From a virus, in the IMG/VR virus record IMGVR_UViG_3300044612_001159, positions 1-64,000 of that record: a stretch of DNA of 64,000 nucleotides, one strand, 5' to 3'. A program made the translations under genes and the position numbers. Within the stretch, counting starts at the first letter, position 1; each line of letters opens with the position of its first letter. Below the pieces are notes generated by a model. The model saw only the letters and a program-made list of their open reading frames with translations. It did not search any database and was not told the DNA's origin. This document shows positions 1 through 64,000 of this stretch, piece by piece.

Positions 1-744
1 TAACTCCTCAGCCCTATACTTATTTCCATTAGCATCAAGTTTCCAGCCTTGCTTTAGCAGTTCTTGCCACTCTGCTCTTTCAACCTCTTGATGTGCTCTG
101 GTCTGCTTCATTTCTTCAGCCCATGCGTCTCTGACCTCTTGCGGATATGCATCTTCTTCACGATCATCCCAAAATGAACCTATTGTATATCTAACTCCCT
201 TGGTTATAACTGTTACCTCGTGCATATTATTAAACCCACCGTCAAAAGCAGCAAGCATTCCTACTTTTGGCTTAATGCTAATATCTTGATCAGGGAACTG
301 TAAAAGTCCTCCCTCAAAATCATCATTCAAGTATAAAAATGCTGCATATCTACTTCTAGTAAAAGCCCCAGACTTTCCATGCTCATCTGTGTTATCTGAA
401 TGTTTTCTAGCATATGCTCCTGGCTCCCACTTTTGTGTATGATATCCAATTTGACAAATTACCTTTGGATCTAAATCATGTACGCTTGCAACAGCCTCTA
501 TTATTCCCTGCTTCATTTGTGAAAAAATATCAGAAGGCAAACCTTCAGAAATTACATGTTCATCATCATCTTGAGGAAGGACAGACGAATAAGATTCATA
601 GAATGATATTGGCATCCATGTAATTGTTCCAACTTCAACATGCTTGTCTAAAACTTTTACAAGTTTTTCTGCAACTTCTGGAGATATAAAGTTTTCATAA
701 ACAACTATATCTTTTGTTATCCTTGATTTGTTTTCTAGGTTCAT
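1..744 (-). CDS. 2OG-Fe(II) oxygenase (partial, runs off left edge)
   Basis: Open for 248 codons from ATG at 744 to the window edge with no stop, so the C-terminus is missing. It has a double-stranded beta-helix oxygenase core: H115-S-D117 metal motif, the YLNDDFEGG turn near residues 138-146, distal H175 and R185 as candidate 2-oxoglutarate anchor. The fold resembles prolyl-4-hydroxylase-like 2OG dioxygenases, which hydroxylate a side chain using Fe(II), O2 and 2-oxoglutarate. The start overlaps the stop of the upstream oxygenase (ATGA), so translation is probably coupled. The substrate is unknown. Confidence 0.85.
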   Translation of the reverse strand, partial: MNLENKSRITKDIVVYENFISPEVAEKLVKVLDKHVEVGTITWMPISFYESYSSVLPQDDDEHVISEGLPSDIFSQMKQGIIEAVASVHDLDPKVICQIGYHTQKWEPGAYARKHSDNTDEHGKSGAFTRSRYAAFLYLNDDFEGGLLQFPDQDISIKPKVGMLAAFDGGFNNMHEVTVITKGVRYTIGSFWDDREEDAYPQEVRDAWAEEMKQTRAHQEVERAEWQELLKQGWKLDANGNKYRAEEL

Positions 745-1604
745 CTTACTCTAACTCCTTCTGGTATTTCAAACCTGTTTGGCAGCGTCTGCCAATATTC
801 CTGATTTATGTTATCCTGCATATCATACCATTCTTTTTTCCCAAACTCGGCCTCTTTTTTAAACCATTCTTCGCTTCCCAGACTATACTTTCTCCAATAC
901 ATTCTTGCAAAATATTTTTCATTTCCAGACGAAGGAAATACCCCATGTAGGTAAACACTGTCATTTTTTTTCAACACCTCTGGATGGCCCGAAGGAAATA
1001 CCAGCCAGTCTCCAGCCTCTGGCTTATACTTTATCAACTCTCCTCCTACATAAAAATCAATCTCTCCCCCGTCATAATCATCATTAAAGTAAGCATTTGC
1101 AGTAATTGCAAACTTATATCCTGGACTTGGAATTGGCTCTCTAATGAAATCAGAATGATATGTCATTGACATTTTGTCTAATATATCTTTATGATAACTA
1201 CATATTGATGGGCCATACATTTTCCATAAAGGAAATCTTTCTCCGTCCCTGTTTTCAACAATTTCTTTACTATCAAAATTAAAATCGTTACCATATCTAA
1301 GAATGTAATCTTGAGTTACTTTATCAAAGCCGCCTGCTAACTCTAAAAGAAAATATTTTTGATCCTCTTGATTCTTAGTTTCAGTCTTTATTTCTTTTAA
1401 ATTTTCATAACTCCACTCTTTGCCAAAAGTGTTTCCTGCTGGATAGTTTATGTATTTACCAAATTGTGCCCACTGTGACCATTCTCCAAATATTCTGTCC
1501 GTATTATCATTTGAAGATTCTTTTAAAATTTGATACATTTTTTCTACATTTTCAAAAATGTTTTTATAAACTAAAATGTTTGGATATATTTCTATAAAAT
1601 TCAT
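741..1604 (-). CDS. 2OG-Fe(II) oxygenase
   Basis: A 287-residue protein with H150-S-D152, a YFNDDYDGGEIDF segment near 172-184, distal histidine candidates H207 and H220, and R234 as possible 2-oxoglutarate anchor. About 120 N-terminal residues precede the core and are not recognised. It touches the neighbouring oxygenases at both ends (ATGA to the next gene; its ATG overlaps the preceding stop), so three oxygenases form one translationally coupled run. Family clear, substrate unknown. Confidence 0.85.
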   Translation of the reverse strand: MNFIEIYPNILVYKNIFENVEKMYQILKESSNDNTDRIFGEWSQWAQFGKYINYPAGNTFGKEWSYENLKEIKTETKNQEDQKYFLLELAGGFDKVTQDYILRYGNDFNFDSKEIVENRDGERFPLWKMYGPSICSYHKDILDKMSMTYHSDFIREPIPSPGYKFAITANAYFNDDYDGGEIDFYVGGELIKYKPEAGDWLVFPSGHPEVLKKNDSVYLHGVFPSSGNEKYFARMYWRKYSLGSEEWFKKEAEFGKKEWYDMQDNINQEYWQTLPNRFEIPEGVRVR

Positions 1605-2362
1605 TAGTTATTCCTAATTCCATTATCTGGATCCCAGGCCCTTATTGACTCGTCATTAGGAAAAATTCTATGATAATCTTTAGTAAAGTCTGGTTTTATT
1701 TCTCCAGTATGCTCAAGAATCTCCCAAAAAAATGGACAGGTATACCTAATACCATTTTTAATTTTTGTTACCCCATGCACATAGTTCATGTCCCCTGGGA
1801 AAAAATATGCAGATCCACGCTTTGGCTTAAACTGTATTCCTTGATTTGGAAAATACAATTCTCCACCTTCATAGTCATCGTTAATATAAAATAAACTTGC
1901 TATGTCATAGTTTGGGAAATCGTTTGGTTTTCCAGCATCTGGTCCAGAGTGTAACTCTTTATCTGCATGCGGTAATTGATACTGTCCTGGATTCCACTTT
2001 ACAATTGTTTGTCCAGTTGGCCTAACTTTTACATTAAAAAATTCTTCAATAACTGGCTGTAGTTTGTTAAACAATCCTATAATTACTGGAACAATATTTG
2101 GATCATTTTGATTTAATGATGGAGCACTTGCTACTCGATCTTTCCAATAATCTGCATCATAAATAATTACTCCGTTTTCATTCTTATGGCTTTGTGTTAT
2201 ATCCCAAATTGTTATGCTTCTTGCTGCTTTATCTAAGAAATCGACCTCTTCCTGGGTCATAAAATTTTCTAGTTCAATGATGTTTTCTGGACCACTTCCA
2301 AAAAACCCAGAGGGTGTGCTGGAGGGCTTTCTTACTACTGTAACTGCATCTTGTGGATTCAT
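1604..2362 (-). CDS. 2OG-Fe(II) oxygenase
   Basis: A 252-residue protein with H132-A-D134, a YINDDYEGGELYF segment near 159-171, distal H196 and R206. All residues expected of an active prolyl-hydroxylase-like dioxygenase are present. The start is supported by a TATAAT box (2369-2374) exactly six bases before the ATG, which predicts a leaderless mRNA starting at the codon. It heads the leftward run of three coupled oxygenases. Confidence 0.87.
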   Translation of the reverse strand: MNPQDAVTVVRKPSSTPSGFFGSGPENIIELENFMTQEEVDFLDKAARSITIWDITQSHKNENGVIIYDADYWKDRVASAPSLNQNDPNIVPVIIGLFNKLQPVIEEFFNVKVRPTGQTIVKWNPGQYQLPHADKELHSGPDAGKPNDFPNYDIASLFYINDDYEGGELYFPNQGIQFKPKRGSAYFFPGDMNYVHGVTKIKNGIRYTCPFFWEILEHTGEIKPDFTKDYHRIFPNDESIRAWDPDNGIRNN

Positions 2363-2390
2363 GTTTGAATTATATCATAGGACTTTTATC

Positions 2391-2846
2391 CTACAATTTT
2401 CCCTCTACTTCTAATTTTTTCAAAAACCTTTCAACATTAAACCTCCAGTTATCTTTTCCAAATGATGTAGCAATTTTTAAGCAAAGGTCTTCGTAGTCTT
2501 TTTTGTCTAACTTATCCTTTATTTGATAAAGGGCATCCGTGGTATCAATGTAGTTTTGTCTTACAAAAGATGGATCTCCAGCATGATTTCTTTTTAATAC
2601 TTTTGTTGTTACTTTTCCGCAGGGCTCATACAAAGAAACAGTTAGATAGTCTTTTGCAAAACCTGCATCCTGATACATTCTATAGCCATCTACAGCATCT
2701 TCTATATTTTGAAAAGATATAATAGATCTTACTGGGTCTTCTCCATCTCTTGCCACTGTAATCATATAGTGACCAATTTTCCTGTCTTTGGCATCCTGCA
2801 AATATTTATTTATTATGTCAGAGTGTGATGGATTTAATTCATTCAT
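2391..2846 (-). CDS. Hypothetical protein, 151 aa
   Basis: Not recognised. Soluble, charged, no membrane segment. It contains one Cys and a lysine-rich C-terminal third predicted helical by eye. It abuts the DUF6065-like gene upstream with no gap and lies between oxygenases, so it probably belongs to the same operon. Possibly a small accessory protein of the oxygenase cluster; that rests on position only. Confidence 0.7.
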   Translation of the reverse strand: MNELNPSHSDIINKYLQDAKDRKIGHYMITVARDGEDPVRSIISFQNIEDAVDGYRMYQDAGFAKDYLTVSLYEPCGKVTTKVLKRNHAGDPSFVRQNYIDTTDALYQIKDKLDKKDYEDLCLKIATSFGKDNWRFNVERFLKKLEVEGKL

Positions 2847-3560
2847 TTATTTAGTGCTCCTATTATCTTTTACATTTAGCCTAAGAGTTTTTACTTCATG
2901 AGACCCGAGCGAATTTCCGTTTTCATCTACGGCATCTCGATACCAATCAGTCCACCCACCAGTAGAATTAATTTTTTGTGCAGCCTCTCCATAAGAAATG
3001 TTGGCATTCATTCTTGACTTATCTTCATCTTTATATTCAAAAACCTCTATCGTGCTATTATTTAAATTTGTTAATGATATAGGAATAATTGTTGCCAACG
3101 GAGTGCCAGATTTTATAACTATATTTTGATTAGCCTTCTTTGCTTTAATTGCTAAAGGCAATGGATTGTCATAGAATGAAGTTGTAATTAAGTTTGACAT
3201 AGTTTCAAAATCTTCATTAAAATAGTTAACTGGATTTATAGTAAAAATGCTAACATCAGAATCTGTTCTAAATATAAGTCCAGTATTTAAACTGATTGAA
3301 GACTGCCCTCTGCCTGCATAAGATCCTTGTGGACTAGAGATTATATTTATGTGTTTATCGGTTTGGTCATTTATTCCGTCCCAAATAAACTCAATATCTT
3401 CTTCACAAAAAATATTCCAGCCTATTACATTTGCCTGAGTAACAGGAAAACACCTATATGCATGCTTTTCTGATGTAACATCCATCCAATCTCTTTTTAT
3501 TGACATTGGGGATATTGAAAATGGTGCCCCATGCATTTTTTCGACTGAAATATTAAACAT
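2847..3560 (-). CDS. DUF6065-like protein
   Basis: A 237-residue protein that resembles a phage family I recall as DUF6065, often found beside 2OG oxygenases. Features in common with the gene at 4252-5019 are an N-terminal WMDVT/DWYKD-like start, a WN/Y..F segment, a central NP.N.F stretch followed by a small beta region, and a SGTPLATIIPI / AGTPYLQILPF match in the last third. Its start overlaps the stop of the preceding oxygenase by one base. Function is unknown; alternation with oxygenases hints at a shared task. Confidence 0.6.
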   Translation of the reverse strand: MFNISVEKMHGAPFSISPMSIKRDWMDVTSEKHAYRCFPVTQANVIGWNIFCEEDIEFIWDGINDQTDKHINIISSPQGSYAGRGQSSISLNTGLIFRTDSDVSIFTINPVNYFNEDFETMSNLITTSFYDNPLPLAIKAKKANQNIVIKSGTPLATIIPISLTNLNNSTIEVFEYKDEDKSRMNANISYGEAAQKINSTGGWTDWYRDAVDENGNSLGSHEVKTLRLNVKDNRSTK

Positions 3561-4246
3561 TATTCGTTATCCCATTTTGGGTCATACATATCTGGTGTAT
3601 GATACTTTTTACTGTAATCAAGCATTGTTACAATAGAATACTTTGTTCCAGAATGAACTGGCATTGCTTGATGTGGATACATAAAGTTAGAAGGAAATAT
3701 ATACAGATCTCCAGCCTTTGGCTTAATGTTTAGGCCCTGAAGTCTAAAGTATAACTCCCCACCATCATAATCATCATTTACATATGCAACCAAAGAAACC
3801 GTGCAATTATATGAGTATCCGTGATCGTGATGTTCTTTAAAGTGTTGTCCTGGACCATACTTAATAAAGTTAAAAGCCTCCCAATATTTAAGAGGCATTA
3901 TATTATAGTCTCTACGATAATCTTCTACTGCTGCTGACTGGGCGTCATAAACATCTTGCCAAAGTGCTTGAAGTTTTAATGAATCCTCGCTCTTGTCTGC
4001 CTCTATATCTGTTTTCTTAAACTTAAAATCAACACAATCTCTATAATCTGGCATTAATTGCTGATATCCAACATATGCAGGCATCCAGTGATATCTTTTT
4101 CCTTCTGCAGACAATTCTCCATATCCAGCAACAGATCCTAGTATATTTTCAAGTCTATTAATAACATCAATTTCTTTTTTTATAACATTTCTATAGCATG
4201 TAATACCATTGCCAAGCACTTCTTTTTCTGTCCAAGTTTGCATCAT
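3560..4246 (-). CDS. 2OG-Fe(II) oxygenase
   Basis: I chose the ATG at 4246 (228 aa) because an AGGAG lies seven bases upstream and overlaps the preceding stop; a longer start at 4276 would overlap that gene by 25 bases. The core has H139-H-D141, a YVNDDYDGGELYF segment, distal H192 and K202 where many relatives have Arg. The N-terminal half and overall length closely match the oxygenase at 5019-5735 (both carry D-C-V-D-F-K and EAFNF-KY), so the two are paralogues separated by a DUF6065-like gene. Confidence 0.87.
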   Translation of the reverse strand: MMQTWTEKEVLGNGITCYRNVIKKEIDVINRLENILGSVAGYGELSAEGKRYHWMPAYVGYQQLMPDYRDCVDFKFKKTDIEADKSEDSLKLQALWQDVYDAQSAAVEDYRRDYNIMPLKYWEAFNFIKYGPGQHFKEHHDHGYSYNCTVSLVAYVNDDYDGGELYFRLQGLNIKPKAGDLYIFPSNFMYPHQAMPVHSGTKYSIVTMLDYSKKYHTPDMYDPKWDNE

Positions 4247-4251
4247 TTCTC

Positions 4252-5019
4252 CTATTTGTATTCTCTTCTTGACCAAACACTTTTTATATATACCCCGCCA
4301 TCTGGCTGGCGATAGGTTTTTGCATTATCCATTATTTTACCATAGATCTTGGAAGAATCGCTTATCTCTATTTCATGGTCCCAGTTATCTCTTTTAAAAG
4401 GAAGAATTTGCAGATACGGAGTCCCTGCTGGGATAGTTCCTTCCCATCCTTCTACAATAAAAAATGGAAAACTTCCAAGCAGGTGGACTTTGTCACTATC
4501 TACAATTCCAGTTGTATTTAGAAATGGTAAATCAAATCTATTCATTGGAGTCATAAACAAAGCACTATATCCTTCTGGTAACTCCAACCCCCAGTCAGCA
4601 GACCAGGCAAAATGGTTAGAATAATACCCCTTTGGATGCTCAAACTGTGGCATTGGTGGTCTTTGTGTACAAAAATCTTGACACTTTGGATCCTCTACTT
4701 TAACACTTATAATTCCTTGAGCATTTTTAAAAAATGTTAAATCACATGGAGTTCTAAAAACATATCCCGTTGCAAAAGCATCCATAATTGCTGGACATGC
4801 TTTCCATGTTGGAACCTTGCCAAAGTCGTCTGTTGTTCCTTCTTTTGGAAAGGGACAAACCTCTTTTGGCGCCTTATAATATTCACCATTAGGCATTTTA
4901 GCAAACCTGTCTGCATCCTTGTACCAATCTGGCATTTCTTTTTGTGTTGGGACTGGAACAGACTTGCTTTCTTTGTTTAGCCAAGGTCTGTAAGAAACAA
5001 ATTTGGCAATAAGCGACAC
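4252..5019 (-). CDS. DUF6065-like protein
   Basis: A 255-residue paralogue of the protein at 2847-3560. The N-terminus has PTQKEMPDWYKD; five Cys include C-P-F and C-Q-D-F-C spacings that could bind metal; the last third contains PAGTPYLQILPF. It is flanked on both sides by paralogous 2OG oxygenases with overlapping or abutting ends. The order oxygenase, DUF6065-like, oxygenase, DUF6065-like suggests tandem duplication of a two-gene unit. No activity can be read from the sequence. Confidence 0.6.
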   Translation of the reverse strand: MSLIAKFVSYRPWLNKESKSVPVPTQKEMPDWYKDADRFAKMPNGEYYKAPKEVCPFPKEGTTDDFGKVPTWKACPAIMDAFATGYVFRTPCDLTFFKNAQGIISVKVEDPKCQDFCTQRPPMPQFEHPKGYYSNHFAWSADWGLELPEGYSALFMTPMNRFDLPFLNTTGIVDSDKVHLLGSFPFFIVEGWEGTIPAGTPYLQILPFKRDNWDHEIEISDSSKIYGKIMDNAKTYRQPDGGVYIKSVWSRREYK

Positions 5020-5735
5020 TACTTATGTCCTAGTTCATTAATGTCTGTCATAACGACAACGCAATATTTTGCTCCCGATTTCATTGGTAAAGATGCATGT
5101 TCGTATATGTAATTAGATGGACAAAGAAGAATATCTCCAACCTTTGGTGTATGTGTATATCCATCAAGTCTTGGGAACTTAATCTCTCCGCCTTCGTAGT
5201 CTTCATTTATGTATATTACCGCAGAAACCGTACAATTATACATTGGACCATGGTCTGCATGAATATTGAAGTGCTTTCCTTCACCCTCATACTTTACAAA
5301 ATTAAATGCCTCATAATATATAACGTGAATTCCCCAATATTTTGCATAATCATCAACACATATTTTTAGTTTTTGATATATTTCTTCATGAAGGTCAAGA
5401 AGTTCAGCATTATGTTCATCTCTTGGCCCCAAGTTTTCTTGCTTATATTTAAAGTCTACACAGTCTCTTGCTTTTTTGATTGGCACATCTGAATTTGTAA
5501 CCTTTGCGTCTGACCAGGTATATTTTCCATTACCGCCTAAGTTTGACTCAAGCATATTTATATATCTTTCCGAATCTTCTTTTGAAAATGTATTCCTGTA
5601 TAAATTTATTCCTAGTGCTGGATTTTCAACTATAAAGCCATTGCTCATAGTTCTTGTTGGATATCTATTTAATGCTGTTTCTGATCTATCTTTTGTAAAC
5701 CATGGATTTTGATTTTCATCATAAACTTCGTACAT
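5019..5735 (-). CDS. 2OG-Fe(II) oxygenase
   Basis: A 238-residue prolyl-hydroxylase-like dioxygenase: H159-A-D161, YINEDYEGGEIKF near 175-187, distal H213 and K223 in the 2-oxoglutarate position. Close paralogue of the gene at 3560-4246. A TATACT box lies upstream within the 5774-5801 hairpin region, so a promoter may start here. First gene of the leftward oxygenase/DUF6065 operon. Confidence 0.87.
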   Translation of the reverse strand: MYEVYDENQNPWFTKDRSETALNRYPTRTMSNGFIVENPALGINLYRNTFSKEDSERYINMLESNLGGNGKYTWSDAKVTNSDVPIKKARDCVDFKYKQENLGPRDEHNAELLDLHEEIYQKLKICVDDYAKYWGIHVIYYEAFNFVKYEGEGKHFNIHADHGPMYNCTVSAVIYINEDYEGGEIKFPRLDGYTHTPKVGDILLCPSNYIYEHASLPMKSGAKYCVVVMTDINELGHK

Positions 5736-5773
5736 ATTAGTACCACTTTCTTTTCAATAAGCCTAGATAAAAG

Positions 5774-5801
5774 TATACCACACCATTTCTGATGTGGTAT
5801 A
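5774..5801. terminator. Hairpin terminator between fibre gene and oxygenase operon
   Basis: A perfect 9-bp inverted repeat (TATACCACA / TGTGGTATA) with a 10-base loop. A-rich sequence flanks the left arm and T-rich sequence the right arm, so it could stop transcription either way. It sits just after the stop of the fibre gene (reading left). On the minus strand the left arm contains TATACT, so terminator and next promoter may overlap. Confidence 0.65.
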
Positions 5802-5822
5802 TCTTTTATTTATTATTTTATA

Positions 5823-6779
5823 TTATGTCGCTCTTGGACCGAACTTGTTTCCACCGAATGATGGGAAGAATGGGAAGAACGGTGGGAAGAATGGTGGGAA
5901 GAATGGGAAGAATGGGAAGAACGGTGGGAAGAATGGGAAGAATGGGAAGAATGGGAAGAACGGTGGGAAGAATGGGAAGAATGGGAAGAACGGTGGGAAG
6001 AATGGGAAGAATGGGAAGAATGGGAAGAACGGTGGGAAGAATGGGAAGAATGGGAAGAACGGTGGGAAGAATGGGAAGAATGGGAAGAATGGGAAGAACG
6101 GTGGGAAGAATGGGAAGAATGGTGGGAAGAATGGGGGGAAGAATGGGAAAAACGGTGGGAAAAATGGCGGGAAGAACGGAGCAATAGTAGTTACGCTACC
6201 AGAAGACGCAGATGCAGCAGAATTTCCATTAGCGTTAGTTGCATAAACAGTATATGTTTGAGAAGTATTTGCTTCTTGAGAAACTACCACTGATGTTGAA
6301 GCAGTTGAATTAGTTTTTCCATCTGAAGATGTCCATGTATATCCAGTAATCGCCTTACCACCATTTGCTGGGGCGGTCCAAGAAACCGTATCTTGATCTA
6401 CTCCCGCTGTTGCAGTTGGAGCACTTGGTGTTGCTGGAACAGTTGTTGCTGTCACAGAAGACGATGCTGATGAAGCAGCAGAAGTTCCTGCGGCATTTGT
6501 TGCAGTCATTGTAAAGGTATAGGAAGTATTAGATGCTAAACCTGTTACTCTAACTGGAGATGATGCGCCAGTTCCAGTAAATCCTCCAGGGGAAGATGTA
6601 ACTGTAAAAGATGTTGCTGCTGGAGAAAGCGCAGGTAATGTAAAAGATACATCAACTGCTCCATCATTAAATGCACGACCTGTTCCTACATCTGTCGCAC
6701 CAGTAATAGTTGGTGTTAATGGCTCCAAAAAGTCATTTGATGCTTGGGACTTTCTACCTGTCTTCTTGCCTGCTGCCAT
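5823..6779 (-). CDS. Fibre protein: two FN3-like domains plus (FFP)n tail
   Basis: A 318-residue protein with a good ribosome site (AGGAGATAAA) before its ATG. Residues about 20-110 and 113-198 look like fibronectin type III/Ig-like beta domains rich in Ser, Thr and Ala. Residues about 200-305 are almost only Phe and Pro in FFP and FFPP units encoded by a tandem repeat, ending in GGNKFGPRAT. Located at the end of a fibre block, it is probably a virion surface or adhesion protein. The aromatic-proline tail is very unusual: hydrophobic, and rich in possible prolyl-hydroxylase targets. The opposite strand is also open across the repeat, but it lacks the FN3 part and a ribosome site. Confidence 0.8.
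   Translation of the reverse strand: MAAGKKTGRKSQASNDFLEPLTPTITGATDVGTGRAFNDGAVDVSFTLPALSPAATSFTVTSSPGGFTGTGASSPVRVTGLASNTSYTFTMTATNAAGTSAASSASSSVTATTVPATPSAPTATAGVDQDTVSWTAPANGGKAITGYTWTSSDGKTNSTASTSVVVSQEANTSQTYTVYATNANGNSAASASSGSVTTIAPFFPPFFPPFFPFFPPFFPPFFPFFPPFFPFFPFFPFFPPFFPFFPFFPPFFPFFPFFPFFPPFFPFFPFFPPFFPFFPFFPFFPPFFPFFPFFPPFFPPFFPFFPSFGGNKFGPRAT
5868..6176. repeat. GGGAAGAAT/GGGAAGAAC-GGT minisatellite
   Basis: Tandem repetition of nine-base GGGAAGAAT or GGGAAGAAC units interrupted by GGT triplets, in a higher-order pattern of three-unit and two-unit blocks. It encodes the Phe/Pro tail on the minus strand. All units keep the frame. Unequal recombination could change tail length. A short related block is inserted in the (TP)n fibre gene at about 16444-16500. 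Confidence 0.95.
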
Positions 6780-6809
6780 TTTATCTCCTAGTTTCTATTA
6801 AATTTTGTA

Positions 6810-8585
6810 CTACGCTGTTAGATCGCCGTAAACGACCCAAGTGTTTGCTGCTCTCTTTAGGAGGGTAGCAGAAGACCATCTTGTTCTTAATTTCAAACCA
6901 GGTGTTGCGTTTACTGTAACTGAACCAGAAACTGGAGCAATTGTAACCTGTCCTGTGTTTGTTTGTAGAATATCAATAGTTGTTCCTACTGGATAGTTTA
7001 CTGTTGAATCCAATGGAATTGTGAGAGTTGTTGCTGATGTAGAATCTACCTCAATCAACGAGTCTCTATGTGTTAATTGTGAAAGAGCATATGATGCTGT
7101 CTTTTGTACAATTGGAGTTCTTGATGGAACGCCTTCCTTTGTTTGTGTACCGTCTGAGAACACAACACCTGCAGATGGAGTTACTGTAGTTGCTTCAAGA
7201 GCGCCTACTGCAAGTGCATCAAGAGATCCTTCTCCAAATGCTACAACTGTTGAAGGCTCTGTTGCTACATCCTTAAATAACTTCCACTTAGCATCAGATA
7301 CGTCTCTTACGAGGCCTGAGTGCTTTGCTGTACCGTCGTTGTAAGCAACTACTAGACCAAGGTCGACTGTGTTTGCTGCATTCTGGTGAGCAAGTTGAAC
7401 CATGTTATCTTCAATTGTGATAGATGTTGCTGATGCTGAGAAGTTGGTTCCGTTAACTGTAAAGTCTCCGTCTACTACAAGGTTTCCGTCAACTTCTACG
7501 CTACCTGTAAATACTGCGCCTGCAAGAGAAGCCTTTGCATCAAGTGCTGTTTGTGTAGCAGTTGATACTGGCTTATTTGCATCTGAAGTATTATCAACAT
7601 TTGCGAGGCCTACTGAAGACTTTGTAAGTGCTGCTACTGCTGTTGCTATCTTTGTATCTGCTGCTGCTCCTGCTGCTGTTATTGCGTCTGCTTCTGCATT
7701 ATCCGCATATTCTTTAGTTGCAAGAAGTGCTGTATCAGCAATACCGTGTACGTTAGTTGTATCGTCGTTGTGTGTACTTACTGCATCGTCTGCATAAGTC
7801 TTTGTAGCAATTGTGTTATCAATATCAAATCTTTCGTCTACTGCGTTCCAGTCAATACCAGTTCCTGCAAGTGCTTGCTGATCTACGGTTGCTGCAGTAA
7901 TTGCATTTGCTATGTCTGTTTGTGTTGCAAGAACAGAAGTATCAAGAATTCCGTGAACATTTTCTGTTAGATTTTCGTGTGCTGTTAATGCTCCAGCAGC
8001 ATTGTTTGCTGCTGTCTGAACATCAGTTTGTGTAGCAAGAACGGATGTGTCAGCAATTCCATGAACCAGAGTTGTATCTGAAGCGTGTGTAGACAATGCT
8101 GAAGCAGCATCATCTGCTGCACCCTGTACGTCTGTAAGTGTTGCAAGAACAGAAGTATCTGCAATTCCATGAACCAGAGTTGTATCTGAAGCATGTGTAG
8201 ATAGTGCTGAAGCAGCATCGCTTGCTGCTGCATTAACATCTGACTTCAGTGCAAGGGCTGCTGTATCTGCAATTCCATGAATCATTGTTGAGTCATTTAT
8301 GTGATTTGTAAGATTTTGTCCAACTGTTGCAAAAAATTGTGGATCGCCATTAATTGCGCCTGCTAGTTCATTTAGGGTATTAAGAAGATCTGGAGCACCG
8401 TCAACAATTGCTGCGAGTTCGGCTGCATTGGCAAAGTACTGTAGTGCAGACCAGGCTGAGGAGCCGTTACCCATTTTAAATTTATTTGTATCAGTTTCAA
8501 AACCGATTTCACCTGCTGCGAGAACTGGGTTAGCAGCCGTCCATTGTGCTGCAGTTCCTCTGCGCTGTTGCATTCTTGTTGCCAT
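6810..8585 (-). CDS. Tail fibre with Mtd-N-like domain
   Basis: A 591-residue fibre. Residues about 5-50 (QRRGTAAQW...GEIGF.TD..KFK.GNG..AW) match the N-terminal domain seen in major tropism determinants and many tail fibres. Residues about 85-300 hold five or six imperfect repeats of the type DTTLVHGIADTSVLAT spaced near 33 residues, as expected for a trimeric shaft. The C-terminal part is beta-rich and ends with TLLKRAANTWVVYGD, which recurs in the fibre at 16195-18711. The start has AAGGAGAG upstream. No reverse transcriptase or template repeat is nearby, so a diversity-generating element is not indicated. Confidence 0.85.
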   Translation of the reverse strand: MATRMQQRRGTAAQWTAANPVLAAGEIGFETDTNKFKMGNGSSAWSALQYFANAAELAAIVDGAPDLLNTLNELAGAINGDPQFFATVGQNLTNHINDSTMIHGIADTAALALKSDVNAAASDAASALSTHASDTTLVHGIADTSVLATLTDVQGAADDAASALSTHASDTTLVHGIADTSVLATQTDVQTAANNAAGALTAHENLTENVHGILDTSVLATQTDIANAITAATVDQQALAGTGIDWNAVDERFDIDNTIATKTYADDAVSTHNDDTTNVHGIADTALLATKEYADNAEADAITAAGAAADTKIATAVAALTKSSVGLANVDNTSDANKPVSTATQTALDAKASLAGAVFTGSVEVDGNLVVDGDFTVNGTNFSASATSITIEDNMVQLAHQNAANTVDLGLVVAYNDGTAKHSGLVRDVSDAKWKLFKDVATEPSTVVAFGEGSLDALAVGALEATTVTPSAGVVFSDGTQTKEGVPSRTPIVQKTASYALSQLTHRDSLIEVDSTSATTLTIPLDSTVNYPVGTTIDILQTNTGQVTIAPVSGSVTVNATPGLKLRTRWSSATLLKRAANTWVVYGDLTA

Positions 8586-8640
8586 TTATCTCTCCTTATG
8601 GGTTCTGCCCATGAACTTATCTTATTATAACATCAATTTT

Positions 8641-9096
8641 TTAATTGAAATTATCTACTACACTACCGCCATCAAACACGACTGTCCACTCTGTTGTATC
8701 TGGTCCACCTGCGTCTATTCCTATTCCAAGCGGGCTGTTAAAAGATCCACCTTCATAGAATTGAGACACGATAAATCCAGTTCCATCAATTGCGGTATCG
8801 TGAATGTGCTGCGGAAGATTATTTGTATCATCAATAGTTGCTTGGGTATACCAAGTACCATTGTAATAGAAGTTAACTCGATTTGTTAGAGTATCTAACC
8901 ACTGAGTTCCATTAGTTGGGGATGAAGGAGCAGTTGAGCCTACAGCCATAGATCCTGTTAGGGAGTCTACATACTCCTTGGTTGCTGCATGTGAAGCAAG
9001 AGTTGGTGCCCCTACTGTTACTGCGCCTCCGAATGTACCGCCGTTAGTTACGGCTAATCCATTCTTTACCTTGAAGTCTTTATCGACTGTTGCCAT
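8641..9096 (-). CDS. Virion/tail fibre-associated protein
   Basis: A 151-residue protein whose first residues (MAT-V-KDFKVKNGL) are nearly identical to those of the 539-aa fibre at 9129-10748, indicating a shared attachment or trimerisation start. A short KEYVDSLTGSM segment resembles shaft repeats. It then has a GTQWLDT...YYNGTWY segment common at the tips of phage fibres. AAGGAGCAG precedes the start. Probably a short fibre or adaptor. Confidence 0.7.
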   Translation of the reverse strand: MATVDKDFKVKNGLAVTNGGTFGGAVTVGAPTLASHAATKEYVDSLTGSMAVGSTAPSSPTNGTQWLDTLTNRVNFYYNGTWYTQATIDDTNNLPQHIHDTAIDGTGFIVSQFYEGGSFNSPLGIGIDAGGPDTTEWTVVFDGGSVVDNFN

Positions 9097-9128
9097 TTAC
9101 TGCTCCTTCTTCCAACTATTTATTTTTT

Positions 9129-10748
9129 TTACTTCAAAAGAGTTCCGATAACAGCAACTGTTGAGTTGTTGTTAAGGGTTGCGACACGAAGACGAACATC
9201 GTTGCCAGAAACATCTGCTGAAACTGATCCAAGATCACCGTTTGTTCCAACCATTGCGTATTCTGTGATTGCGATATTATCTGATGTGTCAAGTGTCAAG
9301 ATAACTTTTGAAACCTCTGTATGAGATCCGTTAGCAATCTTAACAAGGAATTCGGCAGAACGATAGTTTGCCTTGGCCCATGAAACTGCTGTGTTTGTGC
9401 TTGCAGTAGGAACAGATGCTTCTGCTGCTACCTGCTTTGCTACAGAGGCAATCTCTACTGCAGGGAAATCTGGAGTTACTGCTTCAAGAGCAGAAACTGC
9501 ACGAGCATCTGTGAAGTAAAGGTTTGTTCCTTCTACAAGGTCAGTTGTTGTAGAATCTGCAACACCGTTTTCTGCGGTAATTGTAAGATTGTTTGATCCG
9601 TCCTTTGTGATTACAATGTTTGTCTTTGTTGCATTTGCAAGAAGCGTTGCTGCTTCTGCCTTTGCACGAGCATCAGTGTAATAAAGGTTTGAACCTTCTG
9701 CTACATCGTCTGTATCAAGTGCTGCAATAGTTCCATTTATTGTTGAAGCAAGTCCATCTGCATATGTCTTAGCATCTGCTTCTGCTGTGTCAGCGTATGA
9801 CTGATAAGCAGTTGTAATTGCTGTCTCACGAGTATCTGTATATGCTTTTGCGTCAACTTCAGCCTGATCTGCATATGCATTAGCATCTGCCTCTGCTGCA
9901 TCAACATATTGCTTTGTTGCTGCACCAAGGTTTGCTGATGGATCTGCTGAAAGGACAAGAAGTCCAGTCATTGTATCGCCAGCCTTAGAAACCTTTTCTC
10001 CTACTGAAGTAGCGAGGTTTGCTGCAAAGTTGGCGTCATCGCCAATTGCTGCAGCCAATTCGTTGAGTGTATCAAGAAGTGCTGGTGCAGAATCTACAAG
10101 ATCTGCAACCTTTTGATCAGCATAAGCCTTTGCGTCTGATTCTGCTGTATCTGCATATGATTGATATGCTGTTGTAATAGCAGTCTCACGAGTATCTGTG
10201 TAAGCCTTTGCATCTGCTTCTGCAGTATCTGCATAAGACTTAAGAGAAGCATCAAGTGAAGAAATTTCTCCATCTGTGTAATCATTTGCATCTTCAAGTG
10301 CTGCGTTAGCCTTTGAAGTAGCATCTGCTGCTGCGTCTGCAATTGCTTCTCCCTTAGCGGTAGCAACTTCTGCATCTGTTGCAAATGAACCATTTAGGGT
10401 TGTAGAAATTTGTACATTTTGTGTACCATTAAAATTAACTTGACCAGTTACATCACCAGTAAGTTCAATTGTGCGAGAAGCCTCAAGCGCTGTTGCTGTA
10501 TCTGCATTACCAGTTACATCACCAACGAGGTCTGCTGTTACTACTCCCGCTGCAAAGTTGCCAGAAGCATCACGCTTTACAACCTTGTTTGCTTCGTTTT
10601 CTGAGGTGGCTGTTCCACCAATTAAATTGACGATATAGTTTTGATCGTCTGTCTTCTTTGTAAGAACGTCAAAATTGTTTACTGTTGCTGTTGTGCCTTC
10701 GACAATGAGACCATTCTTTACTTTAAAGTCTTTTGTTACTGTTGCCAT
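9129..10748 (-). CDS. Long tail fibre protein, 539 aa
   Basis: The N-terminus KDFKVKNGLIV is shared with the 151-aa neighbour. The central 300 residues contain repeated helical shaft units (YADTAEADAKAYTDTRETA and close copies) and LTGDVTG-type beta units, typical of trimeric phage fibres. The last about 85 residues form a beta domain homologous to the C-terminus of the protein at 10765-11211. AAGGAG precedes the ATG. Role: host-binding or connecting fibre. Confidence 0.82.
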   Translation of the reverse strand: MATVTKDFKVKNGLIVEGTTATVNNFDVLTKKTDDQNYIVNLIGGTATSENEANKVVKRDASGNFAAGVVTADLVGDVTGNADTATALEASRTIELTGDVTGQVNFNGTQNVQISTTLNGSFATDAEVATAKGEAIADAAADATSKANAALEDANDYTDGEISSLDASLKSYADTAEADAKAYTDTRETAITTAYQSYADTAESDAKAYADQKVADLVDSAPALLDTLNELAAAIGDDANFAANLATSVGEKVSKAGDTMTGLLVLSADPSANLGAATKQYVDAAEADANAYADQAEVDAKAYTDTRETAITTAYQSYADTAEADAKTYADGLASTINGTIAALDTDDVAEGSNLYYTDARAKAEAATLLANATKTNIVITKDGSNNLTITAENGVADSTTTDLVEGTNLYFTDARAVSALEAVTPDFPAVEIASVAKQVAAEASVPTASTNTAVSWAKANYRSAEFLVKIANGSHTEVSKVILTLDTSDNIAITEYAMVGTNGDLGSVSADVSGNDVRLRVATLNNNSTVAVIGTLLK

Positions 10749-10764
10749 TTTTTTATCTCCTTAG

Positions 10765-11211
10765 TTATGCCTTAAGTCCAATTCGTGCATAACGAACTGT
10801 GACTGGCTTAATCGCAGGATCTGGAGTAACCGTTAAGGATACTGTATTTCCAGCCCTGGAGACGCTAATGGTGCCAATATTCCCATCATTGTCTATCGTG
10901 CCATACTCAGAGACGTTTACATTTGTACCGTCTACAAGTATGGTCAACTCTGTTGCGTAGAATTTATTGTCCCCTGCTGTTGTCTTAGCAATAGAAACAA
11001 TATATTTAATCATTCGCCATTCTGTGGCGTCAAAATTATCAATTACTGTGGCATTTTCAATACCAGAAATTGTATTTTCATTATTACCCATTGAACCAAG
11101 GTCGGTTGAACGGGCTGAGGCAGAATCAATTAAGTCCTCATAGTCTTGCTGCGTGGGGCGATCCCCAGTCTCAAACTTTGTCTTTAGATTAGGTATTGAT
11201 ATCTTGGCCAT
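10765..11211 (-). CDS. Fibre-associated protein with shared C-terminal beta domain
   Basis: A 148-residue protein. Residues about 60-148 (KYIVSIAKT...ELTILVDGTNV...EYGTIDNDGNIGTISVS...) align by eye with the end of the 539-aa fibre, so this is a short paralogue carrying the same tip or cap domain. The N-terminus (ISIPNLKTKFETGDRPTQQDYEDLID) resembles baseplate or fibre attachment segments in phages. A TATAAT box six bases before the ATG coexists with an AAGGAG, so both leaderless and led mRNAs are possible. Confidence 0.68.
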   Translation of the reverse strand: MAKISIPNLKTKFETGDRPTQQDYEDLIDSASARSTDLGSMGNNENTISGIENATVIDNFDATEWRMIKYIVSIAKTTAGDNKFYATELTILVDGTNVNVSEYGTIDNDGNIGTISVSRAGNTVSLTVTPDPAIKPVTVRYARIGLKA

Positions 11212-11234
11212 GGTGATATTATAACTCCTTTTTA

Positions 11235-11483
11235 TTATAAAATATAATTGCTATATCCTATAATTTGCAACGGTATTGGGGGTGGATTATTCTTAGAATA
11301 CCCAAACACGCTAACATTAATAAACTGAACACGAAAAGGCAAAACCTCTTCTATTTTTGCTTTTGGTTGTATATAGTTAATTCTGACATATTTTTTGTCT
11401 AACTCTTTTATTTGAGCATGTGCTACTTTGTGAGTTGTATTATAGACTTGTTCACTTATTGGAAGTAAATTTTGATTGATCAT
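11235..11483 (-). CDS. Small virion-block protein, 82 aa
   Basis: Not recognised. The beta-rich centre YVRINYIQPK...VQFINVSVFGYS and a PPPIPLQIIG tail suggest a compact structural protein. Its start overlaps the stop of the 129-aa protein upstream, so it is co-expressed with virion genes. Likely a minor tail component by position. Confidence 0.6.
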   Translation of the reverse strand: MINQNLLPISEQVYNTTHKVAHAQIKELDKKYVRINYIQPKAKIEEVLPFRVQFINVSVFGYSKNNPPPIPLQIIGYSNYIL

Positions 11484-11869
11484 TGTGTAACATCTTCAAG
11501 GATAACCATAGAACCTTTGGCTACCGTCCAGACTCTTCCCTCAGACAAAAGTTCTGTGAGTTGAATATCAAAGATATCTCCTGTCTCTAAAAGTTCTGAT
11601 TGTGAAGATGTTAGGTTTACCGTGAAACTTCCTTCTGTGTCTTGAAATTCAATTGGCTCTGGCAATAATGTAACAATTACATCATCAGTTGATGGACGAT
11701 AAATATCCATCTTAATTTCCCAGTCTTCTAAATATAATGGCTCTCTTGCATCATTTGTTACATATACTCTAAATGCTGCAGAGTCTCCTCTAACTACCGT
11801 CCAACGTACCTCTGGTGGTGCTGCGCCAAGAGCGTAAGAATCTGTGGGTTGATTTCTGAAGGTAGCCAT
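11480..11869 (-). CDS. Virion protein of the VRGD beta family (copy 1)
   Basis: A 129-residue protein with a W-T-V-VRGD start, then beta segments and a final V-A-KG-SMVILEDVTQ. Two other proteins in the window (19327-19809 and 22132-22527) share the opening (Y/W)-x-x-V(R/K)GD-x-x-x-(F/L)R(V/I) and the closing G-x-I-x-V-x-x-D-V-T pattern. The layout resembles N-terminal baseplate upper-protein domains. A TATAAT box six bases before the ATG predicts leaderless expression. Confidence 0.7.
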   Translation of the reverse strand: MATFRNQPTDSYALGAAPPEVRWTVVRGDSAAFRVYVTNDAREPLYLEDWEIKMDIYRPSTDDVIVTLLPEPIEFQDTEGSFTVNLTSSQSELLETGDIFDIQLTELLSEGRVWTVAKGSMVILEDVTQ

Positions 11870-11881
11870 AATTGTATTATA

Positions 11882-12454
11882 TCACGACAACCCGTCTTTA
11901 AGGGCTCCCCATGTTCCGTTTCCTTTTGTCTGAACAACAATCATACCGCCATTTGGTTTTGTTGCTTGGATTGCAACTACGCCAACATATCTTGCTGGTC
12001 CAGTTGAGGGTCTTCCTCCAATAATGTTTCCAGTTTCGTTTATATAAATTTTTGTTCCAGCAGGACCAAACTCAGTTGTGTTAATTTGTATAATTCCAGA
12101 TACTACAGCGATTCCATCTCCACCATTTGCACCTGCAGGAAGCATGTCTGCTTGCAATAAACCAAGGATTGGGAAATTTGGATTGTGATCAACACTTGAT
12201 GGATTATATCTTTGCACAAGTGGTTTTAATTTTCCATCATGTGAAATGCTACCAGAAATAAACACTGGTGTTCCTGCGGGTAGTGTAAGAGAAGAACTTG
12301 CATTTCTTACAGGAGAAGCAACACTTGTCATTCCAAGCGGTGGAAGAATATTGTTCAAAGCATCAACTAATACTTTAAAATCTCCGTGTACATTAACGGG
12401 ATCTGAAGCAAGCGGGTACTTCATAGTAGGATAATTAGATGAACCTTGTGGCAT
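11882..12454 (-). CDS. Virion structural protein, 190 aa
   Basis: A beta-rich, glycine-rich protein (AGTPVFISGSISHDGKLKP, ARYVGVVAIQ) of a type often found among phage tail or decoration proteins that carry a small repeated beta-barrel. No catalytic motif. A TATAAT box lies seven bases before the ATG with no ribosome site, consistent with leaderless expression. It is the first gene of this leftward fibre block. Confidence 0.65.
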   Translation of the reverse strand: MPQGSSNYPTMKYPLASDPVNVHGDFKVLVDALNNILPPLGMTSVASPVRNASSSLTLPAGTPVFISGSISHDGKLKPLVQRYNPSSVDHNPNFPILGLLQADMLPAGANGGDGIAVVSGIIQINTTEFGPAGTKIYINETGNIIGGRPSTGPARYVGVVAIQATKPNGGMIVVQTKGNGTWGALKDGLS

Positions 12455-12480
12455 AATCTTTATTATACCACCCTATCAAG

Positions 12481-12536
12481 TTGACTTTTGACATAATTTT
12501 GTGTTATACTAGGTAGTAACACCTACCAAGGTGTTA
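12481..12536 (+). promoter_or_regulatory. Promoter and overlapping palindromes of the lysozyme-like gene
   Basis: TTGACT (12481-12486), an 18-base spacer and TATACT (12505-12510). Just downstream lie two mutually exclusive inverted repeats: GGTAG/CTACC (12512-12527) and TAACACC/GGTGTTA (12517-12536), covering the expected transcription start. They could be an operator or alternative 5' RNA hairpins controlling the only rightward gene in this leftward block. Confidence 0.6.
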
Positions 12537-12557
12537 TTGTTTTCTAAGGAGGAAACT

Positions 12558-13121
12558 ATGATTAAATTTATCGAAAGAAACAAAGAGATCATTAGCACAC
12601 TCAGTATATTGGCTTTAGTAGTGACTTTATCGAATGCTGCTAATGCTGAAGAAATAACAACTAAGAACAATTTAAGTACTGAACAGGCTCAGAAGACAGA
12701 AGATACCTCGAAAGAGGTTTTTTTGGTTTCTAAGGCTAAAAAATTAGAGAGTTTTGAAAATAAAACTTCTCTTACAGATATTGAACTAAAGCAACTCCTA
12801 CACCTTGTTGGTTTTAGGGGTCAAGACTTGGTTGTAGCCTGGGCTATCGCCAAGAAGGAATCTAATGGTCGCCCACTTGCATTTAATGGCAACCATAAGA
12901 CTGGAGACTCTTCTTATGGGGTCTTTCAAATTAATATGATTGATAACTTGGGTCCAGACCGTAGAACTAGGTTTGATTTGGACTCTAATGCTGAACTATT
13001 CAATCCCGTAAAAAATGCAGAAATTGCATACTATATGTCACAAGGTGGTGACGACTGGTCTTCTTGGAAAGGCATTACTCCAAGAACTAAAGAGTGGATG
13101 AAGAAATTTCCACGTAACTAA
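12558..13121 (+). CDS. Secreted lysozyme/transglycosylase-like protein
   Basis: I chose the ATG at 12558 because AAGGAGGAAACT precedes it (187 aa). Residues 1-30 form a signal peptide with a hydrophobic core and A-N-A before the mature part. Residues about 75-187 are an SLT/lysozyme-like domain: AWAIAKKES with E101 as candidate catalytic acid, GDSSYGVFQIN, and a WSSWKG segment near the end. It would cleave peptidoglycan glycan strands, in lysis or entry. It is on the opposite strand to all neighbours, with its own promoter and palindromes, so it is separately regulated. The stop overlaps the convergent glycosyltransferase stop. Confidence 0.8.
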   Translation: MIKFIERNKEIISTLSILALVVTLSNAANAEEITTKNNLSTEQAQKTEDTSKEVFLVSKAKKLESFENKTSLTDIELKQLLHLVGFRGQDLVVAWAIAKKESNGRPLAFNGNHKTGDSSYGVFQINMIDNLGPDRRTRFDLDSNAELFNPVKNAEIAYYMSQGGDDWSSWKGITPRTKEWMKKFPRN

Positions 13122-14065
13122 TTTATAACAATTTGTCTCAGTTCTTGATGGTTATACATCCAATGCGGTGTGTTTCCATCAAAGAACTGGACATCAACTT
13201 CTTCAAACTTATCATTTCTTCCATATATAGATTGACGATCCATTACTGGACTGTAGATTTTTGCCGTTGGGGATAGAAAACAAGCCCACCAACTAAAACT
13301 ACTGTTTGCACGAAAAACAGTTCTAGCAAAATAAATCTTTAAAAAATCTTCAAGCCAATCAAATATTTTATCTTCTTTATAAGTTGATCCTACTGGATAA
13401 GACCAGCCAAACCTTTCTGATTTTGGTCTATCCTTATGCCATTTATTTATATAATCATCAGACACCCAAATTATTTTTTCTGGATCAAATCCTCTTTGTT
13501 TAAAAGCATTTAAATACGAATTCATAGAAATTACCGAATAGCCTTGAACATTATTCTTATTAAAATCTGGATTAGAGATATCGTCTCTTCTCAAATGAGC
13601 CAAATCATATGTTCCTTGAAGCGCTGACCAATATTTATAAGATTCAGTATTTTTTACTTCATCAGAAAACTCAAACACATCTAGCAAATGATTTTTTAAC
13701 ATTGGATAATAAATATCGTTTCCATAAGCACAAACGCTATCAAAATATACTGGATAATCATACTTTAAATAATTTTCTGGGCTTTGCTCTGGATTAATTA
13801 ATTTAATATTTTTAAAAGAATTATCTAGTACATTTTTAATTCTGTCTGGATTATTTGCACCAGGAAAACTCTGATTAAGTTCAAACCTAACATTATCGTT
13901 TTCCAATACTCTGTGGTGTTGATTTTTAAATAGTCTGGTTCCTTCCCAATCAGACGGCAACAAAAACTCAGTTCCAGTTACCCTAGAATATGTTGCTCCG
14001 TAGGCATATTGATGCATTCTGTTGCCAAACCTGCCATGCCAATGGGATAGGAGGATAAAACTCAT
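13118..14065 (-). CDS. GT11-family alpha-1,2-fucosyltransferase-like protein
   Basis: 315 residues. Three marks of GT11 are visible: GRFGNRMHQYAYG (11-23, equivalent of G-x-LGNQ-x-FQYA), AHLRRDD (156-162, equivalent of HxRRGD) and ANSSFSWW (253-260). The family transfers L-fucose from GDP-fucose to a galactose-type acceptor. The adjacent co-directional GDP-mannose 3,5-epimerase makes GDP-L-galactose, the 6-hydroxy form of GDP-L-fucose, so the natural donor here may be GDP-L-galactose. The acceptor is unknown: host surface glycan or virion protein. Confidence 0.82.
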   Translation of the reverse strand: MSFILLSHWHGRFGNRMHQYAYGATYSRVTGTEFLLPSDWEGTRLFKNQHHRVLENDNVRFELNQSFPGANNPDRIKNVLDNSFKNIKLINPEQSPENYLKYDYPVYFDSVCAYGNDIYYPMLKNHLLDVFEFSDEVKNTESYKYWSALQGTYDLAHLRRDDISNPDFNKNNVQGYSVISMNSYLNAFKQRGFDPEKIIWVSDDYINKWHKDRPKSERFGWSYPVGSTYKEDKIFDWLEDFLKIYFARTVFRANSSFSWWACFLSPTAKIYSPVMDRQSIYGRNDKFEEVDVQFFDGNTPHWMYNHQELRQIVIN

Positions 14066-14072
14066 GAACTAA

Positions 14073-15089
14073 TTATATCTTAGTCTTTATCCAATTATAT
14101 GTTTTTGTAATACCATCTTTTAATGATATAGAATAGTCCCATTGAAGTTTTTCTCTGACTAGATCGTTATTTGAGTTTCTGCCACGAACACCAGTTGGAC
14201 CATCTACATGCTTTTTACTTAAAGTCTTGCTCTCAACTGATGAGGCAATGTCAACAAGATCATTTATAGTTACCATTTCTTCGGATCCAATATTGACTGG
14301 ACCAGTAAAATCAGACTTCATTAGTCTTCTTGTTGCCTCTATGCATTCGTCTATATACAGAAATGAACGAGTTTGCTCTCCATCCCCCCAAATTTCTATA
14401 GAGTCTGTTCCAATAATAACTTTTCTACAAATTGCTGCAGGAGCCTTTTCTCTACCGCCGTTCCATGTTCCTTCTGGGCCATAGATATTATGATATCTTG
14501 CAACTGCAACTGGAATATTGTAGTTTTTGTTAAATGCTAAGAACAGTCTCTCGCTAAATAATTTTTCCCATCCGTACTCGCTGTCAGGATTTGCTGGGTA
14601 TGCATCTGATTCTTTAAGTCCAGGATTATCTGTAGACTCTTGAATATGGGAGGGATACATGCATGCAGAACTACTGTAAAAAATTTTTGTTTTGTTTACA
14701 TTATTTTTTTGATTTAATCTTAGTTGTGCTCTTAATAAGTTAAGATTAATCAATGCAGAATTTTCCATTATGTTTGCATCATTTTCACCTGTAAAAATAT
14801 ATCCTGCTCCGCCCATATCTGCAGCAAACTGATATATCTCATCAAAAGTATCTATAAACTTTGGTGCCAAGTCTACATAAAAATTTCCCTGATATCCTTT
14901 AAATTGAATTACTTTTTCCATATTAGAATATTCAGAAAGATCTCTAATTATAAACTCATCTGCTTTTGTTTCAGAAAATTCTGGATTTTTTATATCAACT
15001 CCACGAACCCAGTATCCTTCCGACTTAAGTCTTTTGACCATGTGGGATCCTATAAACCCCCCTGCACCAAAAACTAAAGCAGTCTTCAT
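14073..15089 (-). CDS. GDP-mannose 3,5-epimerase (SDR)
   Basis: 338 residues from the ATG at 15089, which overlaps the preceding stop (TAATG); a TTG four codons earlier is less likely. NAD-binding GAGGFIG at 8-14, DMGGAGYIF at 91-99, the SSSAC-x-YP catalytic segment at 139-146, YGWEK (Y172/K176) and the highly conserved YHNIYGPEGTW, GGREKAPAA and WGDGEQTRSFLYID segments identify the family rather than a general epimerase. It interconverts GDP-D-mannose and GDP-L-galactose/L-gulose. It sits between a 2OG oxygenase and the GT11 gene and probably supplies the donor sugar. Confidence 0.92.
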   Translation of the reverse strand: MKTALVFGAGGFIGSHMVKRLKSEGYWVRGVDIKNPEFSETKADEFIIRDLSEYSNMEKVIQFKGYQGNFYVDLAPKFIDTFDEIYQFAADMGGAGYIFTGENDANIMENSALINLNLLRAQLRLNQKNNVNKTKIFYSSSACMYPSHIQESTDNPGLKESDAYPANPDSEYGWEKLFSERLFLAFNKNYNIPVAVARYHNIYGPEGTWNGGREKAPAAICRKVIIGTDSIEIWGDGEQTRSFLYIDECIEATRRLMKSDFTGPVNIGSEEMVTINDLVDIASSVESKTLSKKHVDGPTGVRGRNSNNDLVREKLQWDYSISLKDGITKTYNWIKTKI

Positions 15090-15700
15090 TATCTTAGCCA
15101 ACTCACAACAGAATACCTTGTTCCTTCTTGTACTGGAAGAACGGAGTGATTATATACATAAGTTGATGGGAAAATAACCATTTGGTTTGCCTTTGGTTTT
15201 AGAGTAACATTAAATCTTGGGAAAAACAGTTCTCCTCCAGAGTAATTGTCATTTATGTAATAAAGGGTAGATATTCTTCTATGATATTCTGGATGATCGT
15301 CTATATGATTAACAAATTTTTGACCAACTCCGTATTTTAAAATACCATAAACATCATGCCATGTTGTAAATATTCCATAATTGTTTTTATAATCATTTTC
15401 TAATGGACCAAAACTTTCTAAAAAAATATTAGACAAACTATTTTGAAATGCATCTATTAGATTTGTATGATCATTTACTATGGTATCAGAATAACGAATT
15501 CCAATCTTCATTGTATCTCTTTTGGTTTGATCTGTTTGTTCCACATCACCATTTTCTTTTCTTCCAGAATAAACACCTGCCAAACTCCATTGAATATTTG
15601 CAGACTTCATTCCTTCCTCTATATCATCAACTAGCGTTTCTGAGTCTTTTATAACATTATCATAAATCATAATTCCTGGAGCAATTTCATTTTTTATCAT
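15089..15700 (-). CDS. 2OG-Fe(II) oxygenase
   Basis: 203 residues: H132-I-D134, YINDNYSGGELFF (148-160), distal H185, R195. Compact prolyl-hydroxylase-like core with a complete set of metal and cosubstrate residues. Translationally coupled to the epimerase (TAATG), placing hydroxylation and sugar-nucleotide synthesis in one operon. Confidence 0.88.
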   Translation of the reverse strand: MIKNEIAPGIMIYDNVIKDSETLVDDIEEGMKSANIQWSLAGVYSGRKENGDVEQTDQTKRDTMKIGIRYSDTIVNDHTNLIDAFQNSLSNIFLESFGPLENDYKNNYGIFTTWHDVYGILKYGVGQKFVNHIDDHPEYHRRISTLYYINDNYSGGELFFPRFNVTLKPKANQMVIFPSTYVYNHSVLPVQEGTRYSVVSWLR

Positions 15701-15701
15701 A

Positions 15702-15938
15702 TTACCACTTTCCTAATGGACAGGTTGCTGCCTGTAATTTAGTCTTAACAGCCATAAAGCAGCCACACTTTTTGCACTGTTTTGTTAATTTGATCAATTC
15801 TGGACATGACTGACAAATAGAGTATCTATTTACGGCTATTTCAGAAGAGGCCCACTCAGTTGTTGGATTAACCAAATCCCAAGGTCTGGTTTCTCCTAAA
15901 TTTTCTTTATATTTTTGCCAGGCAGATTTTTCATTCAT
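15702..15938 (-). CDS. Small Cys-rich zinc-binding protein
   Basis: 78 residues. The C-terminal half has C-x2-C, then C-x2-C-x-C and a final Cys (CQSCPELIKLT, CKKCGC, CPLGKW), likely binding one or two zinc ions. Similar small proteins occur next to oxygenases in phages. One base separates it from the downstream oxygenase, so it belongs to the same operon. Role unknown. Confidence 0.7.
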   Translation of the reverse strand: MNEKSAWQKYKENLGETRPWDLVNPTTEWASSEIAVNRYSICQSCPELIKLTKQCKKCGCFMAVKTKLQAATCPLGKW

Positions 15939-15945
15939 GAAAAAA

Positions 15946-16152
15946 TCACCCTTCTATAAAATTAGTTCCATCCCATTTCCAACCTAAATTAACATTCAGA
16001 TCAGACGGAATTTCAATAAATGTTGGTTGAGAACTAAGTCCAGCGATTATTCTTTCTCCTGCTTCGCCATCTTCTCCTTGATACTCGCTATCAATTACAA
16101 ATATTGTAAAAATATCTCCATCAACAATTCCTGCAAACTTTTTAATTGACAT
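15946..16152 (-). CDS. Small hypothetical protein, 68 aa
   Basis: Not recognised. Hydrophobic beta strands (VDGDIFTIFVID) followed by an acidic loop and a W-x-W-D-G-x-N-F end similar to fibre tip or chaperone domains. GGGAGG precedes the ATG and TATACT lies further upstream. It may be a fibre accessory protein by position between the oxygenase operon and the (TP)n fibre. Confidence 0.6.
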   Translation of the reverse strand: MSIKKFAGIVDGDIFTIFVIDSEYQGEDGEAGERIIAGLSSQPTFIEIPSDLNVNLGWKWDGTNFIEG

Positions 16153-16194
16153 AACTACCTCCCTTTAAATAAAGTATACCATAATCAAAGCAAA

Positions 16195-18711
16195 TTAGTA
16201 AGCGCAACTAGATCCAGTCCAGAATCCACCACTATTTACACAGGATGTACAGTTACTGCATGCCACCGATGTTGCTGTATATTCTGGGCAGGCAGCACAT
16301 TGATTTGCTGGTGTCGGAGTTGGGCTAGGTGTAGGCGTTGGAGTTGGGGTAGGCGTTGGCGTTGGGGTTGGAGTTGGAGTTGGGGTAGGAGTTGGAGTTG
16401 GGGTAGGAGTAGGTGTTGGGGTTGGTGATGGCGTTGGTGTAAAAGTTGGGAAGAACGGGAAGGACGGTGGGAAGAACGGGAAGGACGGGAAGAATGGTGG
16501 TGCAGGTGTAGGTGTCGGAGTTGTCCATGGTGTTGTCGAGCATTCTCCAAATGTTGTTGAATAATAATATCCGCAAGCCTGGCATTGAGACTGGTTATAG
16601 GCCCATGCATTGTCTGGGCTACATGTTGGTGTCGGAGTCGGTGTCGGAGTTGGTGTCGGAGTTGGTGTTGGTGTTGGTGTTGGTGTTGGTGTTGGTGTTG
16701 GGGTACAAGGAACACTCTGGAAGTATTCTCCACAACTTCCATTTGCATAAACACCAATTCTACTTCCATTAGAACATGGAGAATCCCAAGCAATAAATGT
16801 TCCAGAAGGTGGGCACGTTGAAGTTGGAGTAGGTGTTGGAGTTGGTGTAGGGGTAGGTGTAGGGGTAGGTGTTGGAGTTGGTGTTGTCCATGGTATTGTT
16901 GAACATTCACCAAATGTTGTTGAGTAGTAATATCCGCAAGCCTGGCATTGAGACTGGTTATATAAATATGCATTGTCTGGTACGCAACTAGAGGTTGGTG
17001 TTGGGGTAGGTGTTGGGGTAGGTGTTGAGCATCCAAGGCCTATATAAAACTTAATAGAACTTGTTGATCCATCAGAACACTTATACCATGCTTCTTGATA
17101 ATTACTACATCCTGAGCAAGATCCATCTGGACAGGATCCACTATAAACTCCACCTAGAGTTTGTCCATATTGAGATCCACAGGAAACTGTTGTAGTTGGA
17201 GTAGGAGTTGTTGGGGTTGGTGTTGGTGTTGGAGTTGTCGGTGTTGGAGTTGGGGTAGATCCACAATTTGCTGCCGATACTGAAGGCGTGTTTGAATTTC
17301 CTGGAGCACAGTTCCAACCACTTCCAACCTCACCTAAAGCGGTGTGGTACTGTAGTGCTTGTGAGCAAGTTCTTGTGTCGTCAAAATTAGGTCCCATAAC
17401 TGTTCCTGGATCATATCCTGCTCCAACATTAGCACAATATGTATACCAAACTCCAGAAGTTCCTGGAGTAACACATGGAGTTGTTCCAGCACCGCCACTA
17501 CCTCCACAAGAACTTACGTTAGTTGCAAGACAGTTTCCAAATCCAAGGAATGTTCCAGTCCCTGGTGCTGCTTCAACACAAACTTGGTATGAGCCATCGG
17601 AGCATGTTTTTCTTGTTCCTTGGAAAATTCCTTCATAAGAGTCCTCACCATTACATGTTGGAATTGTTACTGTATATGCTTCACATGGTCCACAGGTGAC
17701 TGTTTCTGTTGGTGTAGGAGTTGTTGGGGTTGGAGTTGGTGTTGTTGGGGTTGGAGTAGGAGTTGTTGGGGTTGGTGTTGTTGGGGTTGGAGTAGGAGTT
17801 GTTGGGGTTGGAGTAGGCGTTGGGGTTGGAGTAGGCGTTGGGGTTGGTGTTGGTGTTGGTGTTGGAGTTGGAGTAGGCGTTGGTGTTGGTGTTGGAGTTG
17901 GAGTTGGAGTTGTAGGCGTTGCCACACCTTCATAGATATCTCCGTATAAAACCCACGAGTCGGTATCTACTTTTATTAATGTTGCTTTGCCGTATTCTGC
18001 ATCAATCCATTTTTGATTATTTTTACTATTTACCATTACTCCGCTTGCTGGGCTAAATAATGTTCTTCCATAATTAAACTGTATAAAATTATATTGATAT
18101 CCTATAGGAATTTGTACAGAGGTATTGTTTGGAACAGTTACAGTCACTGTTACTGGTGGATTTGGGTCACCAGGAATTGGAGATATAACTGGTCCTGAAT
18201 ATGAAAGCAATATAGTTTTTGCAACATCACCAAGTTCTAATGTAAAATTATTATCTTTTGTTATTACTGTATTTATATTTGCAATTCTTGGCTCAAGATC
18301 AAACTGTTCATCAACAGAATTCCAATCAATACCATTTCCTGCAAGGGCTGGGTATCCTCCAGTAGCACCACTTATTGCATTAGTTATTGCTGTATTAACA
18401 AATGATTGCGTTGCTAAATCTGCTGTATTTGATATACCGTGGACATCTGTGGTATCTGAGTTGTGTGCTGAAATTGCTGCATTTCTATTTACTATTTCTG
18501 CAGCATCTGCATCTACAAGATTTTGAAGGTGTTTTGCAATTGACGGGGTAACAAGATTATTGGGGTTTGTATTTGCCCCATCATAAACATATGATCCATA
18601 GTGATATAGTCTTAAGGCTGCCTGAATGTCGGCTGCGTCTGAAAGACCTGGAATTTTAGTATTGAAGAGTCCACTACCGTTGACGGTATTATCGATATTC
18701 TCTTCTGCCAC
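16195..18711 (-). CDS. Large fibre with (TP)n linkers and Cys-rich modules
   Basis: 838 residues, GTG start with GAGAGGTGA upstream. Residues 1-260 resemble the fibre at 6810-8585 ([50 protein letters not shown]). The rest alternates Thr-Pro dipeptide runs with five or more Cys-rich modules, two nearly identical ([18 protein letters not shown]). One (TP)n stretch is interrupted by an FFPSFPFFP block like the tail of the FN3 protein. The C-terminus is Cys-rich (CAACP...CSNCTSC). The layout is like eukaryotic extensin/mucin-type proteins. The many TP units are potential hydroxylation and O-glycosylation sites (inference). Confidence 0.85.
16315..17920. repeat. Low-complexity GTTGGN repeats encoding Thr-Pro runs
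   Basis: Several blocks of GTTGGT/GTTGGA/GTAGG-type hexamers, coding TPTPTP on the minus strand, at roughly 16315-16440, 16624-16702, 16820-16885, 16995-17025, 17195-17260 and 17705-17915. They are separated by unique Cys-rich coding blocks, and 16444-16500 carries the GGGAAG(A/G)A(C/T)-type block. Open frames on other strands and frames here are artefacts of the repeat. Confidence 0.9.
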
Positions 18712-18730
18712 TATAAATCACCTCTCGCCA

Positions 18731-19327
18731 TTATACCACTGTAATAAACAAATGAACACGCTTAGGACCAGCCATTGGCTGCCAGGCGTTATCAATATAT
18801 TCTACACCCTTTATTTCAAGTGGTAATGCCAAAAACCCCTGGCTGGTAATTAAATCTTTTATTATAAGATTTGTAGCCAAAGGCCCAGAGGAATCTGATG
18901 ACGATATGGAATACTGAACATTAAAAACCTGAGATGTTGCAGATGTGATACCAGAAGAGCCGTATATCTCTGCTACATTTATTGGGGGTACTGTAAGTGT
19001 TCCATTAACAGCAGTAACATCTTTAATAGATGAATAATAGTTTGTTTTTAAACTAACAAGTGGTGTCCACTGTAATGAACCTCCACTAGAAACTTTTTGA
19101 AAAACTGTTTTATACGTTGTAGATGCTGGCTGATAATCTATAGCAATATCTAGGGCCTGGGTATCTTGAACAATTGTAGAAGCAACATTTGCATCTCTGG
19201 GGTCTCCAAGTACTCCAATAATTATGCTACCACGATCTCCTTGTGGGCCAATATCTAGGTCTAAACTTATGCTTTCTGGACCACCAAAAATTGTTAAATC
19301 GTCATTAGATAAAAGTATATCTGCCAT
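18731..19327 (-). CDS. Virion protein, 198 aa
   Basis: Not assigned to a family. The N-terminus has an IGPQGDRGS collagen-like fragment; the body is beta-rich and ends VHLFITVV. It overlaps the stop/start of the VRGD-family gene upstream, in a fibre operon. Probably a tail-tip or fibre component. Confidence 0.62.
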   Translation of the reverse strand: MADILLSNDDLTIFGGPESISLDLDIGPQGDRGSIIIGVLGDPRDANVASTIVQDTQALDIAIDYQPASTTYKTVFQKVSSGGSLQWTPLVSLKTNYYSSIKDVTAVNGTLTVPPINVAEIYGSSGITSATSQVFNVQYSISSSDSSGPLATNLIIKDLITSQGFLALPLEIKGVEYIDNAWQPMAGPKRVHLFITVV

Positions 19328-19809
19328 TATGCACCTGGCTGAGTAGCAGAAGTAGCACCAGTAACCTGATCTGTAACAGTTATTGTACCTGTAAGTAAGG
19401 TTTGAACAACTTCATATTGACCACTTCCTGGTAATCCTGCTGGCTTTCTAACTTCGACGTCATAAACATATTCTGTTCCCGCAACCAATTGATTTCCCTC
19501 TGCTGGTCTAATTGCACATTGAACAAAGGTATTATCATCCGATACTCTAGCAAAACATTTAATTGGAACTGCTGGCTGTACAACTCCATTAACGGTCCTT
19601 GTTGCACCACGAAATTCTGCAATAGTAAACTGTGCACTATCGTATGGTGCTGTAGTATCCGTTACATCATCTGGGTTATTTGCAAAATTAGTTGGCACAT
19701 AAAATTGGCTTAAGTCAAAAACCGTACCATCATTCTTTTTAGGATAGATACGAAACTCAAAGGTGTCACCCTTATAATAGTTAAAGTCATAGGTCGATGG
19801 AAATGCCAT
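19327..19809 (-). CDS. Virion protein of the VRGD beta family (copy 2)
   Basis: 160 residues. Opens with YDFNYYKGDTFEFRIYPKKNDGT, equivalent to the VRGD...FRV opening of the proteins at 11480-11869 and 22132-22527, and closes with LLTGTITVTDQVTG. Likely an N-terminal baseplate/fibre attachment fold. A TATAAT box six bases before the ATG predicts a leaderless transcript. One-base overlap with the next gene. Confidence 0.68.
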   Translation of the reverse strand: MAFPSTYDFNYYKGDTFEFRIYPKKNDGTVFDLSQFYVPTNFANNPDDVTDTTAPYDSAQFTIAEFRGATRTVNGVVQPAVPIKCFARVSDDNTFVQCAIRPAEGNQLVAGTEYVYDVEVRKPAGLPGSGQYEVVQTLLTGTITVTDQVTGATSATQPGA

Positions 19810-19816
19810 GCAATTA

Positions 19817-20536
19817 TTATACCACGCTGACGTAGATAGAATTCATAATTACGGATGAGTCGTAGTCGGTTCTAATTTGAGGCACCGCTCCAGAATTCCA
19901 CATAGCGTCATCCTCTATAAAGAAGTGCTGCGTGACATACATATTATAGACATACTGATATTTTAGGGATGCCACGAACTGCGAAATTTCGGTGGTAGAT
20001 TTAGGGAAAAACGTCCTCATCCAAACCTCTGTATTGTTAGACTCAGTAGTGAGTTCAAAGTTATAGGTTACGAATACCTGTGATCCAACCTTAAGGCCAT
20101 GGAAGTTAAGCATTCTTTGTTCTGCATTCCAGAGGCTGGTACATCCTTCTGGCAGGTATTTTTCATTTGTATTGCTACCCTTGGAATCTACCCAAACCTT
20201 TACCCATCCATCATCTCCATAATTGACACCAAGGTTTATAGGTTTTCTATTTAAGTTAAAGTAAGAAGCCCATCCTGCTTGTTGTCCAGAAGAAGACAAG
20301 GAACTTAGTCCGTCTTTTCCAGGAGTTCCTCTTTCTCCTTTTGGTCCTGGTAACCCATCTTTACCTGCAGGGCCTTGCGGTCCAGGCATACCAGCAGGTC
20401 CAACTGGACCCATAGGACCAGGGACAGGAACATAATTAATTAATACATCGGTATTTGTTGTCTGTGTTTCTACAACCTGCGCTGCGTAACTTGATTTTTT
20501 GCTTGTGGGAAAGTCCATGGATTTAGAAACTGGCAT
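19817..20536 (-). CDS. Collagen-like fibre protein, 239 aa
   Basis: Residues about 52-97 form a run of Gly-X-Y triplets ([20 protein letters not shown] and onward) expected to form a collagen-like triple helix. The C-terminal 140 residues are a globular, aromatic-rich domain. Y-position prolines make it a textbook prolyl-4-hydroxylase type substrate, notable among so many such enzymes. GATAAT lies six bases before the ATG (leaderless). Confidence 0.85.
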
Positions 20537-20553
20537 GTAGACATTATCTCACA

Positions 20554-20997
20554 TTATTCAGAAATATAAGAAAAGGACATATGGAACTTATCATCAGTAG
20601 ATGCATTAAACGGAACATTTTTTGTCATTGGAACATCTTCTGAAGATCCAGCATGCTGCCAAAGAGTCATTATAGAACTTGATGGAGTTAAATGCCCTTT
20701 TAAACTATAGTGTTTTAAATTTGGCAGGGTATCATGAGCAGACCCACCATAAACATCTGTGTGATACTTAGAAGCAAACGGAAGTGTTAAAGAATACTGA
20801 CCAGTTCCAAAGTTTGTAACATTAGTATACAAAACATCTATTTGAACAATTACTAAATTACCAATTTTTACATAAGAACCAGTTGCTGGAGAGTTTGTAA
20901 ATGTTAATCCTGTACCAGACCAAACTGGATTATAAGAATTAATTTTTGTAGTAAGCCCACCTACATCACCAAATGCGGGATGCGTAAATCTTGCCAT
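20554..20997 (-). CDS. Virion protein, 147 aa
   Basis: Beta-rich protein (TSYVKIGNLVIVQIDVLYTN-type strands in short form: IGNLVIVQID, YSLTLPFASKYHTDVYGG). Its centre resembles the tip domain in the 284-aa collagen-like protein downstream (KIGELVYFDLSV...FKLPFPVHSSG), so it may be a short paralogous tip protein. It overlaps the next gene by one base. Confidence 0.65.
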   Translation of the reverse strand: MARFTHPAFGDVGGLTTKINSYNPVWSGTGLTFTNSPATGSYVKIGNLVIVQIDVLYTNVTNFGTGQYSLTLPFASKYHTDVYGGSAHDTLPNLKHYSLKGHLTPSSSIMTLWQHAGSSEDVPMTKNVPFNASTDDKFHMSFSYISE

Positions 20998-21278
20998 TAG
21001 TTCTGACTCTCTAGACCAGTCTGAATTATTGCTAGATTCATTGATGTTGAGCCTATAGCATACAACGCATCAAAACTTGGAAGTTCAAAAGAGATTGAGT
21101 GGTTTGGCATAATCCTAAAACCATAATTTGTTGAAGAAAGATTTTCATTACCTCCAACATAAATATATCCTGTATCATTTACGTTTTGTAGAGTTATATC
21201 CATACCACCATGCTTACCGTTTGGAGTAAGTCTTACTGGTGTTACACTTGTTAATGCTACGATAGAATGTTGTGCCAT
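20997..21278 (-). CDS. Small virion protein, 93 aa
   Basis: Resembles compact phage head/tail beta proteins (HSIVALTSVTPVRLTPNGKHGG, NVNDTGYIYVGG). One-base overlaps on both sides place it firmly in the fibre operon. Specific role not determined. Confidence 0.6.
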   Translation of the reverse strand: MAQHSIVALTSVTPVRLTPNGKHGGMDITLQNVNDTGYIYVGGNENLSSTNYGFRIMPNHSISFELPSFDALYAIGSTSMNLAIIQTGLESQN

Positions 21279-22132
21279 TATGATGCTGTCCTATATGTTC
21301 CAGAAATTCTTAACCTACTTGCTCCTAGTCCAGTTTGTATATTTGCTGGTTGTGTAAAATCTTTTGGATAAACAGAAGTAACTGCTCTAAGTTCTCCTGG
21401 TGAATAGCCAGCATATTGAGATTGAGAAACAGTGTGAAGATATACGTAAGTATTGCCACCATATTGCTCAAGTTGTCCAAATACTATATTTTGTCCACCA
21501 TCATTAGCAGTTCTTTCAGCAACGTCTTCTGCAAGTGAAGAGTCATGTATCATACCAGTAAAAGAAAGATTTGTAGATGAAGAATTATGCATACTTCCAG
21601 AAGAATGAACTGGGAATGGAAGTTTAAATTGCCAGTGTGGCCACAAAATAGTGCCATTATTGTCTATTGGTGTTCCCCAATCTGAAACATGTCCCAAATT
21701 AACACTTAAGTCAAAATATACCAACTCACCAATTTTGTAGTAATCAGCAAGCACATCGTATGTGCTGGTTGTTAAAGAACTTAGTTCAAAAAAATCATGA
21801 CCCCAACTTCCTGAAGTTGGAGTTATTTCGCTTGAAGATCCTTCTGCGTCAGCACCCTTTGCTGCAATTAAATCAAATTTTGTAGTATCAGTTGGAAGTG
21901 TTCCTACAGTTGTAGTTGCTTTTGTATAATATAGTTGTCCTTGATAAGTTACTAAATCTCCAACTGCATAGGAAGCGTTTGATTGCCATGCACCGTTATA
22001 GTGCCATAGGGCATCTGCACCTGCTGGTCCAGTTGCACCGATTGGTCCCTGTGGTCCTTGTGCGCCAGTTGCACCAGCGTCTCCTTTTTGTCCTTCTGCG
22101 CCTGGCATAGGAACAATCTTAATAACTGCCAT
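21278..22132 (-). CDS. Collagen-like fibre with chitin-binding-like module
   Basis: 284 residues. Residues about 10-40 are Gly-X-Y triplets (GAEGQKGDAGATGAQGPQGP). Residues about 43-90 (LWHYNGAWQSNASYAVGDLV, TYQGQLYYTK) look like a carbohydrate-binding module 5/12-type segment. The remaining part is a globular tip similar to the 147-aa protein. It probably binds a host surface glycan. Co-transcribed with the VRGD protein upstream (one-base overlap). Confidence 0.8.
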   Translation of the reverse strand: MAVIKIVPMPGAEGQKGDAGATGAQGPQGPIGATGPAGADALWHYNGAWQSNASYAVGDLVTYQGQLYYTKATTTVGTLPTDTTKFDLIAAKGADAEGSSSEITPTSGSWGHDFFELSSLTTSTYDVLADYYKIGELVYFDLSVNLGHVSDWGTPIDNNGTILWPHWQFKLPFPVHSSGSMHNSSSTNLSFTGMIHDSSLAEDVAERTANDGGQNIVFGQLEQYGGNTYVYLHTVSQSQYAGYSPGELRAVTSVYPKDFTQPANIQTGLGASRLRISGTYRTAS

Positions 22133-22527
22133 TATAGTGTACCCCCTGGTGTAACGTCACCTAAAACTTGTATTGTGCCTATAACTGGAGTCCAAACAAT
22201 ATCTTCAATTTCTTCTGGAATAATTACCTGCAAATCAAAAGGTAGTTGAGCCACGACTGAAGAATATTTTGATCCCCAATTTTTTGTAACAGAAGGATAA
22301 GCAGTAATGTCGACAAATCCTTCACCAGGTTCACAATCTAAGGCATCTAGGACATTTCCAGATTGATCATAAGCGGTTGCTCTAAAAATCCATCCAGTTG
22401 TATCATAAAAATCTATTTCGTTAGACTCGTAGAATTCCACACGAAGGGTTCCTGTATCTCCTCTAACAACGCTCCACTGCATAGTGACAGGATCTGCACC
22501 AAAAGCAAGGGTATTGTGAATAGGCAT
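22132..22527 (-). CDS. Virion protein of the VRGD beta family (copy 3)
   Basis: I place the start at 22527 (131 aa), not further upstream, because TATAAT (22534-22539 on the minus strand) lies exactly six bases before this ATG and the family homology starts here (MQWSVVRGDTGTLRVEFYE). It ends VIGTIQVLGDVTPGG, like the 11480-11869 protein. First gene of the second fibre operon, expressed leaderless. Confidence 0.72.
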   Translation of the reverse strand: MPIHNTLAFGADPVTMQWSVVRGDTGTLRVEFYESNEIDFYDTTGWIFRATAYDQSGNVLDALDCEPGEGFVDITAYPSVTKNWGSKYSSVVAQLPFDLQVIIPEEIEDIVWTPVIGTIQVLGDVTPGGTL

Positions 22528-22553
22528 ACTGCGATTATACCATAAAAATTGAC

Positions 22554-22770
22554 TAATACCAAGGCTGGTGGGTATGAGACAAACCAAGGTATTAGCCAAC
22601 AATAAAATTATACCATAAAGGACAAAACGGACATCTAGATAAAAGTTTACCAAATTGTTACAATACCAAATGTCCGATTTGTCATGTTATGTCTTTTATG
22701 CCAGGATTGGGATGGTGTATACTTTAATATATATAAAGAAAAAGAATATCTTTATAGTTTTAAAAACTAT
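22554..22770. other. Intergenic region with inverted repeats and an ATGTCCGA box
   Basis: About 250 bases without a convincing gene. It contains TAATACC/GGTATTA (about 22554-22597), an ATGTCCGATTTGT box at 22670 that recurs in the early-region cassettes, a TATACT box near 22714, and a palindrome ATAGTTTT-A-AAAACTAT (22754-22770) that may terminate transcription after the GT32-like gene or act from both sides. Confidence 0.5.
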
Positions 22771-22778
22771 CTTATATA

Positions 22779-23450
22779 TTATATATAGTATATAGGGAAA
22801 TTATTATTTTCGCAAAGAGTTTTATAGTTTATTATCTTACCATTAAAACTAACATGCCTATTTATATCAAAAGACGTTTTATGCACTTCTGAGTGAGAAA
22901 AATATTTATTATTAAAATATATAAGATTTTCATTGTCTTGTGCTATTTTTGAAAATGTATAGTTTTCTGGAAAACCGAAACCAAGTTTTGGAACATCTTC
23001 TATTTTTATATCCTTAAACTGTAAAATCAAAGAGTCTATTATTGACTTTATTATTTTACTATTTTTAATTGCTCCAAAATTTGAATTATTAATTCCAGAG
23101 TGCTGAAATCCTTTCGAAGAACATATAAGTTCTTCTCCTTTGTAGCCTTTGCCTATTGAGTACTCTATTGTCTCTAAGCATATAGAATCCATATCAGCGT
23201 AGAATCCTCCGTGTGTGTATATAGCAATTAATCTCCAGATATCTGATTTATGAATATTATCCAATTCTATGTAGCAACTGTATAAAAAATCATTATATTT
23301 TTTTACAGTTTCGCATCTTTCTTCAGCGTCAACATAACTGTGTTCCCAGCCAGGATTTAGGTTTTTCCATGTACCTATTATATTTTTTTGAAATGCTGGC
23401 AAATCGTTATATTTTTTTTCGTGAGTTTGCCAAATAATTTTTGGTATCAT
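22779..23450 (-). CDS. GT32-like glycosyltransferase
   Basis: I chose the ATG at 23450 (223 aa) because the family begins at MIPKIIWQ. Marks of the OCH1/capsular-type GT32 group: IPKIIWQTH at 2-10, K-SDIWRL at 68-74 and THGGFYADMDS (79-89) with D86-x-D88 as the metal-binding DxD. It would transfer a sugar from a nucleotide sugar, possibly GDP-mannose-type. Last gene of the leftward arm, next to the fibre operons; AT-rich. Acceptor unknown. Confidence 0.82.
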   Translation of the reverse strand: MIPKIIWQTHEKKYNDLPAFQKNIIGTWKNLNPGWEHSYVDAEERCETVKKYNDFLYSCYIELDNIHKSDIWRLIAIYTHGGFYADMDSICLETIEYSIGKGYKGEELICSSKGFQHSGINNSNFGAIKNSKIIKSIIDSLILQFKDIKIEDVPKLGFGFPENYTFSKIAQDNENLIYFNNKYFSHSEVHKTSFDINRHVSFNGKIINYKTLCENNNFPIYYI

Positions 23451-23454
23451 TATG

Positions 23455-23718
23455 CTACTTAGACTTAGAAATATGCTCAATTAAAATCTTGTACATTTCG
23501 TCAAGTTTCTTTTCTTGACGTTCTCTAGATCTTGCAGATTCTTCTTTTTGTTCGTTCAAACCATTTTCAAGTCGTGAAACTGCATCTCTAAGGCTGGATC
23601 CCGAATTCGGCTTAAGTTCGACTAGATAATGTTTTACTAGCCACTTGATTGCTAGGGCAACTGATGATACAATTGTTAGGATGGCGACAATTAATGCTGC
23701 CCAATCTTGAATTGTCAT
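23455..23718 (-). CDS. Small membrane protein with coiled coil
   Basis: 87 residues from the ATG at 23718; longer upstream reading is not homologous-looking. Residues 3-25 are a membrane segment (WAALIVAILTIVSSVALAIKW), followed by a charged coiled coil (ARSRERQEKKLDEMYK). Such proteins are common near phage lysis or tail genes; a spanin- or holin-like role is possible but not shown. TATAAT lies nine bases upstream of the ATG. Confidence 0.65.
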   Translation of the reverse strand: MTIQDWAALIVAILTIVSSVALAIKWLVKHYLVELKPNSGSSLRDAVSRLENGLNEQKEESARSRERQEKKLDEMYKILIEHISKSK

Positions 23719-23752
23719 AACTGAAATATTATAAGGGGTATATTTAATAAAA

Positions 23753-24523
23753 ATGAAAACGGACATACTTAGCACACTAGAGCATTCTCGAAATCTAATA
23801 ATATCCCCAGATATGGATGGCTTTATGTCCGCAAAATTATTGGAGCGTTTTAACGGTTCGCAAATAGTCGGTTCGTATGACAAGAATCTTTTATGTCTCG
23901 CCGACGGGATAGATCCAGAAGATTGCCTGTTCCTGGACTGCGACATGAATAGATATAACTTTGTTTCGCTCGGAAATCACATGCGCTTACTAGAAGATAG
24001 TATGTCATATAAGTCTTTCAATCCGAATGTACACTTCGGCGTAACGACATATAGCGACAAGTTTCCTTTCGCAACCGCTTTTTTGATTTCGTTCGCAACA
24101 GAGGTTCAAACCTCCAATACAGACCTAACACGCATGGCTTTTGCTGACTCAACTCTCAAGAACATGGAGAAGTACAGCAACAACATGCGAAACTGGTCTG
24201 ATAGGATGGATCACCCTGCAGTTCGGTACATAATGGACAATTCGGACATTGCAAGAGCAAATGATGCACAGGCAAGGTTTGACTATGTTGATCAATCTTT
24301 CACCTCAAAACGGTATGGCAAGGAACGATATCTGAATACCCTAAATAGGGCCCTAGAAGCGCAGGGGATGAAGTTTCAAACCTTAACTAGGGGTAACAAA
24401 TACCTTTGCGACAAAGTGGGCCTAAACACCCTTACAAGGTATAATAAGGATATAATTTCATATGCGGAAATATTCACAGGAGAATATAGCGTAACATATG
24501 ACCAGGAGATAGAGTGGAGATAA
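23753..24523 (+). CDS. DHH-like protein (tentative)
   Basis: 256 residues. The N-terminus NLIISPDMDGFMSAKLLERF followed by LFLDCDMN is reminiscent of DHH-superfamily phosphoesterases (D-x-DG-x-x-SA and a second acidic strand), but a DHH triad is not visible, so the assignment is weak. The stop overlaps the methyltransferase start by ten bases, implying a joint DNA or nucleotide task. First gene of the rightward region, divergent from the membrane protein. Confidence 0.45.
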   Translation: MKTDILSTLEHSRNLIISPDMDGFMSAKLLERFNGSQIVGSYDKNLLCLADGIDPEDCLFLDCDMNRYNFVSLGNHMRLLEDSMSYKSFNPNVHFGVTTYSDKFPFATAFLISFATEVQTSNTDLTRMAFADSTLKNMEKYSNNMRNWSDRMDHPAVRYIMDNSDIARANDAQARFDYVDQSFTSKRYGKERYLNTLNRALEAQGMKFQTLTRGNKYLCDKVGLNTLTRYNKDIISYAEIFTGEYSVTYDQEIEWR

Positions 24524-25197
24524 AGTTTTATTGTCAGGACGCCAGAAAACCTTTTTTGGAGCCAGATAGCGTAGATTTGTTTTTGACACACCCACCTTTT
24601 TTAAATAGACTAGTGGCTGAGTATGGTGGAGATTTGTCTAGTCAAATACAAAATTCTGATACCGTCGAAAATTTTGCCAAATCGATTTCTGATTTTGTCG
24701 GCAATATGGAAACTGCTTTGAAGGATAGTGGGGCGATACTTTTAATCTTGCCAAACACCCGTACCTTTTTTCATATAGTTAAATTTATAATTCAAAATAC
24801 AAACTTGGTGATTAATCGTGACATCATTTGGAATTTTGAACAAAGTGAGTTTATAAATGAATTATCTGGAAACGAAATAAATCATATTTTGTATATGACT
24901 AAGAACAAAGATGTTAGCCAACCGCTCAAAAACCTTAAAAGCCTTGTTATAGATCAGGACTGGACTACTTTTGATAATTTTGACTCTTTGCCCGAAAAAA
25001 TGATAGAAGAACTTATCTTGGTATTTTCCAAAGAGGGCGATGTCGTTGTAGATCCTATGGGAGGAACTGGCACTGTGGCTGCTGTATCTTTAAAAAATAA
25101 CAGAAAGGCAATATACAACGACGTTTCGCCTTTACAGGTTGATTTGGCAAAAAAGAGACTTTATGATACAATTGGATATAAAGAAATACTAGACTAG
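24514..25197 (+). CDS. DNA methyltransferase (N4/N6 class)
   Basis: 227 residues, GTG start with AGGAG seven bases upstream. Catalytic motif IV reads T-H-P-P-F (25-29) and the AdoMet motif I DPMGGTGT (180-187) follows at the C-terminal side, the beta-type order of amino-methyltransferases. Probably modifies phage DNA against host restriction or for regulation. No cognate restriction enzyme is adjacent. The recognition domain is short. Confidence 0.8.
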   Translation: MEIKFYCQDARKPFLEPDSVDLFLTHPPFLNRLVAEYGGDLSSQIQNSDTVENFAKSISDFVGNMETALKDSGAILLILPNTRTFFHIVKFIIQNTNLVINRDIIWNFEQSEFINELSGNEINHILYMTKNKDVSQPLKNLKSLVIDQDWTTFDNFDSLPEKMIEELILVFSKEGDVVVDPMGGTGTVAAVSLKNNRKAIYNDVSPLQVDLAKKRLYDTIGYKEILD

Positions 25198-25209
25198 AAA
25201 GGTATGCTA

Positions 25210-25395
25210 ATGACAAAAGATGAAGCAGTAGCGCTAATGCTAGAGAGCATTAATGCAGATAATCGTGAGATGGGTAAGCAGGCTGGAATTAATGAATCAG
25301 ATTTAGAGACACAGATCTCTCAGAGTCAGCCAAGTCTATCTTTTATGATGTCAAACATCTATGACAAGTTGAAGGCGAGTGGTGTAATTGCCTAA
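25210..25395 (+). CDS. Small acidic protein, 61 aa
   Basis: Start at 25210 chosen for a GAAAGG seven bases before it; an ATG two codons earlier is possible. Two predicted helices, no known motif (MTKDEAVALMLESINADNRE). It overlaps the following gene by eight bases. Conserved-looking phage ORF of unknown role. Confidence 0.6.
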   Translation: MTKDEAVALMLESINADNREMGKQAGINESDLETQISQSQPSLSFMMSNIYDKLKASGVIA

Positions 25396-25591
25396 GTATT
25401 ATTACAAGCCAGTTCTTAGTGTTATTGAAGAAATGTATTTAAAGAATGCTGGAACAGACTTCAAACCATCTATCAATATCGAAGAAAGTGTTCGTATTGT
25501 AGTTGAAGCAGACTCACAAGAGGCTGCAGACAACTCAAGAATTGGCTACGTAGATATTCGTATGTGGGAACTAGATAAGGTTGAAGACTAA
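25388..25591 (+). CDS. Small protein, 67 aa
   Basis: TTG start inside the previous gene's end. It contains an IVVEADSQEAADNSRIGYVD segment similar to small phage proteins that follow beta-alpha-beta patterns. It converges with a 54-aa minus-strand gene; the two stop codons overlap. Confidence 0.55.
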   Translation: MPKYYYKPVLSVIEEMYLKNAGTDFKPSINIEESVRIVVEADSQEAADNSRIGYVDIRMWELDKVED

Positions 25592-25752
25592 GATCCTTTA
25601 CGGATGAATTGTGCTATATCGTGTGATGCGTTATGGTACATACCGTGAAATTTTTGCTCAACTTGTTTTGCTATAACAGATCTTAGTTTTTGTTCAATCT
25701 GAAATAATAGAATGGCCTGTACCTGCTCTGGCGTTAATTGCTGCTCATCCAT
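25588..25752 (-). CDS. Small protein, 54 aa
   Basis: ATG at 25752 overlapping the end of the upstream gene (ATGGATGA); reads MDEQQLTPEQVQAILLFQIE and onward to FIRKGS. Glutamine-rich, helical. The tight coupling supports reality despite its size. Function unknown. Confidence 0.6.
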   Translation of the reverse strand: MDEQQLTPEQVQAILLFQIEQKLRSVIAKQVEQKFHGMYHNASHDIAQFIRKGS

Positions 25753-25939
25753 TTTTGCAACTACAATCCTGACAGCAGGTTTCTGAAAATATTTTTGCAG
25801 CCAAGTTTGGATATTCTGGTCTTCCTAAATCTTCCCAAAATTTTTCTCTGCCCATAGCATCTGTTTCTGGAATTGGTTTTGACTCTAGCGATAAGTTGTC
25901 ATCCCATGCATTTTCTAAATTTTCTAAAAACCCCATCAT
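25745..25939 (-). CDS. Small Cys-terminal protein, 64 aa
   Basis: Acidic N-terminal two-thirds and a C-terminal CCQDCSCKNG cluster that could bind a metal or be a redox tail. ATGA overlap with the sulfotransferase-like gene and overlap with the 54-aa gene form a coupled three-gene unit. Confidence 0.62.
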   Translation of the reverse strand: MMGFLENLENAWDDNLSLESKPIPETDAMGREKFWEDLGRPEYPNLAAKIFSETCCQDCSCKNG

Positions 25940-26565
25940 CTTGATTCCTCTTTATAGTATCTTTCATATAGTTTGTCTATTTTTGATTGTATGCTATCTA
26001 ATTCATTTTTATAATTAGATAGAAACATCTGCTTTATATCCTCATGTTCTTTTGCCAAAGGACGAGGAAAGTTGCTTAGATATGTATTTCTTGATCCATA
26101 ATGTTGATCACAAACATCTAATATTTCTTCCGCAGTAAGTTTTTGCTTAATCGAATATTGAGGATATTTTTTTACTATTGTCTCAACTACCCTTAGTGGG
26201 TTTTTTGTAAATTCATGAAATGGTGCAATGAACAATTCTTCGTGCTTAACCAGGTAATCTATATACTCTGTGTATCTTTCAATAAGTTCTTTTGGGTCCC
26301 CCGTTCTTTCGTGCTTTCTTCCCATAATCTTATCTTGTCTTGGAAGGTTATTTGCCCATTGGTAATCTCTATATAGTTTTGCAGAAATTATGGAAGGCAG
26401 AACGTCTCTAACTGGAATAATATATATAGAATCTTTTTCTCTTTCTTCAAGAGCAGAGACAAGGTGATATTTTTCAGCAACTGCATCAGACTCAGTAGTT
26501 AGGCCTATGGCAAATGCAAGGAATGTGTTTCCTGATCTTTCTAGCCCATCTATATGTATTGTCAT
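25936..26565 (-). CDS. Sulfotransferase-like P-loop protein
   Basis: 209 residues. GLERSGNTFL at 7-16 matches the 5'-phosphosulfate-binding loop of PAPS-dependent sulfotransferases (P-R-S-G-T-T-F-L type), and IPVRDVLPSIIS (50-61) matches the 3'-phosphate-binding V-R-D-P...S segment. It would move sulfate from PAPS to a glycan or protein. An APS-kinase fusion at 49047-49805 could provide PAPS. An ordinary P-loop kinase is the alternative. Confidence 0.7.
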   Translation of the reverse strand: MTIHIDGLERSGNTFLAFAIGLTTESDAVAEKYHLVSALEEREKDSIYIIPVRDVLPSIISAKLYRDYQWANNLPRQDKIMGRKHERTGDPKELIERYTEYIDYLVKHEELFIAPFHEFTKNPLRVVETIVKKYPQYSIKQKLTAEEILDVCDQHYGSRNTYLSNFPRPLAKEHEDIKQMFLSNYKNELDSIQSKIDKLYERYYKEESR

Positions 26566-26586
26566 TTAAAATACAAATATTCTGGG

Positions 26587-26688
26587 TTATTCTTCGTCTG
26601 AATTTGGTAGTGGAGGAACTGAACTGTGACTGTTGGTGCATGTACAGGTGTCGCAGCACAATTTCAACTTTATAGTTTCTTCTGTCAT
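26587..26688 (-). CDS. Cys-rich micropeptide, 33 aa
   Basis: Reads MTEETIKLKLCCDTCTCTNS then a Ser/Pro tail. TATAAT lies exactly six bases upstream of the ATG, the leaderless pattern common in this genome, which supports a real gene. The CC-x2-C-x-C cluster suggests metal binding. Confidence 0.6.
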   Translation of the reverse strand: MTEETIKLKLCCDTCTCTNSHSSVPPLPNSDEE

Positions 26689-26846
26689 GGATCCATTATA
26701 GCACAATTCTGAATATTTTTATAAAACCCAGTACCCCCAAAATCTGAATATTTTGTCCAGATGCATGATACATAAATAAACAAAAAATGATCAAAAAAAA
26801 TAGTGCGCCCATAACTGGACACACTTTTAGATTTTGTGTTTATTGC

Positions 26847-26963
26847 CTATTGTGGCTCTGTGCAACCACAAGGCTCTACTGCGTAGTCTTCGTTATCACC
26901 ATAAAAGATGACTCCTACGCCATTGCAATCAGAACAATCTATAACCTGTACCGAGTTTATCAT
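26847..26963 (-). CDS. Zinc-ribbon micropeptide, 38 aa
   Basis: CSDCNGVGVIF...EDYAVEPCGC: a C-x2-C-x-G-x-G then C-x-C layout also seen in the 70-aa protein at 30284-30496, so the two are related. Its ATG abuts the end of the 48-aa gene (TAAATG). Confidence 0.6.
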   Translation of the reverse strand: MINSVQVIDCSDCNGVGVIFYGDNEDYAVEPCGCTEPQ

Positions 26964-27110
26964 TTACTTGACCTCCATACTTAGAACATCATAGCCATGA
27001 GCAACAAGGCTATCCATGAGGTCATTTATTTGACGCTCATTTATCATGAGTTTATTTATTTCGGAAAGTTCAATTCCGTCTTTTTCAATTGTGTAATTTA
27101 GTGTTAGCAT
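26964..27110 (-). CDS. Small protein, 48 aa
   Basis: MLTLNYTIEKDGIELSEINK then a short helix and VLSMEVK. AAAGGTTAGG lies before the ATG. Looks like a compact regulatory-type peptide; family not recognised. Confidence 0.55.
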   Translation of the reverse strand: MLTLNYTIEKDGIELSEINKLMINERQINDLMDSLVAHGYDVLSMEVK

Positions 27111-27176
27111 TTTTGCTACCTAACCTTTCTTAGTAATCTAATCTTATCTTATCCCGCCGACATTTTGGGGAGGCGT

Positions 27177-27190
27177 ATCGGCGTGTCGCC
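27177..27190. repeat. ATCGGCGTGTCGCC repeat (copy 1)
   Basis: A 14-base sequence with a tight GGCG-TGT-CGCC hairpin, repeated exactly at 27735-27748. Both copies follow a stop codon closely, one for a leftward and one for a rightward gene. Possible compact terminator or RNA-stability element. Confidence 0.5.
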
Positions 27191-27201
27191 TGTGAAGTGT
27201 A

Positions 27202-27294
27202 TCACTTGTGGATACATTCACTCTCAATCTCGTGACCGAACTCCTCAACGAGTTCCTCATAGATTTCATCCATATAATCTAAATAGTCTGACAT
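27202..27294 (-). CDS. Acidic micropeptide, 30 aa
   Basis: MSDYLDYMDEIYEELVEEFG and a short tail; AGAAAGGAC before the ATG. A CRP-like palindrome (27191-27206) overlaps its stop codon. Very acidic, single helix; possibly a DNA mimic or inhibitor, only by composition. Confidence 0.5.
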   Translation of the reverse strand: MSDYLDYMDEIYEELVEEFGHEIESECIHK

Positions 27295-27382
27295 ATTTTG
27301 TCCTTTCTAACTAACTAATACTATCCTAACATAGACCACTGACATTTTTGGGTGTTTTTCGGGTGTGTCGCAAAACTATTTT

Positions 27383-27535
27383 TGTGATGTCTATCACATG
27401 TCCGAAATGTCCGATTTTATACAGCACGGGCGGTTTTCCACAGGCTGTGGATAACTAATGTGATAAGAATCACACTAAAAATGTCCGATTTGTACGCATT
27501 TTGGATTTGCTTTTTTGGGGTAAGTGTGTTAGACT
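27383..27535 (+). promoter_or_regulatory. Composite control cassette A
   Basis: In order: perfect CRP-like palindrome TGTGA-N6-TCACA (27383-27398); two ATGTCCGA boxes nine bases apart (27398-27414); a pair of DnaA-box-like nonamers TTTTCCACA and TGTGGATAA (27434-27442, 27446-27454); a second perfect CRP-like palindrome (27459-27474); another ATGTCCGATTTGT (27481); then TTGCTT-N17-TAGACT with extended TG (27507-27535). Drives the 55-aa gene. Same element order occurs at cassettes B and E. Confidence 0.7.
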
Positions 27536-27567
27536 TACAGAGTAAGAAAATAAAGAAAGGGGCTAAA

Positions 27568-27735
27568 ATGCTCACTGAAAAAACACTAAATAAAATCGTC
27601 TATGAATACCAGCATGGTGGTGTCCAAAATTATCACCCTGAAATCTCACTATCTGAGCGCATGGCGTTGATAAAGTATCTCGCCAAAATGCCCTCTAAGT
27701 GTGCGCCTGAGTGTGAGGCAAGTCACACAAACTGA
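27568..27735 (+). CDS. Small protein, 55 aa
   Basis: Start at 27568 after AAAGAAAGGGG, downstream of cassette A; longer upstream reading would span the promoter. It reads MLTEKTLNKIVYEYQHGG and has two Cys near its end (CAPECEAS). Unknown role, first product of an early-type promoter. Confidence 0.65.
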   Translation: MLTEKTLNKIVYEYQHGGVQNYHPEISLSERMALIKYLAKMPSKCAPECEASHTN

Positions 27736-27748
27736 TCGGCGTGTCGCC
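27735..27748. repeat. ATCGGCGTGTCGCC repeat (copy 2)
   Basis: Second exact copy of the 14-base hairpin unit, beginning at the last base of the 55-aa gene's stop codon and directly followed by the TTGACT of the next promoter (TTGACT 27749-27754, N17, AATAAT 27772-27777). Confidence 0.55.
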
Positions 27749-27809
27749 TTGACTTTTACAAGTAAATATGAAATAATAGCACTATAACAAAATGAAAGAA
27801 GGTAGCAAA

Positions 27810-28004
27810 ATGTCTGCTAATCTATATAATATCGAAAGCCTGCTAATTGGTAAGGCTTACCGCTCTCGCTCTGTTGAGGGTATCATTCAGGACGCTGAAA
27901 AATCAGATGTCTTCTACGCTGACGCTGAGGCGTATCGTGTTCGTATCCGCCCTACTCATGGGCTTCGTGATACTTATCGCATAGTGGCGGTGAGTGTGGC
28001 GTAA
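27810..28004 (+). CDS. Small protein, family with 29125-29322
   Basis: 64 residues from the ATG at 27810 (GAAGG upstream; own TTGACT-N17-AATAAT promoter). N-terminal YNIESLLIGKAYRSRS, a W/Y-rich middle and a final YRIVAVSV match the 65-aa protein at 29125-29322 (YSIEDLLVGQFYRPTS ... WATIAVRV). Probably a small beta-barrel. Function unknown. Confidence 0.7.
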   Translation: MSANLYNIESLLIGKAYRSRSVEGIIQDAEKSDVFYADAEAYRVRIRPTHGLRDTYRIVAVSVA

Positions 28005-28037
28005 GTCACATTCCCAATACCCCCAAAATCCCCCAAT

Positions 28038-28060
28038 TTGTCAGACCCCCCTGCTAGACT
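28038..28060 (+). promoter_or_regulatory. TTGTCAG-spacer promoter
   Basis: TTGTCA (28038-28043), 11 bases, then TAGACT (28055-28060) with TGC before it (extended -10). One of seven promoters in this region with a TTGTCAG-like box 11 bases from an extended -10. Drives the gene at 28091. Confidence 0.6.
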
Positions 28061-28090
28061 TACTAAATAACAAAACGAAAGGAAGTCAAA

Positions 28091-28288
28091 ATGACTTACA
28101 CTATGACACTAGAAACCTTCAATGGTTCTACTAAAAAAATTAGCCTGCCTTCTAAAGGTGCGGTTGCTCAATTCATAACAACTTACCCAAGCCAACTACC
28201 TGTCGGCGTAGCGGTAAAAGTATCCTGCGACACTCTCGCAATTCGTGGCACAATTCGTGGCACACTTATCCCAACAAACTCAAACTAA
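28091..28288 (+). CDS. Small protein, 65 aa
   Basis: MTYTMTLETFNGSTKKISLP and on to a repeated IRGT-IRGT end. Own promoter and AACGAAAGGAAG ribosome site. Basic, beta-rich; no family recognised. Confidence 0.62.
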   Translation: MTYTMTLETFNGSTKKISLPSKGAVAQFITTYPSQLPVGVAVKVSCDTLAIRGTIRGTLIPTNSN

Positions 28289-28305
28289 GAATAGGAAAAT
28301 AATAA

Positions 28306-28569
28306 ATGACTAACACAAATTTCAAAAACTATCCCTTCAATTTCAAGGGCATAAACTTTATTTCAAAAGTAGATACCACTCACCCTATCTACAACGCAAT
28401 TAGCAAACTAACTGAACAAGAATTCGTGAATATAAATTCAATGGCTCTTTCAGAATATCTTTCAGATGTAGAAATTTCAATTGATAACCTTCAACAAATT
28501 CAAGATGAACTAAACAAACTAAACGACGGTGGAACTTATGCGTTTATTGCATTAGGAGAAAATAAGTAA
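28306..28569 (+). CDS. Small protein, 87 aa
   Basis: Two-part protein with an aromatic N-terminus and a helical C-terminal half (DVEISIDNLQQIQDELNKLN). One-base overlap with the next gene (TAATG), ribosome-site-like AGGAAAA upstream. Unknown function. Confidence 0.6.
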   Translation: MTNTNFKNYPFNFKGINFISKVDTTHPIYNAISKLTEQEFVNINSMALSEYLSDVEISIDNLQQIQDELNKLNDGGTYAFIALGENK

Positions 28570-28760
28570 TGATGACTAGAAAAGACTATATCAAAACTTC
28601 AAACATTCTAAAAGGATTTGCTGATGAAATTCATCCGCAAGTTTTTGAAGATTTAGTTGAAGAATTCGCACAATACTTTCAAGCAGATAACGAAAGATTT
28701 GATAAAGCAAAATTCGAAAAGGCTTGCGGAATTGACGAGTTAGGACTAATACCAGCATGA
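28569..28760 (+). CDS. Small conserved phage-type protein, 63 aa
   Basis: MMTRKDYIKTSNILKGFADE followed by a second helix ending KACGIDELGL. This pattern (TRKDY...A..L......F......FF..F......) is widespread in small phage proteins of unknown role. Coupled by TAATG and ATGA overlaps to both neighbours. Confidence 0.65.
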   Translation: MMTRKDYIKTSNILKGFADEIHPQVFEDLVEEFAQYFQADNERFDKAKFEKACGIDELGLIPA

Positions 28761-28843
28761 GCAGATTTCTAACAACACTTGTTCAAATTTCTTTGTTGCT
28801 TTCTATTTATTGGATAATTAGAATTGCCAAAAAAGAAATTTAG
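28757..28843 (+). CDS. Membrane micropeptide, 28 aa
   Basis: ATGA overlap with the previous stop. One predicted membrane helix (FLTTLVQISLLLSIYWIIRI) with a basic tail. Coupling supports expression; role unknown. Confidence 0.5.
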   Translation: MSRFLTTLVQISLLLSIYWIIRIAKKEI

Positions 28844-28919
28844 ATTTGAAACATGTAAGGTCTGCGGTAGAATTTTTATCGCAGATCTAAAATGTTTTGT
28901 GTGCGCTGCTAAACAATAA
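28824..28919 (+). CDS. Zinc-ribbon micropeptide, 31 aa
   Basis: Open frame beginning at a TTG inside the previous gene: PKKKFRFETCKVCGRIF, then LKCFVCAAKQ. Two C-x2-C knuckles spaced 14 residues make a zinc ribbon likely. The unusual start keeps confidence moderate. Confidence 0.5.
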   Translation: MPKKKFRFETCKVCGRIFIADLKCFVCAAKQ

Positions 28920-28940
28920 TTGAAATTTCAACAAAAAGCC

Positions 28941-29093
28941 CCCGTGGGGTTTTCCACAGGTTTATCCACAGGGCGATTTTGTGATATTTATCACTTTACG
29001 CAGCGATGTGATTTTTCCCACAAAAATATTTTTTCAAAATGTCCGATTTGTTATGATTTTCGATTTGAAAATGTCAGACCAAAATGATAGGCT
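28941..29093 (+). promoter_or_regulatory. Composite control cassette B
   Basis: CCCGTGGGG, DnaA-box-like pair TTTTCCACA (28950-28958) and TTATCCACA (28962-28970), CRP-like TGTGA-N6-TCACT (28980-28995), weaker TGTGA-N6-CCACA (29007-29022), ATGTCCGATTTGT (29039), then TTGAAA (29065-29070), ATGTCAG in the spacer, and TAGGCT with extended TGA (29088-29093). ATGTCCGA to -10 distance is 49 bases, the same as in cassette A. Confidence 0.7.
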
Positions 29094-29124
29094 GGAAGCC
29101 TAGAAAGTAAGAAAGGAGTTTTCA

Positions 29125-29322
29125 ATGAGAAGTTATTCAATTGAAGATTTATTAGTAGGACAATTTTACAGACCTACTTCGTTGGCTCGCCGTTATCAAG
29201 GTGGAGAAATAAACTACGCTACTAAGCGTGATGACATTTGGGTAGGAGAGAATTTTCAAGCCTACGCTATTCGCTTCAATGGTCATAAATGGGCGACTAT
29301 TGCGGTCAGGGTGTCCGACTAA
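29125..29322 (+). CDS. Small protein, family with 27810-28004
   Basis: 65 residues: MRSYSIEDLLVGQFYRPTSL ... HKWATIAVRVSD. AGAAAGGAG before the ATG. Paralogue of the 64-aa protein; both are first or near-first genes behind regulated promoters. Confidence 0.7.
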   Translation: MRSYSIEDLLVGQFYRPTSLARRYQGGEINYATKRDDIWVGENFQAYAIRFNGHKWATIAVRVSD

Positions 29323-29345
29323 ATGTCAGACCCCAATGCTAGGAT
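29323..29345 (+). promoter_or_regulatory. TTGTCAG-spacer promoter
   Basis: ATGTCA (29323-29328), 11 bases, TAGGAT with extended TGC (29340-29345), then AAGAAAGAAAGG before the next ATG. Same architecture as the promoter at 28038. Confidence 0.6.
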
Positions 29346-29370
29346 TAGAAAAGAAAGAAAGGATAACTAA

Positions 29371-29559
29371 ATGAAAACTAATATGTCGCTTAGAGAAATT
29401 GAAGATTTAGGTTTCTCACTTCAGGATAATATCTGCGTGTTTTGTTCAGCAACAATGAATAAGGAAATGCGAATTTGCTTCGGTTGCGGAGAATATAAAG
29501 GTGTAATAAATATTGTTGAGGCAGTAGGATACTATGGAAAGGAAGTTCTACCACTATGA
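29371..29559 (+). CDS. Zinc-finger protein, 62 aa
   Basis: N-terminal helix (SLREIEDLGFSL) then C-VFC and C-FGC pairs (ICVFCSATMNKEMRICFGCG) forming a rubredoxin-type zinc knuckle. Overlaps the next start by four bases. Likely a small DNA- or protein-binding factor. Confidence 0.65.
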   Translation: MKTNMSLREIEDLGFSLQDNICVFCSATMNKEMRICFGCGEYKGVINIVEAVGYYGKEVLPL

Positions 29560-29714
29560 AAAAAAATGTTCTAATTAGTTTTGTTACTGAGGCTGATACC
29601 GATTTACAGGCGGTATTCAACCTAAATAAAATTTTGTTCCAATTGTCTGATAGCGATTTGGTAAAATTTGATGTTTTTGATGTTGTTGAGTGTGACGGAG
29701 TAGGAGTAAAGTAA
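29556..29714 (+). CDS. Small protein, 52 aa
   Basis: MKKNVLISFVTEADTDLQAV then a second strand and acidic end VVECDGVGVK. Ferredoxin-like beta-alpha-beta pattern by eye. ATGA overlap upstream and immediate abutment to the next gene. Confidence 0.58.
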   Translation: MKKNVLISFVTEADTDLQAVFNLNKILFQLSDSDLVKFDVFDVVECDGVGVK

Positions 29715-30212
29715 ATGGGATTAGATATGTATCTTCATGCTAAGAAGTATGTTGAAAAAATCGACTGGACTAAGTTAGATCGAGATAATGGTCTAGGTAT
29801 GGATAGTCCAGAAGTGGTAAATCCACTTTGGAATGAAATTGTCGATACCGCTGGAATGTCAGATGTCGCTACCGATATCTATGGCGTTCATGTTGAAGTA
29901 ACTTGTGCCTATTGGCGTAAGTCTAATCAAATTCATAAATGGTTTGTTGATAATGTTCAAGGCGGTAACGATAACTGCGGTGAATACTATGTTTCTAATG
30001 AGAAACTAAATCAACTTAGAGAAACTTGTCGTCAAGCCTTATTTGCTAAAGACCCTTCACTATTGCCACCACAGGCAGGATTTTTCTTTGGCTCATACGA
30101 TATAGATGAATGGTATTGGCAGGATATCAAGGACACTATCAAGAAAATCGACAGAGTTTTGGCTCTGCCCGATATGTCCAAATTGTCCTTTTACTACACT
30201 TCATCGTGGTAA
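29715..30212 (+). CDS. Conserved phage protein of the MGLDMYL family
   Basis: 165 residues opening MGLDMYLHAKKYV with AYWRKSNQIHKWFVDNVQGG and PPQAGFFFGSYDID, a signature common in hypothetical proteins of phages and bacteria (sometimes mis-annotated as a kinase). No catalytic motif can be named. Abuts the preceding gene. Confidence 0.75.
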   Translation: MGLDMYLHAKKYVEKIDWTKLDRDNGLGMDSPEVVNPLWNEIVDTAGMSDVATDIYGVHVEVTCAYWRKSNQIHKWFVDNVQGGNDNCGEYYVSNEKLNQLRETCRQALFAKDPSLLPPQAGFFFGSYDIDEWYWQDIKDTIKKIDRVLALPDMSKLSFYYTSSW

Positions 30213-30226
30213 AGGCTTCGGGGGAT

Positions 30227-30255
30227 TTGATTTTGTCAGTCCCCCATGATAGGCT
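30227..30255 (+). promoter_or_regulatory. TTGTCAG-spacer promoter
   Basis: TTGATT (30227-30232), TTGTCAG (30233-30239), TAGGCT with extended TGA (30250-30255). Here a recognisable -35, the TTGTCAG box and the extended -10 all fit a 17-base spacer. Confidence 0.65.
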
Positions 30256-30283
30256 CTAGGTATTGAACGAAAGGAAATGAAAA

Positions 30284-30496
30284 ATGGATAAATTAGAATA
30301 CGCACTAAGGACTATTGCTAACTGCGACCTATGCTACGGCAAGGGTTATCAAGGTTGGGCTAATGGCGAGGACTTTGATATTGAGGACTGCGAGTGTAAT
30401 ATTTATGGAATTATTTTAGATGATGACGGCTCAGTAATCTATGATAATGGTTTGCTAAGTGAGCCAGAATTATTTTTGACTAGAGAGGCTAACTAA
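30284..30496 (+). CDS. Zinc-ribbon protein, 70 aa
   Basis: NCDLCYGKGYQGWANGEDFD then DCECN: C-x2-C-x-G-x-G and C-x-C, a DnaJ-like half zinc finger, shared with the 38-aa peptide at 26847-26963. Acidic C-terminus. GAAAGGAAATG ribosome site. Confidence 0.65.
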   Translation: MDKLEYALRTIANCDLCYGKGYQGWANGEDFDIEDCECNIYGIILDDDGSVIYDNGLLSEPELFLTREAN

Positions 30497-30497
30497 A

Positions 30498-30797
30498 ATG
30501 GGAAGTAATTTTGCTAACGAAATGGCTAGTGGCGTGTTAGATGATTTAGGTATTCACTTAGATTTGGAAACTCAGATAGGAATTCACTTGTCGTCTAATC
30601 ACTATCCGCCAGTGCCTAAATTTATGGTTCCAATTTGTATTGAAGCGATAGATGCCGTCAATGATGCGGGACTTTGGGATTTAGAAATTCCTATGCCTGA
30701 AGGAGTGACCTATAAAGGTTTGACTGCTGCGCCAGCATGGGCTATTATTGAACAACACCACTTACAGGCTTGGCTAATTGAAAGAGAGGAAGTCTAA
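30498..30797 (+). CDS. Hypothetical protein, 99 aa
   Basis: Soluble helical protein (MGSNFANEMASGVLDDLGIH, then PAWAIIEQHHLQAWLIERE). Two bases after the previous stop and one-base overlap with the next gene. No recognised family. Confidence 0.62.
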   Translation: MGSNFANEMASGVLDDLGIHLDLETQIGIHLSSNHYPPVPKFMVPICIEAIDAVNDAGLWDLEIPMPEGVTYKGLTAAPAWAIIEQHHLQAWLIEREEV

Positions 30798-30937
30798 TGA
30801 AATTTGATGAAATGCTAGGAAAGGTGCTTGAAATATTCCCTGAAGCACTATTCCATGATGATGAAACAGGTGAGGTAGTAATCTCAACAGGCTTCAGACT
30901 TGTAAATGACGAATTAGTAGCAATGGAGGAAATCTAA
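30797..30937 (+). CDS. Small acidic protein, 46 aa
   Basis: MKFDEMLGKVLEIFPEALFH, then DETGEVVISTGF and an acidic end. TAATG overlap upstream. Resembles many small early phage proteins; role unknown. Confidence 0.6.
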   Translation: MKFDEMLGKVLEIFPEALFHDDETGEVVISTGFRLVNDELVAMEEI

Positions 30938-30938
30938 A

Positions 30939-31148
30939 ATGGAATACACTTATTCACTTACCACTTCCTATGACGGAAGCCTTGTAAATACCCTGCGAGT
31001 TTCAGACTTACTTGAAGCCGTAAATGCGTGGGATAAATGCGTAGACTTTGGCGATGCTAATGAATACGCAACCTATAATCTTTCAGACCCAACAGGAAAA
31101 ATGTATACTAAAACTTTTTATCGTAATGGAGAGGTAGTGGTGCGCTAA
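30939..31148 (+). CDS. Small protein, 69 aa
   Basis: Beta-rich: YTYSLTTSYDGSLVNTLRVSD, a helix EAVNAWDKCVDFG, then YNLSDPTGKMYTKTFYRNGE. It begins two bases after the previous stop with a GGAGG-like site. Unknown function. Confidence 0.62.
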   Translation: MEYTYSLTTSYDGSLVNTLRVSDLLEAVNAWDKCVDFGDANEYATYNLSDPTGKMYTKTFYRNGEVVVR

Positions 31149-31391
31149 ATGTCTGATACAATAAATAGCATGAAGTTAGTTCCAGCGGATCTACTAAAGC
31201 CAGACCAACTAATGGAGGGCGACCTAATAAAAATCGGTGAAGATATTGTAGAAGTAATTGAAATATCTAGCGATGGCGCTGCCGATAATTGGTTTATTGA
31301 AACTAAAGATGAGTTTGGTGAAAAAGAAACTTTTACTTTTCACTATACTGAATCTATTCCGCTTTATGTATTTATTGAAACAATGGAATAA
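31149..31391 (+). CDS. Hint/SH3-like small protein, 80 aa
   Basis: LVPADLLKPDQLMEGDLIKI...VVEVIEISSD resembles the V-x-AxDL-xxGDxI-xxxGxxxxVxxI pattern of small SH3-like barrels. It abuts the preceding gene. Possibly nucleic-acid associated; not demonstrated. Confidence 0.58.
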   Translation: MSDTINSMKLVPADLLKPDQLMEGDLIKIGEDIVEVIEISSDGAADNWFIETKDEFGEKETFTFHYTESIPLYVFIETME

Positions 31392-31429
31392 ATAAAAAGT
31401 ATTTTGTGTGCTTCCCCGCACAAAATGCC

Positions 31430-31537
31430 CCCGTGCTGTCCGATTTGTACCAATTGTTCTCATGTGTTTAAGATCACATTAAAAAGCCCCCCGAAATCTC
31501 CCCCTGGATTGAAATTGTCAGTCGCTTCTGATAAGAT
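31430..31537 (+). promoter_or_regulatory. Composite control cassette C (reduced)
   Basis: CCCCCGTG, CTGTCCGATTTGT (31436), CRP-like TGTGT-N6-TCACA (31463-31478), then TTGAAA (31509-31514), TTGTCAG (31515-31521) and TAAGAT with extended TGA (31532-31537). The DnaA-box pair is missing here. Drives the 90-aa gene. Confidence 0.6.
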
Positions 31538-31562
31538 TATTTATCTAAACGAAAGGCAAGAA

Positions 31563-31835
31563 ATGTTATCAACCGCATTAGCAATACAGACCGCAACAAA
31601 AGACGCAGTTCATGACGAGGAAGTTATGGGAATGGCGTCTGCTATATTTCACCATAGAAACGAAATGAGCGATGAAGCATTTGCTCAAGCAATGTATATG
31701 TATTCTGCTCATCTATCAGCGATGACTGCTACTCTAGTTACTCATGCCTGCTTGACTGAAAGTCAGATAGGCGATATGCTAGAAACTATCAAAGAATTTG
31801 ACTCACTAGGAAAGGACATAACAAATGGAAACTAA
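31563..31835 (+). CDS. Hypothetical protein, 90 aa
   Basis: Start at 31563 after AACGAAAGGCAAGAA; a longer reading would cross the promoter. Entirely helical, Met/Ala-rich (MSDEAFAQAMYMYSAHLSAM). Similar proteins occur in actinophages by memory. Overlaps the next gene by 11 bases. Confidence 0.65.
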   Translation: MLSTALAIQTATKDAVHDEEVMGMASAIFHHRNEMSDEAFAQAMYMYSAHLSAMTATLVTHACLTESQIGDMLETIKEFDSLGKDITNGN

Positions 31836-32265
31836 TGAAACAGTAGCGCCTGAGCATTATAACCCCAACCAACTCGTAACCTATAAAGTTATTGAGAGTG
31901 GTACTGCAAAATATCCAACTGTAAAGGTTGTAGATCTTGAATGGGATTTACATCAGAATCGTTCGAATGTTGCAAACCTATCTCAATATATTTCTAAAGT
32001 AAATCAGTTAGAGAATCAACTTGCTAACTATCTTGAAATGGATTCAGAAGAAATTGTTTCAGATATTTGTAGCATCTTTGGATTCAATCCAACTAAGGAA
32101 ATTGAATTTGAAGCAACTGCAACAATTACTGGTCGTGTATTAGTTGCACTATCAGACCTTGCAAACTTTGATATTGATGACATTGATTTGACTGTTTATG
32201 CAGATTCACACTCACATGATGTTGAAGTTGATGTGGAGGTTGACCACATTAGTCGCATAGACTAA
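31825..32265 (+). CDS. Hypothetical acidic protein, 146 aa
   Basis: N-terminal coiled coil (LSQYISKVNQLENQLANYLE) and a C-terminal beta region ATATITGRVLVALSDL ... DVEVDVEVDHI. Strongly acidic. Not recognised. Overlaps the upstream gene; followed by the TGAGCA/TGCTC hairpin. Confidence 0.62.
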   Translation: METNETVAPEHYNPNQLVTYKVIESGTAKYPTVKVVDLEWDLHQNRSNVANLSQYISKVNQLENQLANYLEMDSEEIVSDICSIFGFNPTKEIEFEATATITGRVLVALSDLANFDIDDIDLTVYADSHSHDVEVDVEVDHISRID

Positions 32266-32275
32266 AAAAAAGACC

Positions 32276-32297
32276 TGAGCAAGTCTATAAACTGCTC
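32276..32297 (+). repeat. GAGCA/TGCTC hairpin (copy 1)
   Basis: CTGAGCA-N11-TGCTC just after a gene end. Further copies with TGAGCA...TGCTCA at 33921-33945, 34442-34464 and 35779-35801, each downstream of a stop codon and without a T-run. A repeated 3'-end hairpin, perhaps a processing or termination signal. Confidence 0.6.
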
Positions 32298-32311
32298 CTG
32301 CCCACGGGCGG

Positions 32312-32365
32312 TGTGATCTTTATCACATTTGAGATTTTGACATTTTTTTGTGTTTATGATAAGAT
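32312..32365 (+). promoter_or_regulatory. CRP-like site and leaderless promoter
   Basis: Perfect TGTGA-TCTTTA-TCACA (32312-32327), TTGACA (32337-32342), 17 bases, TAAGAT (32360-32365), then six bases to the ATG at 32372. The operator lies about 52 bases upstream of the predicted start, suitable for activation or repression. Confidence 0.65.
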
Positions 32366-32371
32366 TATTTT

Positions 32372-32521
32372 ATGAAGAAAACACCAGAGGAATTACGCAG
32401 GCTTATGGAATTACGCCGTAGCAATGCTGCCTCTGCCGTACCCTCAAAAAAGAAATACAATAGAAAGAAAAGTCAGTCCTCGCTGATACAATTGAGGAAA
32501 GAAAGGGCCCCCCATGACTAA
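32372..32521 (+). CDS. Small basic protein, 49 aa
   Basis: MKKTPEELRRLMELRRSNAA then VPSKKKYNRKKS; very basic, a helix-tail layout that suggests nucleic-acid or ribosome binding. Leaderless promoter six bases upstream. Overlaps the GP88-like gene by eight bases. Confidence 0.65.
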   Translation: MKKTPEELRRLMELRRSNAASAVPSKKKYNRKKSQSSLIQLRKERAPHD

Positions 32522-33236
32522 ACTAAAACGCTCTAATGATAGGAAAGTGGCTAATGCTGTATCAAAAAACGGAAAGACCCCAACAATTGCCAACACTTTT
32601 GGATTGCCTAGTGGTAAGGCTTACTCATGTCCTGGTGAAACCTCTGTATGCAGCAAAGTATGCTACGCAGGAAAACTCGAAAAGATCTACAAAGGTGTAA
32701 GAGATAATCTATTACACAATTGGAATTTACTAAAAGACGCTAACTATGAAGAGATGTATGACTTACTTTCTGCAATGATAAAAGAGTTTATTGTTGATTG
32801 TGAAAAGAAAGACGCTCCTAAACTATTCCGCATTCACTGGGACGGAGATTTCTTCAATGATGAATACGCAAGGGCCTGGAAGCATGTCATTCTAAATAAT
32901 CCTGATGTTCAATTCTGGGTATACACTAGAGTGAAATCTGCTGCCCTAATTCTCAAGGGTATGGATAATTTGTCTCTATACTACTCTGCAGATAGCGAAA
33001 ATGTCAAAACTGCTGTAGACCTAAAACTAAATCATGGTGTACGCATGGCATACCTTGCACAAAACTTTGCAACTGGTAAAGCAGATGTAAAAGAAATGAT
33101 TGGAAGACCTGCTGCTAAGTGTCCTGAAAATGCAAAACAAATTCCACTAATCTCAACTAAGGGCTCGGCTTGCGTTTCTTGCTCACTTTGTGTATACTCT
33201 AAGAGCGACATAATTTTCTCTGCGAGTAAGAAATGA
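32514..33236 (+). CDS. GP88-family phage protein (radical-SAM-like Cys motif)
   Basis: 240 residues. TPTIANTFGLPSG, YSCPGETSVCSKVCYAGK (C39, C46, C50) and a C-terminal CVSCSLC cluster match the phage GP88 family as I recall it. The C-x6-C-x3-C pattern and the later Cys cluster could hold an Fe-S centre; radical-SAM-type chemistry has been speculated but is not shown. FRIHWDGDFFNDEYARAW is also conserved. It follows the basic 49-aa gene with overlap. Confidence 0.8.
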   Translation: MTKLKRSNDRKVANAVSKNGKTPTIANTFGLPSGKAYSCPGETSVCSKVCYAGKLEKIYKGVRDNLLHNWNLLKDANYEEMYDLLSAMIKEFIVDCEKKDAPKLFRIHWDGDFFNDEYARAWKHVILNNPDVQFWVYTRVKSAALILKGMDNLSLYYSADSENVKTAVDLKLNHGVRMAYLAQNFATGKADVKEMIGRPAAKCPENAKQIPLISTKGSACVSCSLCVYSKSDIIFSASKK

Positions 33237-33241
33237 GATAA

Positions 33242-33304
33242 ATGGATACCAAACAAGTTATTTTATTATTGATGTTTTTATTTATTTTCTTTTTATATCA
33301 GTGA
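33242..33304 (+). CDS. Membrane micropeptide, 20 aa
   Basis: MDTKQVILLLMFLFIFFLYQ: one hydrophobic helix, five bases after the GP88-like stop. No clear ribosome site, so it may be spurious. Confidence 0.35.
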   Translation: MDTKQVILLLMFLFIFFLYQ

Positions 33305-33404
33305 AAGGGCGGCACGTCCGCAAAATCTTTGGTTTGTCAAGTCATTATAATGTGATTATAAACACTTTATAAATCCCCCCGCAGATCCCCGCTGAATTGT
33401 ATTT

Positions 33405-33433
33405 TTGACATTTTTCTGCTAGACTTATACTAT
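33405..33433 (+). promoter_or_regulatory. Promoter of the 56-aa gene
   Basis: TTGACA (33405-33410) with TACTAT at a 17-base spacing (33428-33433), next to an alternative TAGACT with TGC (33420-33425). CCCCCGC runs lie upstream. Confidence 0.5.
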
Positions 33434-33464
33434 AAGAAATAACCCCACAACGAAAGGAAACACA

Positions 33465-33635
33465 ATGACCCTCGGAGGATACACTTATCAGATTGGTGAC
33501 CTATTCACCACCAGCAAGACAGGCGTTACAGGTCGTATCGCAAGTTTCGCACCAATGTCTAACAGTGTTACTAGAGTTAGTCTTGTCTTGGCAAATGGCT
33601 CTCGCCGTTTGGCTATGGTAAAGACCAGCAAGTAA
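33465..33635 (+). CDS. Small SH3-like basic protein (pair member 1)
   Basis: 56 residues: GGYTYQIGDLFTTSKTGVTG, then RVSLVLANGSRRLAMVKTSK. Same fold pattern as the 54-aa protein at 33735-33899 (TYKVGDTYTTQKSKVTG). KOW/SH3-like strands and a basic end suggest nucleic-acid binding. ACGAAAGGAA before the ATG. Confidence 0.68.
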   Translation: MTLGGYTYQIGDLFTTSKTGVTGRIASFAPMSNSVTRVSLVLANGSRRLAMVKTSK

Positions 33636-33666
33636 TCTCAAAATGTGAGAAATGTCAGACCTAGAT

Positions 33667-33695
33667 TTGACATTTTTCTACAATAATGTCATAAT
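33667..33695 (+). promoter_or_regulatory. Promoter of the 54-aa gene
   Basis: TTGACA (33667-33672), 17-base spacer, CATAAT (33690-33695); ATGTCAG lies just upstream near 33648. The same TTGACATTTTTCT string starts the promoter of the 56-aa paralogue, so gene and promoter were duplicated together. Confidence 0.6.
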
Positions 33696-33734
33696 TATAC
33701 AATAAGCAATAACCCCTAACAGAAAGGCAACACA

Positions 33735-33899
33735 ATGTCAGTAGCAACAGCAACATACAAGGTAGGCGACACCTACACCACACAGAAGTCAAAGGTCACA
33801 GGAGTAATCACAGAGATTACACCACAAGCCAATGGTAATGTTCGTGTGAAACTTGATGTCAATGGTAAGTCACGCTATACCACTTGGACAGCAAAGTAA
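33735..33899 (+). CDS. Small SH3-like basic protein (pair member 2)
   Basis: 54 residues: ATYKVGDTYTTQKSKVTGVI, then RVKLDVNGKSRYTTWTAK. Paralogue of the 56-aa protein. Own promoter and AGAAAGGCAACACA leader almost identical to the paralogue's. Confidence 0.68.
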   Translation: MSVATATYKVGDTYTTQKSKVTGVITEITPQANGNVRVKLDVNGKSRYTTWTAK

Positions 33900-33920
33900 T
33901 TCCTAATACAGGAAAAGTCC

Positions 33921-33974
33921 TGAGCACGACTACTAAAACTGCTCAACAAGATTGTCAGCGCAAAGTGCTAGACT
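33921..33974 (+). promoter_or_regulatory. Hairpin copy 2 and TTGTCAG promoter
   Basis: TGAGCA (33921-33926) / TGCTCA (33940-33945) hairpin following the 54-aa gene, then TTGTCAG (33952-33958) and TAGACT with extended TGC (33969-33974), again 11 bases apart. Drives the 141-aa gene. Confidence 0.6.
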
Positions 33975-34004
33975 AAATACCCCACAAACGAAAGGACAGA
34001 CCCA

Positions 34005-34430
34005 ATGGCAAGAGGACAAAAAGCCATTAGTGTAAAGATTGCTACAACCAAAGTAATCAAGGCACTAGAAACTAAGTTAGACCAAATCAAGAAAGATAAG
34101 GCTAACCAAAAAACTAACGAGGAGAAGTATCAGAAGGCTTACGAAAAGTGGCTAAAAGATGTTGCTAAACTTTCTCTCGCTCAAATCTCAAAGGCAGAAA
34201 ACCTACGAGCAAGTGTTCGCTATAATGGCAACATAAATGTAGATTTTGATTTGCCTAAGTCTGCGGTAGCAGATTTCCCTGCTGAACCTGAAAAGGATTT
34301 TGAGACTTTTCACGATTGGCAATACAAGGAAATGGTAGAAGAAATTGAGAACGCAATTCGTATTCTCAAGATGACAGATGAGGAAGTAGTTTCCACATCT
34401 ACTTACAACGCTATCGCAAGATACTTGTAA
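34005..34430 (+). CDS. Coiled-coil protein, 141 aa
   Basis: Lysine-rich coiled coil from residues about 15-65 (ALETKLDQIKKDKANQKTNE) then an acidic segment and a C-terminal helical hairpin. No recognised domain. Own TTGTCAG promoter and ACGAAAGGACAG ribosome site. Confidence 0.65.
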   Translation: MARGQKAISVKIATTKVIKALETKLDQIKKDKANQKTNEEKYQKAYEKWLKDVAKLSLAQISKAENLRASVRYNGNINVDFDLPKSAVADFPAEPEKDFETFHDWQYKEMVEEIENAIRILKMTDEEVVSTSTYNAIARYL

Positions 34431-34600
34431 TAAAACTTTCCTGAGCAAGAAATAAAACTGCTCACCAATAAAACTAAATAAAATTGGGTGACAGCCTGCG
34501 TTCAAGGCAGATCTATCTGCGAAAGTCCCCTGGCACTCCCTAACACCTGAGTATGGAGGAAATCCTTTAGTGTCTAAACTGCTCCACCTCAAAATCCCCC
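34431..34600 (+). other. Non-coding stretch with hairpins
   Basis: After the 141-aa gene: TGAGCA/TGCTCA hairpin copy 3 (34442-34464), then about 110 bases without a convincing gene that contain a GCAGAT/ATCTGC palindrome near 34508-34521 and a CTGAG...CTGCTCC remnant near 34549-34584. Possibly a small structured RNA; no known family recognised. Confidence 0.4.
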
Positions 34601-34716
34601 CGTGCCGTTATCCACAGGTTATCCACAGGTGTGAATTTGATCACATTTACGATATGTCCGATTTATCCCTTATCTAACTATCCAGATTTGCATTTGTCAG
34701 ACTAGACTGCTATACT
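34601..34716 (+). promoter_or_regulatory. Composite control cassette E
   Basis: CCCGTGCCG, two direct perfect DnaA boxes TTATCCACA 11 bases apart (34608-34616, 34619-34627), perfect CRP-like TGTGA-ATTTGA-TCACA (34630-34645), ATGTCCGATTTAT (34654), TTGCAT (34688-34693), TTGTCAG (34694-34700), TATACT with extended TGC (34711-34716). Drives the DUF932-like gene. Most complete copy of the cassette. Confidence 0.72.
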
Positions 34717-34748
34717 TGAAATTCAACAAACAATAAGGAGAAAAACTC

Positions 34749-35765
34749 ATGGCACATGACCTAGAAACACAAAACGGCAAGACATCTTTCGCATCTTTCC
34801 GTGAACCCGCATGGCATGGATTGGGTACTGTCTTTACAGAAGAAAAAACAACTGCAGAAATGCTAGAGGCTGCAAACCTCAATGGTTGGAATGTTCGTCT
34901 TGAAGATATGTCTATTCCATCTCATCTAACAAGCGACAAGCAATACCAATATGTTGTTCGCACTAACCCTACCGATAACACACAAACCGACATTCTTGGT
35001 GTCGTTGGTGAGCGTTATCATGTTCTGCAGAATGAAGACCTATTTTCATTCGGTGATAATATTCTTGACGGCGGAGGTCGTTGGGAAACTGCTGGTGCAA
35101 TCAAGGGTGGTCGTGTTGTATTCGGCTCACTTGCACTAGAGCGTGAAACCGTATTAGACCCTAGCGGTGTTGCAGATAAGGTAAAGACTTATCTTCTCAT
35201 CAATACCTCACATGACGGCTCAATCGCTATTCAAGCATCAATCACACCTGTTCGTGTTGTATGCGCTAATACTCTCAATCTTGCACTAGGTGGCAAGAAA
35301 AAGAAGAATGGCATCAAGCAATCATTCAAGATTCGCCACACACAAACTGCCAATGGTAAAGTGCAGATTGCTCGTGAAACTCTTGGTCTTGCTAATGCAT
35401 ACATGGACGAATTCGACATCATGGCTAAGGCTATGTTCGAGAAGGAAGTCAATGCTCAACAATTCAATGACATCATTCTTGCTGCGTATCCAAAGCCTGA
35501 TAAAGATGCTAAGGGTTCAATCAAGAAGTGGGAAAACAAGGTTGATGTTATCAATGACATCTATACTGGCGAATTCAATGGTATGATTGCTGGTAATGCT
35601 TGGGGTGCTTTCAATGCACTAACCGAACGCCTTGATTGGTATCGTACCGCAAGAGGTGGTTCTAACGAATCAATTCTTGCATCTGCGAGTGGATTTGACC
35701 CTGCTATCAATGCAGAAAAAAATCGTTTGCTAAAAGTTGTGCAAAATGTAATGCAGATTGCATAA
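34749..35765 (+). CDS. DUF932/TIGR03299-like phage/plasmid protein
   Basis: 338 residues. AWHGLGTVF near 20-28, GVVGERYHVLQNEDLFSF, ITPVRVVCANTLNLAL and AFNALTERLDWYR are hallmarks of the phage/plasmid-like family TIGR03299 (DUF932). Frequent on plasmids and phages near replication genes; biochemical role unknown. It stands alone behind cassette E with an AAGGAG site, so it is a strongly regulated single cistron. Hairpin copy 4 follows. Confidence 0.85.
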   Translation: MAHDLETQNGKTSFASFREPAWHGLGTVFTEEKTTAEMLEAANLNGWNVRLEDMSIPSHLTSDKQYQYVVRTNPTDNTQTDILGVVGERYHVLQNEDLFSFGDNILDGGGRWETAGAIKGGRVVFGSLALERETVLDPSGVADKVKTYLLINTSHDGSIAIQASITPVRVVCANTLNLALGGKKKKNGIKQSFKIRHTQTANGKVQIARETLGLANAYMDEFDIMAKAMFEKEVNAQQFNDIILAAYPKPDKDAKGSIKKWENKVDVINDIYTGEFNGMIAGNAWGAFNALTERLDWYRTARGGSNESILASASGFDPAINAEKNRLLKVVQNVMQIA

Positions 35766-35778
35766 ATAAAAAAATTCC

Positions 35779-35801
35779 TGAGCAAGAATAAAAACTGCTC
35801 A
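35779..35801 (+). repeat. TGAGCA/TGCTCA hairpin (copy 4)
   Basis: TGAGCA (35779-35784), 11 bases, TGCTCA (35796-35801), between the DUF932-like gene and tRNA-Asp. Could mark the mRNA end or a cleavage site releasing the tRNA. Confidence 0.6.
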
Positions 35802-35807
35802 CCAATT

Positions 35808-35883
35808 GGTTCCGTAGATTAGTCTGGTTTAAATCGCTACACTGTCACTGTAGAGATCGTGGGTTCAAATCCCATCGGAATCG
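35808..35883 (+). tRNA. tRNA-Asp (GTC)
   Basis: Acceptor GGTTCCG pairs with CGGAATC; D-arm GATT/AATC; anticodon stem CTACA/TGTAG around CTGTCAC gives anticodon GTC; T-arm GTGGG-TTCAAAT-CCCAT. CCA is not encoded. It lies right after the DUF932-like gene and hairpin copy 4. Confidence 0.88.
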
Positions 35884-35907
35884 CAAAGAAAATCGGGACG
35901 TGGGGAT

Positions 35908-35924
35908 TCGGACATTTCGGACAT
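35908..35924 (-). promoter_or_regulatory. Inverted double ATGTCCGA box
   Basis: TCGGACATTTCGGACAT is the exact reverse complement of the 17-base double box at 27398-27414. It follows tRNA-Asp with no obvious leftward gene, so it may be a binding site for the same regulator rather than a promoter part. Confidence 0.55.
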
Positions 35925-36040
35925 AAAAATATCAATCTTAAATTAAATTACGAAGAACGAAATAAATCCCCAAAAATATCAAAACCAAAAACAATTACGA
36001 TAGAGTTGACATTTCCCTGATTTTCTGCCATAATTTATAC

Positions 36041-36202
36041 ATGACCCAAACATACAAACCATACACCATAGATGAACTGGTGACAGAAATCTATGAGGAC
36101 AACCTGTCACACTTTGAATTTGAGGAAAACATGGGTGGAGAGCCCTGTGACTGCTATCTACATAACACTATGAATACTATCATGAAATACTGGGGGGAAT
36201 AA
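36041..36202 (+). CDS. Small acidic protein, 53 aa
   Basis: MTQTYKPYTIDELVTEIYED then GGEPCDCYLH and a C-terminal helix. TTGACA (36006-36011), N17, CATAAT (36029-36034), six bases to ATG: a clean leaderless promoter. TAATG overlap with the next gene. Confidence 0.65.
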   Translation: MTQTYKPYTIDELVTEIYEDNLSHFEFEENMGGEPCDCYLHNTMNTIMKYWGE

Positions 36203-36402
36203 TGAACCAACTAATTGAATATATAAAGATACATATCATTAGCCTAGAGCAAGACCTAGAGCAAATCTCTAATGAAATGGAAGCACTTGACCCTGCCTCT
36301 AAGGATTATACTGAGTTAGATTTTGAATATAATCATATGAGTGGACAACTTCTTTCTGCCCGCCATATTTTGTCAGTGGCCGACGGTATACTAGAGGTAT
36401 GA
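36202..36402 (+). CDS. Coiled-coil protein, 66 aa
   Basis: Two helices likely forming a hairpin (YIKIHIISLEQDLEQISNEM). Coupled at both ends by overlaps. Unknown role. Confidence 0.6.
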   Translation: MNQLIEYIKIHIISLEQDLEQISNEMEALDPASKDYTELDFEYNHMSGQLLSARHILSVADGILEV

Positions 36403-36686
36403 TGAACACTACACAACTAGAACCAAGACTGCAGAAACTAATAGACCTAGGGGAATCAGGCACTGACATCCTCCATGGTGAACTCAAAAACCTTATGTAT
36501 GAGGCTGAAAAGGAATTGATTGAGGCCCAACGCATTGAGGAAGACAATGACTACAGCGACGCCATGGAATCTATGGAGCGAAAGTACTGGGAGGGACAGT
36601 TAGACGCTATGTCTCATGTATATGGTTTGACCTATGCCCTGGCCTTTGCAATCTCAGAGCGAAGGAGCAAGCAATCTAATGAGTGA
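36399..36686 (+). CDS. Helical protein, 95 aa
   Basis: Start ATGATG overlaps the previous stop. Helical throughout: LQKLIDLGESGTDILHGELK, RKYWEGQLDAMSHVYGLTYA. Resembles common small actinophage proteins of unknown role. The Ser/Lys-rich end overlaps the next gene. Confidence 0.6.
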   Translation: MMNTTQLEPRLQKLIDLGESGTDILHGELKNLMYEAEKELIEAQRIEEDNDYSDAMESMERKYWEGQLDAMSHVYGLTYALAFAISERRSKQSNE

Positions 36687-36840
36687 TGTAATAATCTTAA
36701 CAGATAGAGATGAGATTGAGGACCTGATAGGGGATCAGATCTCTGACGAGCAATGGCTAACTATCAAAGAAAAGATTGCTAGAAATAAACATATCTGGCA
36801 AGTTATTGATGAGGCCCTCAACGATATCATCTCTGAATGA
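36679..36840 (+). CDS. Small acidic protein, 53 aa
   Basis: ATG at 36679 (inside the previous gene's last codons); longer reading is a frame shadow. MSDVIILTDRDEIEDLIGDQ then a helix ending LNDIISE. Unknown. Confidence 0.55.
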   Translation: MSDVIILTDRDEIEDLIGDQISDEQWLTIKEKIARNKHIWQVIDEALNDIISE

Positions 36841-36910
36841 CATTAAGAAGGCTTGATTTATTTTCCCGATTCTGCTAGAATTGGATTACGACCACTAGAA
36901 AGGACCCCAC

Positions 36911-37645
36911 ATGCCAAACTGGGTATATAACTCGTTAGCAATAGAAGCAATAGAGGCTGACCCTAGTCAGATTACTAAACTAGTTTCTCAAGTCAATCAA
37001 CCATTTCAACGACAGCATGACCAATGGAACTCTGATACACATCAAATGGAATTGTTAGATGTTGAGTATTCCAATCCTGTCTTTGCATTCTGGAACATTG
37101 TCAAACCTACAGACCTAGAGACTTATGCTTTGCAGAAAGACCCAAACCATGATGATTCTATTATAGATTTTCAAGGTAACAACTGGTATGACTGGAATGT
37201 GCGTAACTGGGGAACTAAATGGGATGTTGCTGTTCATGATAAGGAACAGTATCCTGAAACTACTATGGAGCATGGTGATAAGTCAGTTATTTATAGTTTC
37301 AATACTGCTTGGTCCCCTCCGATTCCTGCGGTGCTTGCCCTATCAGAGCAGTATCCTGATTTAGTCTTTCATCTGTTCTACCAAGAAGAAACAGGGTGGG
37401 GTGGAGACATGCAGATTATGGGTGGTGCCACAATCAGAGAGCAACACTATGAATCACAGTGTAGAGATTGTGATGCAACTGACTGCATGGAGTATTGCGA
37501 TAACGACTGCGGTGAGATTTGTAATGAGTGTAACTATCTAGGTGAGGCTGACCTTGATGCAGTATCAGAATGTGAGATTCACAAGGCATACCTAGACGAG
37601 GAACATGTGCCCGAATACCGCAGACTTGACAAAGCCAACGCATAA
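36911..37645 (+). CDS. Api92/YubB-like ferredoxin-fold protein
   Basis: 244 residues. MPNWVYNSLAIE at the start, NVRNWGTKWDV, FNTAWSPPIPAVLALSEQYP and EETGWGG are signatures of the Api92/DUF1281-like family carried by phages and plasmids. The C-terminal 60 residues are Cys-rich (CRDCDATDCMEYC, CGEICNEC), an added zinc-binding region. CTAGAAAGGACC before the start. Role unknown, possibly DNA modification or anti-restriction context. Confidence 0.78.
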   Translation: MPNWVYNSLAIEAIEADPSQITKLVSQVNQPFQRQHDQWNSDTHQMELLDVEYSNPVFAFWNIVKPTDLETYALQKDPNHDDSIIDFQGNNWYDWNVRNWGTKWDVAVHDKEQYPETTMEHGDKSVIYSFNTAWSPPIPAVLALSEQYPDLVFHLFYQEETGWGGDMQIMGGATIREQHYESQCRDCDATDCMEYCDNDCGEICNECNYLGEADLDAVSECEIHKAYLDEEHVPEYRRLDKANA

Positions 37646-37679
37646 TGAGATAATTGAACAAACGACCCAAGGAGATAAT

Positions 37680-38006
37680 ATGGCAAAAATAGATATGGAT
37701 AAACTAGAACTAATCGGCAGTTTCGGTGTCGACAGTGGACAAGCAATGGTAGGTGACCCCTGCTATCTTGATGAGTGGAAAACTAATCGTGATGAGGAGT
37801 GGGACTTGGCAGGCAAGATAGGCCAATACTCCTATCAAGGTGCTAGTGCCACCACTATTGATAGTTCTGCTGGAGTATTAGGCAACGGTAGGTCAGTAGT
37901 ATTCAACACAGGCTACGGCGACGGCGTCTACCCTGTTTATGCTGAATTCAATGATGACGGCAGAGTTGCTCGTATTGTTATTGAATTTGTTAGTGATGAG
38001 GAGTAA
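37680..38006 (+). CDS. DUF4241-like protein, 108 aa
   Basis: Start at 37680 after AAGGAGATAAT. GVDSGQAMVGDPCYLDEW and GYGDGVYPVYAEF fit DUF4241-type proteins (DPCY and GDG-x-YPVY). No catalytic claim. Followed at once by a small membrane gene. Confidence 0.68.
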   Translation: MAKIDMDKLELIGSFGVDSGQAMVGDPCYLDEWKTNRDEEWDLAGKIGQYSYQGASATTIDSSAGVLGNGRSVVFNTGYGDGVYPVYAEFNDDGRVARIVIEFVSDEE

Positions 38007-38009
38007 TTA

Positions 38010-38102
38010 ATGGAAATCATTCTAGTAGTACTATTTGTAATCTGGTGCCTAGGTGCACTATCAGGTGGCCTAACTGGATACACAGGAGAGGTAAAGAAAT
38101 AA
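38010..38102 (+). CDS. Membrane micropeptide, 30 aa
   Basis: MEIILVVLFVIWCLGALSGG plus TGYTGEVKK: one hydrophobic helix with basic tail. Three bases after the previous stop and TAATG to the next start. Confidence 0.55.
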   Translation: MEIILVVLFVIWCLGALSGGLTGYTGEVKK

Positions 38103-38461
38103 TGGGAGCCCGCTGTAATTTCGTTTTTAAACAATCAGAGGACCTAGCAGTTACGTTGTACAGCCACTGGGACGAAGACCATATGCATGAACTCCTGGCA
38201 GCAGCCCTGCAGCATGCAATGCCACGCATTCAAATGGGTGACACAGCCTATGCGACTCGTATGGCCATTAGTTACATCATCAAGGATTCCATTCTGGATG
38301 AGACAGGTTATGGTATTACAGCCATGGACCCCTCAGACCAGGGATTCTTGGACCATCCAATCACAATTGATTTAACTGATATGACAGTAGGCAGCGGTGA
38401 AGACTGGCACAATATCGAGGACTTCATTCACTACCACACAGGTTTAATTGCGAAGGTCTAG
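38102..38461 (+). CDS. Hypothetical actinophage-type protein, 119 aa
   Basis: ATG at 38102 overlapping the previous stop. MGARCNFVFKQSEDLAVTLY-SHW opening, ARM/ISYI helix, GDEDWHNIEDFI-like ending. I recall similar proteins in actinophages without function. Followed by a strong terminator. Confidence 0.68.
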   Translation: MGARCNFVFKQSEDLAVTLYSHWDEDHMHELLAAALQHAMPRIQMGDTAYATRMAISYIIKDSILDETGYGITAMDPSDQGFLDHPITIDLTDMTVGSGEDWHNIEDFIHYHTGLIAKV

Positions 38462-38481
38462 GTTGGGTCACCTGGATCTTG

Positions 38482-38516
38482 GGTGGAGGGGGCAGCGTGG
38501 GGTTGCCCTTTCCACC
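38482..38516 (+). terminator. Rho-independent-like terminator
   Basis: A 13-bp stem (GGTGGAGGGGGCA pairing with TGCCCTTTCCACC, including two G-U pairs) with a nine-base loop, followed by AACTTTT. It closes the operon ending at 38461. Confidence 0.7.
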
Positions 38517-38548
38517 AACTTTTGGTACAATGATAATGGAGGAGGACT

Positions 38549-38755
38549 ATGCGTATCAGACGAATACTAACTGAAGAAGAAAAAGTTGCTAAGAAGATTG
38601 GCAATGAGATTGCTGACCTCAGAGTAGACTTAGAACTAGTAGGTCAGTATATGGCACAGTCACAGCCTTATGTGGTGTATAATCGTTTACAGGTAATAGC
38701 AGAAGCAGCCAAGGAAACCAAGGAGGGCACCAACTATGCCAGAAACAACTTTTGA
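38549..38755 (+). CDS. Helical protein, 68 aa
   Basis: MRIRRILTEEEKVAKKIGNE, one long helix pair. GGAGGAGG before the ATG and TACAAT further upstream. Overlaps the next gene by 20 bases. Unknown. Confidence 0.58.
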   Translation: MRIRRILTEEEKVAKKIGNEIADLRVDLELVGQYMAQSQPYVVYNRLQVIAEAAKETKEGTNYARNNF

Positions 38756-38999
38756 GAACAAGGCCCTTATATTGGGACAACTCTGGTTAAACTATAAATC
38801 AGATGATGAGTTAGCAGATTTCTTTGAGTACAACGACTTGGGGCTGCCGCTTGCCTTTGCATTTGCCGAGGGGATAATTAATAGTACTCCTACACTAGAG
38901 CAGTATATCAACGAGTCCTGGTTCTTATTGCTAGAGGGACTGGGTGTTGAGGATACAGGGTTTGAAGACATCACCGATCTTCTGGAGGAGGAGGCGTAA
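38736..38999 (+). CDS. Hypothetical actinophage-type protein, 87 aa
   Basis: KALILGQLWLNYKSDDELAD and FFEYNDLGLPLAFAFAEGII: a recurring small actinophage family as I recall it. Acidic end. No function known. Start within the upstream gene, AAGGAGG present. Confidence 0.65.
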   Translation: MPETTFENKALILGQLWLNYKSDDELADFFEYNDLGLPLAFAFAEGIINSTPTLEQYINESWFLLLEGLGVEDTGFEDITDLLEEEA

Positions 39000-39030
39000 A
39001 ATCGCCCGTGCCATACTTTTATCTGTTTGT

Positions 39031-39681
39031 CAAACCTTCAAACCTTATTACGAAAAGGCATTACGAACCCCTAAACCGTAGCCCCCACTGAAAGATTACG
39101 ATCCAAACCTTTATATCCCCAAACCTTATACCATGGATATCCTGGTTTGTCAAATAGGTGTATAATTGTATTATGCCAAGACACTTTGCAAACCTTTATA
39201 GCCAGAGATCTCATAGGCATGACTCTAAAAGAGATTACGATCAATTCACTGAAGACATGAATACTCTAACAGGTATGTTGTATTCTATTGTTACCCTTAA
39301 GGGTTTCTTTCCTTTCTTTAGATCCCCCGCCAAAAACGCAGATCTTGCGGGCGGGCCCGCTCCCTATCCTACCCCGCTCGAAAATGCGGGGGATAAAGAG
39401 TAACCAAACTACCCCCTATAGAATAACAAACCTTTTCTCCTGGTTTCCTATATATTTTATAAAGTTTTGTTAAAAAACATTACGATATTGGCAAATTTTC
39501 CCCTGGTTTTGGTAGATTTTTATGGGCAATTTCATGCATATAAGACACTTGACAAACCACTATTTTGCATGTATAATGCCCAAACCTTATATCAGGATAT
39601 GATGGTTTGACAATATCGGGCATATGTGGTACAAAGGTTTGAAGGTTTGGGATATGAAGGTTTTTCGATTTGACATTACGA
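39031..39681. repeat. Iteron-like region (CAAACCTT and ATTACGA repeats)
   Basis: CAAACCTT on the plus strand at 39031, 39039, 39104, 39120, 39189, 39427 and 39581, and inverted at 39634 and 39642. ATTACGA at 39047, 39060, 39095, 39234, 39479 and 39675. Two copies of a CAAACC...GGTTTG hairpin (39120-39149, 39581-39608). A TTGACA-N17-TATAAT promoter (39549-39577) starts RNA into the second hairpin with no ATG near. Outer tandem pairs are inverted relative to each other. Looks like an origin or partition region. Confidence 0.6.
39173..39403 (+). CDS. Small protein inside the iteron region, 76 aa
   Basis: ATG at 39173, six bases after TATAAT (39161-39166), a leaderless start. MPRHFANLYSQRSHRHDSKR is basic; the end has FFPFF and a Pro-rich tail. 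One iteron lies inside its 5' end. Could be an initiator accessory or regulator by position only. GC content rises near the end, unlike its surroundings. Confidence 0.5.
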   Translation: MPRHFANLYSQRSHRHDSKRDYDQFTEDMNTLTGMLYSIVTLKGFFPFFRSPAKNADLAGGPAPYPTPLENAGDKE

Positions 39682-39830
39682 ACGCCATATGGTAAAGGGT
39701 TCCCTACTCCACTATCCTCCACAATCCTCCACTTTAACCCTATCTAATAATATCATCAGTAACATTTTTCTGTGGATAAACCTGTGGATAACATACTTGA
39801 CAAACCATCCAAACCAGATATAATTGATAT
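39404..39830. other. 427-base non-coding region upstream of nuclease-like gene
   Basis: Holds the right half of the iteron-like repeats, a promoter at 39549-39577, a DnaA-box pair TGTGGATAA at 39771-39779 and 39783-39791, and TTGACA (39797-39802), 16 bases, TATAAT (39819-39824) for the next gene. A leftward open frame here has no start signal and is rejected. Confidence 0.6.
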
Positions 39831-40274
39831 ATGAACAAACCATTCAGTCCTAAACTATACGCCGATAACGATGATGCCAAGATACTTGTAATAGATTATC
39901 TAGAGGCTAATGGATTTTCGGCGGGGATCAATTCAGATGACTACGGCATAGACCTATTGGCCAAACACCTTAAAACCAACAAAGACTATGAACTTGAAGT
40001 TGAGGTTAAGCATAACTGGAAAGGCCATATGTTCCAATATAAAACCTTACACTTTCCTGGCCGTAAACTTAAATTTGTCAAGGATTCCGACCAAACCGTA
40101 TTCTTCATTCTAAACCATGAGAGAACCCATGCCTATTGGGTAAAAGGCAGTGTATTGGCCAAATGCCCTATAGTGGTAAAGGACACCATCTATACCAGAA
40201 ATGAAAGGTTTATAGAGGTGGCCATAGATAACTGCCATCTCCTAGACCTTAGCAAACCCCTATCCCTGATATAG
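39831..40274 (+). CDS. PD-(D/E)XK nuclease-like protein
   Basis: 147 residues. DDYGIDLLAKH with D41 followed by YELEVEVKHNW (E58-V-K60) is the nuclease core pattern, with a later Q69 and a beta sheet. Resembles small restriction-endonuclease-fold proteins such as Mrr-like or resolvase-like enzymes. Leaderless: TATAAT six bases before the ATG. It is flanked by DnaA-box pairs, so a replication or recombination role is reasonable. Confidence 0.65.
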   Translation: MNKPFSPKLYADNDDAKILVIDYLEANGFSAGINSDDYGIDLLAKHLKTNKDYELEVEVKHNWKGHMFQYKTLHFPGRKLKFVKDSDQTVFFILNHERTHAYWVKGSVLAKCPIVVKDTIYTRNERFIEVAIDNCHLLDLSKPLSLI

Positions 40275-40394
40275 GCACTATAGACGATACTAACCGATAG
40301 TGCTCTTATAGAGCATATGAAAGTTTGTTATTCTATTTTCCGCCGAACTTTACATACCGCCGAAATTTGAACCTGTGGATAAACCTGTGGATAA
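40275..40394. promoter_or_regulatory. Hairpins and DnaA-box pair upstream of zinc-ribbon gene
   Basis: GCACTAT (40275) pairs with ATAGTGC (40297-40303); GCTCT-TAT-AGAGC (40302-40314) is an alternative hairpin. TTTTCCGCC follows. Two TGTGGATAA boxes 12 bases apart (40374-40382, 40386-40394). The AACCGATAGTGC string recurs at 44307. Confidence 0.55.
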
Positions 40395-40415
40395 CTATGA
40401 TACAATGGGATTATT

Positions 40416-40535
40416 ATGATTAGAATACTATGCTACAAGTGCGGAGTCGTATTTGAAAAAGATTACGATACCAAGACTTTATGCCCGAACTGCGAAGATA
40501 AACTATTCGAGCAACAATCCTCTTTTGAAGAATAA
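40416..40535 (+). CDS. Zinc-ribbon protein, 39 aa
   Basis: LCYKCGVVFEKD ... TLCPNCED: two C-x2-C pairs, a compact zinc ribbon. TACAAT nine bases before the ATG, no ribosome site. Role unknown, likely regulatory. Confidence 0.6.
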   Translation: MIRILCYKCGVVFEKDYDTKTLCPNCEDKLFEQQSSFEE

Positions 40536-40559
40536 TACAGTGCTATAATATTTTTGTAT

Positions 40560-40706
40560 ATGGATCAAGAAATGCTAGACAAGATAGCCAAGATCATATC
40601 TCCCTATCTTAAGACAAAGCACAAAGAAAAAGAGTCTCACGACTTGGCAAAACGAATATTTGAGGAGTTGAAAGAAAATTATGACAACATTAGAAGTTTT
40701 CAATGA
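40560..40706 (+). CDS. Small helical protein, 48 aa
   Basis: MDQEMLDKIAKIISPYLKTK, charged helix. TATAAT ten bases before the ATG. Overlaps the cupin-like gene by 26 bases in another frame. Confidence 0.5.
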   Translation: MDQEMLDKIAKIISPYLKTKHKEKESHDLAKRIFEELKENYDNIRSFQ

Positions 40707-41235
40707 ATCTCCATACAAACTTGTAAAAAACTATTTTAAGATAAATACAGATTGGGAGACAGCGCTTACTCTTTTGTATAAAAATTCTGACAAATCTCAG
40801 CATAGTCCTGGCGTTCTGTGGTTTAAGATTAAAAACCGTAAAATATTTAAAGAAATACCAGACCTAAAAACTTTTTGTGAAAATATAAATAAAGATTCTA
40901 ACTCAGAGTTTTTTGAAAATTGTTCGTTCAATGACGATTGGTATTCAGGATATTGTGATTGCTCTGGTTTATGGCATCTAGATGGACCTGTTTTATCTTT
41001 AGACTATCAAGGCATGCAATCTCACAAAGATGTATTCGATACAGCATATATTCAAATTTTGGGAAATTCTTTTTGGACACTTGGAGGAGAAATAGAGGTA
41101 ACACTAAACCCAGGAGATCTTCTATATGTATCTAAAAAAATAACTCACGCAGTAAAAGGCGAAGGACCAAGATTTGGTGCGCTAATTGTTGCCCCCAGAT
41201 ATAAGGGCAGTACAAACCTCAAAAACTCCATGTGA
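40681..41235 (+). CDS. Cupin-fold protein
   Basis: 184 residues. GLWHLDGPVLSLDYQG ... HKDVFDTAYIQILG, then LNPGDLLYVSKKITHAV and G-P-RFGALIV. The late PGD-x-L-x-x-x..xHAV pattern and candidate His/Asp ligands indicate a cupin/JmjC-like barrel, perhaps another Fe-dependent enzyme. It differs from the prolyl-hydroxylase-like group. Start ATG with GAAAGAAAATT before it. Confidence 0.65.
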   Translation: MTTLEVFNESPYKLVKNYFKINTDWETALTLLYKNSDKSQHSPGVLWFKIKNRKIFKEIPDLKTFCENINKDSNSEFFENCSFNDDWYSGYCDCSGLWHLDGPVLSLDYQGMQSHKDVFDTAYIQILGNSFWTLGGEIEVTLNPGDLLYVSKKITHAVKGEGPRFGALIVAPRYKGSTNLKNSM

Positions 41236-41514
41236 CACAAAATGACCGCAAGGGCACGGCTCTGTTTTGCATGTGCAATCTTCTGGTTTAGGCAAATACT
41301 GTTTGTCGTTAGCAGTTTCAATAACATTGCAAGGCTTATTTGATTGATGTGCAACATATTCACCGCATGGACAAAACCCTATTTTACCCCATTGGCCTGT
41401 ATGACCACCACCACCAACCTGAACTACCTGACCATCATCACCAACATTGGCACTTCCAGAACATGTTCTAATATCTGTGCTATATTGCTGATTGGGGTGC
41501 TTATTTCGTTTCAT
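41182..41514 (-). CDS. Cys/His-rich zinc protein
   Basis: 110 residues from the ATG at 41514, six bases after TAGACT (leaderless). Two copies of a P-C-G-x-(Y/F)-V-(A/S)-H motif (CPCGEYVAHQS, CPCGHFVSHGV) each followed by Cys, plus a Gly-rich stretch. Overlaps the convergent cupin gene's last 54 bases, so either end could be misjudged. Confidence 0.58.
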   Translation of the reverse strand: MKRNKHPNQQYSTDIRTCSGSANVGDDGQVVQVGGGGHTGQWGKIGFCPCGEYVAHQSNKPCNVIETANDKQYLPKPEDCTCKTEPCPCGHFVSHGVFEVCTALISGGNN

Positions 41515-41561
41515 AATCATAGTCTACCATACAGACCAAATGATGGTATAATTAAATCAAC

Positions 41562-42143
41562 ATGGAAAATTTCAACAAAATCTACTTAGAAGAAAATATC
41601 TTTTACATAGAAAATTTTATATCAGATACTGACATAGAAGAGGTTCTTGCTAATGTCGGATCTTGGACTCTCAGAAGACAAGATCATCATGAAAAGATAT
41701 CATTTTCTATATTTGAGTCAGAAGAGGCGATTAATAAATTTAAAAAACTCGTCGAGGATAAAGTTTCTATTGTAACAAACAATAAAGATCAAAAACTAAG
41801 AAAGATATCCATGTTGCAAAAATATAGCCCTACCGACTCATCTCCATTGGCTTTAGGGTATCACTACGAAAACCACCCAGAATGTGATTACGAATCTAGA
41901 TGGATCACCCTTGGTGTTGTACTATACCTAAATGATGGATACGCAGGTGGAGAGTTAATATTTGAACACAAACCTATTGAGTTTGCCCCTAAGAAGGGAA
42001 CACTAATAGTGTTTCCAGCAAGTGAAGAATATAGTCATGCTGTAAAACAGGTCACAGGCAAGGATCGTATTGTATATTCTGCATTCGTATATGCTAAACA
42101 ATATTGGGACATATTAAATAGAGCAGGGTTTACTGACTTTTAA
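41562..42143 (+). CDS. 2OG-Fe(II) oxygenase (HxE or shifted ligand)
   Basis: 193 residues: GYHYENHPE at 99-107 where H101-Y-E103 (or H105) replaces the usual HxD, YLNDGYAGGELIF (122-134), distal H159, R169. The replacement of Asp by Glu is tolerated in some 2OG enzymes. TATAAT nine bases upstream. Converges with the next oxygenase gene, 14-base overlap. Confidence 0.8.
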   Translation: MENFNKIYLEENIFYIENFISDTDIEEVLANVGSWTLRRQDHHEKISFSIFESEEAINKFKKLVEDKVSIVTNNKDQKLRKISMLQKYSPTDSSPLALGYHYENHPECDYESRWITLGVVLYLNDGYAGGELIFEHKPIEFAPKKGTLIVFPASEEYSHAVKQVTGKDRIVYSAFVYAKQYWDILNRAGFTDF

Positions 42144-42684
42144 TAGCATTATCAAGAAACATCTGCAAAGTAACTCTTAGGTTATTACCTAAAACTGGGG
42201 TTGTATAGTGCAATTCAAACTTATCGTTGTAGACCAATAGCCCACGCTTAGGGGTTATTATGTTCCACTCTTGAGTCTGTTCATCCTTGTAGTGAAACAT
42301 ACCACCGTTATTAATACTCCACTCTTGGTTAAGATATACTGTTATTGGCTTTCTGCTATCTCCTACTTTGCCATCCTTATGAGGAGGTATATAGGATCCA
42401 GGGGTAAATAGGGTTACCTGTGCACCCACAGCATCACCTTTCTTTATAATTCCAAGGTCAATCAACTCATCTGATATTAAATCACACAACAAATCAGGGA
42501 CTATGTAGAGTATGGCTATGTGACTGTGCTCTCTTACATTTTCAGGCCAAGACATATTCGTAGTGGTTACAACTGGATTGGGGTATCCAAACTTAGATAT
42601 TTCTGAGGCATTATAGTAACTCATAGCAAAATTGTATAGTTCCTCACACAGGCTATCGCTAAGGCCTTTATCGTATATCTTCAC
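42130..42684 (-). CDS. 2OG-Fe(II) oxygenase
   Basis: 184 residues: PPHKDG with H102-K-D104, VYLNQEW...NNGGMFHY, distal H159 and R170 in LRVTLQMF. A more divergent branch than the prolyl-hydroxylase-like ones (no NDDYEGGEL segment). It follows a GIY-YIG-like gene leftward. Confidence 0.78.
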   Translation of the reverse strand: MKIYDKGLSDSLCEELYNFAMSYYNASEISKFGYPNPVVTTTNMSWPENVREHSHIAILYIVPDLLCDLISDELIDLGIIKKGDAVGAQVTLFTPGSYIPPHKDGKVGDSRKPITVYLNQEWSINNGGMFHYKDEQTQEWNIITPKRGLLVYNDKFELHYTTPVLGNNLRVTLQMFLDNAIKSQ

Positions 42685-42687
42685 GCC

Positions 42688-43002
42688 TTATTGTACCATT
42701 TTGATCGCTTTATTAATCATGCGTATCAAACCTCGTCTGGTTATCTTTGAGGCATCAAAGGTCTCTGTATAGCCTCCCTGTGGCATATATTCCTTGTCTA
42801 GGAAAGAACCATGTTTTTCCCTTAGTGTTCTTAGTACTAGTGTTTCTACGGCTCTTGCCTTATCCCGTTCGGAAAACCACCAATACTTAATCAATACCCA
42901 ACCCTTAGTCCTATGGCTTGCAAACCTTCTTCCGCTTACATCTGATATACCTATCTTGACAGCCTTATATACAGGGCTATAAAGTATATAAAGTAAAGTC
43001 AT
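42688..43002 (-). CDS. GIY-YIG-superfamily-like nuclease
   Basis: 104 residues: LLYILYSPVYKAVKIGIS (3-20), conserved Arg at 25-26, K-GW, and E53 in the helix AVETLVLRTL as candidate metal ligand. Fits the small T5orf172/Mug113 branch rather than homing enzymes; the first G-I-Y triplet is replaced by LYIL. May be a free-standing phage nuclease. Confidence 0.65.
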   Translation of the reverse strand: MTLLYILYSPVYKAVKIGISDVSGRRFASHRTKGWVLIKYWWFSERDKARAVETLVLRTLREKHGSFLDKEYMPQGGYTETFDASKITRRGLIRMINKAIKMVQ

Positions 43003-43029
43003 GTCTTTATTATACCCCGTCGAAAATGA

Positions 43030-43659
43030 CTATTTAAAAAGCACTTCTCTTGTTGAGTCTTTGGTAAACCACATGGGGATAGTATATCTGTCTTCGTTTG
43101 TAATATTTATTTGATGAACCATATCAACATTGTGCGATGGAAAAATTACTAAATTCCCTAAACTTGGCTTGATTGACAAATTCATAGTTGGAAAATAAAG
43201 TTCTCCACCATCATTTACTGTATTTAAATATAAAATAGAACTATAAGCAAAATGTTGTTGATACCCACTTCCCACATCAGAATGAACCCTTAGCCAATCA
43301 CCCTTTAAATGTTTAGCCAACCACAAAGAGGTCAGATACTGGGTCTCTTTTTCCTCATATAATTCTTTTATATTTGTTTTTGCTTTTTCAACTATACTTT
43401 TGATTAAATCCTCTATGTCTTCAAGCCTTGTTATAAATTTTTCTGGTTTATACGTTTTCATTTCGTCGTCTTGTCCAAACCTTCTTTTATAAAATCTATT
43501 TTCAAGATAAACAAAGTTTGGACTTGATCCATCGCTCATCCAAGGTTCGGCATTAATAATATTACGATTTATATAATTAATTATTTTATTTGATTCTTCC
43601 GTGTTTATAAAATTTTCAACGATTTTTACTTTTTCTTCTGGATCTTGAAATGCTGTCAT
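43030..43659 (-). CDS. 2OG-Fe(II) oxygenase
   Basis: 209 residues: RVHSDVG with H126-S-D128, YLNTVNDGGELYF (144-156), distal H182, R191. TACAAT six bases before the ATG makes it leaderless, back-to-back with the leaderless 31-aa gene, so the two -10 boxes lie within 20 bases of each other. Confidence 0.87.
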   Translation of the reverse strand: MTAFQDPEEKVKIVENFINTEESNKIINYINRNIINAEPWMSDGSSPNFVYLENRFYKRRFGQDDEMKTYKPEKFITRLEDIEDLIKSIVEKAKTNIKELYEEKETQYLTSLWLAKHLKGDWLRVHSDVGSGYQQHFAYSSILYLNTVNDGGELYFPTMNLSIKPSLGNLVIFPSHNVDMVHQINITNEDRYTIPMWFTKDSTREVLFK

Positions 43660-43691
43660 TTATCTATTGTATCATAGGGTATAATTAATAT

Positions 43692-43787
43692 ATGAATGAA
43701 CAAAAAATAAAACAAAGCGTTAGGGCTTTAACAGTCCTATTTGGAATATTTATTGCCGTAACCATAATTGCAGCCATATTTGCTTGA
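43692..43787 (+). CDS. Membrane micropeptide, 31 aa
   Basis: MNEQKIKQSVRALTVLFGIF then a second hydrophobic part to AAIFA. TATAAT (43680-43685) six bases before the ATG. The TTGACA of the next promoter begins in its last codons. Confidence 0.58.
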   Translation: MNEQKIKQSVRALTVLFGIFIAVTIIAAIFA

Positions 43788-43818
43788 CATATAGCCATAA
43801 ACCTGTCATACTAGTAGT

Positions 43819-44334
43819 ATGCAAACATTTCTACCATCTCAAGACTTTACCCAGTCTGCCCAAATACTAGACTCAAAGCGCCTTAACAAACAAATATTAG
43901 AGTGCTACCAGATTCTCAATGTTCTATCTGGCAAGTCGCCTACAGGTGGATGGCGTAATCATCCAGCAGTATTGATGTGGCGTGGCTTTGAGCGAGGTCT
44001 ATGGGCGTATGTGCAGGCTATGATTGTGGAAGCCAAGTATCGTGGTATCAAGACAGAAAACAATGAGACAAACCTGAACAGACTTAAAGACCAGTGTTGG
44101 GATGATTGGGGTAGCGATGCTCCAGCATTTTGGTTTGACAACAACAAATTGTCTAGGGTTACTACTACACACAAGGTAAGTTTGTTTAACAAAGATCCTT
44201 TGTATTATGCAAGGTTTCAGCCACATGTTAATAGTTTCTTTAACTCCCCTTGCTGTCCTGAGCGTAAGTTGCCGTGTAAGTATTATTGGCCAACACACGA
44301 AAAAGTAACCGATAGTGCCCTTGTAGGGAATTGA
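43819..44334 (+). CDS. Pyrimidine-dimer DNA glycosylase-like protein (Pyr_excise family)
   Basis: 171 residues: MQTFLPSQDFTQSAQILDSK-RLNKQ opening and WRNHPAVLMWRGFERGL match the PF03013-type family (T4 endonuclease V relatives and actinobacterial MSMEG_6728). It may excise UV photoproducts, useful for a sunlit-water phage. Promoter TTGACA-N17-CATACT then six bases to ATG (leaderless). The end codes through a terminator-like hairpin. Confidence 0.78.
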   Translation: MQTFLPSQDFTQSAQILDSKRLNKQILECYQILNVLSGKSPTGGWRNHPAVLMWRGFERGLWAYVQAMIVEAKYRGIKTENNETNLNRLKDQCWDDWGSDAPAFWFDNNKLSRVTTTHKVSLFNKDPLYYARFQPHVNSFFNSPCCPERKLPCKYYWPTHEKVTDSALVGN

Positions 44335-44357
44335 TAAGTTTTTTTTATTTTCCGCCA
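44307..44357 (+). terminator. Hairpin with T-run, second AACCGATAGTGC element
   Basis: CCCT-TGT-AGGG hairpin (44318-44328) followed after AATTGATAAG by a run of eight or nine T. The string AACCGATAGTGC (44307-44318) and TTTTCCGCC match the element at 40292-40342. It overlaps the last codons of the glycosylase-like gene. Confidence 0.55.
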
Positions 44358-44384
44358 AAATTTAAAACATGATATAATCTAGAT

Positions 44385-44510
44385 ATGGAAAAATCAAGGT
44401 GTCATTTTTGCGATAAAGAAGCACAATACTACGATGTTGTGCTAAAAAACGCCGAATACATTGTGGGCGATGTTTGCGTAGATCACCTTTCCGTAGAATT
44501 TGTATCCTAG
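44385..44510 (+). CDS. Small Cys/His protein, 41 aa
   Basis: MEKSRCHFCDKEAQYYDVVL then GDVCVDHLSVEF: C-x2-C plus C-x2-H, a zinc finger like those in DUF7455-type proteins. TATAAT (44373-44378) six bases before the ATG. Confidence 0.62.
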   Translation: MEKSRCHFCDKEAQYYDVVLKNAEYIVGDVCVDHLSVEFVS

Positions 44511-44533
44511 AAACTGGATGGTATAATAAAAAA

Positions 44534-45304
44534 ATGACATATAGTGCTGAAGACTACAAAGAAAGAAATGTAACTAAACTGGTAGAGATTTGGGAGCCAA
44601 GAAAAGAATACATTGAAAAAGACCTGTGGGTAATAAGAAACTTTCTTTCAGATGAAGAATTGGTTTGGTTAAATAAAGAAGCAAATAATCCAGTTGGGTG
44701 GTACACCACAATGAGATCACCTTATGGGGGTAATACTAAAAACAAATTTTTAGGTTATATACCAGATTACGATCCCGTCAGTGGGGCTATGCTTGTTCCT
44801 AAAGACAACTCTAGGTGGGGATACAAAGATCCCGTAGGATATTTTGAGCCTAGATTAGAGGCTGTAATGCCTAAGTATTTTGCTGGTGCTGGTGCACTTC
44901 AATCTTTTTTTGAAGTTCCTGAAGAGCAGATTATTGCAGAACTTGGCAGTACTGTTGACTATGCTATGGACTGGCACTGGGAAAGAGACGATAATGACGA
45001 TGAAGAGCAGCAAAGAACAATTGTAGTAAATTCAAAAACTCAAGGGAAAAGAATATTAAGTGAAGCAAAGATTTCTGCATCTTTGAGCATTTATATAAAT
45101 GATAACTTTGATGGTGGAGTTCTTGAGTTTAAGAATAAAGATTATGTAATCAATCCAGAGCCAGGCATGCTAGTTAATGTTCCTTTATATAAAGAGTTTG
45201 AGCATAGAGTTACAAAAGTTACTAATGGAAATCGACACACTATATATGGAAGATGTTGGGATAGTTTAGAAGGAATCTACAAGTCAACAGATGAAGACTG
45301 CTAA
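44534..45304 (+). CDS. 2OG-Fe(II) oxygenase with HxE motif and STDEDC tail
   Basis: 256 residues from the ATG at 44534 (TATAAT 44522-44527, six bases upstream). GWYTTMRSPYGGNTKNKF (55-72), MDWHWER with H148-W-E150, YINDNFDGGVLEF, H224, R234, end KSTDEDC. Close paralogue of the two genes at 50096 and 50783; all end ST-(K/D)-(D/E)-D-C. The shared ending suggests a conserved tail function, for example metal or disulfide formation. Confidence 0.86.
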   Translation: MTYSAEDYKERNVTKLVEIWEPRKEYIEKDLWVIRNFLSDEELVWLNKEANNPVGWYTTMRSPYGGNTKNKFLGYIPDYDPVSGAMLVPKDNSRWGYKDPVGYFEPRLEAVMPKYFAGAGALQSFFEVPEEQIIAELGSTVDYAMDWHWERDDNDDEEQQRTIVVNSKTQGKRILSEAKISASLSIYINDNFDGGVLEFKNKDYVINPEPGMLVNVPLYKEFEHRVTKVTNGNRHTIYGRCWDSLEGIYKSTDEDC

Positions 45305-45535
45305 ATGAATAAAAGAATATTAAAAGATGGATCAGAAGTAGATTCATATGATAAGCCAGTTGATTTAATTATTCATACAAAAGCACCTGGAAAATGGAAA
45401 TTAATAGATTTAGAAACTGGTCAAGAATATCTTGGATCAGAAATACCGCATGGTACATTTTCAGAAGTTTTAAGAAACAAAGTTTTAAATGGTATCATCG
45501 GCTCTTGGTTCAAAACCAAGGGTAGAGATATTTGA
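45305..45535 (+). CDS. Small protein, 76 aa
   Basis: MNKRILKDGSEVDSYDKPVD, W-K-L-I-D-L-ETGQEYLG. Starts immediately after the oxygenase stop, so same operon. Looks like a small beta protein; unknown. Confidence 0.6.
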   Translation: MNKRILKDGSEVDSYDKPVDLIIHTKAPGKWKLIDLETGQEYLGSEIPHGTFSEVLRNKVLNGIIGSWFKTKGRDI

Positions 45536-45566
45536 CAAACCAATCACAGTAAGGTATACTTAAAAT

Positions 45567-45818
45567 ATGGAACAATGGGTAAACGACTACGCATCATATG
45601 TGCTTGTTTTAAGCGGTGCTGCTGCTATGTTTGTAATTGGCAGAAAGAAAAGATTTGGCTGGCTTTGGTTTATATTTAATGAATTTATGTGGACTGCATA
45701 TGCTCTAATTACAAAGCAGTATGGGTTTATACTTGGTGCTATCCTGTATGGTGTAGTGGGAGTTAAGTCTTTCATTCATTGGAAAGAAAAAGATAAAACA
45801 GAAAGGTTAATGCATTAA
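45567..45818 (+). CDS. Small membrane protein, PnuC-like half
   Basis: 83 residues with three predicted membrane helices. WFIFNEFMWTAYALITKQYG ... GVVGVKSFIHWK resembles half of a PnuC-type nicotinamide riboside transporter, but it is too short to act as one alone. TTGACA-N17-TATACT and six bases to the ATG (leaderless). A phage membrane protein of unknown role. Confidence 0.55.
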   Translation: MEQWVNDYASYVLVLSGAAAMFVIGRKKRFGWLWFIFNEFMWTAYALITKQYGFILGAILYGVVGVKSFIHWKEKDKTERLMH

Positions 45819-45820
45819 TT

Positions 45821-45910
45821 ATGATTAGTTTATTTTTTTTAATTCCAGCATTTGTTGCTGGATATATAGTTTGTTACCTAGTTATGACCTGGGGAGTTGA
45901 TCAAAACTAA
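45821..45910 (+). CDS. Membrane micropeptide, 29 aa
   Basis: MISLFFLIPAFVAGYIVCYL then VMTWGVDQN: one membrane helix. Two bases after the previous stop. Small size keeps confidence low. Confidence 0.5.
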   Translation: MISLFFLIPAFVAGYIVCYLVMTWGVDQN

Positions 45911-45914
45911 GTTT

Positions 45915-46556
45915 TTAAGAAAGGCTATTTCTAAATTCACAAATATTTTTAAAAACTTCATCATTTGGCCATAATTTTTGTAAATCAGAATAGTCAGTCG
46001 GATTTTCTTTTTTTGCAAATCTAAAAAAAATCATTTTTACAAAATCTCCATCATTAAATATTTTGTTGGGTCGCCAGTGTGCAGTTTTATTTGGATTAAA
46101 AACTAGGGCAGAGTTGTTTTTAATTTCATAAGTTTCAAAATTTACACCAATATCCCATCTTGTGTTTGAGTCAAATTGATAGTTAACTATTAAGTCGTTA
46201 TTGTCACCATCATAATGCGGAGGCAGACTTGGTGTTCCATACCTAGAACTATATTCTACATATGTGATAGAGGATAGCGTTAGATCAAGGCCAGAGATAT
46301 AGTTTGCAAGTTTTGTCAATCTTATAGTGAGTGATTTGTCCGCAAGTTCTAAGTTTTTAACAGGAAATAAATCTGAAATATTATTGATATTAAATTGTAT
46401 TCTTCCGAGATACTTTGAAACAGAAATATATGAATCTTGATCATCAAATATAAAATTTCCATATTCGTCTTTTGGTGCTTCAAGATCTTTTGTTATATTA
46501 TTAAATATTGAAATTTCTTTTTCAGAAAGTAAATTATCAATAATTTTTGTATCCAT
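45915..46556 (-). CDS. 2OG-Fe(II) oxygenase
   Basis: 213 residues: LPPHYDGD with H114-Y-D116, NYQFDSNTRWDIG, NSALVFNPNKTAHWRP with distal H160, K174. Paralogue of the N-terminal domain of the 317-aa protein at 47811-48764 (LPPHFDS, NSALIFNPNEIIHWRP). TATAAT six bases before the ATG. Confidence 0.84.
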   Translation of the reverse strand: MDTKIIDNLLSEKEISIFNNITKDLEAPKDEYGNFIFDDQDSYISVSKYLGRIQFNINNISDLFPVKNLELADKSLTIRLTKLANYISGLDLTLSSITYVEYSSRYGTPSLPPHYDGDNNDLIVNYQFDSNTRWDIGVNFETYEIKNNSALVFNPNKTAHWRPNKIFNDGDFVKMIFFRFAKKENPTDYSDLQKLWPNDEVFKNICEFRNSLS

Positions 46557-46614
46557 TCTGTAATTATATCATGCAGAATTTGACAAAACTGCTATTTTAC
46601 GATAAAATTATATT

Positions 46615-46719
46615 ATGAGTAGACATATAACATGCCCAATTTGCAAAAAAGAGTGGGAACTAAGGTGGGGAATTATGGCAAATGAGTCCTTATCCAGACA
46701 TATGAAGGAGCATAAGTGA
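46615..46719 (+). CDS. C2H2-like zinc-finger micropeptide, 34 aa
   Basis: CPICKKEWELR ... LSRHMKEHK: C-x2-C and H-x4-H, a classical-looking zinc finger. TTGACA (46580-46585), N17, TAAAAT (46603-46608), six bases, ATG. A perfect leaderless promoter. Overlaps the HAD gene start by four bases. Confidence 0.65.
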   Translation: MSRHITCPICKKEWELRWGIMANESLSRHMKEHK

Positions 46720-47165
46720 AACCACTAGCACACATATACGATGTTGACGGAACTCTTGCGAATGTAGATCCATTTTTACACCATGTTCGTGGTGGCAACA
46801 AAGATTACGATGCTTTTCACTATTCTTCCATTGATGCCCTGCCAAATTTTGATGTAATTGAAATGTTAAATAATTCTTATAATGATAAATATTCAGTCAT
46901 CATTGTTACATCAAGAAAAGAAAAGTATCGTGGAATCACATCTCTATGGTTGCAAAAAAACAATGTAAGAAGCCATGCCCTGTTTATGAGAGCGGACAAT
47001 GACAACAGACCAGACTATGAAGTTAAAAAAGACATACTAGATAAAATAAATGAACTATGGAACGTAACACATGCAGTTGATGATAACCCACATGTAATAA
47101 AACTATGGGAAGAAAATAATATCCCTACCACAAAAATAGGCACATGGGACGGAGATCGTAGTTGA
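46716..47165 (+). CDS. HAD-superfamily phosphatase
   Basis: 149 residues, GTG start overlapping the zinc-finger stop. DVDGTLAN (9-16) motif I, VTSRKEKYR motif II, K in DYEVKKDIL and AVDDNPHV motif. Very like the phosphatase part of phage polynucleotide kinase 3'-phosphatases and acid phosphatases. Could remove 3'-phosphates from RNA or DNA ends; no kinase domain. Confidence 0.8.
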   Translation: MKPLAHIYDVDGTLANVDPFLHHVRGGNKDYDAFHYSSIDALPNFDVIEMLNNSYNDKYSVIIVTSRKEKYRGITSLWLQKNNVRSHALFMRADNDNRPDYEVKKDILDKINELWNVTHAVDDNPHVIKLWEENNIPTTKIGTWDGDRS

Positions 47166-47196
47166 CCTCAAGAGTTGGCTATGGTATGATTACTAT

Positions 47197-47367
47197 ATGA
47201 AAAAAACTAACAACAAAGTATCACAACATAAGGCAAAGCGTTACGCTAAAAATAAAAAGAGGCTTAAAGATAAACCACATCTTTCTAAGTTTGAGCGCCA
47301 ACAAATTGCAAAAAGGGCAGAAATTTTAGGCGCATCGTTGCAAAGCATGACTAACCATGCTAGATAA
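47197..47367 (+). CDS. Basic protein, 56 aa
   Basis: MKKTNNKVSQHKAKRYAKNK then a Lys/Arg-rich helix; likely binds nucleic acid. TTGACC (47162-47167), N17, TATGAT (47185-47190), six bases, ATG. Overlaps the next gene by 11 bases. Confidence 0.62.
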   Translation: MKKTNNKVSQHKAKRYAKNKKRLKDKPHLSKFERQQIAKRAEILGASLQSMTNHAR

Positions 47368-47620
47368 TATAATCAAACTTATATTTTCTTGGGAAAAACT
47401 TAGGCTTGCAGTTTTTGCTGAAGTAGATTGGTATAATTCAATTACCAGAACACTAAACGATCCAGACTCTATGAAAACTGCTTCCGCTTTTTGGTGTGAA
47501 GAAGATGGATGGCGTGGCTGGGGCATTAAAGATGATGGCTCATATTATTTTCACGATGTACCAGAAAAACACCTTAGTGATATATTTGATATAATAATAG
47601 ATAAAGAAACAGTATACTAA
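47357..47620 (+). CDS. Hypothetical protein, 87 aa
   Basis: Aromatic-rich (FSWEKLRLAVFAEVDWYN, WCEEDGWRGWGIKDDGSYYF). Not recognised. In the same rightward set as the CDGSH gene. Confidence 0.58.
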   Translation: MLDNIIKLIFSWEKLRLAVFAEVDWYNSITRTLNDPDSMKTASAFWCEEDGWRGWGIKDDGSYYFHDVPEKHLSDIFDIIIDKETVY

Positions 47621-47632
47621 AGGAGATGCAGT

Positions 47633-47818
47633 ATGGCATGTGGATGTGGATTTTCAACTGAGTACCCAGCCTGTAACGGAACTCATAAAGTTGTAAAGGC
47701 TGTAAAAGATAAAATTATTGCTGACATTGAGGCAATCGATATATCTGATGGAAAGTTAAACGGCTTGGGCATGAAAATGCTTGTGATTGAAGCGGTTAAA
47801 AAGGTAAAGGGTGTATGA
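47633..47818 (+). CDS. CDGSH-type iron-sulfur protein
   Basis: 61 residues. MACGCGFSTEYPACNGTH fits the CDGSH consensus position by position (C3-x-C5-x2-S8-x3-P12-x-C14-N15-G16-T17-H18), with Asn for Asp. Such proteins bind a labile 2Fe-2S cluster through three Cys and one His and take part in iron or redox handling. Phage examples are rare to my knowledge. AAGGAG before the start; it overlaps the next oxygenase by eight bases. Confidence 0.78.
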   Translation: MACGCGFSTEYPACNGTHKVVKAVKDKIIADIEAIDISDGKLNGLGMKMLVIEAVKKVKGV

Positions 47819-48764
47819 CTTGACTATTTTTTACAACGAATGCGTAAAAAATAAAAATGTTTGGAAAATAGAAAATGTTTTTTCAGATACAGAATTAAAA
47901 AACATTTATGAAAAAGTTAATCAAAAAAGAAACGAGTTTGATGAAAATTTTGTTTTTCATGGAGACTCTAGCCTAGAAGATGTAAGCGGAATAGGACCAG
48001 ATCCAGACCTTGGCAGGTTTAGAATTGGAAGAATAGAAATAACACAAGAAGTTTTTAAAAAAATAAACGATTTATTAAAAGATAAAACAAATAAAAATTT
48101 AAAACTAAGCGGTATAAGTTGTGTTGAATACAGCAATGAATACGGGGATCCAAATTTACCACCACACTTCGATTCTTGCGAAACAGATTTAATTATAAAC
48201 TTTCAATTACAATCTAATACCGAATGGGAGTTAGGATTAAATTTAGAAGTTTATAAACTCGAAGACAATTCAGCATTAATTTTTAATCCTAATGAAATAA
48301 TTCACTGGAGGCCTTTTAAAAAATTTAAAGATCAAGAGTTTGTCAAGATGATTTTTTTTAGATTTACAGATTACAAAACAGACAATAGTCATTTAATGCT
48401 AAGTCAAGACGACGAAATTTTTAGCGAAGTTCTTAAATATAGAATGAGTTTGTGTCATAACTTACAAGACTGTGACTGCTTTTGTGATGATTGCAAAAAG
48501 GCACAAAAAAATATTATAGATAAAATTATTGAAGAGTATAGAACTTGTCCAAATATAGTTCAATCAGAAGACAGACTATTTTGTTATACATGGTGGAGAC
48601 ATGACGATTGTGAAAGAATTAGAGAGTTGTTGTATAGGATTACTAAAAATCGTTTATATACCCTGCCAGAAATAAGACCATCAGTTAGTACTGCCATAGA
48701 AGAAATGATTAATGATCCAGATACCGCAGAAATATTACGAAGACTTGAAGACAGCGGTATTTGA
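47811..48764 (+). CDS. 2OG-Fe(II) oxygenase with Cys-rich C-terminal domain
   Basis: 317 residues from a GTG at 47811 (a TTG three codons on is possible). Oxygenase domain 1-205: H119-F-D121, NSALIFNPNEIIHWRP with H165, K179. Residues about 214-270 add CHNLQDCDCFCDDCKKA and further Cys/His, likely a metal-binding module, and a helical end. Paralogue of 45915-46556 plus this extension. It overlaps the CDGSH gene, suggesting that cluster and enzyme are made together. Confidence 0.8.
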   Translation: MYDLTIFYNECVKNKNVWKIENVFSDTELKNIYEKVNQKRNEFDENFVFHGDSSLEDVSGIGPDPDLGRFRIGRIEITQEVFKKINDLLKDKTNKNLKLSGISCVEYSNEYGDPNLPPHFDSCETDLIINFQLQSNTEWELGLNLEVYKLEDNSALIFNPNEIIHWRPFKKFKDQEFVKMIFFRFTDYKTDNSHLMLSQDDEIFSEVLKYRMSLCHNLQDCDCFCDDCKKAQKNIIDKIIEEYRTCPNIVQSEDRLFCYTWWRHDDCERIRELLYRITKNRLYTLPEIRPSVSTAIEEMINDPDTAEILRRLEDSGI

Positions 48765-48789
48765 CAAGCAGTACAATACAAACTATAAT
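48761..48789 (+). promoter_or_regulatory. tRNA operon promoter
   Basis: TTGACA (48761-48766), 17-base spacer, TATAAT (48784-48789), eight bases before the first tRNA. Consensus-like, suited to strong expression of the three tRNAs and the following kinase gene. Confidence 0.7.
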
Positions 48790-48797
48790 TAAATAAT

Positions 48798-48874
48798 GGA
48801 GCAGTAGCCAAGTTGGTCAAGGCCCCGAACTCATAATTCGGCTATCGTAGGTTCAAGTCCTACCTGCTCTACCA
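48798..48874 (+). tRNA. tRNA-Met (CAT)
   Basis: Acceptor GGAGCAG/CTGCTCT, D-stem GCC/GGC, anticodon stem CCGAA/TTCGG around CTCATAA (anticodon CAT), T-arm GTAGG-TTCAAGT-CCTAC, encoded CCA end. Could be elongator Met or a lysidine-modified Ile; sequence alone does not decide. Confidence 0.85.
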
Positions 48875-48875
48875 T

Positions 48876-48948
48876 GTCTCCATCGTCTAGTGGCCTAGGA
48901 CTCTGCCCTTTCACGGCAGCAACACGGATTCGAATTCCGTTGGAGATA
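48876..48948 (+). tRNA. tRNA-Glu (TTC)
   Basis: Acceptor GTCTCCA/TGGAGAT, anticodon stem CTGCC/GGCAG around CTTTCAC (TTC), T-arm ACGGA-TTCGAAT-TCCGT. CCA not encoded. One base after tRNA-Met. Confidence 0.87.
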
Positions 48949-48952
48949 CAAT

Positions 48953-49024
48953 ACCTCTGTAACTCAGCGGAAGAGTAGCGGACTTCTAATCCGTTTGTCG
49001 CAGGTTCGATTCCTGCCAGGGGTG
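48953..49024 (+). tRNA. tRNA-Arg (TCT)
   Basis: Acceptor ACCTCTG/CAGGGGT, anticodon stem GCGGA/TCCGT around CTTCTAA (TCT, reading AGA), T-arm GCAGG-TTCGATT-CCTGC. AGA is used often in this AT-rich phage, so the tRNA fits codon supply. Confidence 0.87.
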
Positions 49025-49046
49025 CTATAATAGTTTTGGAGGAATA

Positions 49047-49805
49047 ATGATTATACAAATTATAGGTTTGCCTGGATCTGGCAAGACTGCATTAGCGACG
49101 GCACTTAAAGAAAGAATTAATGCCATACATCTTAATGCTGATGAGGTAAGGTCTACAGTTAATTCTGATCTTGGTTTTACCGCCGAAGATAGGATTGAGC
49201 AGGCTCGTCGCATGGGAGAGATGGCAAGGTTAATTGCAAATCAAGGTGTTGCTCCTGTCATTGTTGACTTTGTTTGTCCTACTAATGAAACTAGAGAAGC
49301 CTTTGGTCCAGCAGATGTTGTTGTTTGGGTAGATAGAGTTAAGCAGGGCAGGTTTGAAGATACAAACAAAATGTGGCAAGACCCAGAAAGATTTGATATC
49401 AGAATTCTAGACGGATACACATTAGATCAGGAAGTAGACACTGTAATACAGGCTGGTGCCTTGTTTGATTGGTCTGCCCCAACAACTCTTCAGTTAGGAA
49501 GATATCAGCCTTGGCATGAAGGGCATCAGGCTCTCAAAGAAGAGGCTCACAAAAGAACTAAGCAGGTATTAGTAGGTGTTCGCAATACATACAAGACATC
49601 AGAAAAGGATCCATTGAAGTATGATGAGGTTGCAACATATATTCAGCAAGATAATCCATTTAAGGATACATTAGTATTACGACTGCCAAATATTACAAAT
49701 ATTGTTTATGGTCGTGATGTAGGCTATAAGATTGAACAAGTAGATTTGGGAGCAAACATTCATGCTATATCGGCTACGCAAAAGCGTAAAGAAATGGGCA
49801 TCTAA
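49047..49805 (+). CDS. APS-kinase-like / nucleotidyltransferase fusion
   Basis: 252 residues. P-loop GLPGSGKTAL (7-16) and HLNADEVR, ARLIANQG fit adenylylsulfate kinases. Residues about 147-252 are a HIGH-superfamily nucleotidyltransferase: LGRYQPWHEGH (150-160) and AISATQKRKEMG (about 241-251). APS kinase makes PAPS; ATP sulfurylase makes APS, so the order resembles eukaryotic PAPS synthase but the second domain is much shorter and could instead be an NMN-type adenylyltransferase. Partner for the sulfotransferase-like protein (inference). GGAGGAATA ribosome site after tRNA-Arg. Confidence 0.75.
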   Translation: MIIQIIGLPGSGKTALATALKERINAIHLNADEVRSTVNSDLGFTAEDRIEQARRMGEMARLIANQGVAPVIVDFVCPTNETREAFGPADVVVWVDRVKQGRFEDTNKMWQDPERFDIRILDGYTLDQEVDTVIQAGALFDWSAPTTLQLGRYQPWHEGHQALKEEAHKRTKQVLVGVRNTYKTSEKDPLKYDEVATYIQQDNPFKDTLVLRLPNITNIVYGRDVGYKIEQVDLGANIHAISATQKRKEMGI

Positions 49806-49838
49806 AATATTAGATAAAATAGGCAATGATAAAATTGA

Positions 49839-50051
49839 GTGGCCTTCGTGAAAGTAACTAGGGCAAGATCATTTGTTAAGGCACTAAGTTACCGCATATG
49901 GGGAACTCTTTCTTCATTTGTTGTTGCCTTTGTGATTACAAAAAATGCTACAATATCAGGAGCAATCGCTTTTTGGGAAACAGTAATTAAAGTATTTATC
50001 TACTATGCCCATGAGCGTGGCTGGAACTATATACAGTGGGGGAGAAGGTAG
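49839..50051 (+). CDS. DUF2061 membrane protein
   Basis: 70 residues, GTG start (a second GTG three codons on). RSFVKALSYRIWGTLSSFVV ... KVFIYYAHERGWNYIQWG is the DUF2061 pattern: two membrane helices and a YxHER motif. A paralogue occurs at 60662-60880. In bacteria the gene often lies next to sulfate-assimilation (CysC/CysN) genes, which fits the APS-kinase neighbour. Confidence 0.78.
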   Translation: MAFVKVTRARSFVKALSYRIWGTLSSFVVAFVITKNATISGAIAFWETVIKVFIYYAHERGWNYIQWGRR

Positions 50052-50095
50052 TTTTTCTGATCTAATCAGAAACAAAACTATGGTATCATATCCAT

Positions 50096-50779
50096 ATGGA
50101 AAAAATATATCTAGATGAAGATAAACAGGTTTGGGTCATTGAAGACTTTTTAACAAAAGAAGAACTAGAATGGTTCAAAACACAAACAGACGATGAACTT
50201 GGCTGGTATCCAACAATGAGGTCGCCTTATAAAAATATACTAAATAAATTTTTAAATGTTGTTCCTAAATATGATGAAAACGGAAATATAGAATTTCCAA
50301 ATGAAGCATCTGAGGTTATAGACCTTCCAGTATTTACAAGACCAAATGGCGTATGGCAAAGACTTGAGTCTGTTCTTCCTCCATCATACCGCAGACATGC
50401 CACACTTCAAAGTTTTAAATATATGACAGATGATCAAATAAAAGAAAATTTAAATATGGATATAATAAATTCATATAACATAGATGATAAAAATATAGAC
50501 TTTGCTATGTATTGGCATGAAGATCCAGGCCATGAGCAAAATATTGTATGCTCCTTTAGTTTGTATCTTAATGATGATTACGAGGGCGGAGAATTAGAGT
50601 TTGCTGAAGTTCCGATTAAGTTAAAGCCAAAGGCTGGAACGCTTGCCGTAATTCCTGGAGGACATAAATATAGGCACAGAGTTAATAAAGTGTTAGGCCC
50701 AAATTCAAGACATACTCTTTACGGAAACTCTTATATAGACCCCTCAATAGTTGTTGCAAGCACAAAGGATGACTGTTAA
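50096..50779 (+). CDS. 2OG-Fe(II) oxygenase
   Basis: 227 residues. GWYPTMRSPYKNILNKF, MYWHEDPGH with H141-E-D143, YLNDDYEGGELEF, H194, R205, end STKDDC. TATCAT six bases before the ATG. Its HxD differs from the HxE in its two paralogues. Confidence 0.86.
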   Translation: MEKIYLDEDKQVWVIEDFLTKEELEWFKTQTDDELGWYPTMRSPYKNILNKFLNVVPKYDENGNIEFPNEASEVIDLPVFTRPNGVWQRLESVLPPSYRRHATLQSFKYMTDDQIKENLNMDIINSYNIDDKNIDFAMYWHEDPGHEQNIVCSFSLYLNDDYEGGELEFAEVPIKLKPKAGTLAVIPGGHKYRHRVNKVLGPNSRHTLYGNSYIDPSIVVASTKDDC

Positions 50780-50782
50780 ATT

Positions 50783-51490
50783 ATGGAAAAAGTATATTTA
50801 GATGAAGGCCTATGGTATATAGAAAACTTTTTAAAAGAAAATGAATTGTTTTTGTTAAAAAAATATTGTGATGATCCAAACCATTGGTACACGACTATGC
50901 GTTCTCCATATAAGAACATATTAAACAAATGGCCTATGAGTGAACCTAGATATGATGAAGATGGCACACTTGCAATTCCAAACCAAGATGATCCAGTTAT
51001 AGAAGAAGTTTTTAATATTTTTAGCGGCCCAGAAGGGATATTTGAAAGACTGAGATCTGTGCTTCCAGAAGGATACGCACCAAACAGCGGGATTCAAACA
51101 TTCAAATATTGTACAGACGAAGAAATAAAAAGAGATAGAGACGAAAGTATGTCTCTTGGCAATGCAGAAATGTTTGCAGTTAGATCTAATCCCGATAGCG
51201 CAGAAGATATTGACTATGCTATGGATTGGCACTGGGAAGATACAGGTGCTACTGGTAGTAGGATTGCATCACACTCAATATACTTGAATGATGACTTTGA
51301 AGGTGGCTACATAGAATTTAAAAAAGGCTATATAGTAAAGCCAAAGGCTGGCATGTTAATAAATATTCCGATTGGCAAAGAATTTACCCACAGAGTAACA
51401 AAAGTTCTTGGACCAAACTCAAGGCACACGCTATACGGTCAGTGCTGGTCTGATAATAATATAGTACTTAGTACAAAAGACGATTGCTAA
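50783..51490 (+). CDS. 2OG-Fe(II) oxygenase with HxE motif
   Basis: 235 residues. HWYTTMRSPYKNILNKW, MDWHWED with H150-W-E152, YLNDDFEGGYIEF, H203, R214, end STKDDC. Three bases after its paralogue, so a tandem duplication. The replacement of Asp by Glu is also found in the gene at 44534. Confidence 0.86.
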   Translation: MEKVYLDEGLWYIENFLKENELFLLKKYCDDPNHWYTTMRSPYKNILNKWPMSEPRYDEDGTLAIPNQDDPVIEEVFNIFSGPEGIFERLRSVLPEGYAPNSGIQTFKYCTDEEIKRDRDESMSLGNAEMFAVRSNPDSAEDIDYAMDWHWEDTGATGSRIASHSIYLNDDFEGGYIEFKKGYIVKPKAGMLINIPIGKEFTHRVTKVLGPNSRHTLYGQCWSDNNIVLSTKDDC

Positions 51491-51531
51491 AAGGGTGCTA
51501 TAATAATCTCATAACCTATAGGAGGTAATCG

Positions 51532-52335
51532 ATGAAATCTATATATGATATCGAATTGGAGTCTGCTGAAGGAGAATCACACTTCTTGCAGCAATTTAAA
51601 GGCAAAGCAGTATTGCTTATCAACACAACAGTTGGTTGTGGAAACGCTGGTCAAATGGAGTCTATTCAGTGGATTCAAGAAGATCTTGCTGGAGATGACT
51701 TTACTGTTGTTGCAATTCCAACAAATGACTTCTGTGGTCCTAGCATTACAAAAGGAAAGTGGTCAAAAGGTATCACTTGTGGTTTAGACTCAAAGAATTA
51801 CGGAATAGATGTGTATGGTGTTACATTCCCATTCTCAGAAATGATTACATCTAATCCCGCAGATATTCCACTAGAAGCCCCTTGGCTTGGTAAAGGTCCA
51901 GGACTTAACGGAAATGGTCAACCATTTGGAGAAAGACATGAACTTTATCTAGAAGTTTCAAGACAAATTTTGGAAATAATGAATAAGAAAAAAGAACTTG
52001 GTATAGTTGAAAAAACAGATTATGAGTCAAGATATTTAAACGAACATAATGGCGGATTCATGATGAATGCTAACTTTGAAAAATATCTAATTGATAAAGA
52101 TGGATATGTGGTTAAGCATTATCCTGCTACAACATTGAACTGGGATGTTGAGCGCACACTCAAAGAAGATCTAATAGCAAAAGGACAAGATCCAAAAATG
52201 GGTCCAGATAGATCTGAATACATTTTCAATGAGGAAAATGCTGTTATCCGTGACCATATCGAAAGATTGATGGCTGGAGAAAAATCAATCATTAATCCAG
52301 CATATGTCGATGCAGACGAACTAGTTGCTGTTTAA
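51532..52335 (+). CDS. Glutathione-peroxidase-like protein (long variant)
   Basis: 267 residues. LLINTTVGCGNAGQME (29-43) with C36 in the place of the peroxidatic Cys of GPx and IPTNDFCGPS in place of the FPCNQFG segment. It has a long insert and a C-terminal extension, and the Trp/Asn of canonical GPx are not clear, so activity may differ. Strong AGGAGG site and TATAAT upstream. Pairs with the canonical GPx gene next to it. Confidence 0.68.
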   Translation: MKSIYDIELESAEGESHFLQQFKGKAVLLINTTVGCGNAGQMESIQWIQEDLAGDDFTVVAIPTNDFCGPSITKGKWSKGITCGLDSKNYGIDVYGVTFPFSEMITSNPADIPLEAPWLGKGPGLNGNGQPFGERHELYLEVSRQILEIMNKKKELGIVEKTDYESRYLNEHNGGFMMNANFEKYLIDKDGYVVKHYPATTLNWDVERTLKEDLIAKGQDPKMGPDRSEYIFNEENAVIRDHIERLMAGEKSIINPAYVDADELVAV

Positions 52336-52358
52336 TAAATTAGTTATTAATAAAAACT

Positions 52359-52401
52359 ATTCTCTCCTATGATATACTTAGTATAGAACATAGGAGAGAA
52401 T
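52359..52401 (+). promoter_or_regulatory. Hairpin with internal promoter and ribosome site
   Basis: Perfect 13-bp inverted repeat ATTCTCTCCTATG / CATAGGAGAGAAT with a 17-base loop that holds TATACT and a small ATACT/AGTAT palindrome. T-run after the right arm. Could terminate the upstream RNA, while the loop contains a -10 for the next gene and the right arm holds its AGGAGA ribosome site, which would be freed only in transcripts started in the loop. Confidence 0.6.
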
Positions 52402-52405
52402 TTTT

Positions 52406-52840
52406 ATGAACATATATGATTTATCATTTATAGACAACAATAAAAATGTTGTAGAATTAAAAAACTTTAAGGATAAAAATATTCTTATTGTAAACACAGC
52501 AAGCAAATGTGGATACACCTCACAATATGCAGACTTGCAAAAGGCACAAAGTGATTCGCTAGTCGTTATTGGATTTCCTTGTAATCAGTTTGGCAACCAA
52601 GAGCCAGACTCCAATGAAGTTATTAAACAATTTTGTACAACTAACTTCGGAGTAACATTTCCCATCTCTGAAAAAATAGAAGTAAATGGTCCAAATGCAC
52701 ACCCAATATATAAATACTGTAAAGATCAGGCTACTGAAGGTAGGGACATTGGCTGGAATTTTGAAAAATTTTTAGTGTCTACTGATGGGTCTATTAGACA
52801 TTATCCTAGTTCATATAAAGTATCCGATATTGCAGTATAG
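52406..52840 (+). CDS. Glutathione peroxidase family protein
   Basis: 144 residues. NTASKCGYTSQY (30-41) with C35 as peroxidatic Cys, GFPCNQFGNQEP (Q61), GWNFEKFL (W117, N118): the complete Cys-Gln-Trp-Asn set of GPx/BtuE. Reduces hydroperoxides using thioredoxin or a thiol. Positioned before AhpC/AhpD, with thioredoxin gene nearby. Confidence 0.9.
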   Translation: MNIYDLSFIDNNKNVVELKNFKDKNILIVNTASKCGYTSQYADLQKAQSDSLVVIGFPCNQFGNQEPDSNEVIKQFCTTNFGVTFPISEKIEVNGPNAHPIYKYCKDQATEGRDIGWNFEKFLVSTDGSIRHYPSSYKVSDIAV

Positions 52841-52844
52841 CCCC

Positions 52845-52935
52845 TATAATGCTATAATAGTAGTAAGGGTGTAGTTAGCCTATATTTGTCGGGAAACACT
52901 TATAGCCTATGTTGCAACACTACACCCCCTATTTT
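52845..52935 (+). ncRNA. Structured leader or small RNA before ahpC
   Basis: TATAAT boxes at 52845-52850 and 52853-52858, then GGGTGTAGT (52867-52875) pairing with ACTACACCC (52919-52927) around a 43-base interior that holds two TAGCCTAT direct repeats, ending in CCCCCTATTTTT. It looks like a transcript with a long-range stem and U-rich end: an attenuator, riboswitch-like leader or small RNA. No known family recognised. Confidence 0.5.
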
Positions 52936-52962
52936 TGATCAAACATAAAAGAAAGAGATATA

Positions 52963-53535
52963 ATGAAAACAATTGGATATAAATTAAATCCGTTTCGCAT
53001 TGTTGGTGTAAAGCCAGGAAGACTAGATGGTGCTGATGATGTTTTTGAAACATTAAACGAGAAATGGTTTCCAGGAAAATGGAAAGTTCTTGTGTATTAC
53101 CCTAAAGATTTTACCTTTGTGTGTCCCACAGAAATTGTTGCTTATGACAAACTTGTAAATGATTTTAATGATCGTGATGCAGTATTACTGACAGGATCAA
53201 CAGATAATGAATTCTGTAAGGTTGCGTGGCGCAATGCCCATGAAGATCTGAAGAAAACCAACTCGTGGTCTTTTGCTGACCAGGTTCGCAATTGGCAATA
53301 TAATGGAGATGATGAAGGGTACACTGGTTTAGCAGAACAACTTGGAGTTCTCAATGAAGACGGAGTTGCCCTTCGTGCAACCTTTATTATTGATCCAGAC
53401 AATATTATTCAGCATGTTACAGTCAACAATCTAAATGTTGGTCGTAGTCCTGAAGAAACATTGCGTATTCTTGATGCTCTTCAAACAGGAGAACTCTGTG
53501 CTTGCAATAGAAGTCTCGGTGGAGAAACCTTGTGA
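52963..53535 (+). CDS. ahpC: Peroxiredoxin AhpC
   Basis: 190 residues. YYPKDFTFVCPTEI with peroxidatic C54, resolving Cys in GELCACN (C179/C181), and FIIDPDNIIQHVTVNNLNVG. Actinobacterial AhpC type, reduced by AhpD. GAAAGAGATATA precedes the ATG. Overlaps ahpD (TGTGA), the usual actinobacterial pair. Confidence 0.92.
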   Translation: MKTIGYKLNPFRIVGVKPGRLDGADDVFETLNEKWFPGKWKVLVYYPKDFTFVCPTEIVAYDKLVNDFNDRDAVLLTGSTDNEFCKVAWRNAHEDLKKTNSWSFADQVRNWQYNGDDEGYTGLAEQLGVLNEDGVALRATFIIDPDNIIQHVTVNNLNVGRSPEETLRILDALQTGELCACNRSLGGETL

Positions 53536-54044
53536 GTTGGGTAGACGAAGTAAAGGAAATTGTTCCTGAGTATGCTAAAGATATTAAATTAAATCTTGAT
53601 GCTGTAATCAACAGAAGTGCTTTTGATTACGATTATTCTTCATCTCTCGCACTTGCAGCAGCCCTTGCAACAGGTAATCAGGACATTGTCGCTATGGTTT
53701 CTGCTGGTGTTACAGATGAGGTAGAAAAAAATGCAGCCTTTACTGCAGCAGCATTGATGGCACAGAATAATGTTTGGTATCCATATACAGAGATGGCAGA
53801 TGATCCTAATTTAACTGGATTGCCTGCACAACTTAGAATGAATGCCATAGCGTCTCACGGTGGTACAACAAAAGATAAGTTTGAAGCATATGCATTAATA
53901 GCATCAATTATTGGTAAGTGTCATTTTTGTGTTAAGGCTCACTACGAGACCTTAAAGAAAGAAGGATACACAACTGAACAACTTCGTGATATTGGGAGAA
54001 TTGCTGCAACGATTAATGCTATTGCTAAAGTCGTAGTAGCGTAA
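53532..54044 (+). CDS. ahpD: AhpD-like alkylhydroperoxidase partner
   Basis: 170 residues, GTG start overlapping the ahpC stop. IIGKCHFCVKAHYETLKKEG with C130-x2-C133 and H137, the AhpD active site. In actinobacteria it transfers electrons to AhpC. Followed by tRNA-Thr. Confidence 0.9.
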   Translation: MSWVDEVKEIVPEYAKDIKLNLDAVINRSAFDYDYSSSLALAAALATGNQDIVAMVSAGVTDEVEKNAAFTAAALMAQNNVWYPYTEMADDPNLTGLPAQLRMNAIASHGGTTKDKFEAYALIASIIGKCHFCVKAHYETLKKEGYTTEQLRDIGRIAATINAIAKVVVA

Positions 54045-54050
54045 TGGATT

Positions 54051-54122
54051 GCCTCCTTAACTCAGGGGTAGAGTACCCGCCTTGTAAGCGGGTTGTCGTA
54101 GGTTCAAATCCTACAGGAGGCT
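54051..54122 (+). tRNA. tRNA-Thr (TGT)
   Basis: Acceptor GCCTCCT/AGGAGGC, anticodon stem CCCGC/GCGGG around CTTGTAA (TGT), T-arm GTAGG-TTCAAAT-CCTAC. CCA not encoded. Confidence 0.9.
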
Positions 54123-54125
54123 CAA

Positions 54126-54284
54126 ATGAATTTAGAAAATGAAATAAAAGACATATTATTTGAAATTGGCAAGGAAATAAAAGTTCACAAACTAATAGAT
54201 GGTAATCTTATTATTGAAATAGATTATGATAAATACACAATTCAAATTATGGAACTAATAAAAGATTATTTAACCAAACATTGA
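54126..54284 (+). CDS. Small protein, 52 aa
   Basis: MNLENEIKDILFEIGKEIKV, then LIIEIDYDKYTIQIMELIKD. Starts three bases after tRNA-Thr, no ribosome site visible. Converges with thioredoxin by 15 bases. Confidence 0.55.
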   Translation: MNLENEIKDILFEIGKEIKVHKLIDGNLIIEIDYDKYTIQIMELIKDYLTKH

Positions 54285-54521
54285 TTTTAATTTAAATTCA
54301 GATACAACACCAGAAACACGATCATAGATTTTGCCGTCAATTTTTGATATTAAAGTTGGAACTGACTGGACATTATATTGCTCGGCCTTATAAAATTCTG
54401 TATCAACATCAACCTTATCGTAATGAATATCTGTATTATTTTTTAAAAACTCATCTATAACTGGTGCCATTCTTTTGCATGGATTACACCATTCTGCTGT
54501 AAAATGTATTAGTTCTTTCAT
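54270..54521 (-). CDS. Thioredoxin-like protein
   Basis: 83 residues. FTAEWCNPCKRMAP with C12-N-P-C15 and SVPTL cis-Pro. Short, like phage thioredoxins and glutaredoxins. Likely reduces GPx/AhpC-type enzymes, and closes the peroxide-defence block. Start coupled by TAATG to the 46-aa gene. Confidence 0.88.
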   Translation of the reverse strand: MKELIHFTAEWCNPCKRMAPVIDEFLKNNTDIHYDKVDVDTEFYKAEQYNVQSVPTLISKIDGKIYDRVSGVVSEFKLKSMFG

Positions 54522-54661
54522 TACTTATCTTTCTTGTTATACTCGCCGTACTTACCAAGAACTGCTTTAACTGTCCCGTCTTTTCTCAAACGCACTATCA
54601 TGCCATCTTTAATCTGTATTGGATTAAAGGGGTGCTTTGTTTTATATTTACCAGATGACAT
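54521..54661 (-). CDS. Small basic protein, 46 aa
   Basis: MSSGKYKTKHPFNPIQIKDG then MIVRLRKDGTVKAVLGKYG; a small beta protein with SH3/KOW-like pattern. Coupled to the upstream gene and to thioredoxin. Confidence 0.6.
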   Translation of the reverse strand: MSSGKYKTKHPFNPIQIKDGMIVRLRKDGTVKAVLGKYGEYNKKDK

Positions 54662-55323
54662 TATTTTCTCTTTCTATCAAAAGCAGATCCTTCCCAAATT
54701 GTTTTCTCAACTGGAATACAATTAGGAACCATTTTGCCATTTTGTTCTTTCATACCACGCTGAACATATCCATCCCAACATGGTGCTTGTTTGTTTACAC
54801 TAGCACAGCAATCTGATTTCATTTCTCCAGATTGACATTGAGGACATTGCTCACATGTTACATTTAATTCTTTACACATTGGACATCCACATCCTTCATA
54901 TGCTTTGTCCATTCCCACATTTGACTCTAATGAAGGCATAGCCATTACTTCTGATGCTTTTGCTCCAACAAAATATTCAGTCTCTTCAAGACCGCCCTCT
55001 TCCATTTCAAATAATTGTATTAGTATGGCAGGATCTTCTGCACTTGCTTCTAGAGCATACTCTGATCCTGGGGTTCCAAGCATACCTTCTGTCATTACAT
55101 GAACAACACGACCAACATACATTTCTTCTTCATGTGGGGCCATTACCATGTCGCCCTCTTTGACCATAGCCTTGCCTATATTGCCCTCAGAACGGTTTAT
55201 AGCGTAGATCTGTGCTGCAGCCTCAGAACGAGTCTTATGGCACCCCATAACCTCTCCTGTGTCCTTTAAAGCAGGGTATCCAGAACAACCATTAGACCCC
55301 TTAGAACCTATACGATACGGCAT
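54661..55323 (-). CDS. Cys-rich phage protein with YRIGSKGSNGCSGYP domain
   Basis: 220 residues. N-terminal YRIGSKGSNGCSGYPALK, DTGEVMGCHKTRSEA is a short domain seen in actinophage proteases or capsid-associated proteins by memory. The middle is acidic. The C-terminus has C-GCPMC, CEQCPQC, CCAS and a CWDGYVQRGMK...VPNCIP segment. Function unclear, probably virion or maturation associated. Confidence 0.65.
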   Translation of the reverse strand: MPYRIGSKGSNGCSGYPALKDTGEVMGCHKTRSEAAAQIYAINRSEGNIGKAMVKEGDMVMAPHEEEMYVGRVVHVMTEGMLGTPGSEYALEASAEDPAILIQLFEMEEGGLEETEYFVGAKASEVMAMPSLESNVGMDKAYEGCGCPMCKELNVTCEQCPQCQSGEMKSDCCASVNKQAPCWDGYVQRGMKEQNGKMVPNCIPVEKTIWEGSAFDRKRK

Positions 55324-55389
55324 AAAACTATTATAGCATAGAGTATGAGCAGTTTATACACATGCTCAGGTGTTTGATAGTATTATTAC

Positions 55390-55809
55390 TTACTTGATTT
55401 TGATTGTTTTTGGTTTCTTTTCTTCGGGGATGTTTCTCTCCACAAAGACGCTAAGAATACCGTCTGCCATTTCAGCACGATCTACCTCCATATACTCTCC
55501 AAGAGCAAAGGTGCGTGTGAACTTTCTGGTTGCGATACCCTTATGCAGGACATTACTTGCGTCCTCTTCGGCTTTCTCACCCTTTACAATAAGACTTCCA
55601 TTATCCACAGAAACCTCTACCTCATCTTTGCTGAAGCCAGCAATAGCCAGAGATAGTTTGTAAGTATCTTCATCAATCTTCACCACATCATATGGTGGAT
55701 ACGATTGACGAGTTGCCTCACGATGGATATTATAGAAGCGGTCCAACTCTCTGTTGAAACCAATAAAAAATGGATCCTTAAAAAGATCCAATGACCATGA
55801 ACTTACCAT
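55390..55809 (-). CDS. Small heat-shock protein (Hsp20)
   Basis: 139 residues from the ATG at 55809 (AAGGAGGAAATA). Alpha-crystallin domain with YKLSLAIAGFSKDEVEVSVD and the GILSVFVERNIPEEKKPKTI ending. A holdase chaperone; in phages it may assist morphogenesis. Own operon end with AT-rich gaps on both sides. Confidence 0.9.
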   Translation of the reverse strand: MVSSWSLDLFKDPFFIGFNRELDRFYNIHREATRQSYPPYDVVKIDEDTYKLSLAIAGFSKDEVEVSVDNGSLIVKGEKAEEDASNVLHKGIATRKFTRTFALGEYMEVDRAEMADGILSVFVERNIPEEKKPKTIKIK

Positions 55810-55927
55810 TATTTCCTCCTTGTTAAGCGAGTTCAATTTGTACCCCCCTTTGGGCAGGCACAACTAAATTATAGCATAATAAAACAGGGATGTCAAGTAC
55901 CCATCCCTGTCCTATAAACAAATACTA

Positions 55928-56227
55928 TTAAAGCATTTGCTGTGGCTTTCCGCCACCGCCAGACTTCTTCTTTGCTGGAGCCTTCTTTGCAGGCTTCTTT
56001 ACAACCTTTGCAGACTTAACTGCAGCGTCTACATCTTCTACAGATGGTAGGCGACCAAACGCTGTGTCGTTTGGATTTGCTGCTCTCAATACTACTGGCA
56101 CAATTGCACCAAGCAATGAGTATGCTAGTGTCTGTGGATCAGTTACTCCAGAAGCATACATTGCTGTTGCTGCTCCAAGAACTGATCGACCATAAGACGC
56201 TAGTGCTGCCTTAATTTGTTCATTCAT
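55928..56227 (-). CDS. Holin candidate with Lys/Gly-rich tail
   Basis: 99 residues. Two hydrophobic segments (SVLGAATAMYASGVTD, AYSLLGAIVPVVLRAANPND) fit a common phage holin type. The C-terminal KKPAKKAPAKKKSGGGGKPQQ tail is similar to that of the CHAP endolysin at 60880-61521. Would make pores that release the endolysin. Confidence 0.65.
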   Translation of the reverse strand: MNEQIKAALASYGRSVLGAATAMYASGVTDPQTLAYSLLGAIVPVVLRAANPNDTAFGRLPSVEDVDAAVKSAKVVKKPAKKAPAKKKSGGGGKPQQML

Positions 56228-56237
56228 TTTTTTCCTC

Positions 56238-56423
56238 CTAGGATATGAACTTCGATATGGCTACCCAAACTGGTTGAGCAAGCCATAATCCAATTATACC
56301 AGCAACGCCAGCGAATACTGGAGGGGCTGGAATTGGAATCTTAACTGGGGATATTGCGCTTATTGATAGGATTATTAAGCCTAAAGTAAGGCCTACTGAT
56401 AGTGATAACAAGATTTCTTTCAT
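56238..56423 (-). CDS. XapX-like membrane protein
   Basis: 61 residues, two membrane helices with PVKIPIPAPPVFAGVAGIIG between, the pattern of the XapX (DUF1427) family. Adjacent to the 53-aa gene (its ATG directly follows that stop). Possibly a second lysis-membrane component. Confidence 0.65.
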   Translation of the reverse strand: MKEILLSLSVGLTLGLIILSISAISPVKIPIPAPPVFAGVAGIIGLWLAQPVWVAISKFIS

Positions 56424-56585
56424 TTATTCCCTCACATTTTGTAGTTGTGTATAATGGTTTAAACAAACATCTAGCACCCTTGTTTCTGTGCCAAACAGTT
56501 TTTCTCCGTCTTCTTTACAATTAAGAACATTACAGTGTCCAACTGGATCCAAAAATATTTGATCATAGGTTTTAAATTCTATCAT
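56424..56585 (-). CDS. Small protein, 53 aa
   Basis: MIEFKTYDQIFLDPVGHCNV, NCKEDGEKLF... with three Cys and two His; may bind metal. ATGA overlap with the flavoprotein gene and immediate abutment to the XapX-like start. Confidence 0.6.
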   Translation of the reverse strand: MIEFKTYDQIFLDPVGHCNVLNCKEDGEKLFGTETRVLDVCLNHYTQLQNVRE

Positions 56586-57457
56586 TTTTGTGACTCGACA
56601 TACTGATTAATAAAAGATATAATAATTTCTGATTCAGATCTTGGAACAGCATTAATTAAAAGATGATGTATATTGTCTTCTTCAAGAGTCTGGACAAATT
56701 CATGAAAACTATCATATGTGAAATATTCCACATCGCTTACTACCGCTGGTATCTCTCCCTTTTTCCAGACTGGCCTCATTGCATGTTTTGCCAGTGGCTC
56801 TAACTCTTCTTTTGTTTTTCTAATAATTGGTGTCATTGCCAGCATAACTTCTGTATTTTTAATATCAAGATTAATCATCATTGATGGATCTTTTAAAACA
56901 TCTGACCAAAATCCACGTTTATAAATATGGTAAGGCAAAATTATTTTATTTTTGTATTTTTTAACAGTATCAAAAACATAACTGTTTGTAGTTGATATAT
57001 AAACATCTAAAGTGTTCTCTAATTGCTTTCCTTCTGCAGTTTGAGTAGCCATTATGCCATTATTTATTTCATCAAGTTTTTTAATAAATTCAATTGTGTA
57101 TTTTGATCTTTCTAAAGATTCTGATAAATCATTTACCTCCCCCAAAATACCACCAATATTTTTTTCATGATCTTTGATATATCCAGGAACAACATTTATT
57201 TGAAGCCTATTTGGAGCAATCTCATTTATTGATTGAGTTATTGTATATAGATATTGTGGAGATATCGTGTATGGCCTAATTGCAACAAGATATTTAATCT
57301 TACCGTCTGTTTTGATTTCTCTTGCAACTCTTGTAAACATGTCTCCTTCTGTAGGATCATATGTATACATTACCCCAGAAAAATTATTTTTTTCAAGAAT
57401 AGGTGCTGTCTCCATGCTGTTTTCATGAAACACACCGCCAAAATAATAAAAATTCAT
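56582..57457 (-). CDS. Luciferase-like monooxygenase (LLM) family protein
   Basis: 291 residues. KYLVAIRPYTISPQYLYTIT and NRLQINVVPGYIKDHEK match the (A)xRPG...P...A....TLD.....R..LNVVxG pattern of F420- or FMN-dependent LLM enzymes, a TIM barrel. In actinobacteria F420 is common, so this may be an F420-linked oxidoreductase. Unusual in a phage. Coupled with the 53-aa gene. Confidence 0.72.
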   Translation of the reverse strand: MNFYYFGGVFHENSMETAPILEKNNFSGVMYTYDPTEGDMFTRVAREIKTDGKIKYLVAIRPYTISPQYLYTITQSINEIAPNRLQINVVPGYIKDHEKNIGGILGEVNDLSESLERSKYTIEFIKKLDEINNGIMATQTAEGKQLENTLDVYISTTNSYVFDTVKKYKNKIILPYHIYKRGFWSDVLKDPSMMINLDIKNTEVMLAMTPIIRKTKEELEPLAKHAMRPVWKKGEIPAVVSDVEYFTYDSFHEFVQTLEEDNIHHLLINAVPRSESEIIISFINQYVESQK

Positions 57458-57867
57458 TATAACATTTTACCATAATCTTCGGGAAGTAATTTTTTTAATT
57501 GTTTAAATTCTGAAGATATTTTCTTCAGAGCAAAATCATGGGGAGAAACCATCCCCTCAATAGCAGCCCCATACTTGTCATAATAGTCAATCTGTGGCTC
57601 AATCTCATCGATAAACTTTTGTAGTCCAGCCTGAACAGACTCTATATACTCATATGCTAAATCACGAGAATCTGAAACAAATTTTAAAAAATCTTCATTT
57701 GCTTTTTCTTTATCTGTTTTGTTTTCTTTGTGCTGAATTTCTTGCTCTAACAAAGTCTTTAAAGTATTTGCAAGAATAGAAATGTTAATTCTTTTTTGCA
57801 CAATATATAAATAAATAAATAATAATGAAGTGATAGACAAAGCAACTATAGCAAACATTTCTATCAT
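57457..57867 (-). CDS. Membrane-anchored protein, 136 aa
   Basis: N-terminal membrane helix (MFAIVALSITSLLFIYLYIV), then a helical cytoplasmic part (ALSEQEIQ-type) and DYYDKYGAAIEGMVSPHDFA. Overlaps the flavoprotein start by one base. Unknown. Confidence 0.62.
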   Translation of the reverse strand: MIEMFAIVALSITSLLFIYLYIVQKRINISILANTLKTLLEQEIQHKENKTDKEKANEDFLKFVSDSRDLAYEYIESVQAGLQKFIDEIEPQIDYYDKYGAAIEGMVSPHDFALKKISSEFKQLKKLLPEDYGKML

Positions 57868-58133
57868 AATTCTTTTCCTCCCTCTCTAACTAACTGAACA
57901 ATTGCCCCATTCTGCTCAAGAGCCTTCTTTGTTTTAATCATATAGTTTGCAGCACGAATCTTGTCATCATGACTTAAAAGCATAAAAGATTTTTCAGACG
58001 CACGAACAGTTAAAAATCCTTCTTGATGCTCAACTATCTGTAATGAAAAACCTTTAGGCGCTAAATGATCTAGTGACCTAAACGCCCTTCTCATTGCATC
58101 TGTATATACTAGTCCATTGTTAGAGACTGCCAT
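57864..58133 (-). CDS. Small protein, 89 aa
   Basis: ATG at 58133. NNGLVYTDAMRRAFRSLDHL then a beta-alpha pattern ending VQLVREGGKEL. Overlaps WhiB by 25 bases. Not recognised. Confidence 0.58.
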   Translation of the reverse strand: MAVSNNGLVYTDAMRRAFRSLDHLAPKGFSLQIVEHQEGFLTVRASEKSFMLLSHDDKIRAANYMIKTKKALEQNGAIVQLVREGGKEL

Positions 58134-58390
58134 GTTACACCCCAATCAGCCTTTGTTTTATGATTAGAGAACTCTTTTGATATTTCGCCGTTTTCTAAGT
58201 ATACCCCGCCCCAAACTCCCCACTCTTTGCCAGAAATGCCCACAGAAAAACACTCTTTTCTTACTGGACATTCAGAACATAACAGGTCTACAGCAGGCCT
58301 TAACAACTCATCTTCTTCGTATTTATCAAAAAAAACATTAGTATCATAATCTAGGCATGCAGCATTATCTTTCCATTCATACCTATTCAT
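58109..58390 (-). CDS. WhiB-family regulator
   Basis: 93 residues. Four Cys in the WhiB arrangement (C12, C38-x2-C41-x5-C47) bind a 4Fe-4S cluster, followed by GVWGGVYL (58-65). WhiB proteins are found only in actinobacteria and their phages; they act with the sigma factor. Strongest host marker in this window. May control late or superinfection genes. Its cluster is redox-sensitive, a link to the peroxide genes. Confidence 0.93.
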   Translation of the reverse strand: MNRYEWKDNAACLDYDTNVFFDKYEEDELLRPAVDLLCSECPVRKECFSVGISGKEWGVWGGVYLENGEISKEFSNHKTKADWGVTWQSLTMD

Positions 58391-58392
58391 AG

Positions 58393-58605
58393 TTATGCTA
58401 CATACTTGTCAGGTATTTCCCATCCGTTTCTAGAGACGACAAAAATCTTTTTTAGGTACCAAGCACCGTTTTTAAGTGCTCCGTACTTTGATGTCATTGC
58501 CTTATCTGACCTTGACATTTCAACAACATTCCAACCGTCCCAAGACAAGTTTTTGTTCTTGGAAACAATTGTCTCCATTTGTTCAAGAGAATCTATTGTT
58601 TTCAT
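58393..58605 (-). CDS. Small basic actinophage-type protein, 70 aa
   Basis: SWDGWNVVEMSRSDKAMTSK, GAWYLKKIFVVSRNGW; beta-rich. Recurs in actinophages as I recall. Two bases upstream of WhiB. Unknown role. Confidence 0.65.
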   Translation of the reverse strand: MKTIDSLEQMETIVSKNKNLSWDGWNVVEMSRSDKAMTSKYGALKNGAWYLKKIFVVSRNGWEIPDKYVA

Positions 58606-58615
58606 TTTATACTCC

Positions 58616-58966
58616 TTAAAAGTTGTATACGTTTGTATTAATATTTTTTGACTTTGACAAACTAACTAGATTCGACACTCTTTCTTTTGGATTTGCAACA
58701 AAAGCAAAGTGATCAAAACTATCAATATTTTCTTCAAGCCATTGAGGAGTAACCCTAAATAGTTTGATAGACTTTCCTCTAGACTTCATACCTCTTTCAG
58801 AAAGATTTACAAACTCCATCGCCATATCATTAACATTTCCTGGACCAACAGAGTACAAGTAAAACTCTTTTTCATTATCTTTTAATTCAGACAAAGCAAC
58901 AGCCATTGCTCTAAGGAAAATATTATAGTTGTTGAAATTAGGCGTTCCCTGAACCCCTACTATCAT
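58616..58966 (-). CDS. SLOG-like (YpsA-related) protein
   Basis: 116 residues from the ATG at 58966 (GTG one codon upstream possible). IVGVQGTPNFNNYNIFLRAM, then FYLYSVGPGNVNDMA and FAFVANPKERVSNLVSL fit the SLOG nucleotide-binding fold (glycine-rich start, VG-PGN segment). Possible nucleotide-sensing role; a defence or anti-defence link cannot be read from sequence. Overlaps the next gene. Confidence 0.55.
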   Translation of the reverse strand: MIVGVQGTPNFNNYNIFLRAMAVALSELKDNEKEFYLYSVGPGNVNDMAMEFVNLSERGMKSRGKSIKLFRVTPQWLEENIDSFDHFAFVANPKERVSNLVSLSKSKNINTNVYNF

Positions 58967-59354
58967 CACTTGTCCCTTCTGTTAGTTTGTCTACTATGAA
59001 CAACATCTTATCTAATTGTACCTTATCCATGTTGGTTGTGTCAACTTTTTCTGCAGAATCTTTGTCAATTTTTTCATTTACTAAAGGGGCTTTATAAAAT
59101 GTATTATTTTTAATCCAATACGCTACATCATCTACAACTATTACCTTGGTTGTAGATTCATCTTGATGCTTACTAGACTGGGTTTTTGGCTTAAGCCTTC
59201 TCTTATGCTTTTTAGACCCTGAATATCTGTGATGAAGTCTAGCCTGACTTACAATCTGCACACTTTTTTTATGCCTACGAGCCTTGAATAGATAAAAGAA
59301 AATAGAGAGCAGCATTACTGCCGTCAAAAGGATTGCTCCAAAAATATCGTTCAC
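58938..59354 (-). CDS. Membrane protein with basic segment, 138 aa
   Basis: Membrane helix (FGAILLTAVMLLSIFFYLFK), then a Lys/Arg-rich stretch and a short beta motif VIVVDDVAYWIKNNTFYKAP. Overlaps the SLOG-like gene by 29 bases. Unknown. Confidence 0.6.
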   Translation of the reverse strand: MNDIFGAILLTAVMLLSIFFYLFKARRHKKSVQIVSQARLHHRYSGSKKHKRRLKPKTQSSKHQDESTTKVIVVDDVAYWIKNNTFYKAPLVNEKIDKDSAEKVDTTNMDKVQLDKMLFIVDKLTEGTSDDSRGSGNA

Positions 59355-59377
59355 TGATGCCCCCTAAACTTATTTTA

Positions 59378-59710
59378 TCACTTTTTGTTAAAAAGAAGTT
59401 TGATCAACTGTTTTAGGGCTGACCTTTCATTTGCATCCAATTTTTTTACCTGCTCTGGATCAAGAGATTTTTTATTAAGACTAACAATGGGGTTGGCATC
59501 TGTCACATCCATATCAATAAAACCTTTTTCCCACAACCTCATTGACATTTCTGAAAAATATTTTCCCAATGCTACATCAAGTTTTGGATCTATGTCTTTC
59601 AACATTTCTGTTTTAACATACATGTTTTCCCCTGTTTCTGGATCCTTGCCAGCAAACCTTAGACCACCAGTTAAAACTAACTTATTGAATATTTCATTCG
59701 ATTCGTTCAT
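59378..59710 (-). CDS. Hypothetical protein, 110 aa
   Basis: NKLVLTGGLRFAGKDPETGE, then helices with KYFSEMSMRLWEKGFIDMDV. Conserved-looking in phages; no activity known. Its start overlaps the nuclease stop by four bases (ATGA). Confidence 0.62.
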   Translation of the reverse strand: MNESNEIFNKLVLTGGLRFAGKDPETGENMYVKTEMLKDIDPKLDVALGKYFSEMSMRLWEKGFIDMDVTDANPIVSLNKKSLDPEQVKKLDANERSALKQLIKLLFNKK

Positions 59711-60114
59711 TTTCCAGATTTCTTTCTAGCCTTTGCCAAAGCATCAAAATCTTTTACCTTAGTATCTCCAAGGTAGCCCCATGCATAACCATTATTAATC
59801 ATGTGATCGTTTACAGAAACGGTGTCTTCGTCTACATAAAGCCAGCCAAGAATTCGACCATACTTTTCAGAAGAGTCCATCTTCTCTGTCTTAATTACTA
59901 CAGACTTTGCATCCTTCAAAAACTTCTTTAGGTACTCTTTGGACTCTAGGCCCAAAGCCTTTTCCTTAAGGTCTTTTGTACGAGATTCTGGGGTATCAAT
60001 GCCAGCCAGCCTTACACGAGATGCAAACAAAATATCAAACCCTAAATCAATTAGAACGTCAATGGTATCCCCATCTACTACGTTCTCTACTTTTCTTACA
60101 TAGTATGTATACAT
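59707..60114 (-). CDS. Thermonuclease (staphylococcal-nuclease family)
   Basis: 135 residues. VVDGDTIDV (D14, D16), RVRLAGIDTPE (R35, D40, E43), YGRILGWL and YAWGY are the SNase catalytic and structural motifs. Ca-dependent nuclease, no signal peptide, so intracellular, perhaps for host DNA or RNA degradation. One-base overlap with the DUF7455-like gene. Confidence 0.88.
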   Translation of the reverse strand: MYTYYVRKVENVVDGDTIDVLIDLGFDILFASRVRLAGIDTPESRTKDLKEKALGLESKEYLKKFLKDAKSVVIKTEKMDSSEKYGRILGWLYVDEDTVSVNDHMINNGYAWGYLGDTKVKDFDALAKARKKSGK

Positions 60115-60365
60115 TAGTAATCTTGCCCCTTTGCTTTATTTTCAATCAGTTTATTTCTTTCATCAAGAATGGTAATTGCAAACTTCATCATTTTGTCGTA
60201 ACCAACAGCATTGTCCATAACCTTGTTATAGTGATGACCACAAAACAACAAGTCTCCGTTTAAGCCAGTTACTCTCACTAGGGCCTCAGCACCACATCTA
60301 TCACACCTGTCAATTGGGGATAGTTGCCACTCTGCCTTAGCCTCATCTTTAACCATTGTAAACAT
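60114..60365 (-). CDS. DUF7455-like zinc protein
   Basis: 83 residues from the ATG at 60365; a second ATG (60356) nine bases after TATAAT would be leaderless. DRCDRCGAEALVRVTGLNGD ... LLFCGHHYNKV is the actinobacterial DUF7455 pattern (C-x2-C...C-x-H-H zinc site). Supports an actinobacterial host. Confidence 0.75.
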   Translation of the reverse strand: MFTMVKDEAKAEWQLSPIDRCDRCGAEALVRVTGLNGDLLFCGHHYNKVMDNAVGYDKMMKFAITILDERNKLIENKAKGQDY

Positions 60366-60366
60366 A

Positions 60367-60552
60367 TTATACCTTCCGATTGTCAGTAGAATAAAATCCA
60401 CTACCGTTGAATACTGCTCCTACATTAGAGTATACACGAATTAGATCTGAATTGCAAGCATCACATTTATACCCTGGATCGTTTTCGGACATAGACCTAA
60501 TCTTTGTATATCTTATTGCACAAGACATACAGTCATATTCATATGATGGCAT
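60367..60552 (-). CDS. FmdB-like zinc-ribbon protein
   Basis: 61 residues. MPSYEYDCMSC...KC-DAC and VFNGSGFYSTDNRK are the FmdB family signature (two C-x2-C pairs and GSGFYSTD). Putative regulatory zinc ribbon. Coupled by TAATG to the 36-aa gene. Confidence 0.85.
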   Translation of the reverse strand: MPSYEYDCMSCAIRYTKIRSMSENDPGYKCDACNSDLIRVYSNVGAVFNGSGFYSTDNRKV

Positions 60553-60662
60553 TATTTCTTTTTCGTTTTAGCCTTTACTTGCCAAACAGGAAGTTTAAGT
60601 TCGTCGCCAGACCATTCATAACCTAATGCTTTTACTACGAACTTGATAATTTTAATACGCAT
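60552..60662 (-). CDS. Small basic protein, 36 aa
   Basis: MRIKIIKFVVKALGYEWSGD then LKLPVWQVKAKTKKK. TAATG couplings on both sides make it convincing despite its size. Unknown role. Confidence 0.6.
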   Translation of the reverse strand: MRIKIIKFVVKALGYEWSGDELKLPVWQVKAKTKKK

Positions 60663-60880
60663 TATTTAACCTTTCTGCCAAACTTGGCCCATACTCTTTC
60701 ATGCAAATAAAAGAATGTCATTTCTAGTGCTAGATATGATAGCCCATAAAGACCAACATATTCCCACTCTGCTTCTCCAGTATAATATTTAAGTACAAAA
60801 TAAATTATTCCAGAAACAAAAGTAAAATGTACAAACGGCCAACTAATAGTCTTCAACAAAGACTTCTTTTTTGATTCCAT
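60662..60880 (-). CDS. DUF2061 membrane protein (copy 2)
   Basis: 72 residues with two membrane helices and FFYLHERVWAKFG, the HERxW motif of DUF2061, as in 49839-50051 (YYAHERGWNYI). Here beside the endolysin, in contrast to the other copy beside the APS kinase. One-base overlap with the endolysin. Confidence 0.72.
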   Translation of the reverse strand: MESKKKSLLKTISWPFVHFTFVSGIIYFVLKYYTGEAEWEYVGLYGLSYLALEMTFFYLHERVWAKFGRKVK

Positions 60881-61521
60881 TATAGCGCTACCTGTGCCTT
60901 TCCTCCACCGCCACCAGCAACCTTCTTCTTCTTTTTCTTTGCAGCAGGCTCTGCAGATGTTGCAGTATCAGATGAACCAACCTTACTCAATAGCGGAAGG
61001 CTTTCTTCTCCAGCGTATACTGGTCTTCCCCATCCAACAACAGCATTAACCAACTTCTTCTTGTTGTTCTTAACATATGCACGAGTTTTCTCTACACACA
61101 TTCCACCATTGCGCTGGTCTCCCTTTGCAGTTCCAGAGGTATTGCCTTCGATGACTTGAATAGTTCCATCACCATTATTCTTAATACAAAGACCAACATG
61201 CGAAATACGATTTACGCCATCTTCTGGGAAATCAAAATAAATCCAATCACCTGGAGTTGGATCGTCGTTTCTGGCATCTGCCCAACGATCATTCTTCTTA
61301 AACCAATCAGACGCTGCAACAGTTGCTGCGGTCTTTGGATATTTCTTTGGATCTAGCCCTGCAGTAAATGCACACCAAGAAACAAATGATTGACACCATG
61401 GCAAAAAGTTTGCACCTGTCCACTTACCATACTTTGTCTCATTATCTTTTGGACCCTCAATAGTTCCGAGTTCCTTTTTTGCAACCTCAATGATTGCTTC
61501 TAAACTACCTTTAACTGCCAT
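60880..61521 (-). CDS. CHAP-domain endolysin
   Basis: 213 residues. LPWCQSFVSWCA (C43 as catalytic Cys), ISHVGLCI (H108) and IQVIEGN (E125/N127) form the CHAP amidase/endopeptidase site, residues 5-165. The C-terminus is Lys-rich and ends GGGGGKAQVAL, like the tail of the holin candidate. Cleaves peptidoglycan peptides at lysis. AAGGAGGAATAT precedes the start. Confidence 0.88.
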   Translation of the reverse strand: MAVKGSLEAIIEVAKKELGTIEGPKDNETKYGKWTGANFLPWCQSFVSWCAFTAGLDPKKYPKTAATVAASDWFKKNDRWADARNDDPTPGDWIYFDFPEDGVNRISHVGLCIKNNGDGTIQVIEGNTSGTAKGDQRNGGMCVEKTRAYVKNNKKKLVNAVVGWGRPVYAGEESLPLLSKVGSSDTATSAEPAAKKKKKKVAGGGGGKAQVAL

Positions 61522-61562
61522 AATATTCCTCCTTGTTGATATGACAATATAATTATATCACG

Positions 61563-61635
61563 CTGCCCCACCTGGTCTCGATCCAGGGACATCCGAATTA
61601 ACAGTTCGGCACTCTACCATCTGAGTTATAGGGCA
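61563..61635 (-). tRNA. tRNA-Asn (GTT)
   Basis: Acceptor TGCCCTA/TGGGGCA, anticodon stem CCGAA/TTCGG around CTGTTAA (GTT), T-arm CCTGG-ATCGAGA-CCAGG. CCA not encoded. Between the endolysin and subtilase genes, leftward. Confidence 0.88.
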
Positions 61636-61671
61636 ATGTGGGCAGTTTTTAGTCATACCCAGGACTATTAA

Positions 61672-62544
61672 TTAATTACGAATATATGATGTATTGCCAA
61701 TTAAAATCTTTGACAAAGATGAAAAATACTCTGTAAAAGTTTTAAATGTATTACGGCTTACATATGAGGCAGCAGACACTGCAGTTGCTACTGAACTTCC
61801 AGCAGTTGATGTTGGAGATCCATTATATTTAGTAATTTTAACCGAACCAGGAGCAACCATATCAAGACCAGGGCCTGTATTTGTTGCTGCCTCTAGTTGA
61901 GTTGCGCTACCAAGTGCACCAACACCTGTCACTCCACTAACGCATGACGGAAACCCAACAACGTCTCGTCGTCGGTCATTTCCTACCGCAACAAATACTG
62001 GAACATTGCTTGCGGTTAAAGATGACACAGCATTGATGGTAACTGTATCGTTTGTACATAGTGCAAGGTTTCCTGCACTTACTGAAGACTGGCTAACTGA
62101 AAGAGCATCAATACTGTACTTAGCAGCATTCTTTGATACCCAGTCAAATGCTAATGCCAAGGCTCTTGCATCTCCCCTTGAATTTCCAAGTGATGTAACA
62201 TCATTAAATCTAATAAAAACAATCTTTAGATTTGGATTAACAGTTAGGGCAGACTTTACCATTGCATCGCCGTGGTATGTAGCATTGTTGATTGATGCTG
62301 GCCATGGGGCAGACGCTGCACCCTTGCCCTCCATAAACAACTCTCCATTAGGGCAAGACATGTTTTGAGAAGCAATCTTTGACTTTACAGTTGTAAAGCA
62401 AACCTCATGAATAATTTGAGGGAAGTTATTAGAATTGATAGCAGTATCAATAATTGCCAAAACTCTTTCATCGTTTGCTTGTACTGGCTGTACTGTGCTA
62501 ATTACGAATAGTGCTGATAGTATTGCTAGTAGTGCCTTTTTCAT
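61672..62544 (-). CDS. Secreted subtilisin-like (S8) protease
   Basis: 290 residues. Signal peptide 1-23 (LLAILSALFVISTVQPVQA). Catalytic-type residues: D33 in LAIIDTA, H91 in TYHGDAMV, oxyanion N189 in VAVGND and S251 in AGSSVATAV (replacing G-T-S-M-A). Secreted serine protease, perhaps acting on cell-surface proteins; unusual in a phage. ACAAGGAG precedes the ATG. Confidence 0.82.
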   Translation of the reverse strand: MKKALLAILSALFVISTVQPVQANDERVLAIIDTAINSNNFPQIIHEVCFTTVKSKIASQNMSCPNGELFMEGKGAASAPWPASINNATYHGDAMVKSALTVNPNLKIVFIRFNDVTSLGNSRGDARALALAFDWVSKNAAKYSIDALSVSQSSVSAGNLALCTNDTVTINAVSSLTASNVPVFVAVGNDRRRDVVGFPSCVSGVTGVGALGSATQLEAATNTGPGLDMVAPGSVKITKYNGSPTSTAGSSVATAVSAASYVSRNTFKTFTEYFSSLSKILIGNTSYIRN

Positions 62545-62569
62545 TTTTCTCCTTGTTATTTTTATTTGT

Positions 62570-62752
62570 TTATTCTTTTATTCTTACAACTAATTGGCAT
62601 GGGTCGCCTCCTGCTTCCCACTCTTCTTGTTCTTCTTCACTCATGTAGGGATCTCCATCATGAGTGTTACAGAATGGCTCTGTTATCCATCCTCGCTCAA
62701 TACCATTTGAAAGCCAGATACCGAACTCGTCTAGATCTTCATCTTCTATCAT
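62570..62752 (-). CDS. Small acidic protein, 60 aa
   Basis: MIEDEDLDEFGIWLSNGIER then MSEEEQEEWEAGGDPC. Very acidic, possibly a DNA mimic. TATACT six bases before the ATG (leaderless). Similar small proteins occur in actinophages as I recall. Confidence 0.65.
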   Translation of the reverse strand: MIEDEDLDEFGIWLSNGIERGWITEPFCNTHDGDPYMSEEEQEEWEAGGDPCQLVVRIKE

Positions 62753-62775
62753 ATTATAAGTATACCCAACAATAC

Positions 62776-63306
62776 CTAGTTTGTCAATTCGCCAATATAA
62801 TTTAAATTAATAATACATCTAATCTTAGAGTCTGTTTGTGATACTCCAGAATGCATTACATTTGAATCAAACATAACAAGCCTATTTTCTACACTGTCTA
62901 CTTTTGATCCGTCTTCAAAAATGGTATATCCATTATTACTATTTAAATAAAATATTGCTGTTGTATTATTAAACTCAGTATCTGAATGCATGCCACCAAC
63001 TACTGGGACGCTTGTCCTTGTGCCAAGATTCACCTTTACTCTATATATGTATGAAGGATTTATTTTTTTTATTAACGGATCTAATACATTATAAAAATCT
63101 GATTTAATTTCATTTTTTAGACATAGTGTATTAAAAAATTGAAACTTATCTAGTCCATACTCTTCGTCTGAAGACACCACAATTGGACTATAAAACCAAG
63201 GGAAATTACCACCTAGAACGGTATTCTGAATAGTTTTAAAATCATTTTCATTTAAAAAGTTATCTAAAATTTTAATTTTTTCTCCTAAAACTTTAAGCAG
63301 TAACAA
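62776..63306 (-). CDS. 2OG-Fe(II) oxygenase
   Basis: 176 residues: GGMHSDTEF with H107-S-D109, YLNSNNGYTIF, MFDSNVMHSG with H152, R163. Smallest oxygenase of the set; lacks the NDDYEGGEL segment. Overlaps the Ntn-hydrolase gene by 14 bases, so both come from one regulated promoter. Confidence 0.82.
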   Translation of the reverse strand: MLLLKVLGEKIKILDNFLNENDFKTIQNTVLGGNFPWFYSPIVVSSDEEYGLDKFQFFNTLCLKNEIKSDFYNVLDPLIKKINPSYIYRVKVNLGTRTSVPVVGGMHSDTEFNNTTAIFYLNSNNGYTIFEDGSKVDSVENRLVMFDSNVMHSGVSQTDSKIRCIINLNYIGELTN

Positions 63307-63817
63307 CGTCTACTGGACCCATGCAAGATGGGCTAAACTTAATTGCTGCACTTACAGCCTGAAGCACTCTGTTTCTTGCATTTTTTTGCTTATCTGTTGC
63401 ATATAAAACACCATACGCATATTCCGCCCCAGATCCCATTGCGATATATGGGGTAGAGTATTTAGATAAAGACATGTCTACAGCACTGTGTTCATAAATC
63501 TCTCCACGAACTGCAATAATTAAACCAAGGTCTCCATCTTTTGTGGTATCAACCCAAAACTCATTATAGAACTCTCTCAGTTCTTTAATGAATTTAGTCT
63601 GCATAAATTTATCTGTATCCTTAATATTGGGTGCGGTTGGCTTAAAATTGTAACGAATTCTTTCTCCGTCTAATGCCCCAGCATATCCAATAAGGTATGG
63701 ACCTATCTTCCAAACCTTGGGTGCTTCAAGAGCAAGGATCGTTCCATCATCAGATGCACCACGATCTCCTGCCATGTAAACTTTACCTTCGTGTTTTAAT
63801 ACAGCAATACAGGTCAT
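63293..63817 (-). CDS. Proteasome-like Ntn hydrolase
   Basis: 174 residues. After removal of Met the chain starts with Thr: T1, D17 (AGDRG) and K33 (EAPK) sit exactly at the proteasome beta-subunit triad positions, and AMGSGAEYAYG matches the later GSG-x-x-Y/A-A-x-G element. Shorter than beta subunits and closer to HslV-like proteins. No propeptide and no ATPase partner here. Could be a phage protease acting on host or virion proteins. SD GGAGGGGC before the ATG. Confidence 0.8.
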   Translation of the reverse strand: MTCIAVLKHEGKVYMAGDRGASDDGTILALEAPKVWKIGPYLIGYAGALDGERIRYNFKPTAPNIKDTDKFMQTKFIKELREFYNEFWVDTTKDGDLGLIIAVRGEIYEHSAVDMSLSKYSTPYIAMGSGAEYAYGVLYATDKQKNARNRVLQAVSAAIKFSPSCMGPVDVVTA

Positions 63818-63824
63818 GCGAAAA

Positions 63825-63888
63825 GCCCCTCCAGATAGGTATAGTTAAGTATACCATTCCCTGAAGGGGCCGTCAAGTAGGCTCAATA
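63825..63888 (-). promoter_or_regulatory. Promoter and palindrome upstream of the Ntn hydrolase
   Basis: TTGACG-N17-TATACT on the minus strand, with the perfect palindrome GGTATA-N6-TATACC (63838-63855) covering the -10, and GCCCCT/AGGGGC outer arms (63825-63830, 63865-63870). Operator over the -10 suggests repression of the protease and oxygenase pair. Confidence 0.6.
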
Positions 63889-63892
63889 ATGA

Positions 63893-64000
63893 CTAATTAG
63901 CCTTTTTATCTACCGTTTTAAACGCTTCATTTATTTCTGATATTGTGAGTTTTCCATCGTCCAAAAAAGCCCTTGCAAGCCTTTCAACAACAGAAGCAAC
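63893..64000 (-). CDS. Partial gene at right edge (C-terminal 35 aa)
   Basis: Open leftward from the window edge to TAG at 63893: VERLARAFLDDGKLTISEIN and a Lys-rich end. The N-terminus lies outside. Helical; not identifiable. Confidence 0.55.
   Translation of the reverse strand, partial: VASVVERLARAFLDDGKLTISEINEAFKTVDKKAN

Follow-up and report, generated by a model that had tools for sequence, protein, structure and literature searches.

The gene at one end of the window (by which we mean the whole stretch of DNA analysed here, bases 1 to 64,000 of a record that totals 115,665 bp) raises the question of what a proteasome-like protein does in a phage, and with which partners. Its product reads MTCIAVLKHEGKVYMAGDRGASDDG...APKVW, and the gene is the only proteasome-like one in the whole record (Table 1). 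A search for an AAA+ unfoldase or an HslU-like ATPase across all 115,665 bp found none, which extends to the complete record what a sequence-only reading had stated about the absence of an AAA+ partner; the ORFs with an ATPase-looking Walker A motif are DnaB-like, RecA-like and one small kinase. Two observations make an actinobacterium the most likely host, as the sequence-only reading had supposed: the terminase of this phage shares 55% identity with its counterparts in Streptomyces phages of the Stanwilliamsviridae, among them Genie2 and Yaboi, and the window carries a WhiB gene (58109-58390; PF02467, 46.2 bits), whose family has been described as confined to actinobacteria and their phages (PMC10611076).

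Table 1. Features of the locus, in coordinates of the window
Feature	Position	Strand	Remarks
Proteasome-like Ntn-hydrolase ORF	63293..63817	(-)	ATG start, 174 aa, MTCIAV...; PF00227, phrog_1040, AlphaFold2 model, match to BPH 5ovs
Codon of Thr1 (ORF residue 2), predicted nucleophile once Met is removed	63812..63814	(-)	Invariant in 164/164 and 63/63
Codon of Asp17 (ORF residue 18)	63764..63766	(-)	Invariant in 63/63
Codon of Lys33 (ORF residue 34)	63716..63718	(-)	Invariant in 63/63
Shine-Dalgarno sequence GGAGGGG	63826..63832	(-)	8 nt before ATG
Hairpin enclosing the -10 element, 48 nt	63824..63871	(-)	12-bp outer stem, 6-bp inner stem; Shine-Dalgarno sequence in 3' arm, then TTTT
Sigma-70-type promoter TTGACG-17-TATACT	63848..63876	(-)	-35/-10 positions kept in nearly all relatives
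TM94, small holin-like membrane protein	63893..64000, runs on to record position 64177	(-)	phrog_443 holin, E 4.4e-4; phrog_26427, 2.4e-25
Small 2OG-Fe(II)-oxygenase-like ORF	62776..63306	(-)	PF13640, 17.5 bits, below cut-off 27; 3/37 loci
Acidic 60-aa ORF, usual downstream neighbour	62570..62752	(-)	37/37 loci, 23/24 TerL-selected loci; own promoter TTGACA-17-TATACT (62759-62787)
Secreted subtilisin-like (S8-type) protease candidate	61672..62544	(-)	phrog_3677 protease, 2.1e-10; D/H/S motifs by eye; 29/37 loci
CHAP endolysin	60880..61521	(-)	PF05257, 42.6 bits; endolysin PHROGs

By sequence comparison and structure prediction, the product of the gene is an Ntn-hydrolase of the proteasome family. 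It scored 24.1 bits against Pfam PF00227 (Proteasome; cut-off 22.4) and matched phrog_1040, 'peptidase HslV family', with an E-value of 1.3e-21. The AlphaFold2 model, computed from a 63-sequence alignment, reached a mean pLDDT of 91.5 and a pTM of 0.87. Used as a query against the PDB, it returned 1059 matches at E <= 0.001, the best being BPH (5OVS; E 4.6e-12, TM 0.80), followed by HslV and then by 20S beta chains; the model and these matches display the four-layer alpha-beta-beta-alpha Ntn fold. A PDB profile search with a 14-row profile of relatives found BPH (8.7e-15) and HslV (9.7e-15), and one with the 63-row alignment at an E-value cut-off of 1e-10 gave no match. The sequence-only reading had called the protein a phage proteasome-like Ntn hydrolase and had proposed structure prediction as a check; the family searches, the profile matches and the model all bear the assignment out.

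When the Thr after Met is counted as residue 1, Asp falls at position 17 and Lys at position 33, without a gap relative to HslV and proteasome beta subunits, and the stretch GSGAEYAYG is present after the triad region, so that the exact register described from the letters alone was confirmed. A start codon elsewhere, with Thr no longer N-terminal, had been named as the observation that would speak against the proposal. In all 80 closest relatives, however, ATG (GTG once) is followed by Thr; in most of them the frame is closed by a stop 5-20 codons further upstream, with no second start available. Position 2 is Thr in 164 of 164 relatives. The protein begins Met-Thr and a propeptide is absent; such a start is compatible with Met removal by methionine aminopeptidase. 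In the 63-row alignment, whose most distant members share 20% identity, M1, T2, D18, K34, G44, D114, G128, G130, G136 and P168 (ORF numbering) do not vary, and the oxyanion position and the residue-129 and residue-166 positions are variable across the family. Among 57 distinct close genes T2, D18 and K34 showed no variation; with medians of 0.049 for dN/dS and 0.92 for dS, the gene is under strong purifying selection. The protein is probably catalytic.

Two of the 22 new proteasome homologs described by Fuchs, Alva and Lupas in 2021, PPH and AAH, occur in phages; these authors found neither a function nor an AAA+ partner for either, and no Actinobacteria-specific phage carrier of AAH (PMC8665760). 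PPH has about 140 residues and lacks helix H2 (PMC8665760), whereas the window protein has 174 residues and both H1 (51-57) and H2 (68-87) are predicted in its model. Its predicted secondary structure has instead the anatomy of AAH, a compact subunit with H1-H4, without a propeptide and without S12/H5, and the AlphaFold2 model has no C-terminal helix. The likeness to AAH thus covers size, the MT start without a propeptide, H1 and H2, the compact C-terminus, the T1/D17/K33 triad and the best profile match. In the profile comparison (hhalign) AAH came first with an E-value of 2.9e-27, ahead of the T5-like phage proteins (2.9e-22), the DSL-LC01 type (5e-16), PrcB (3.7e-7) and HslV (4.3e-5), the last two sets being very small. 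The AAH set used here consists of the common phage type MTCIVGL...TSSFRMGQ, which a genome scan located in Rhizobium, Mesorhizobium, Azospirillum, Actinomadura, Frankia and some Firmicutes; because this distribution is that of AAH, we infer that the set represents AAH. The identity to AAH is nevertheless only about 20-34%, and the window protein has YAGALD where AAH has (F)TSSFRMGQ, and GSG where AAH has GCG. In a 54-row tree the window clade (100/100) occupies its own branch of 3.79 changes per column and falls outside both the AAH clade (93/90) and the DSL-LC01 clade (98/96), its exact position being unsure on account of the long branches.

The remaining relatives are more distant or differ in setting. 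The phage proteins of phrog_1040 (from T5-like Salmonella and E. coli phages, Vibrio and Aeromonas) belong to the same PHROG and have the same triad register, but they are 25-37% identical to the window protein and lie in another neighbourhood (nrd, thyA, rnh). Proteasome-like proteins were already present in two other actinophages, Actinomycetia phage DSL-LC01 (an HslV-like protein, OQ999401) and Gordonia phage Daredevil (A0A345MIR8), so that the window does not provide the earliest example; the DSL-LC01 type (MTTIVAVQ, AAGDVRA, K/R-rich tail) forms a separate clade, and the Daredevil protein is a structural match only (TM 0.75). This second proteasome-like clade was also seen in actinophage-like contigs (loci L085 and L101-L103), with the start MTTIVAVQ..., an Asp at the D166 position and, in DSL-LC01, a Lys/Arg-rich tail. 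A bacterial genome scan with the DSL-LC01 type found no loci, and single-protein scans with distant phage members found few or none. Streptomyces phage Genie2 was tried as a carrier in view of its related terminase and gave no match, in a search that had no positive control.

Among cellular proteins, BPH (beta-proteobacterial; 5OVS, 5OVT, 5OVU) offers the best solved structure and the best PDB profile match, and it too has no propeptide. The two are, however, 16-23% identical, and BPH forms a double ring of 14 subunits and has a long acidic pore loop, whereas the corresponding loop of the window protein (about residues 88-97) is short. Since purified BPH was inert in standard activity assays although its Thr1 is exposed (PMC5777263), activity of the window protein cannot be assumed. 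HslV and actinobacterial PrcB share the fold and the triad register, and the N-terminal third of the window protein is similar to that of PrcB (MAGDR, GYAG), but the scores lie far under the curated cut-offs, with 20.8 bits against 157.75 for HslV (TIGR03692) and 17.3 against 191.9 for the bacterial 20S beta subunit PrcB (TIGR03690). Neither the HslU partner of HslV nor the propeptide before Thr1 and the alpha-subunit partner of PrcB was found in the protein or the record. Members of the wider family occur in phages of Salmonella, E. coli, Vibrio, Aeromonas, Moorella and Tenacibaculum, hosts that are not known to have a 20S proteasome.

The sequence-only reading had placed the gene behind a promoter with a palindromic operator. 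Both the predicted promoter and the palindrome (GGTATAgTTAAgTATACC, 63838-63855) are present, but the palindrome is better read as part of a hairpin that would block read-through. A repressor operator is not favoured, as the palindrome is exact in 16 of 80 relatives, has one exact copy in the window and makes up the inner stem within a larger, conserved hairpin. The -35 element lies just before this hairpin, the -10 element in its apical part and the Shine-Dalgarno sequence in its 3' arm, followed by TTTT and the ATG. The read-through transcript was predicted to fold with -28.0 kcal/mol (z -5.06; 0/200 shuffles), and the RNA begun at the internal promoter to fold weakly. Of the 56 distinct upstream regions of relatives, 47 pair the Shine-Dalgarno sequence completely and 9 do not, and several fold weakly. 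The sequence of the stem varies while its pairing is kept (GCCCCTTCAG/CTGAAGGGGC, GCCCTCTCTGG/CTGGAGAGGGC and CCCCTCCTGGG/CTGGGAGGGG); native arm pairs gave -20.57 kcal/mol against -16.95 +/- 0.38 kcal/mol for permuted arms (0/500), in a set of sequences that are related and not independent. The median leader fold was -28.3 kcal/mol, compared with -5.1 to -11.2 kcal/mol for the leaders of eight further genes in these phages, and a hairpin this stable is found at no other promoter of the record.

This arrangement resembles that of T4 gene e (lysozyme), where the long early read-through RNA buries the ribosome site and transcripts from the local promoter leave it free (PMC3014915). Here, too, prediction and co-variation point to a Shine-Dalgarno sequence paired on the read-through RNA and, with the local promoter at the 5' arm of the hairpin, to a local transcript without that arm. 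The two cases differ in that the promoter here is of sigma-70 type, the gene is that of a peptidase, and the regulation is a prediction. The promoter nested in a hairpin, newly seen in this study, would constitute a compact switch against read-through, of the kind known from T4 gene e. With a T-tract that is short, at 4 T, the stem could also terminate transcription; on either reading the gene would be insulated from the upstream operon, because the hairpin would block the Shine-Dalgarno sequence or terminate. Since selection keeps such a block, untimely expression of the gene appears to be costly. Elsewhere in the window, strong promoters of the form TTGAC-N17-TAnnnT with a -10 element ending about 6 nt before the ATG were observed at 39797-39824(+), 45532-45560(+), 47162-47190(+), 48761-48789(+) and 62759-62787(-), and TTGAC..TATACT was observed 4 times against 0.21 expected. 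Leaderless mRNAs are common in actinobacteria, and the short spacing between -10 and ATG fits such mRNAs.

The setting of the gene is constant among its closer relatives. Across the 37 loci whose flanks were long enough, TerS and TerL are followed by two secreted proteins, a pair of small membrane proteins (one holin-like) and the proteasome-like gene, after which come the acidic ORF, the subtilisin-like secreted protease and the CHAP endolysin; in the window phage the gene lies about 4 kb after terL, and TM94 is its neighbour in 31 of the 37 loci. We also assembled 24 loci chosen by terminase and not by the proteasome-like gene, each with at least 6 kb downstream. Because the gene is present in all 24, it is a core gene of these phages and not a passenger. 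The kind of protein is already catalogued; what is new is a divergent core lineage in actinophages, located between holin-like and endolysin genes. The acidic ORF, for which family searches gave no match, is a candidate co-factor or substrate of the proteasome-like protein. The subtilisin-like candidate gave no Pfam match.

The sequence-only reading had paired the gene with a small oxygenase. That ORF is real in the window, but since it occurs in only 3 of the 37 related loci we rejected it as a functional partner and regard it as accessory. Its best match is phrog_274, labelled 'DNA endonuclease V', which is probably a mislabel. It is one of more than 10 2OG-Fe(II)-oxygenase-like ORFs recognized by eye, the others lying at 1-5735, 15089-15700 and 41562-51490. 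Also by eye, an antioxidant-like cluster was noted at 51532-54044 (+), with two glutathione-peroxidase-like ORFs, a peroxiredoxin and an AhpD-like ORF. At 5823-6779 (-) an ORF ends in a long PFFPPFFPFF tandem repeat; the plus strand of this DNA reads GKNGKNG repeats, so that either frame may be the one that codes for the repeat.

Outside this lineage the surroundings change. In T5-like phages the family gene is set among the genes for ribonucleotide reductase (nrd), thymidylate synthase (thyA) and RNase H (rnh), and in distant relatives, many of them prophages, the terminase large subunit, an HNH endonuclease and the portal are common direct neighbours. Because the setting differs between phage groups, the function of the family is probably tied to no single neighbour. 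In two Vibrio phages (L093, 2633-3130, and L100, 2283-2771) a gene for peptide deformylase lies less than 1 kb upstream of the proteasome-like gene, where it would help to expose the N-terminal Thr.

Of the options raised by the sequence-only reading, we prefer that of a stand-alone protease. In the version that we propose, and in which our belief and our doubt are evenly balanced, the protein would be a catalytically competent N-terminal Thr peptidase, a group I homolog (BPH/HslV/AAH/PPH) that self-assembles, has no unfoldase of its own and is expressed from its own insulated promoter; this rests on sequence, modelling and analogy. Host enzymes would deformylate the protein and remove Met, freeing Thr1 with no need for a propeptide, and Asp17 and Lys33 would activate Thr1. 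By analogy with BPH, self-assembly into a ring or double ring that encloses the active sites seems most likely. Unfolded or short substrates could then be cut without a dedicated AAA+ unfoldase, by the protein alone or with a housekeeping host chaperone. Only its own promoter would give rise to the protein: RNA reading in from the terminase/holin operon upstream would fold the hairpin, bury the ribosome-binding site and may terminate, and internal-promoter transcripts, which would not include the 5' arm of the hairpin, would be translated. Expression would in this way be independent of the operon upstream, much as it is for the T4 lysozyme gene.

The main rival, which we regard as possible, though on balance unlikely, is that the protein is no general protease but acts on one phage or host target, such as a lysis or late protein, as a specific processing enzyme or a connectase-like transpeptidase, perhaps in monomeric form. 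The lack of an unfoldase in the record, the 174-residue chain without H5/S12 elements and the conserved position between holin-like and endolysin genes would all suit such an enzyme, and connectase demonstrates that the fold is capable of this role (PMC8665760). Neither the sequence nor the model, however, contains a connectase-like signature insertion between S3 and S4, and the nucleotide-metabolism and terminase settings in other phages leave no constant neighbour as substrate. Quite unlikely, in our estimate, is an extension of the stand-alone protease in which it belongs to the lysis programme, is released only at a set time by the switch and cleaves specific host or lysis proteins as a timer of lysis or takeover; we know of no proteasome homolog with such a role. 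Ntn enzymes are chemically diverse, and together with the variable oxyanion, residue-129 and residue-166 positions this could indicate another amide-hydrolase chemistry (acylase or amidase) on the Ntn fold with Thr1, or a catalytically silent scaffold. We judge this decidedly unlikely, as the nearest folds are all proteasome-group peptidases and an invariant triad would hardly be expected of a silent scaffold.

That the protein matures proheads or virions as a protease, or is itself part of the virion, is very improbable. The distance from terL in the window phage and the terminase large subunits, HNH endonucleases and portals that adjoin distant relatives would be in keeping with it, but the record appears to hold its own prohead-protease-like ORF in the structural region (104233-105570, by eye), which makes this role unlikely for a second gene; HK97-type prohead proteases also adjoin distant relatives (by eye), T5-like phages keep the gene among nrd, thyA and rnh, and the predicted promoter and block against read-through from the upstream operon do not fit either. 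The proposal of the sequence-only reading that the protein competes with or replaces subunits of the host 20S proteasome is scarcely credible, as is the variant in which it inserts into or caps the proteasome: an actinobacterial host and the PrcB-like N-terminal third (MAGDR, GYAG) are outweighed by a score of 17.3 bits where the bacterial 20S beta model demands 191.9, a profile E-value of 3.7e-7 to PrcB against 2.9e-27 to AAH, and the missing propeptide and C-terminal H5, and a proteasome-linked role cannot be the function of the family because its wider members occur in phages of hosts without a 20S proteasome.

Phage proteasome homologs have been catalogued, none with a known substrate or role; we found no paper on their function in the literature, and no activity reported for any phage member. 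The lineage described here is abundant in lake metagenomes and belongs to a group of freshwater viruses, most likely of actinobacteria, all of which carry the gene with an intact triad. It shows that divergent proteasome homologs can be a fixed component of the genomes of actinophages, something that the 2021 survey had not found for AAH. The constant setting among lysis genes, together with a clear predicted regulatory switch, provides testable hooks for the role of such proteins, namely the timing of expression, a T1A mutant and the neighbouring genes.
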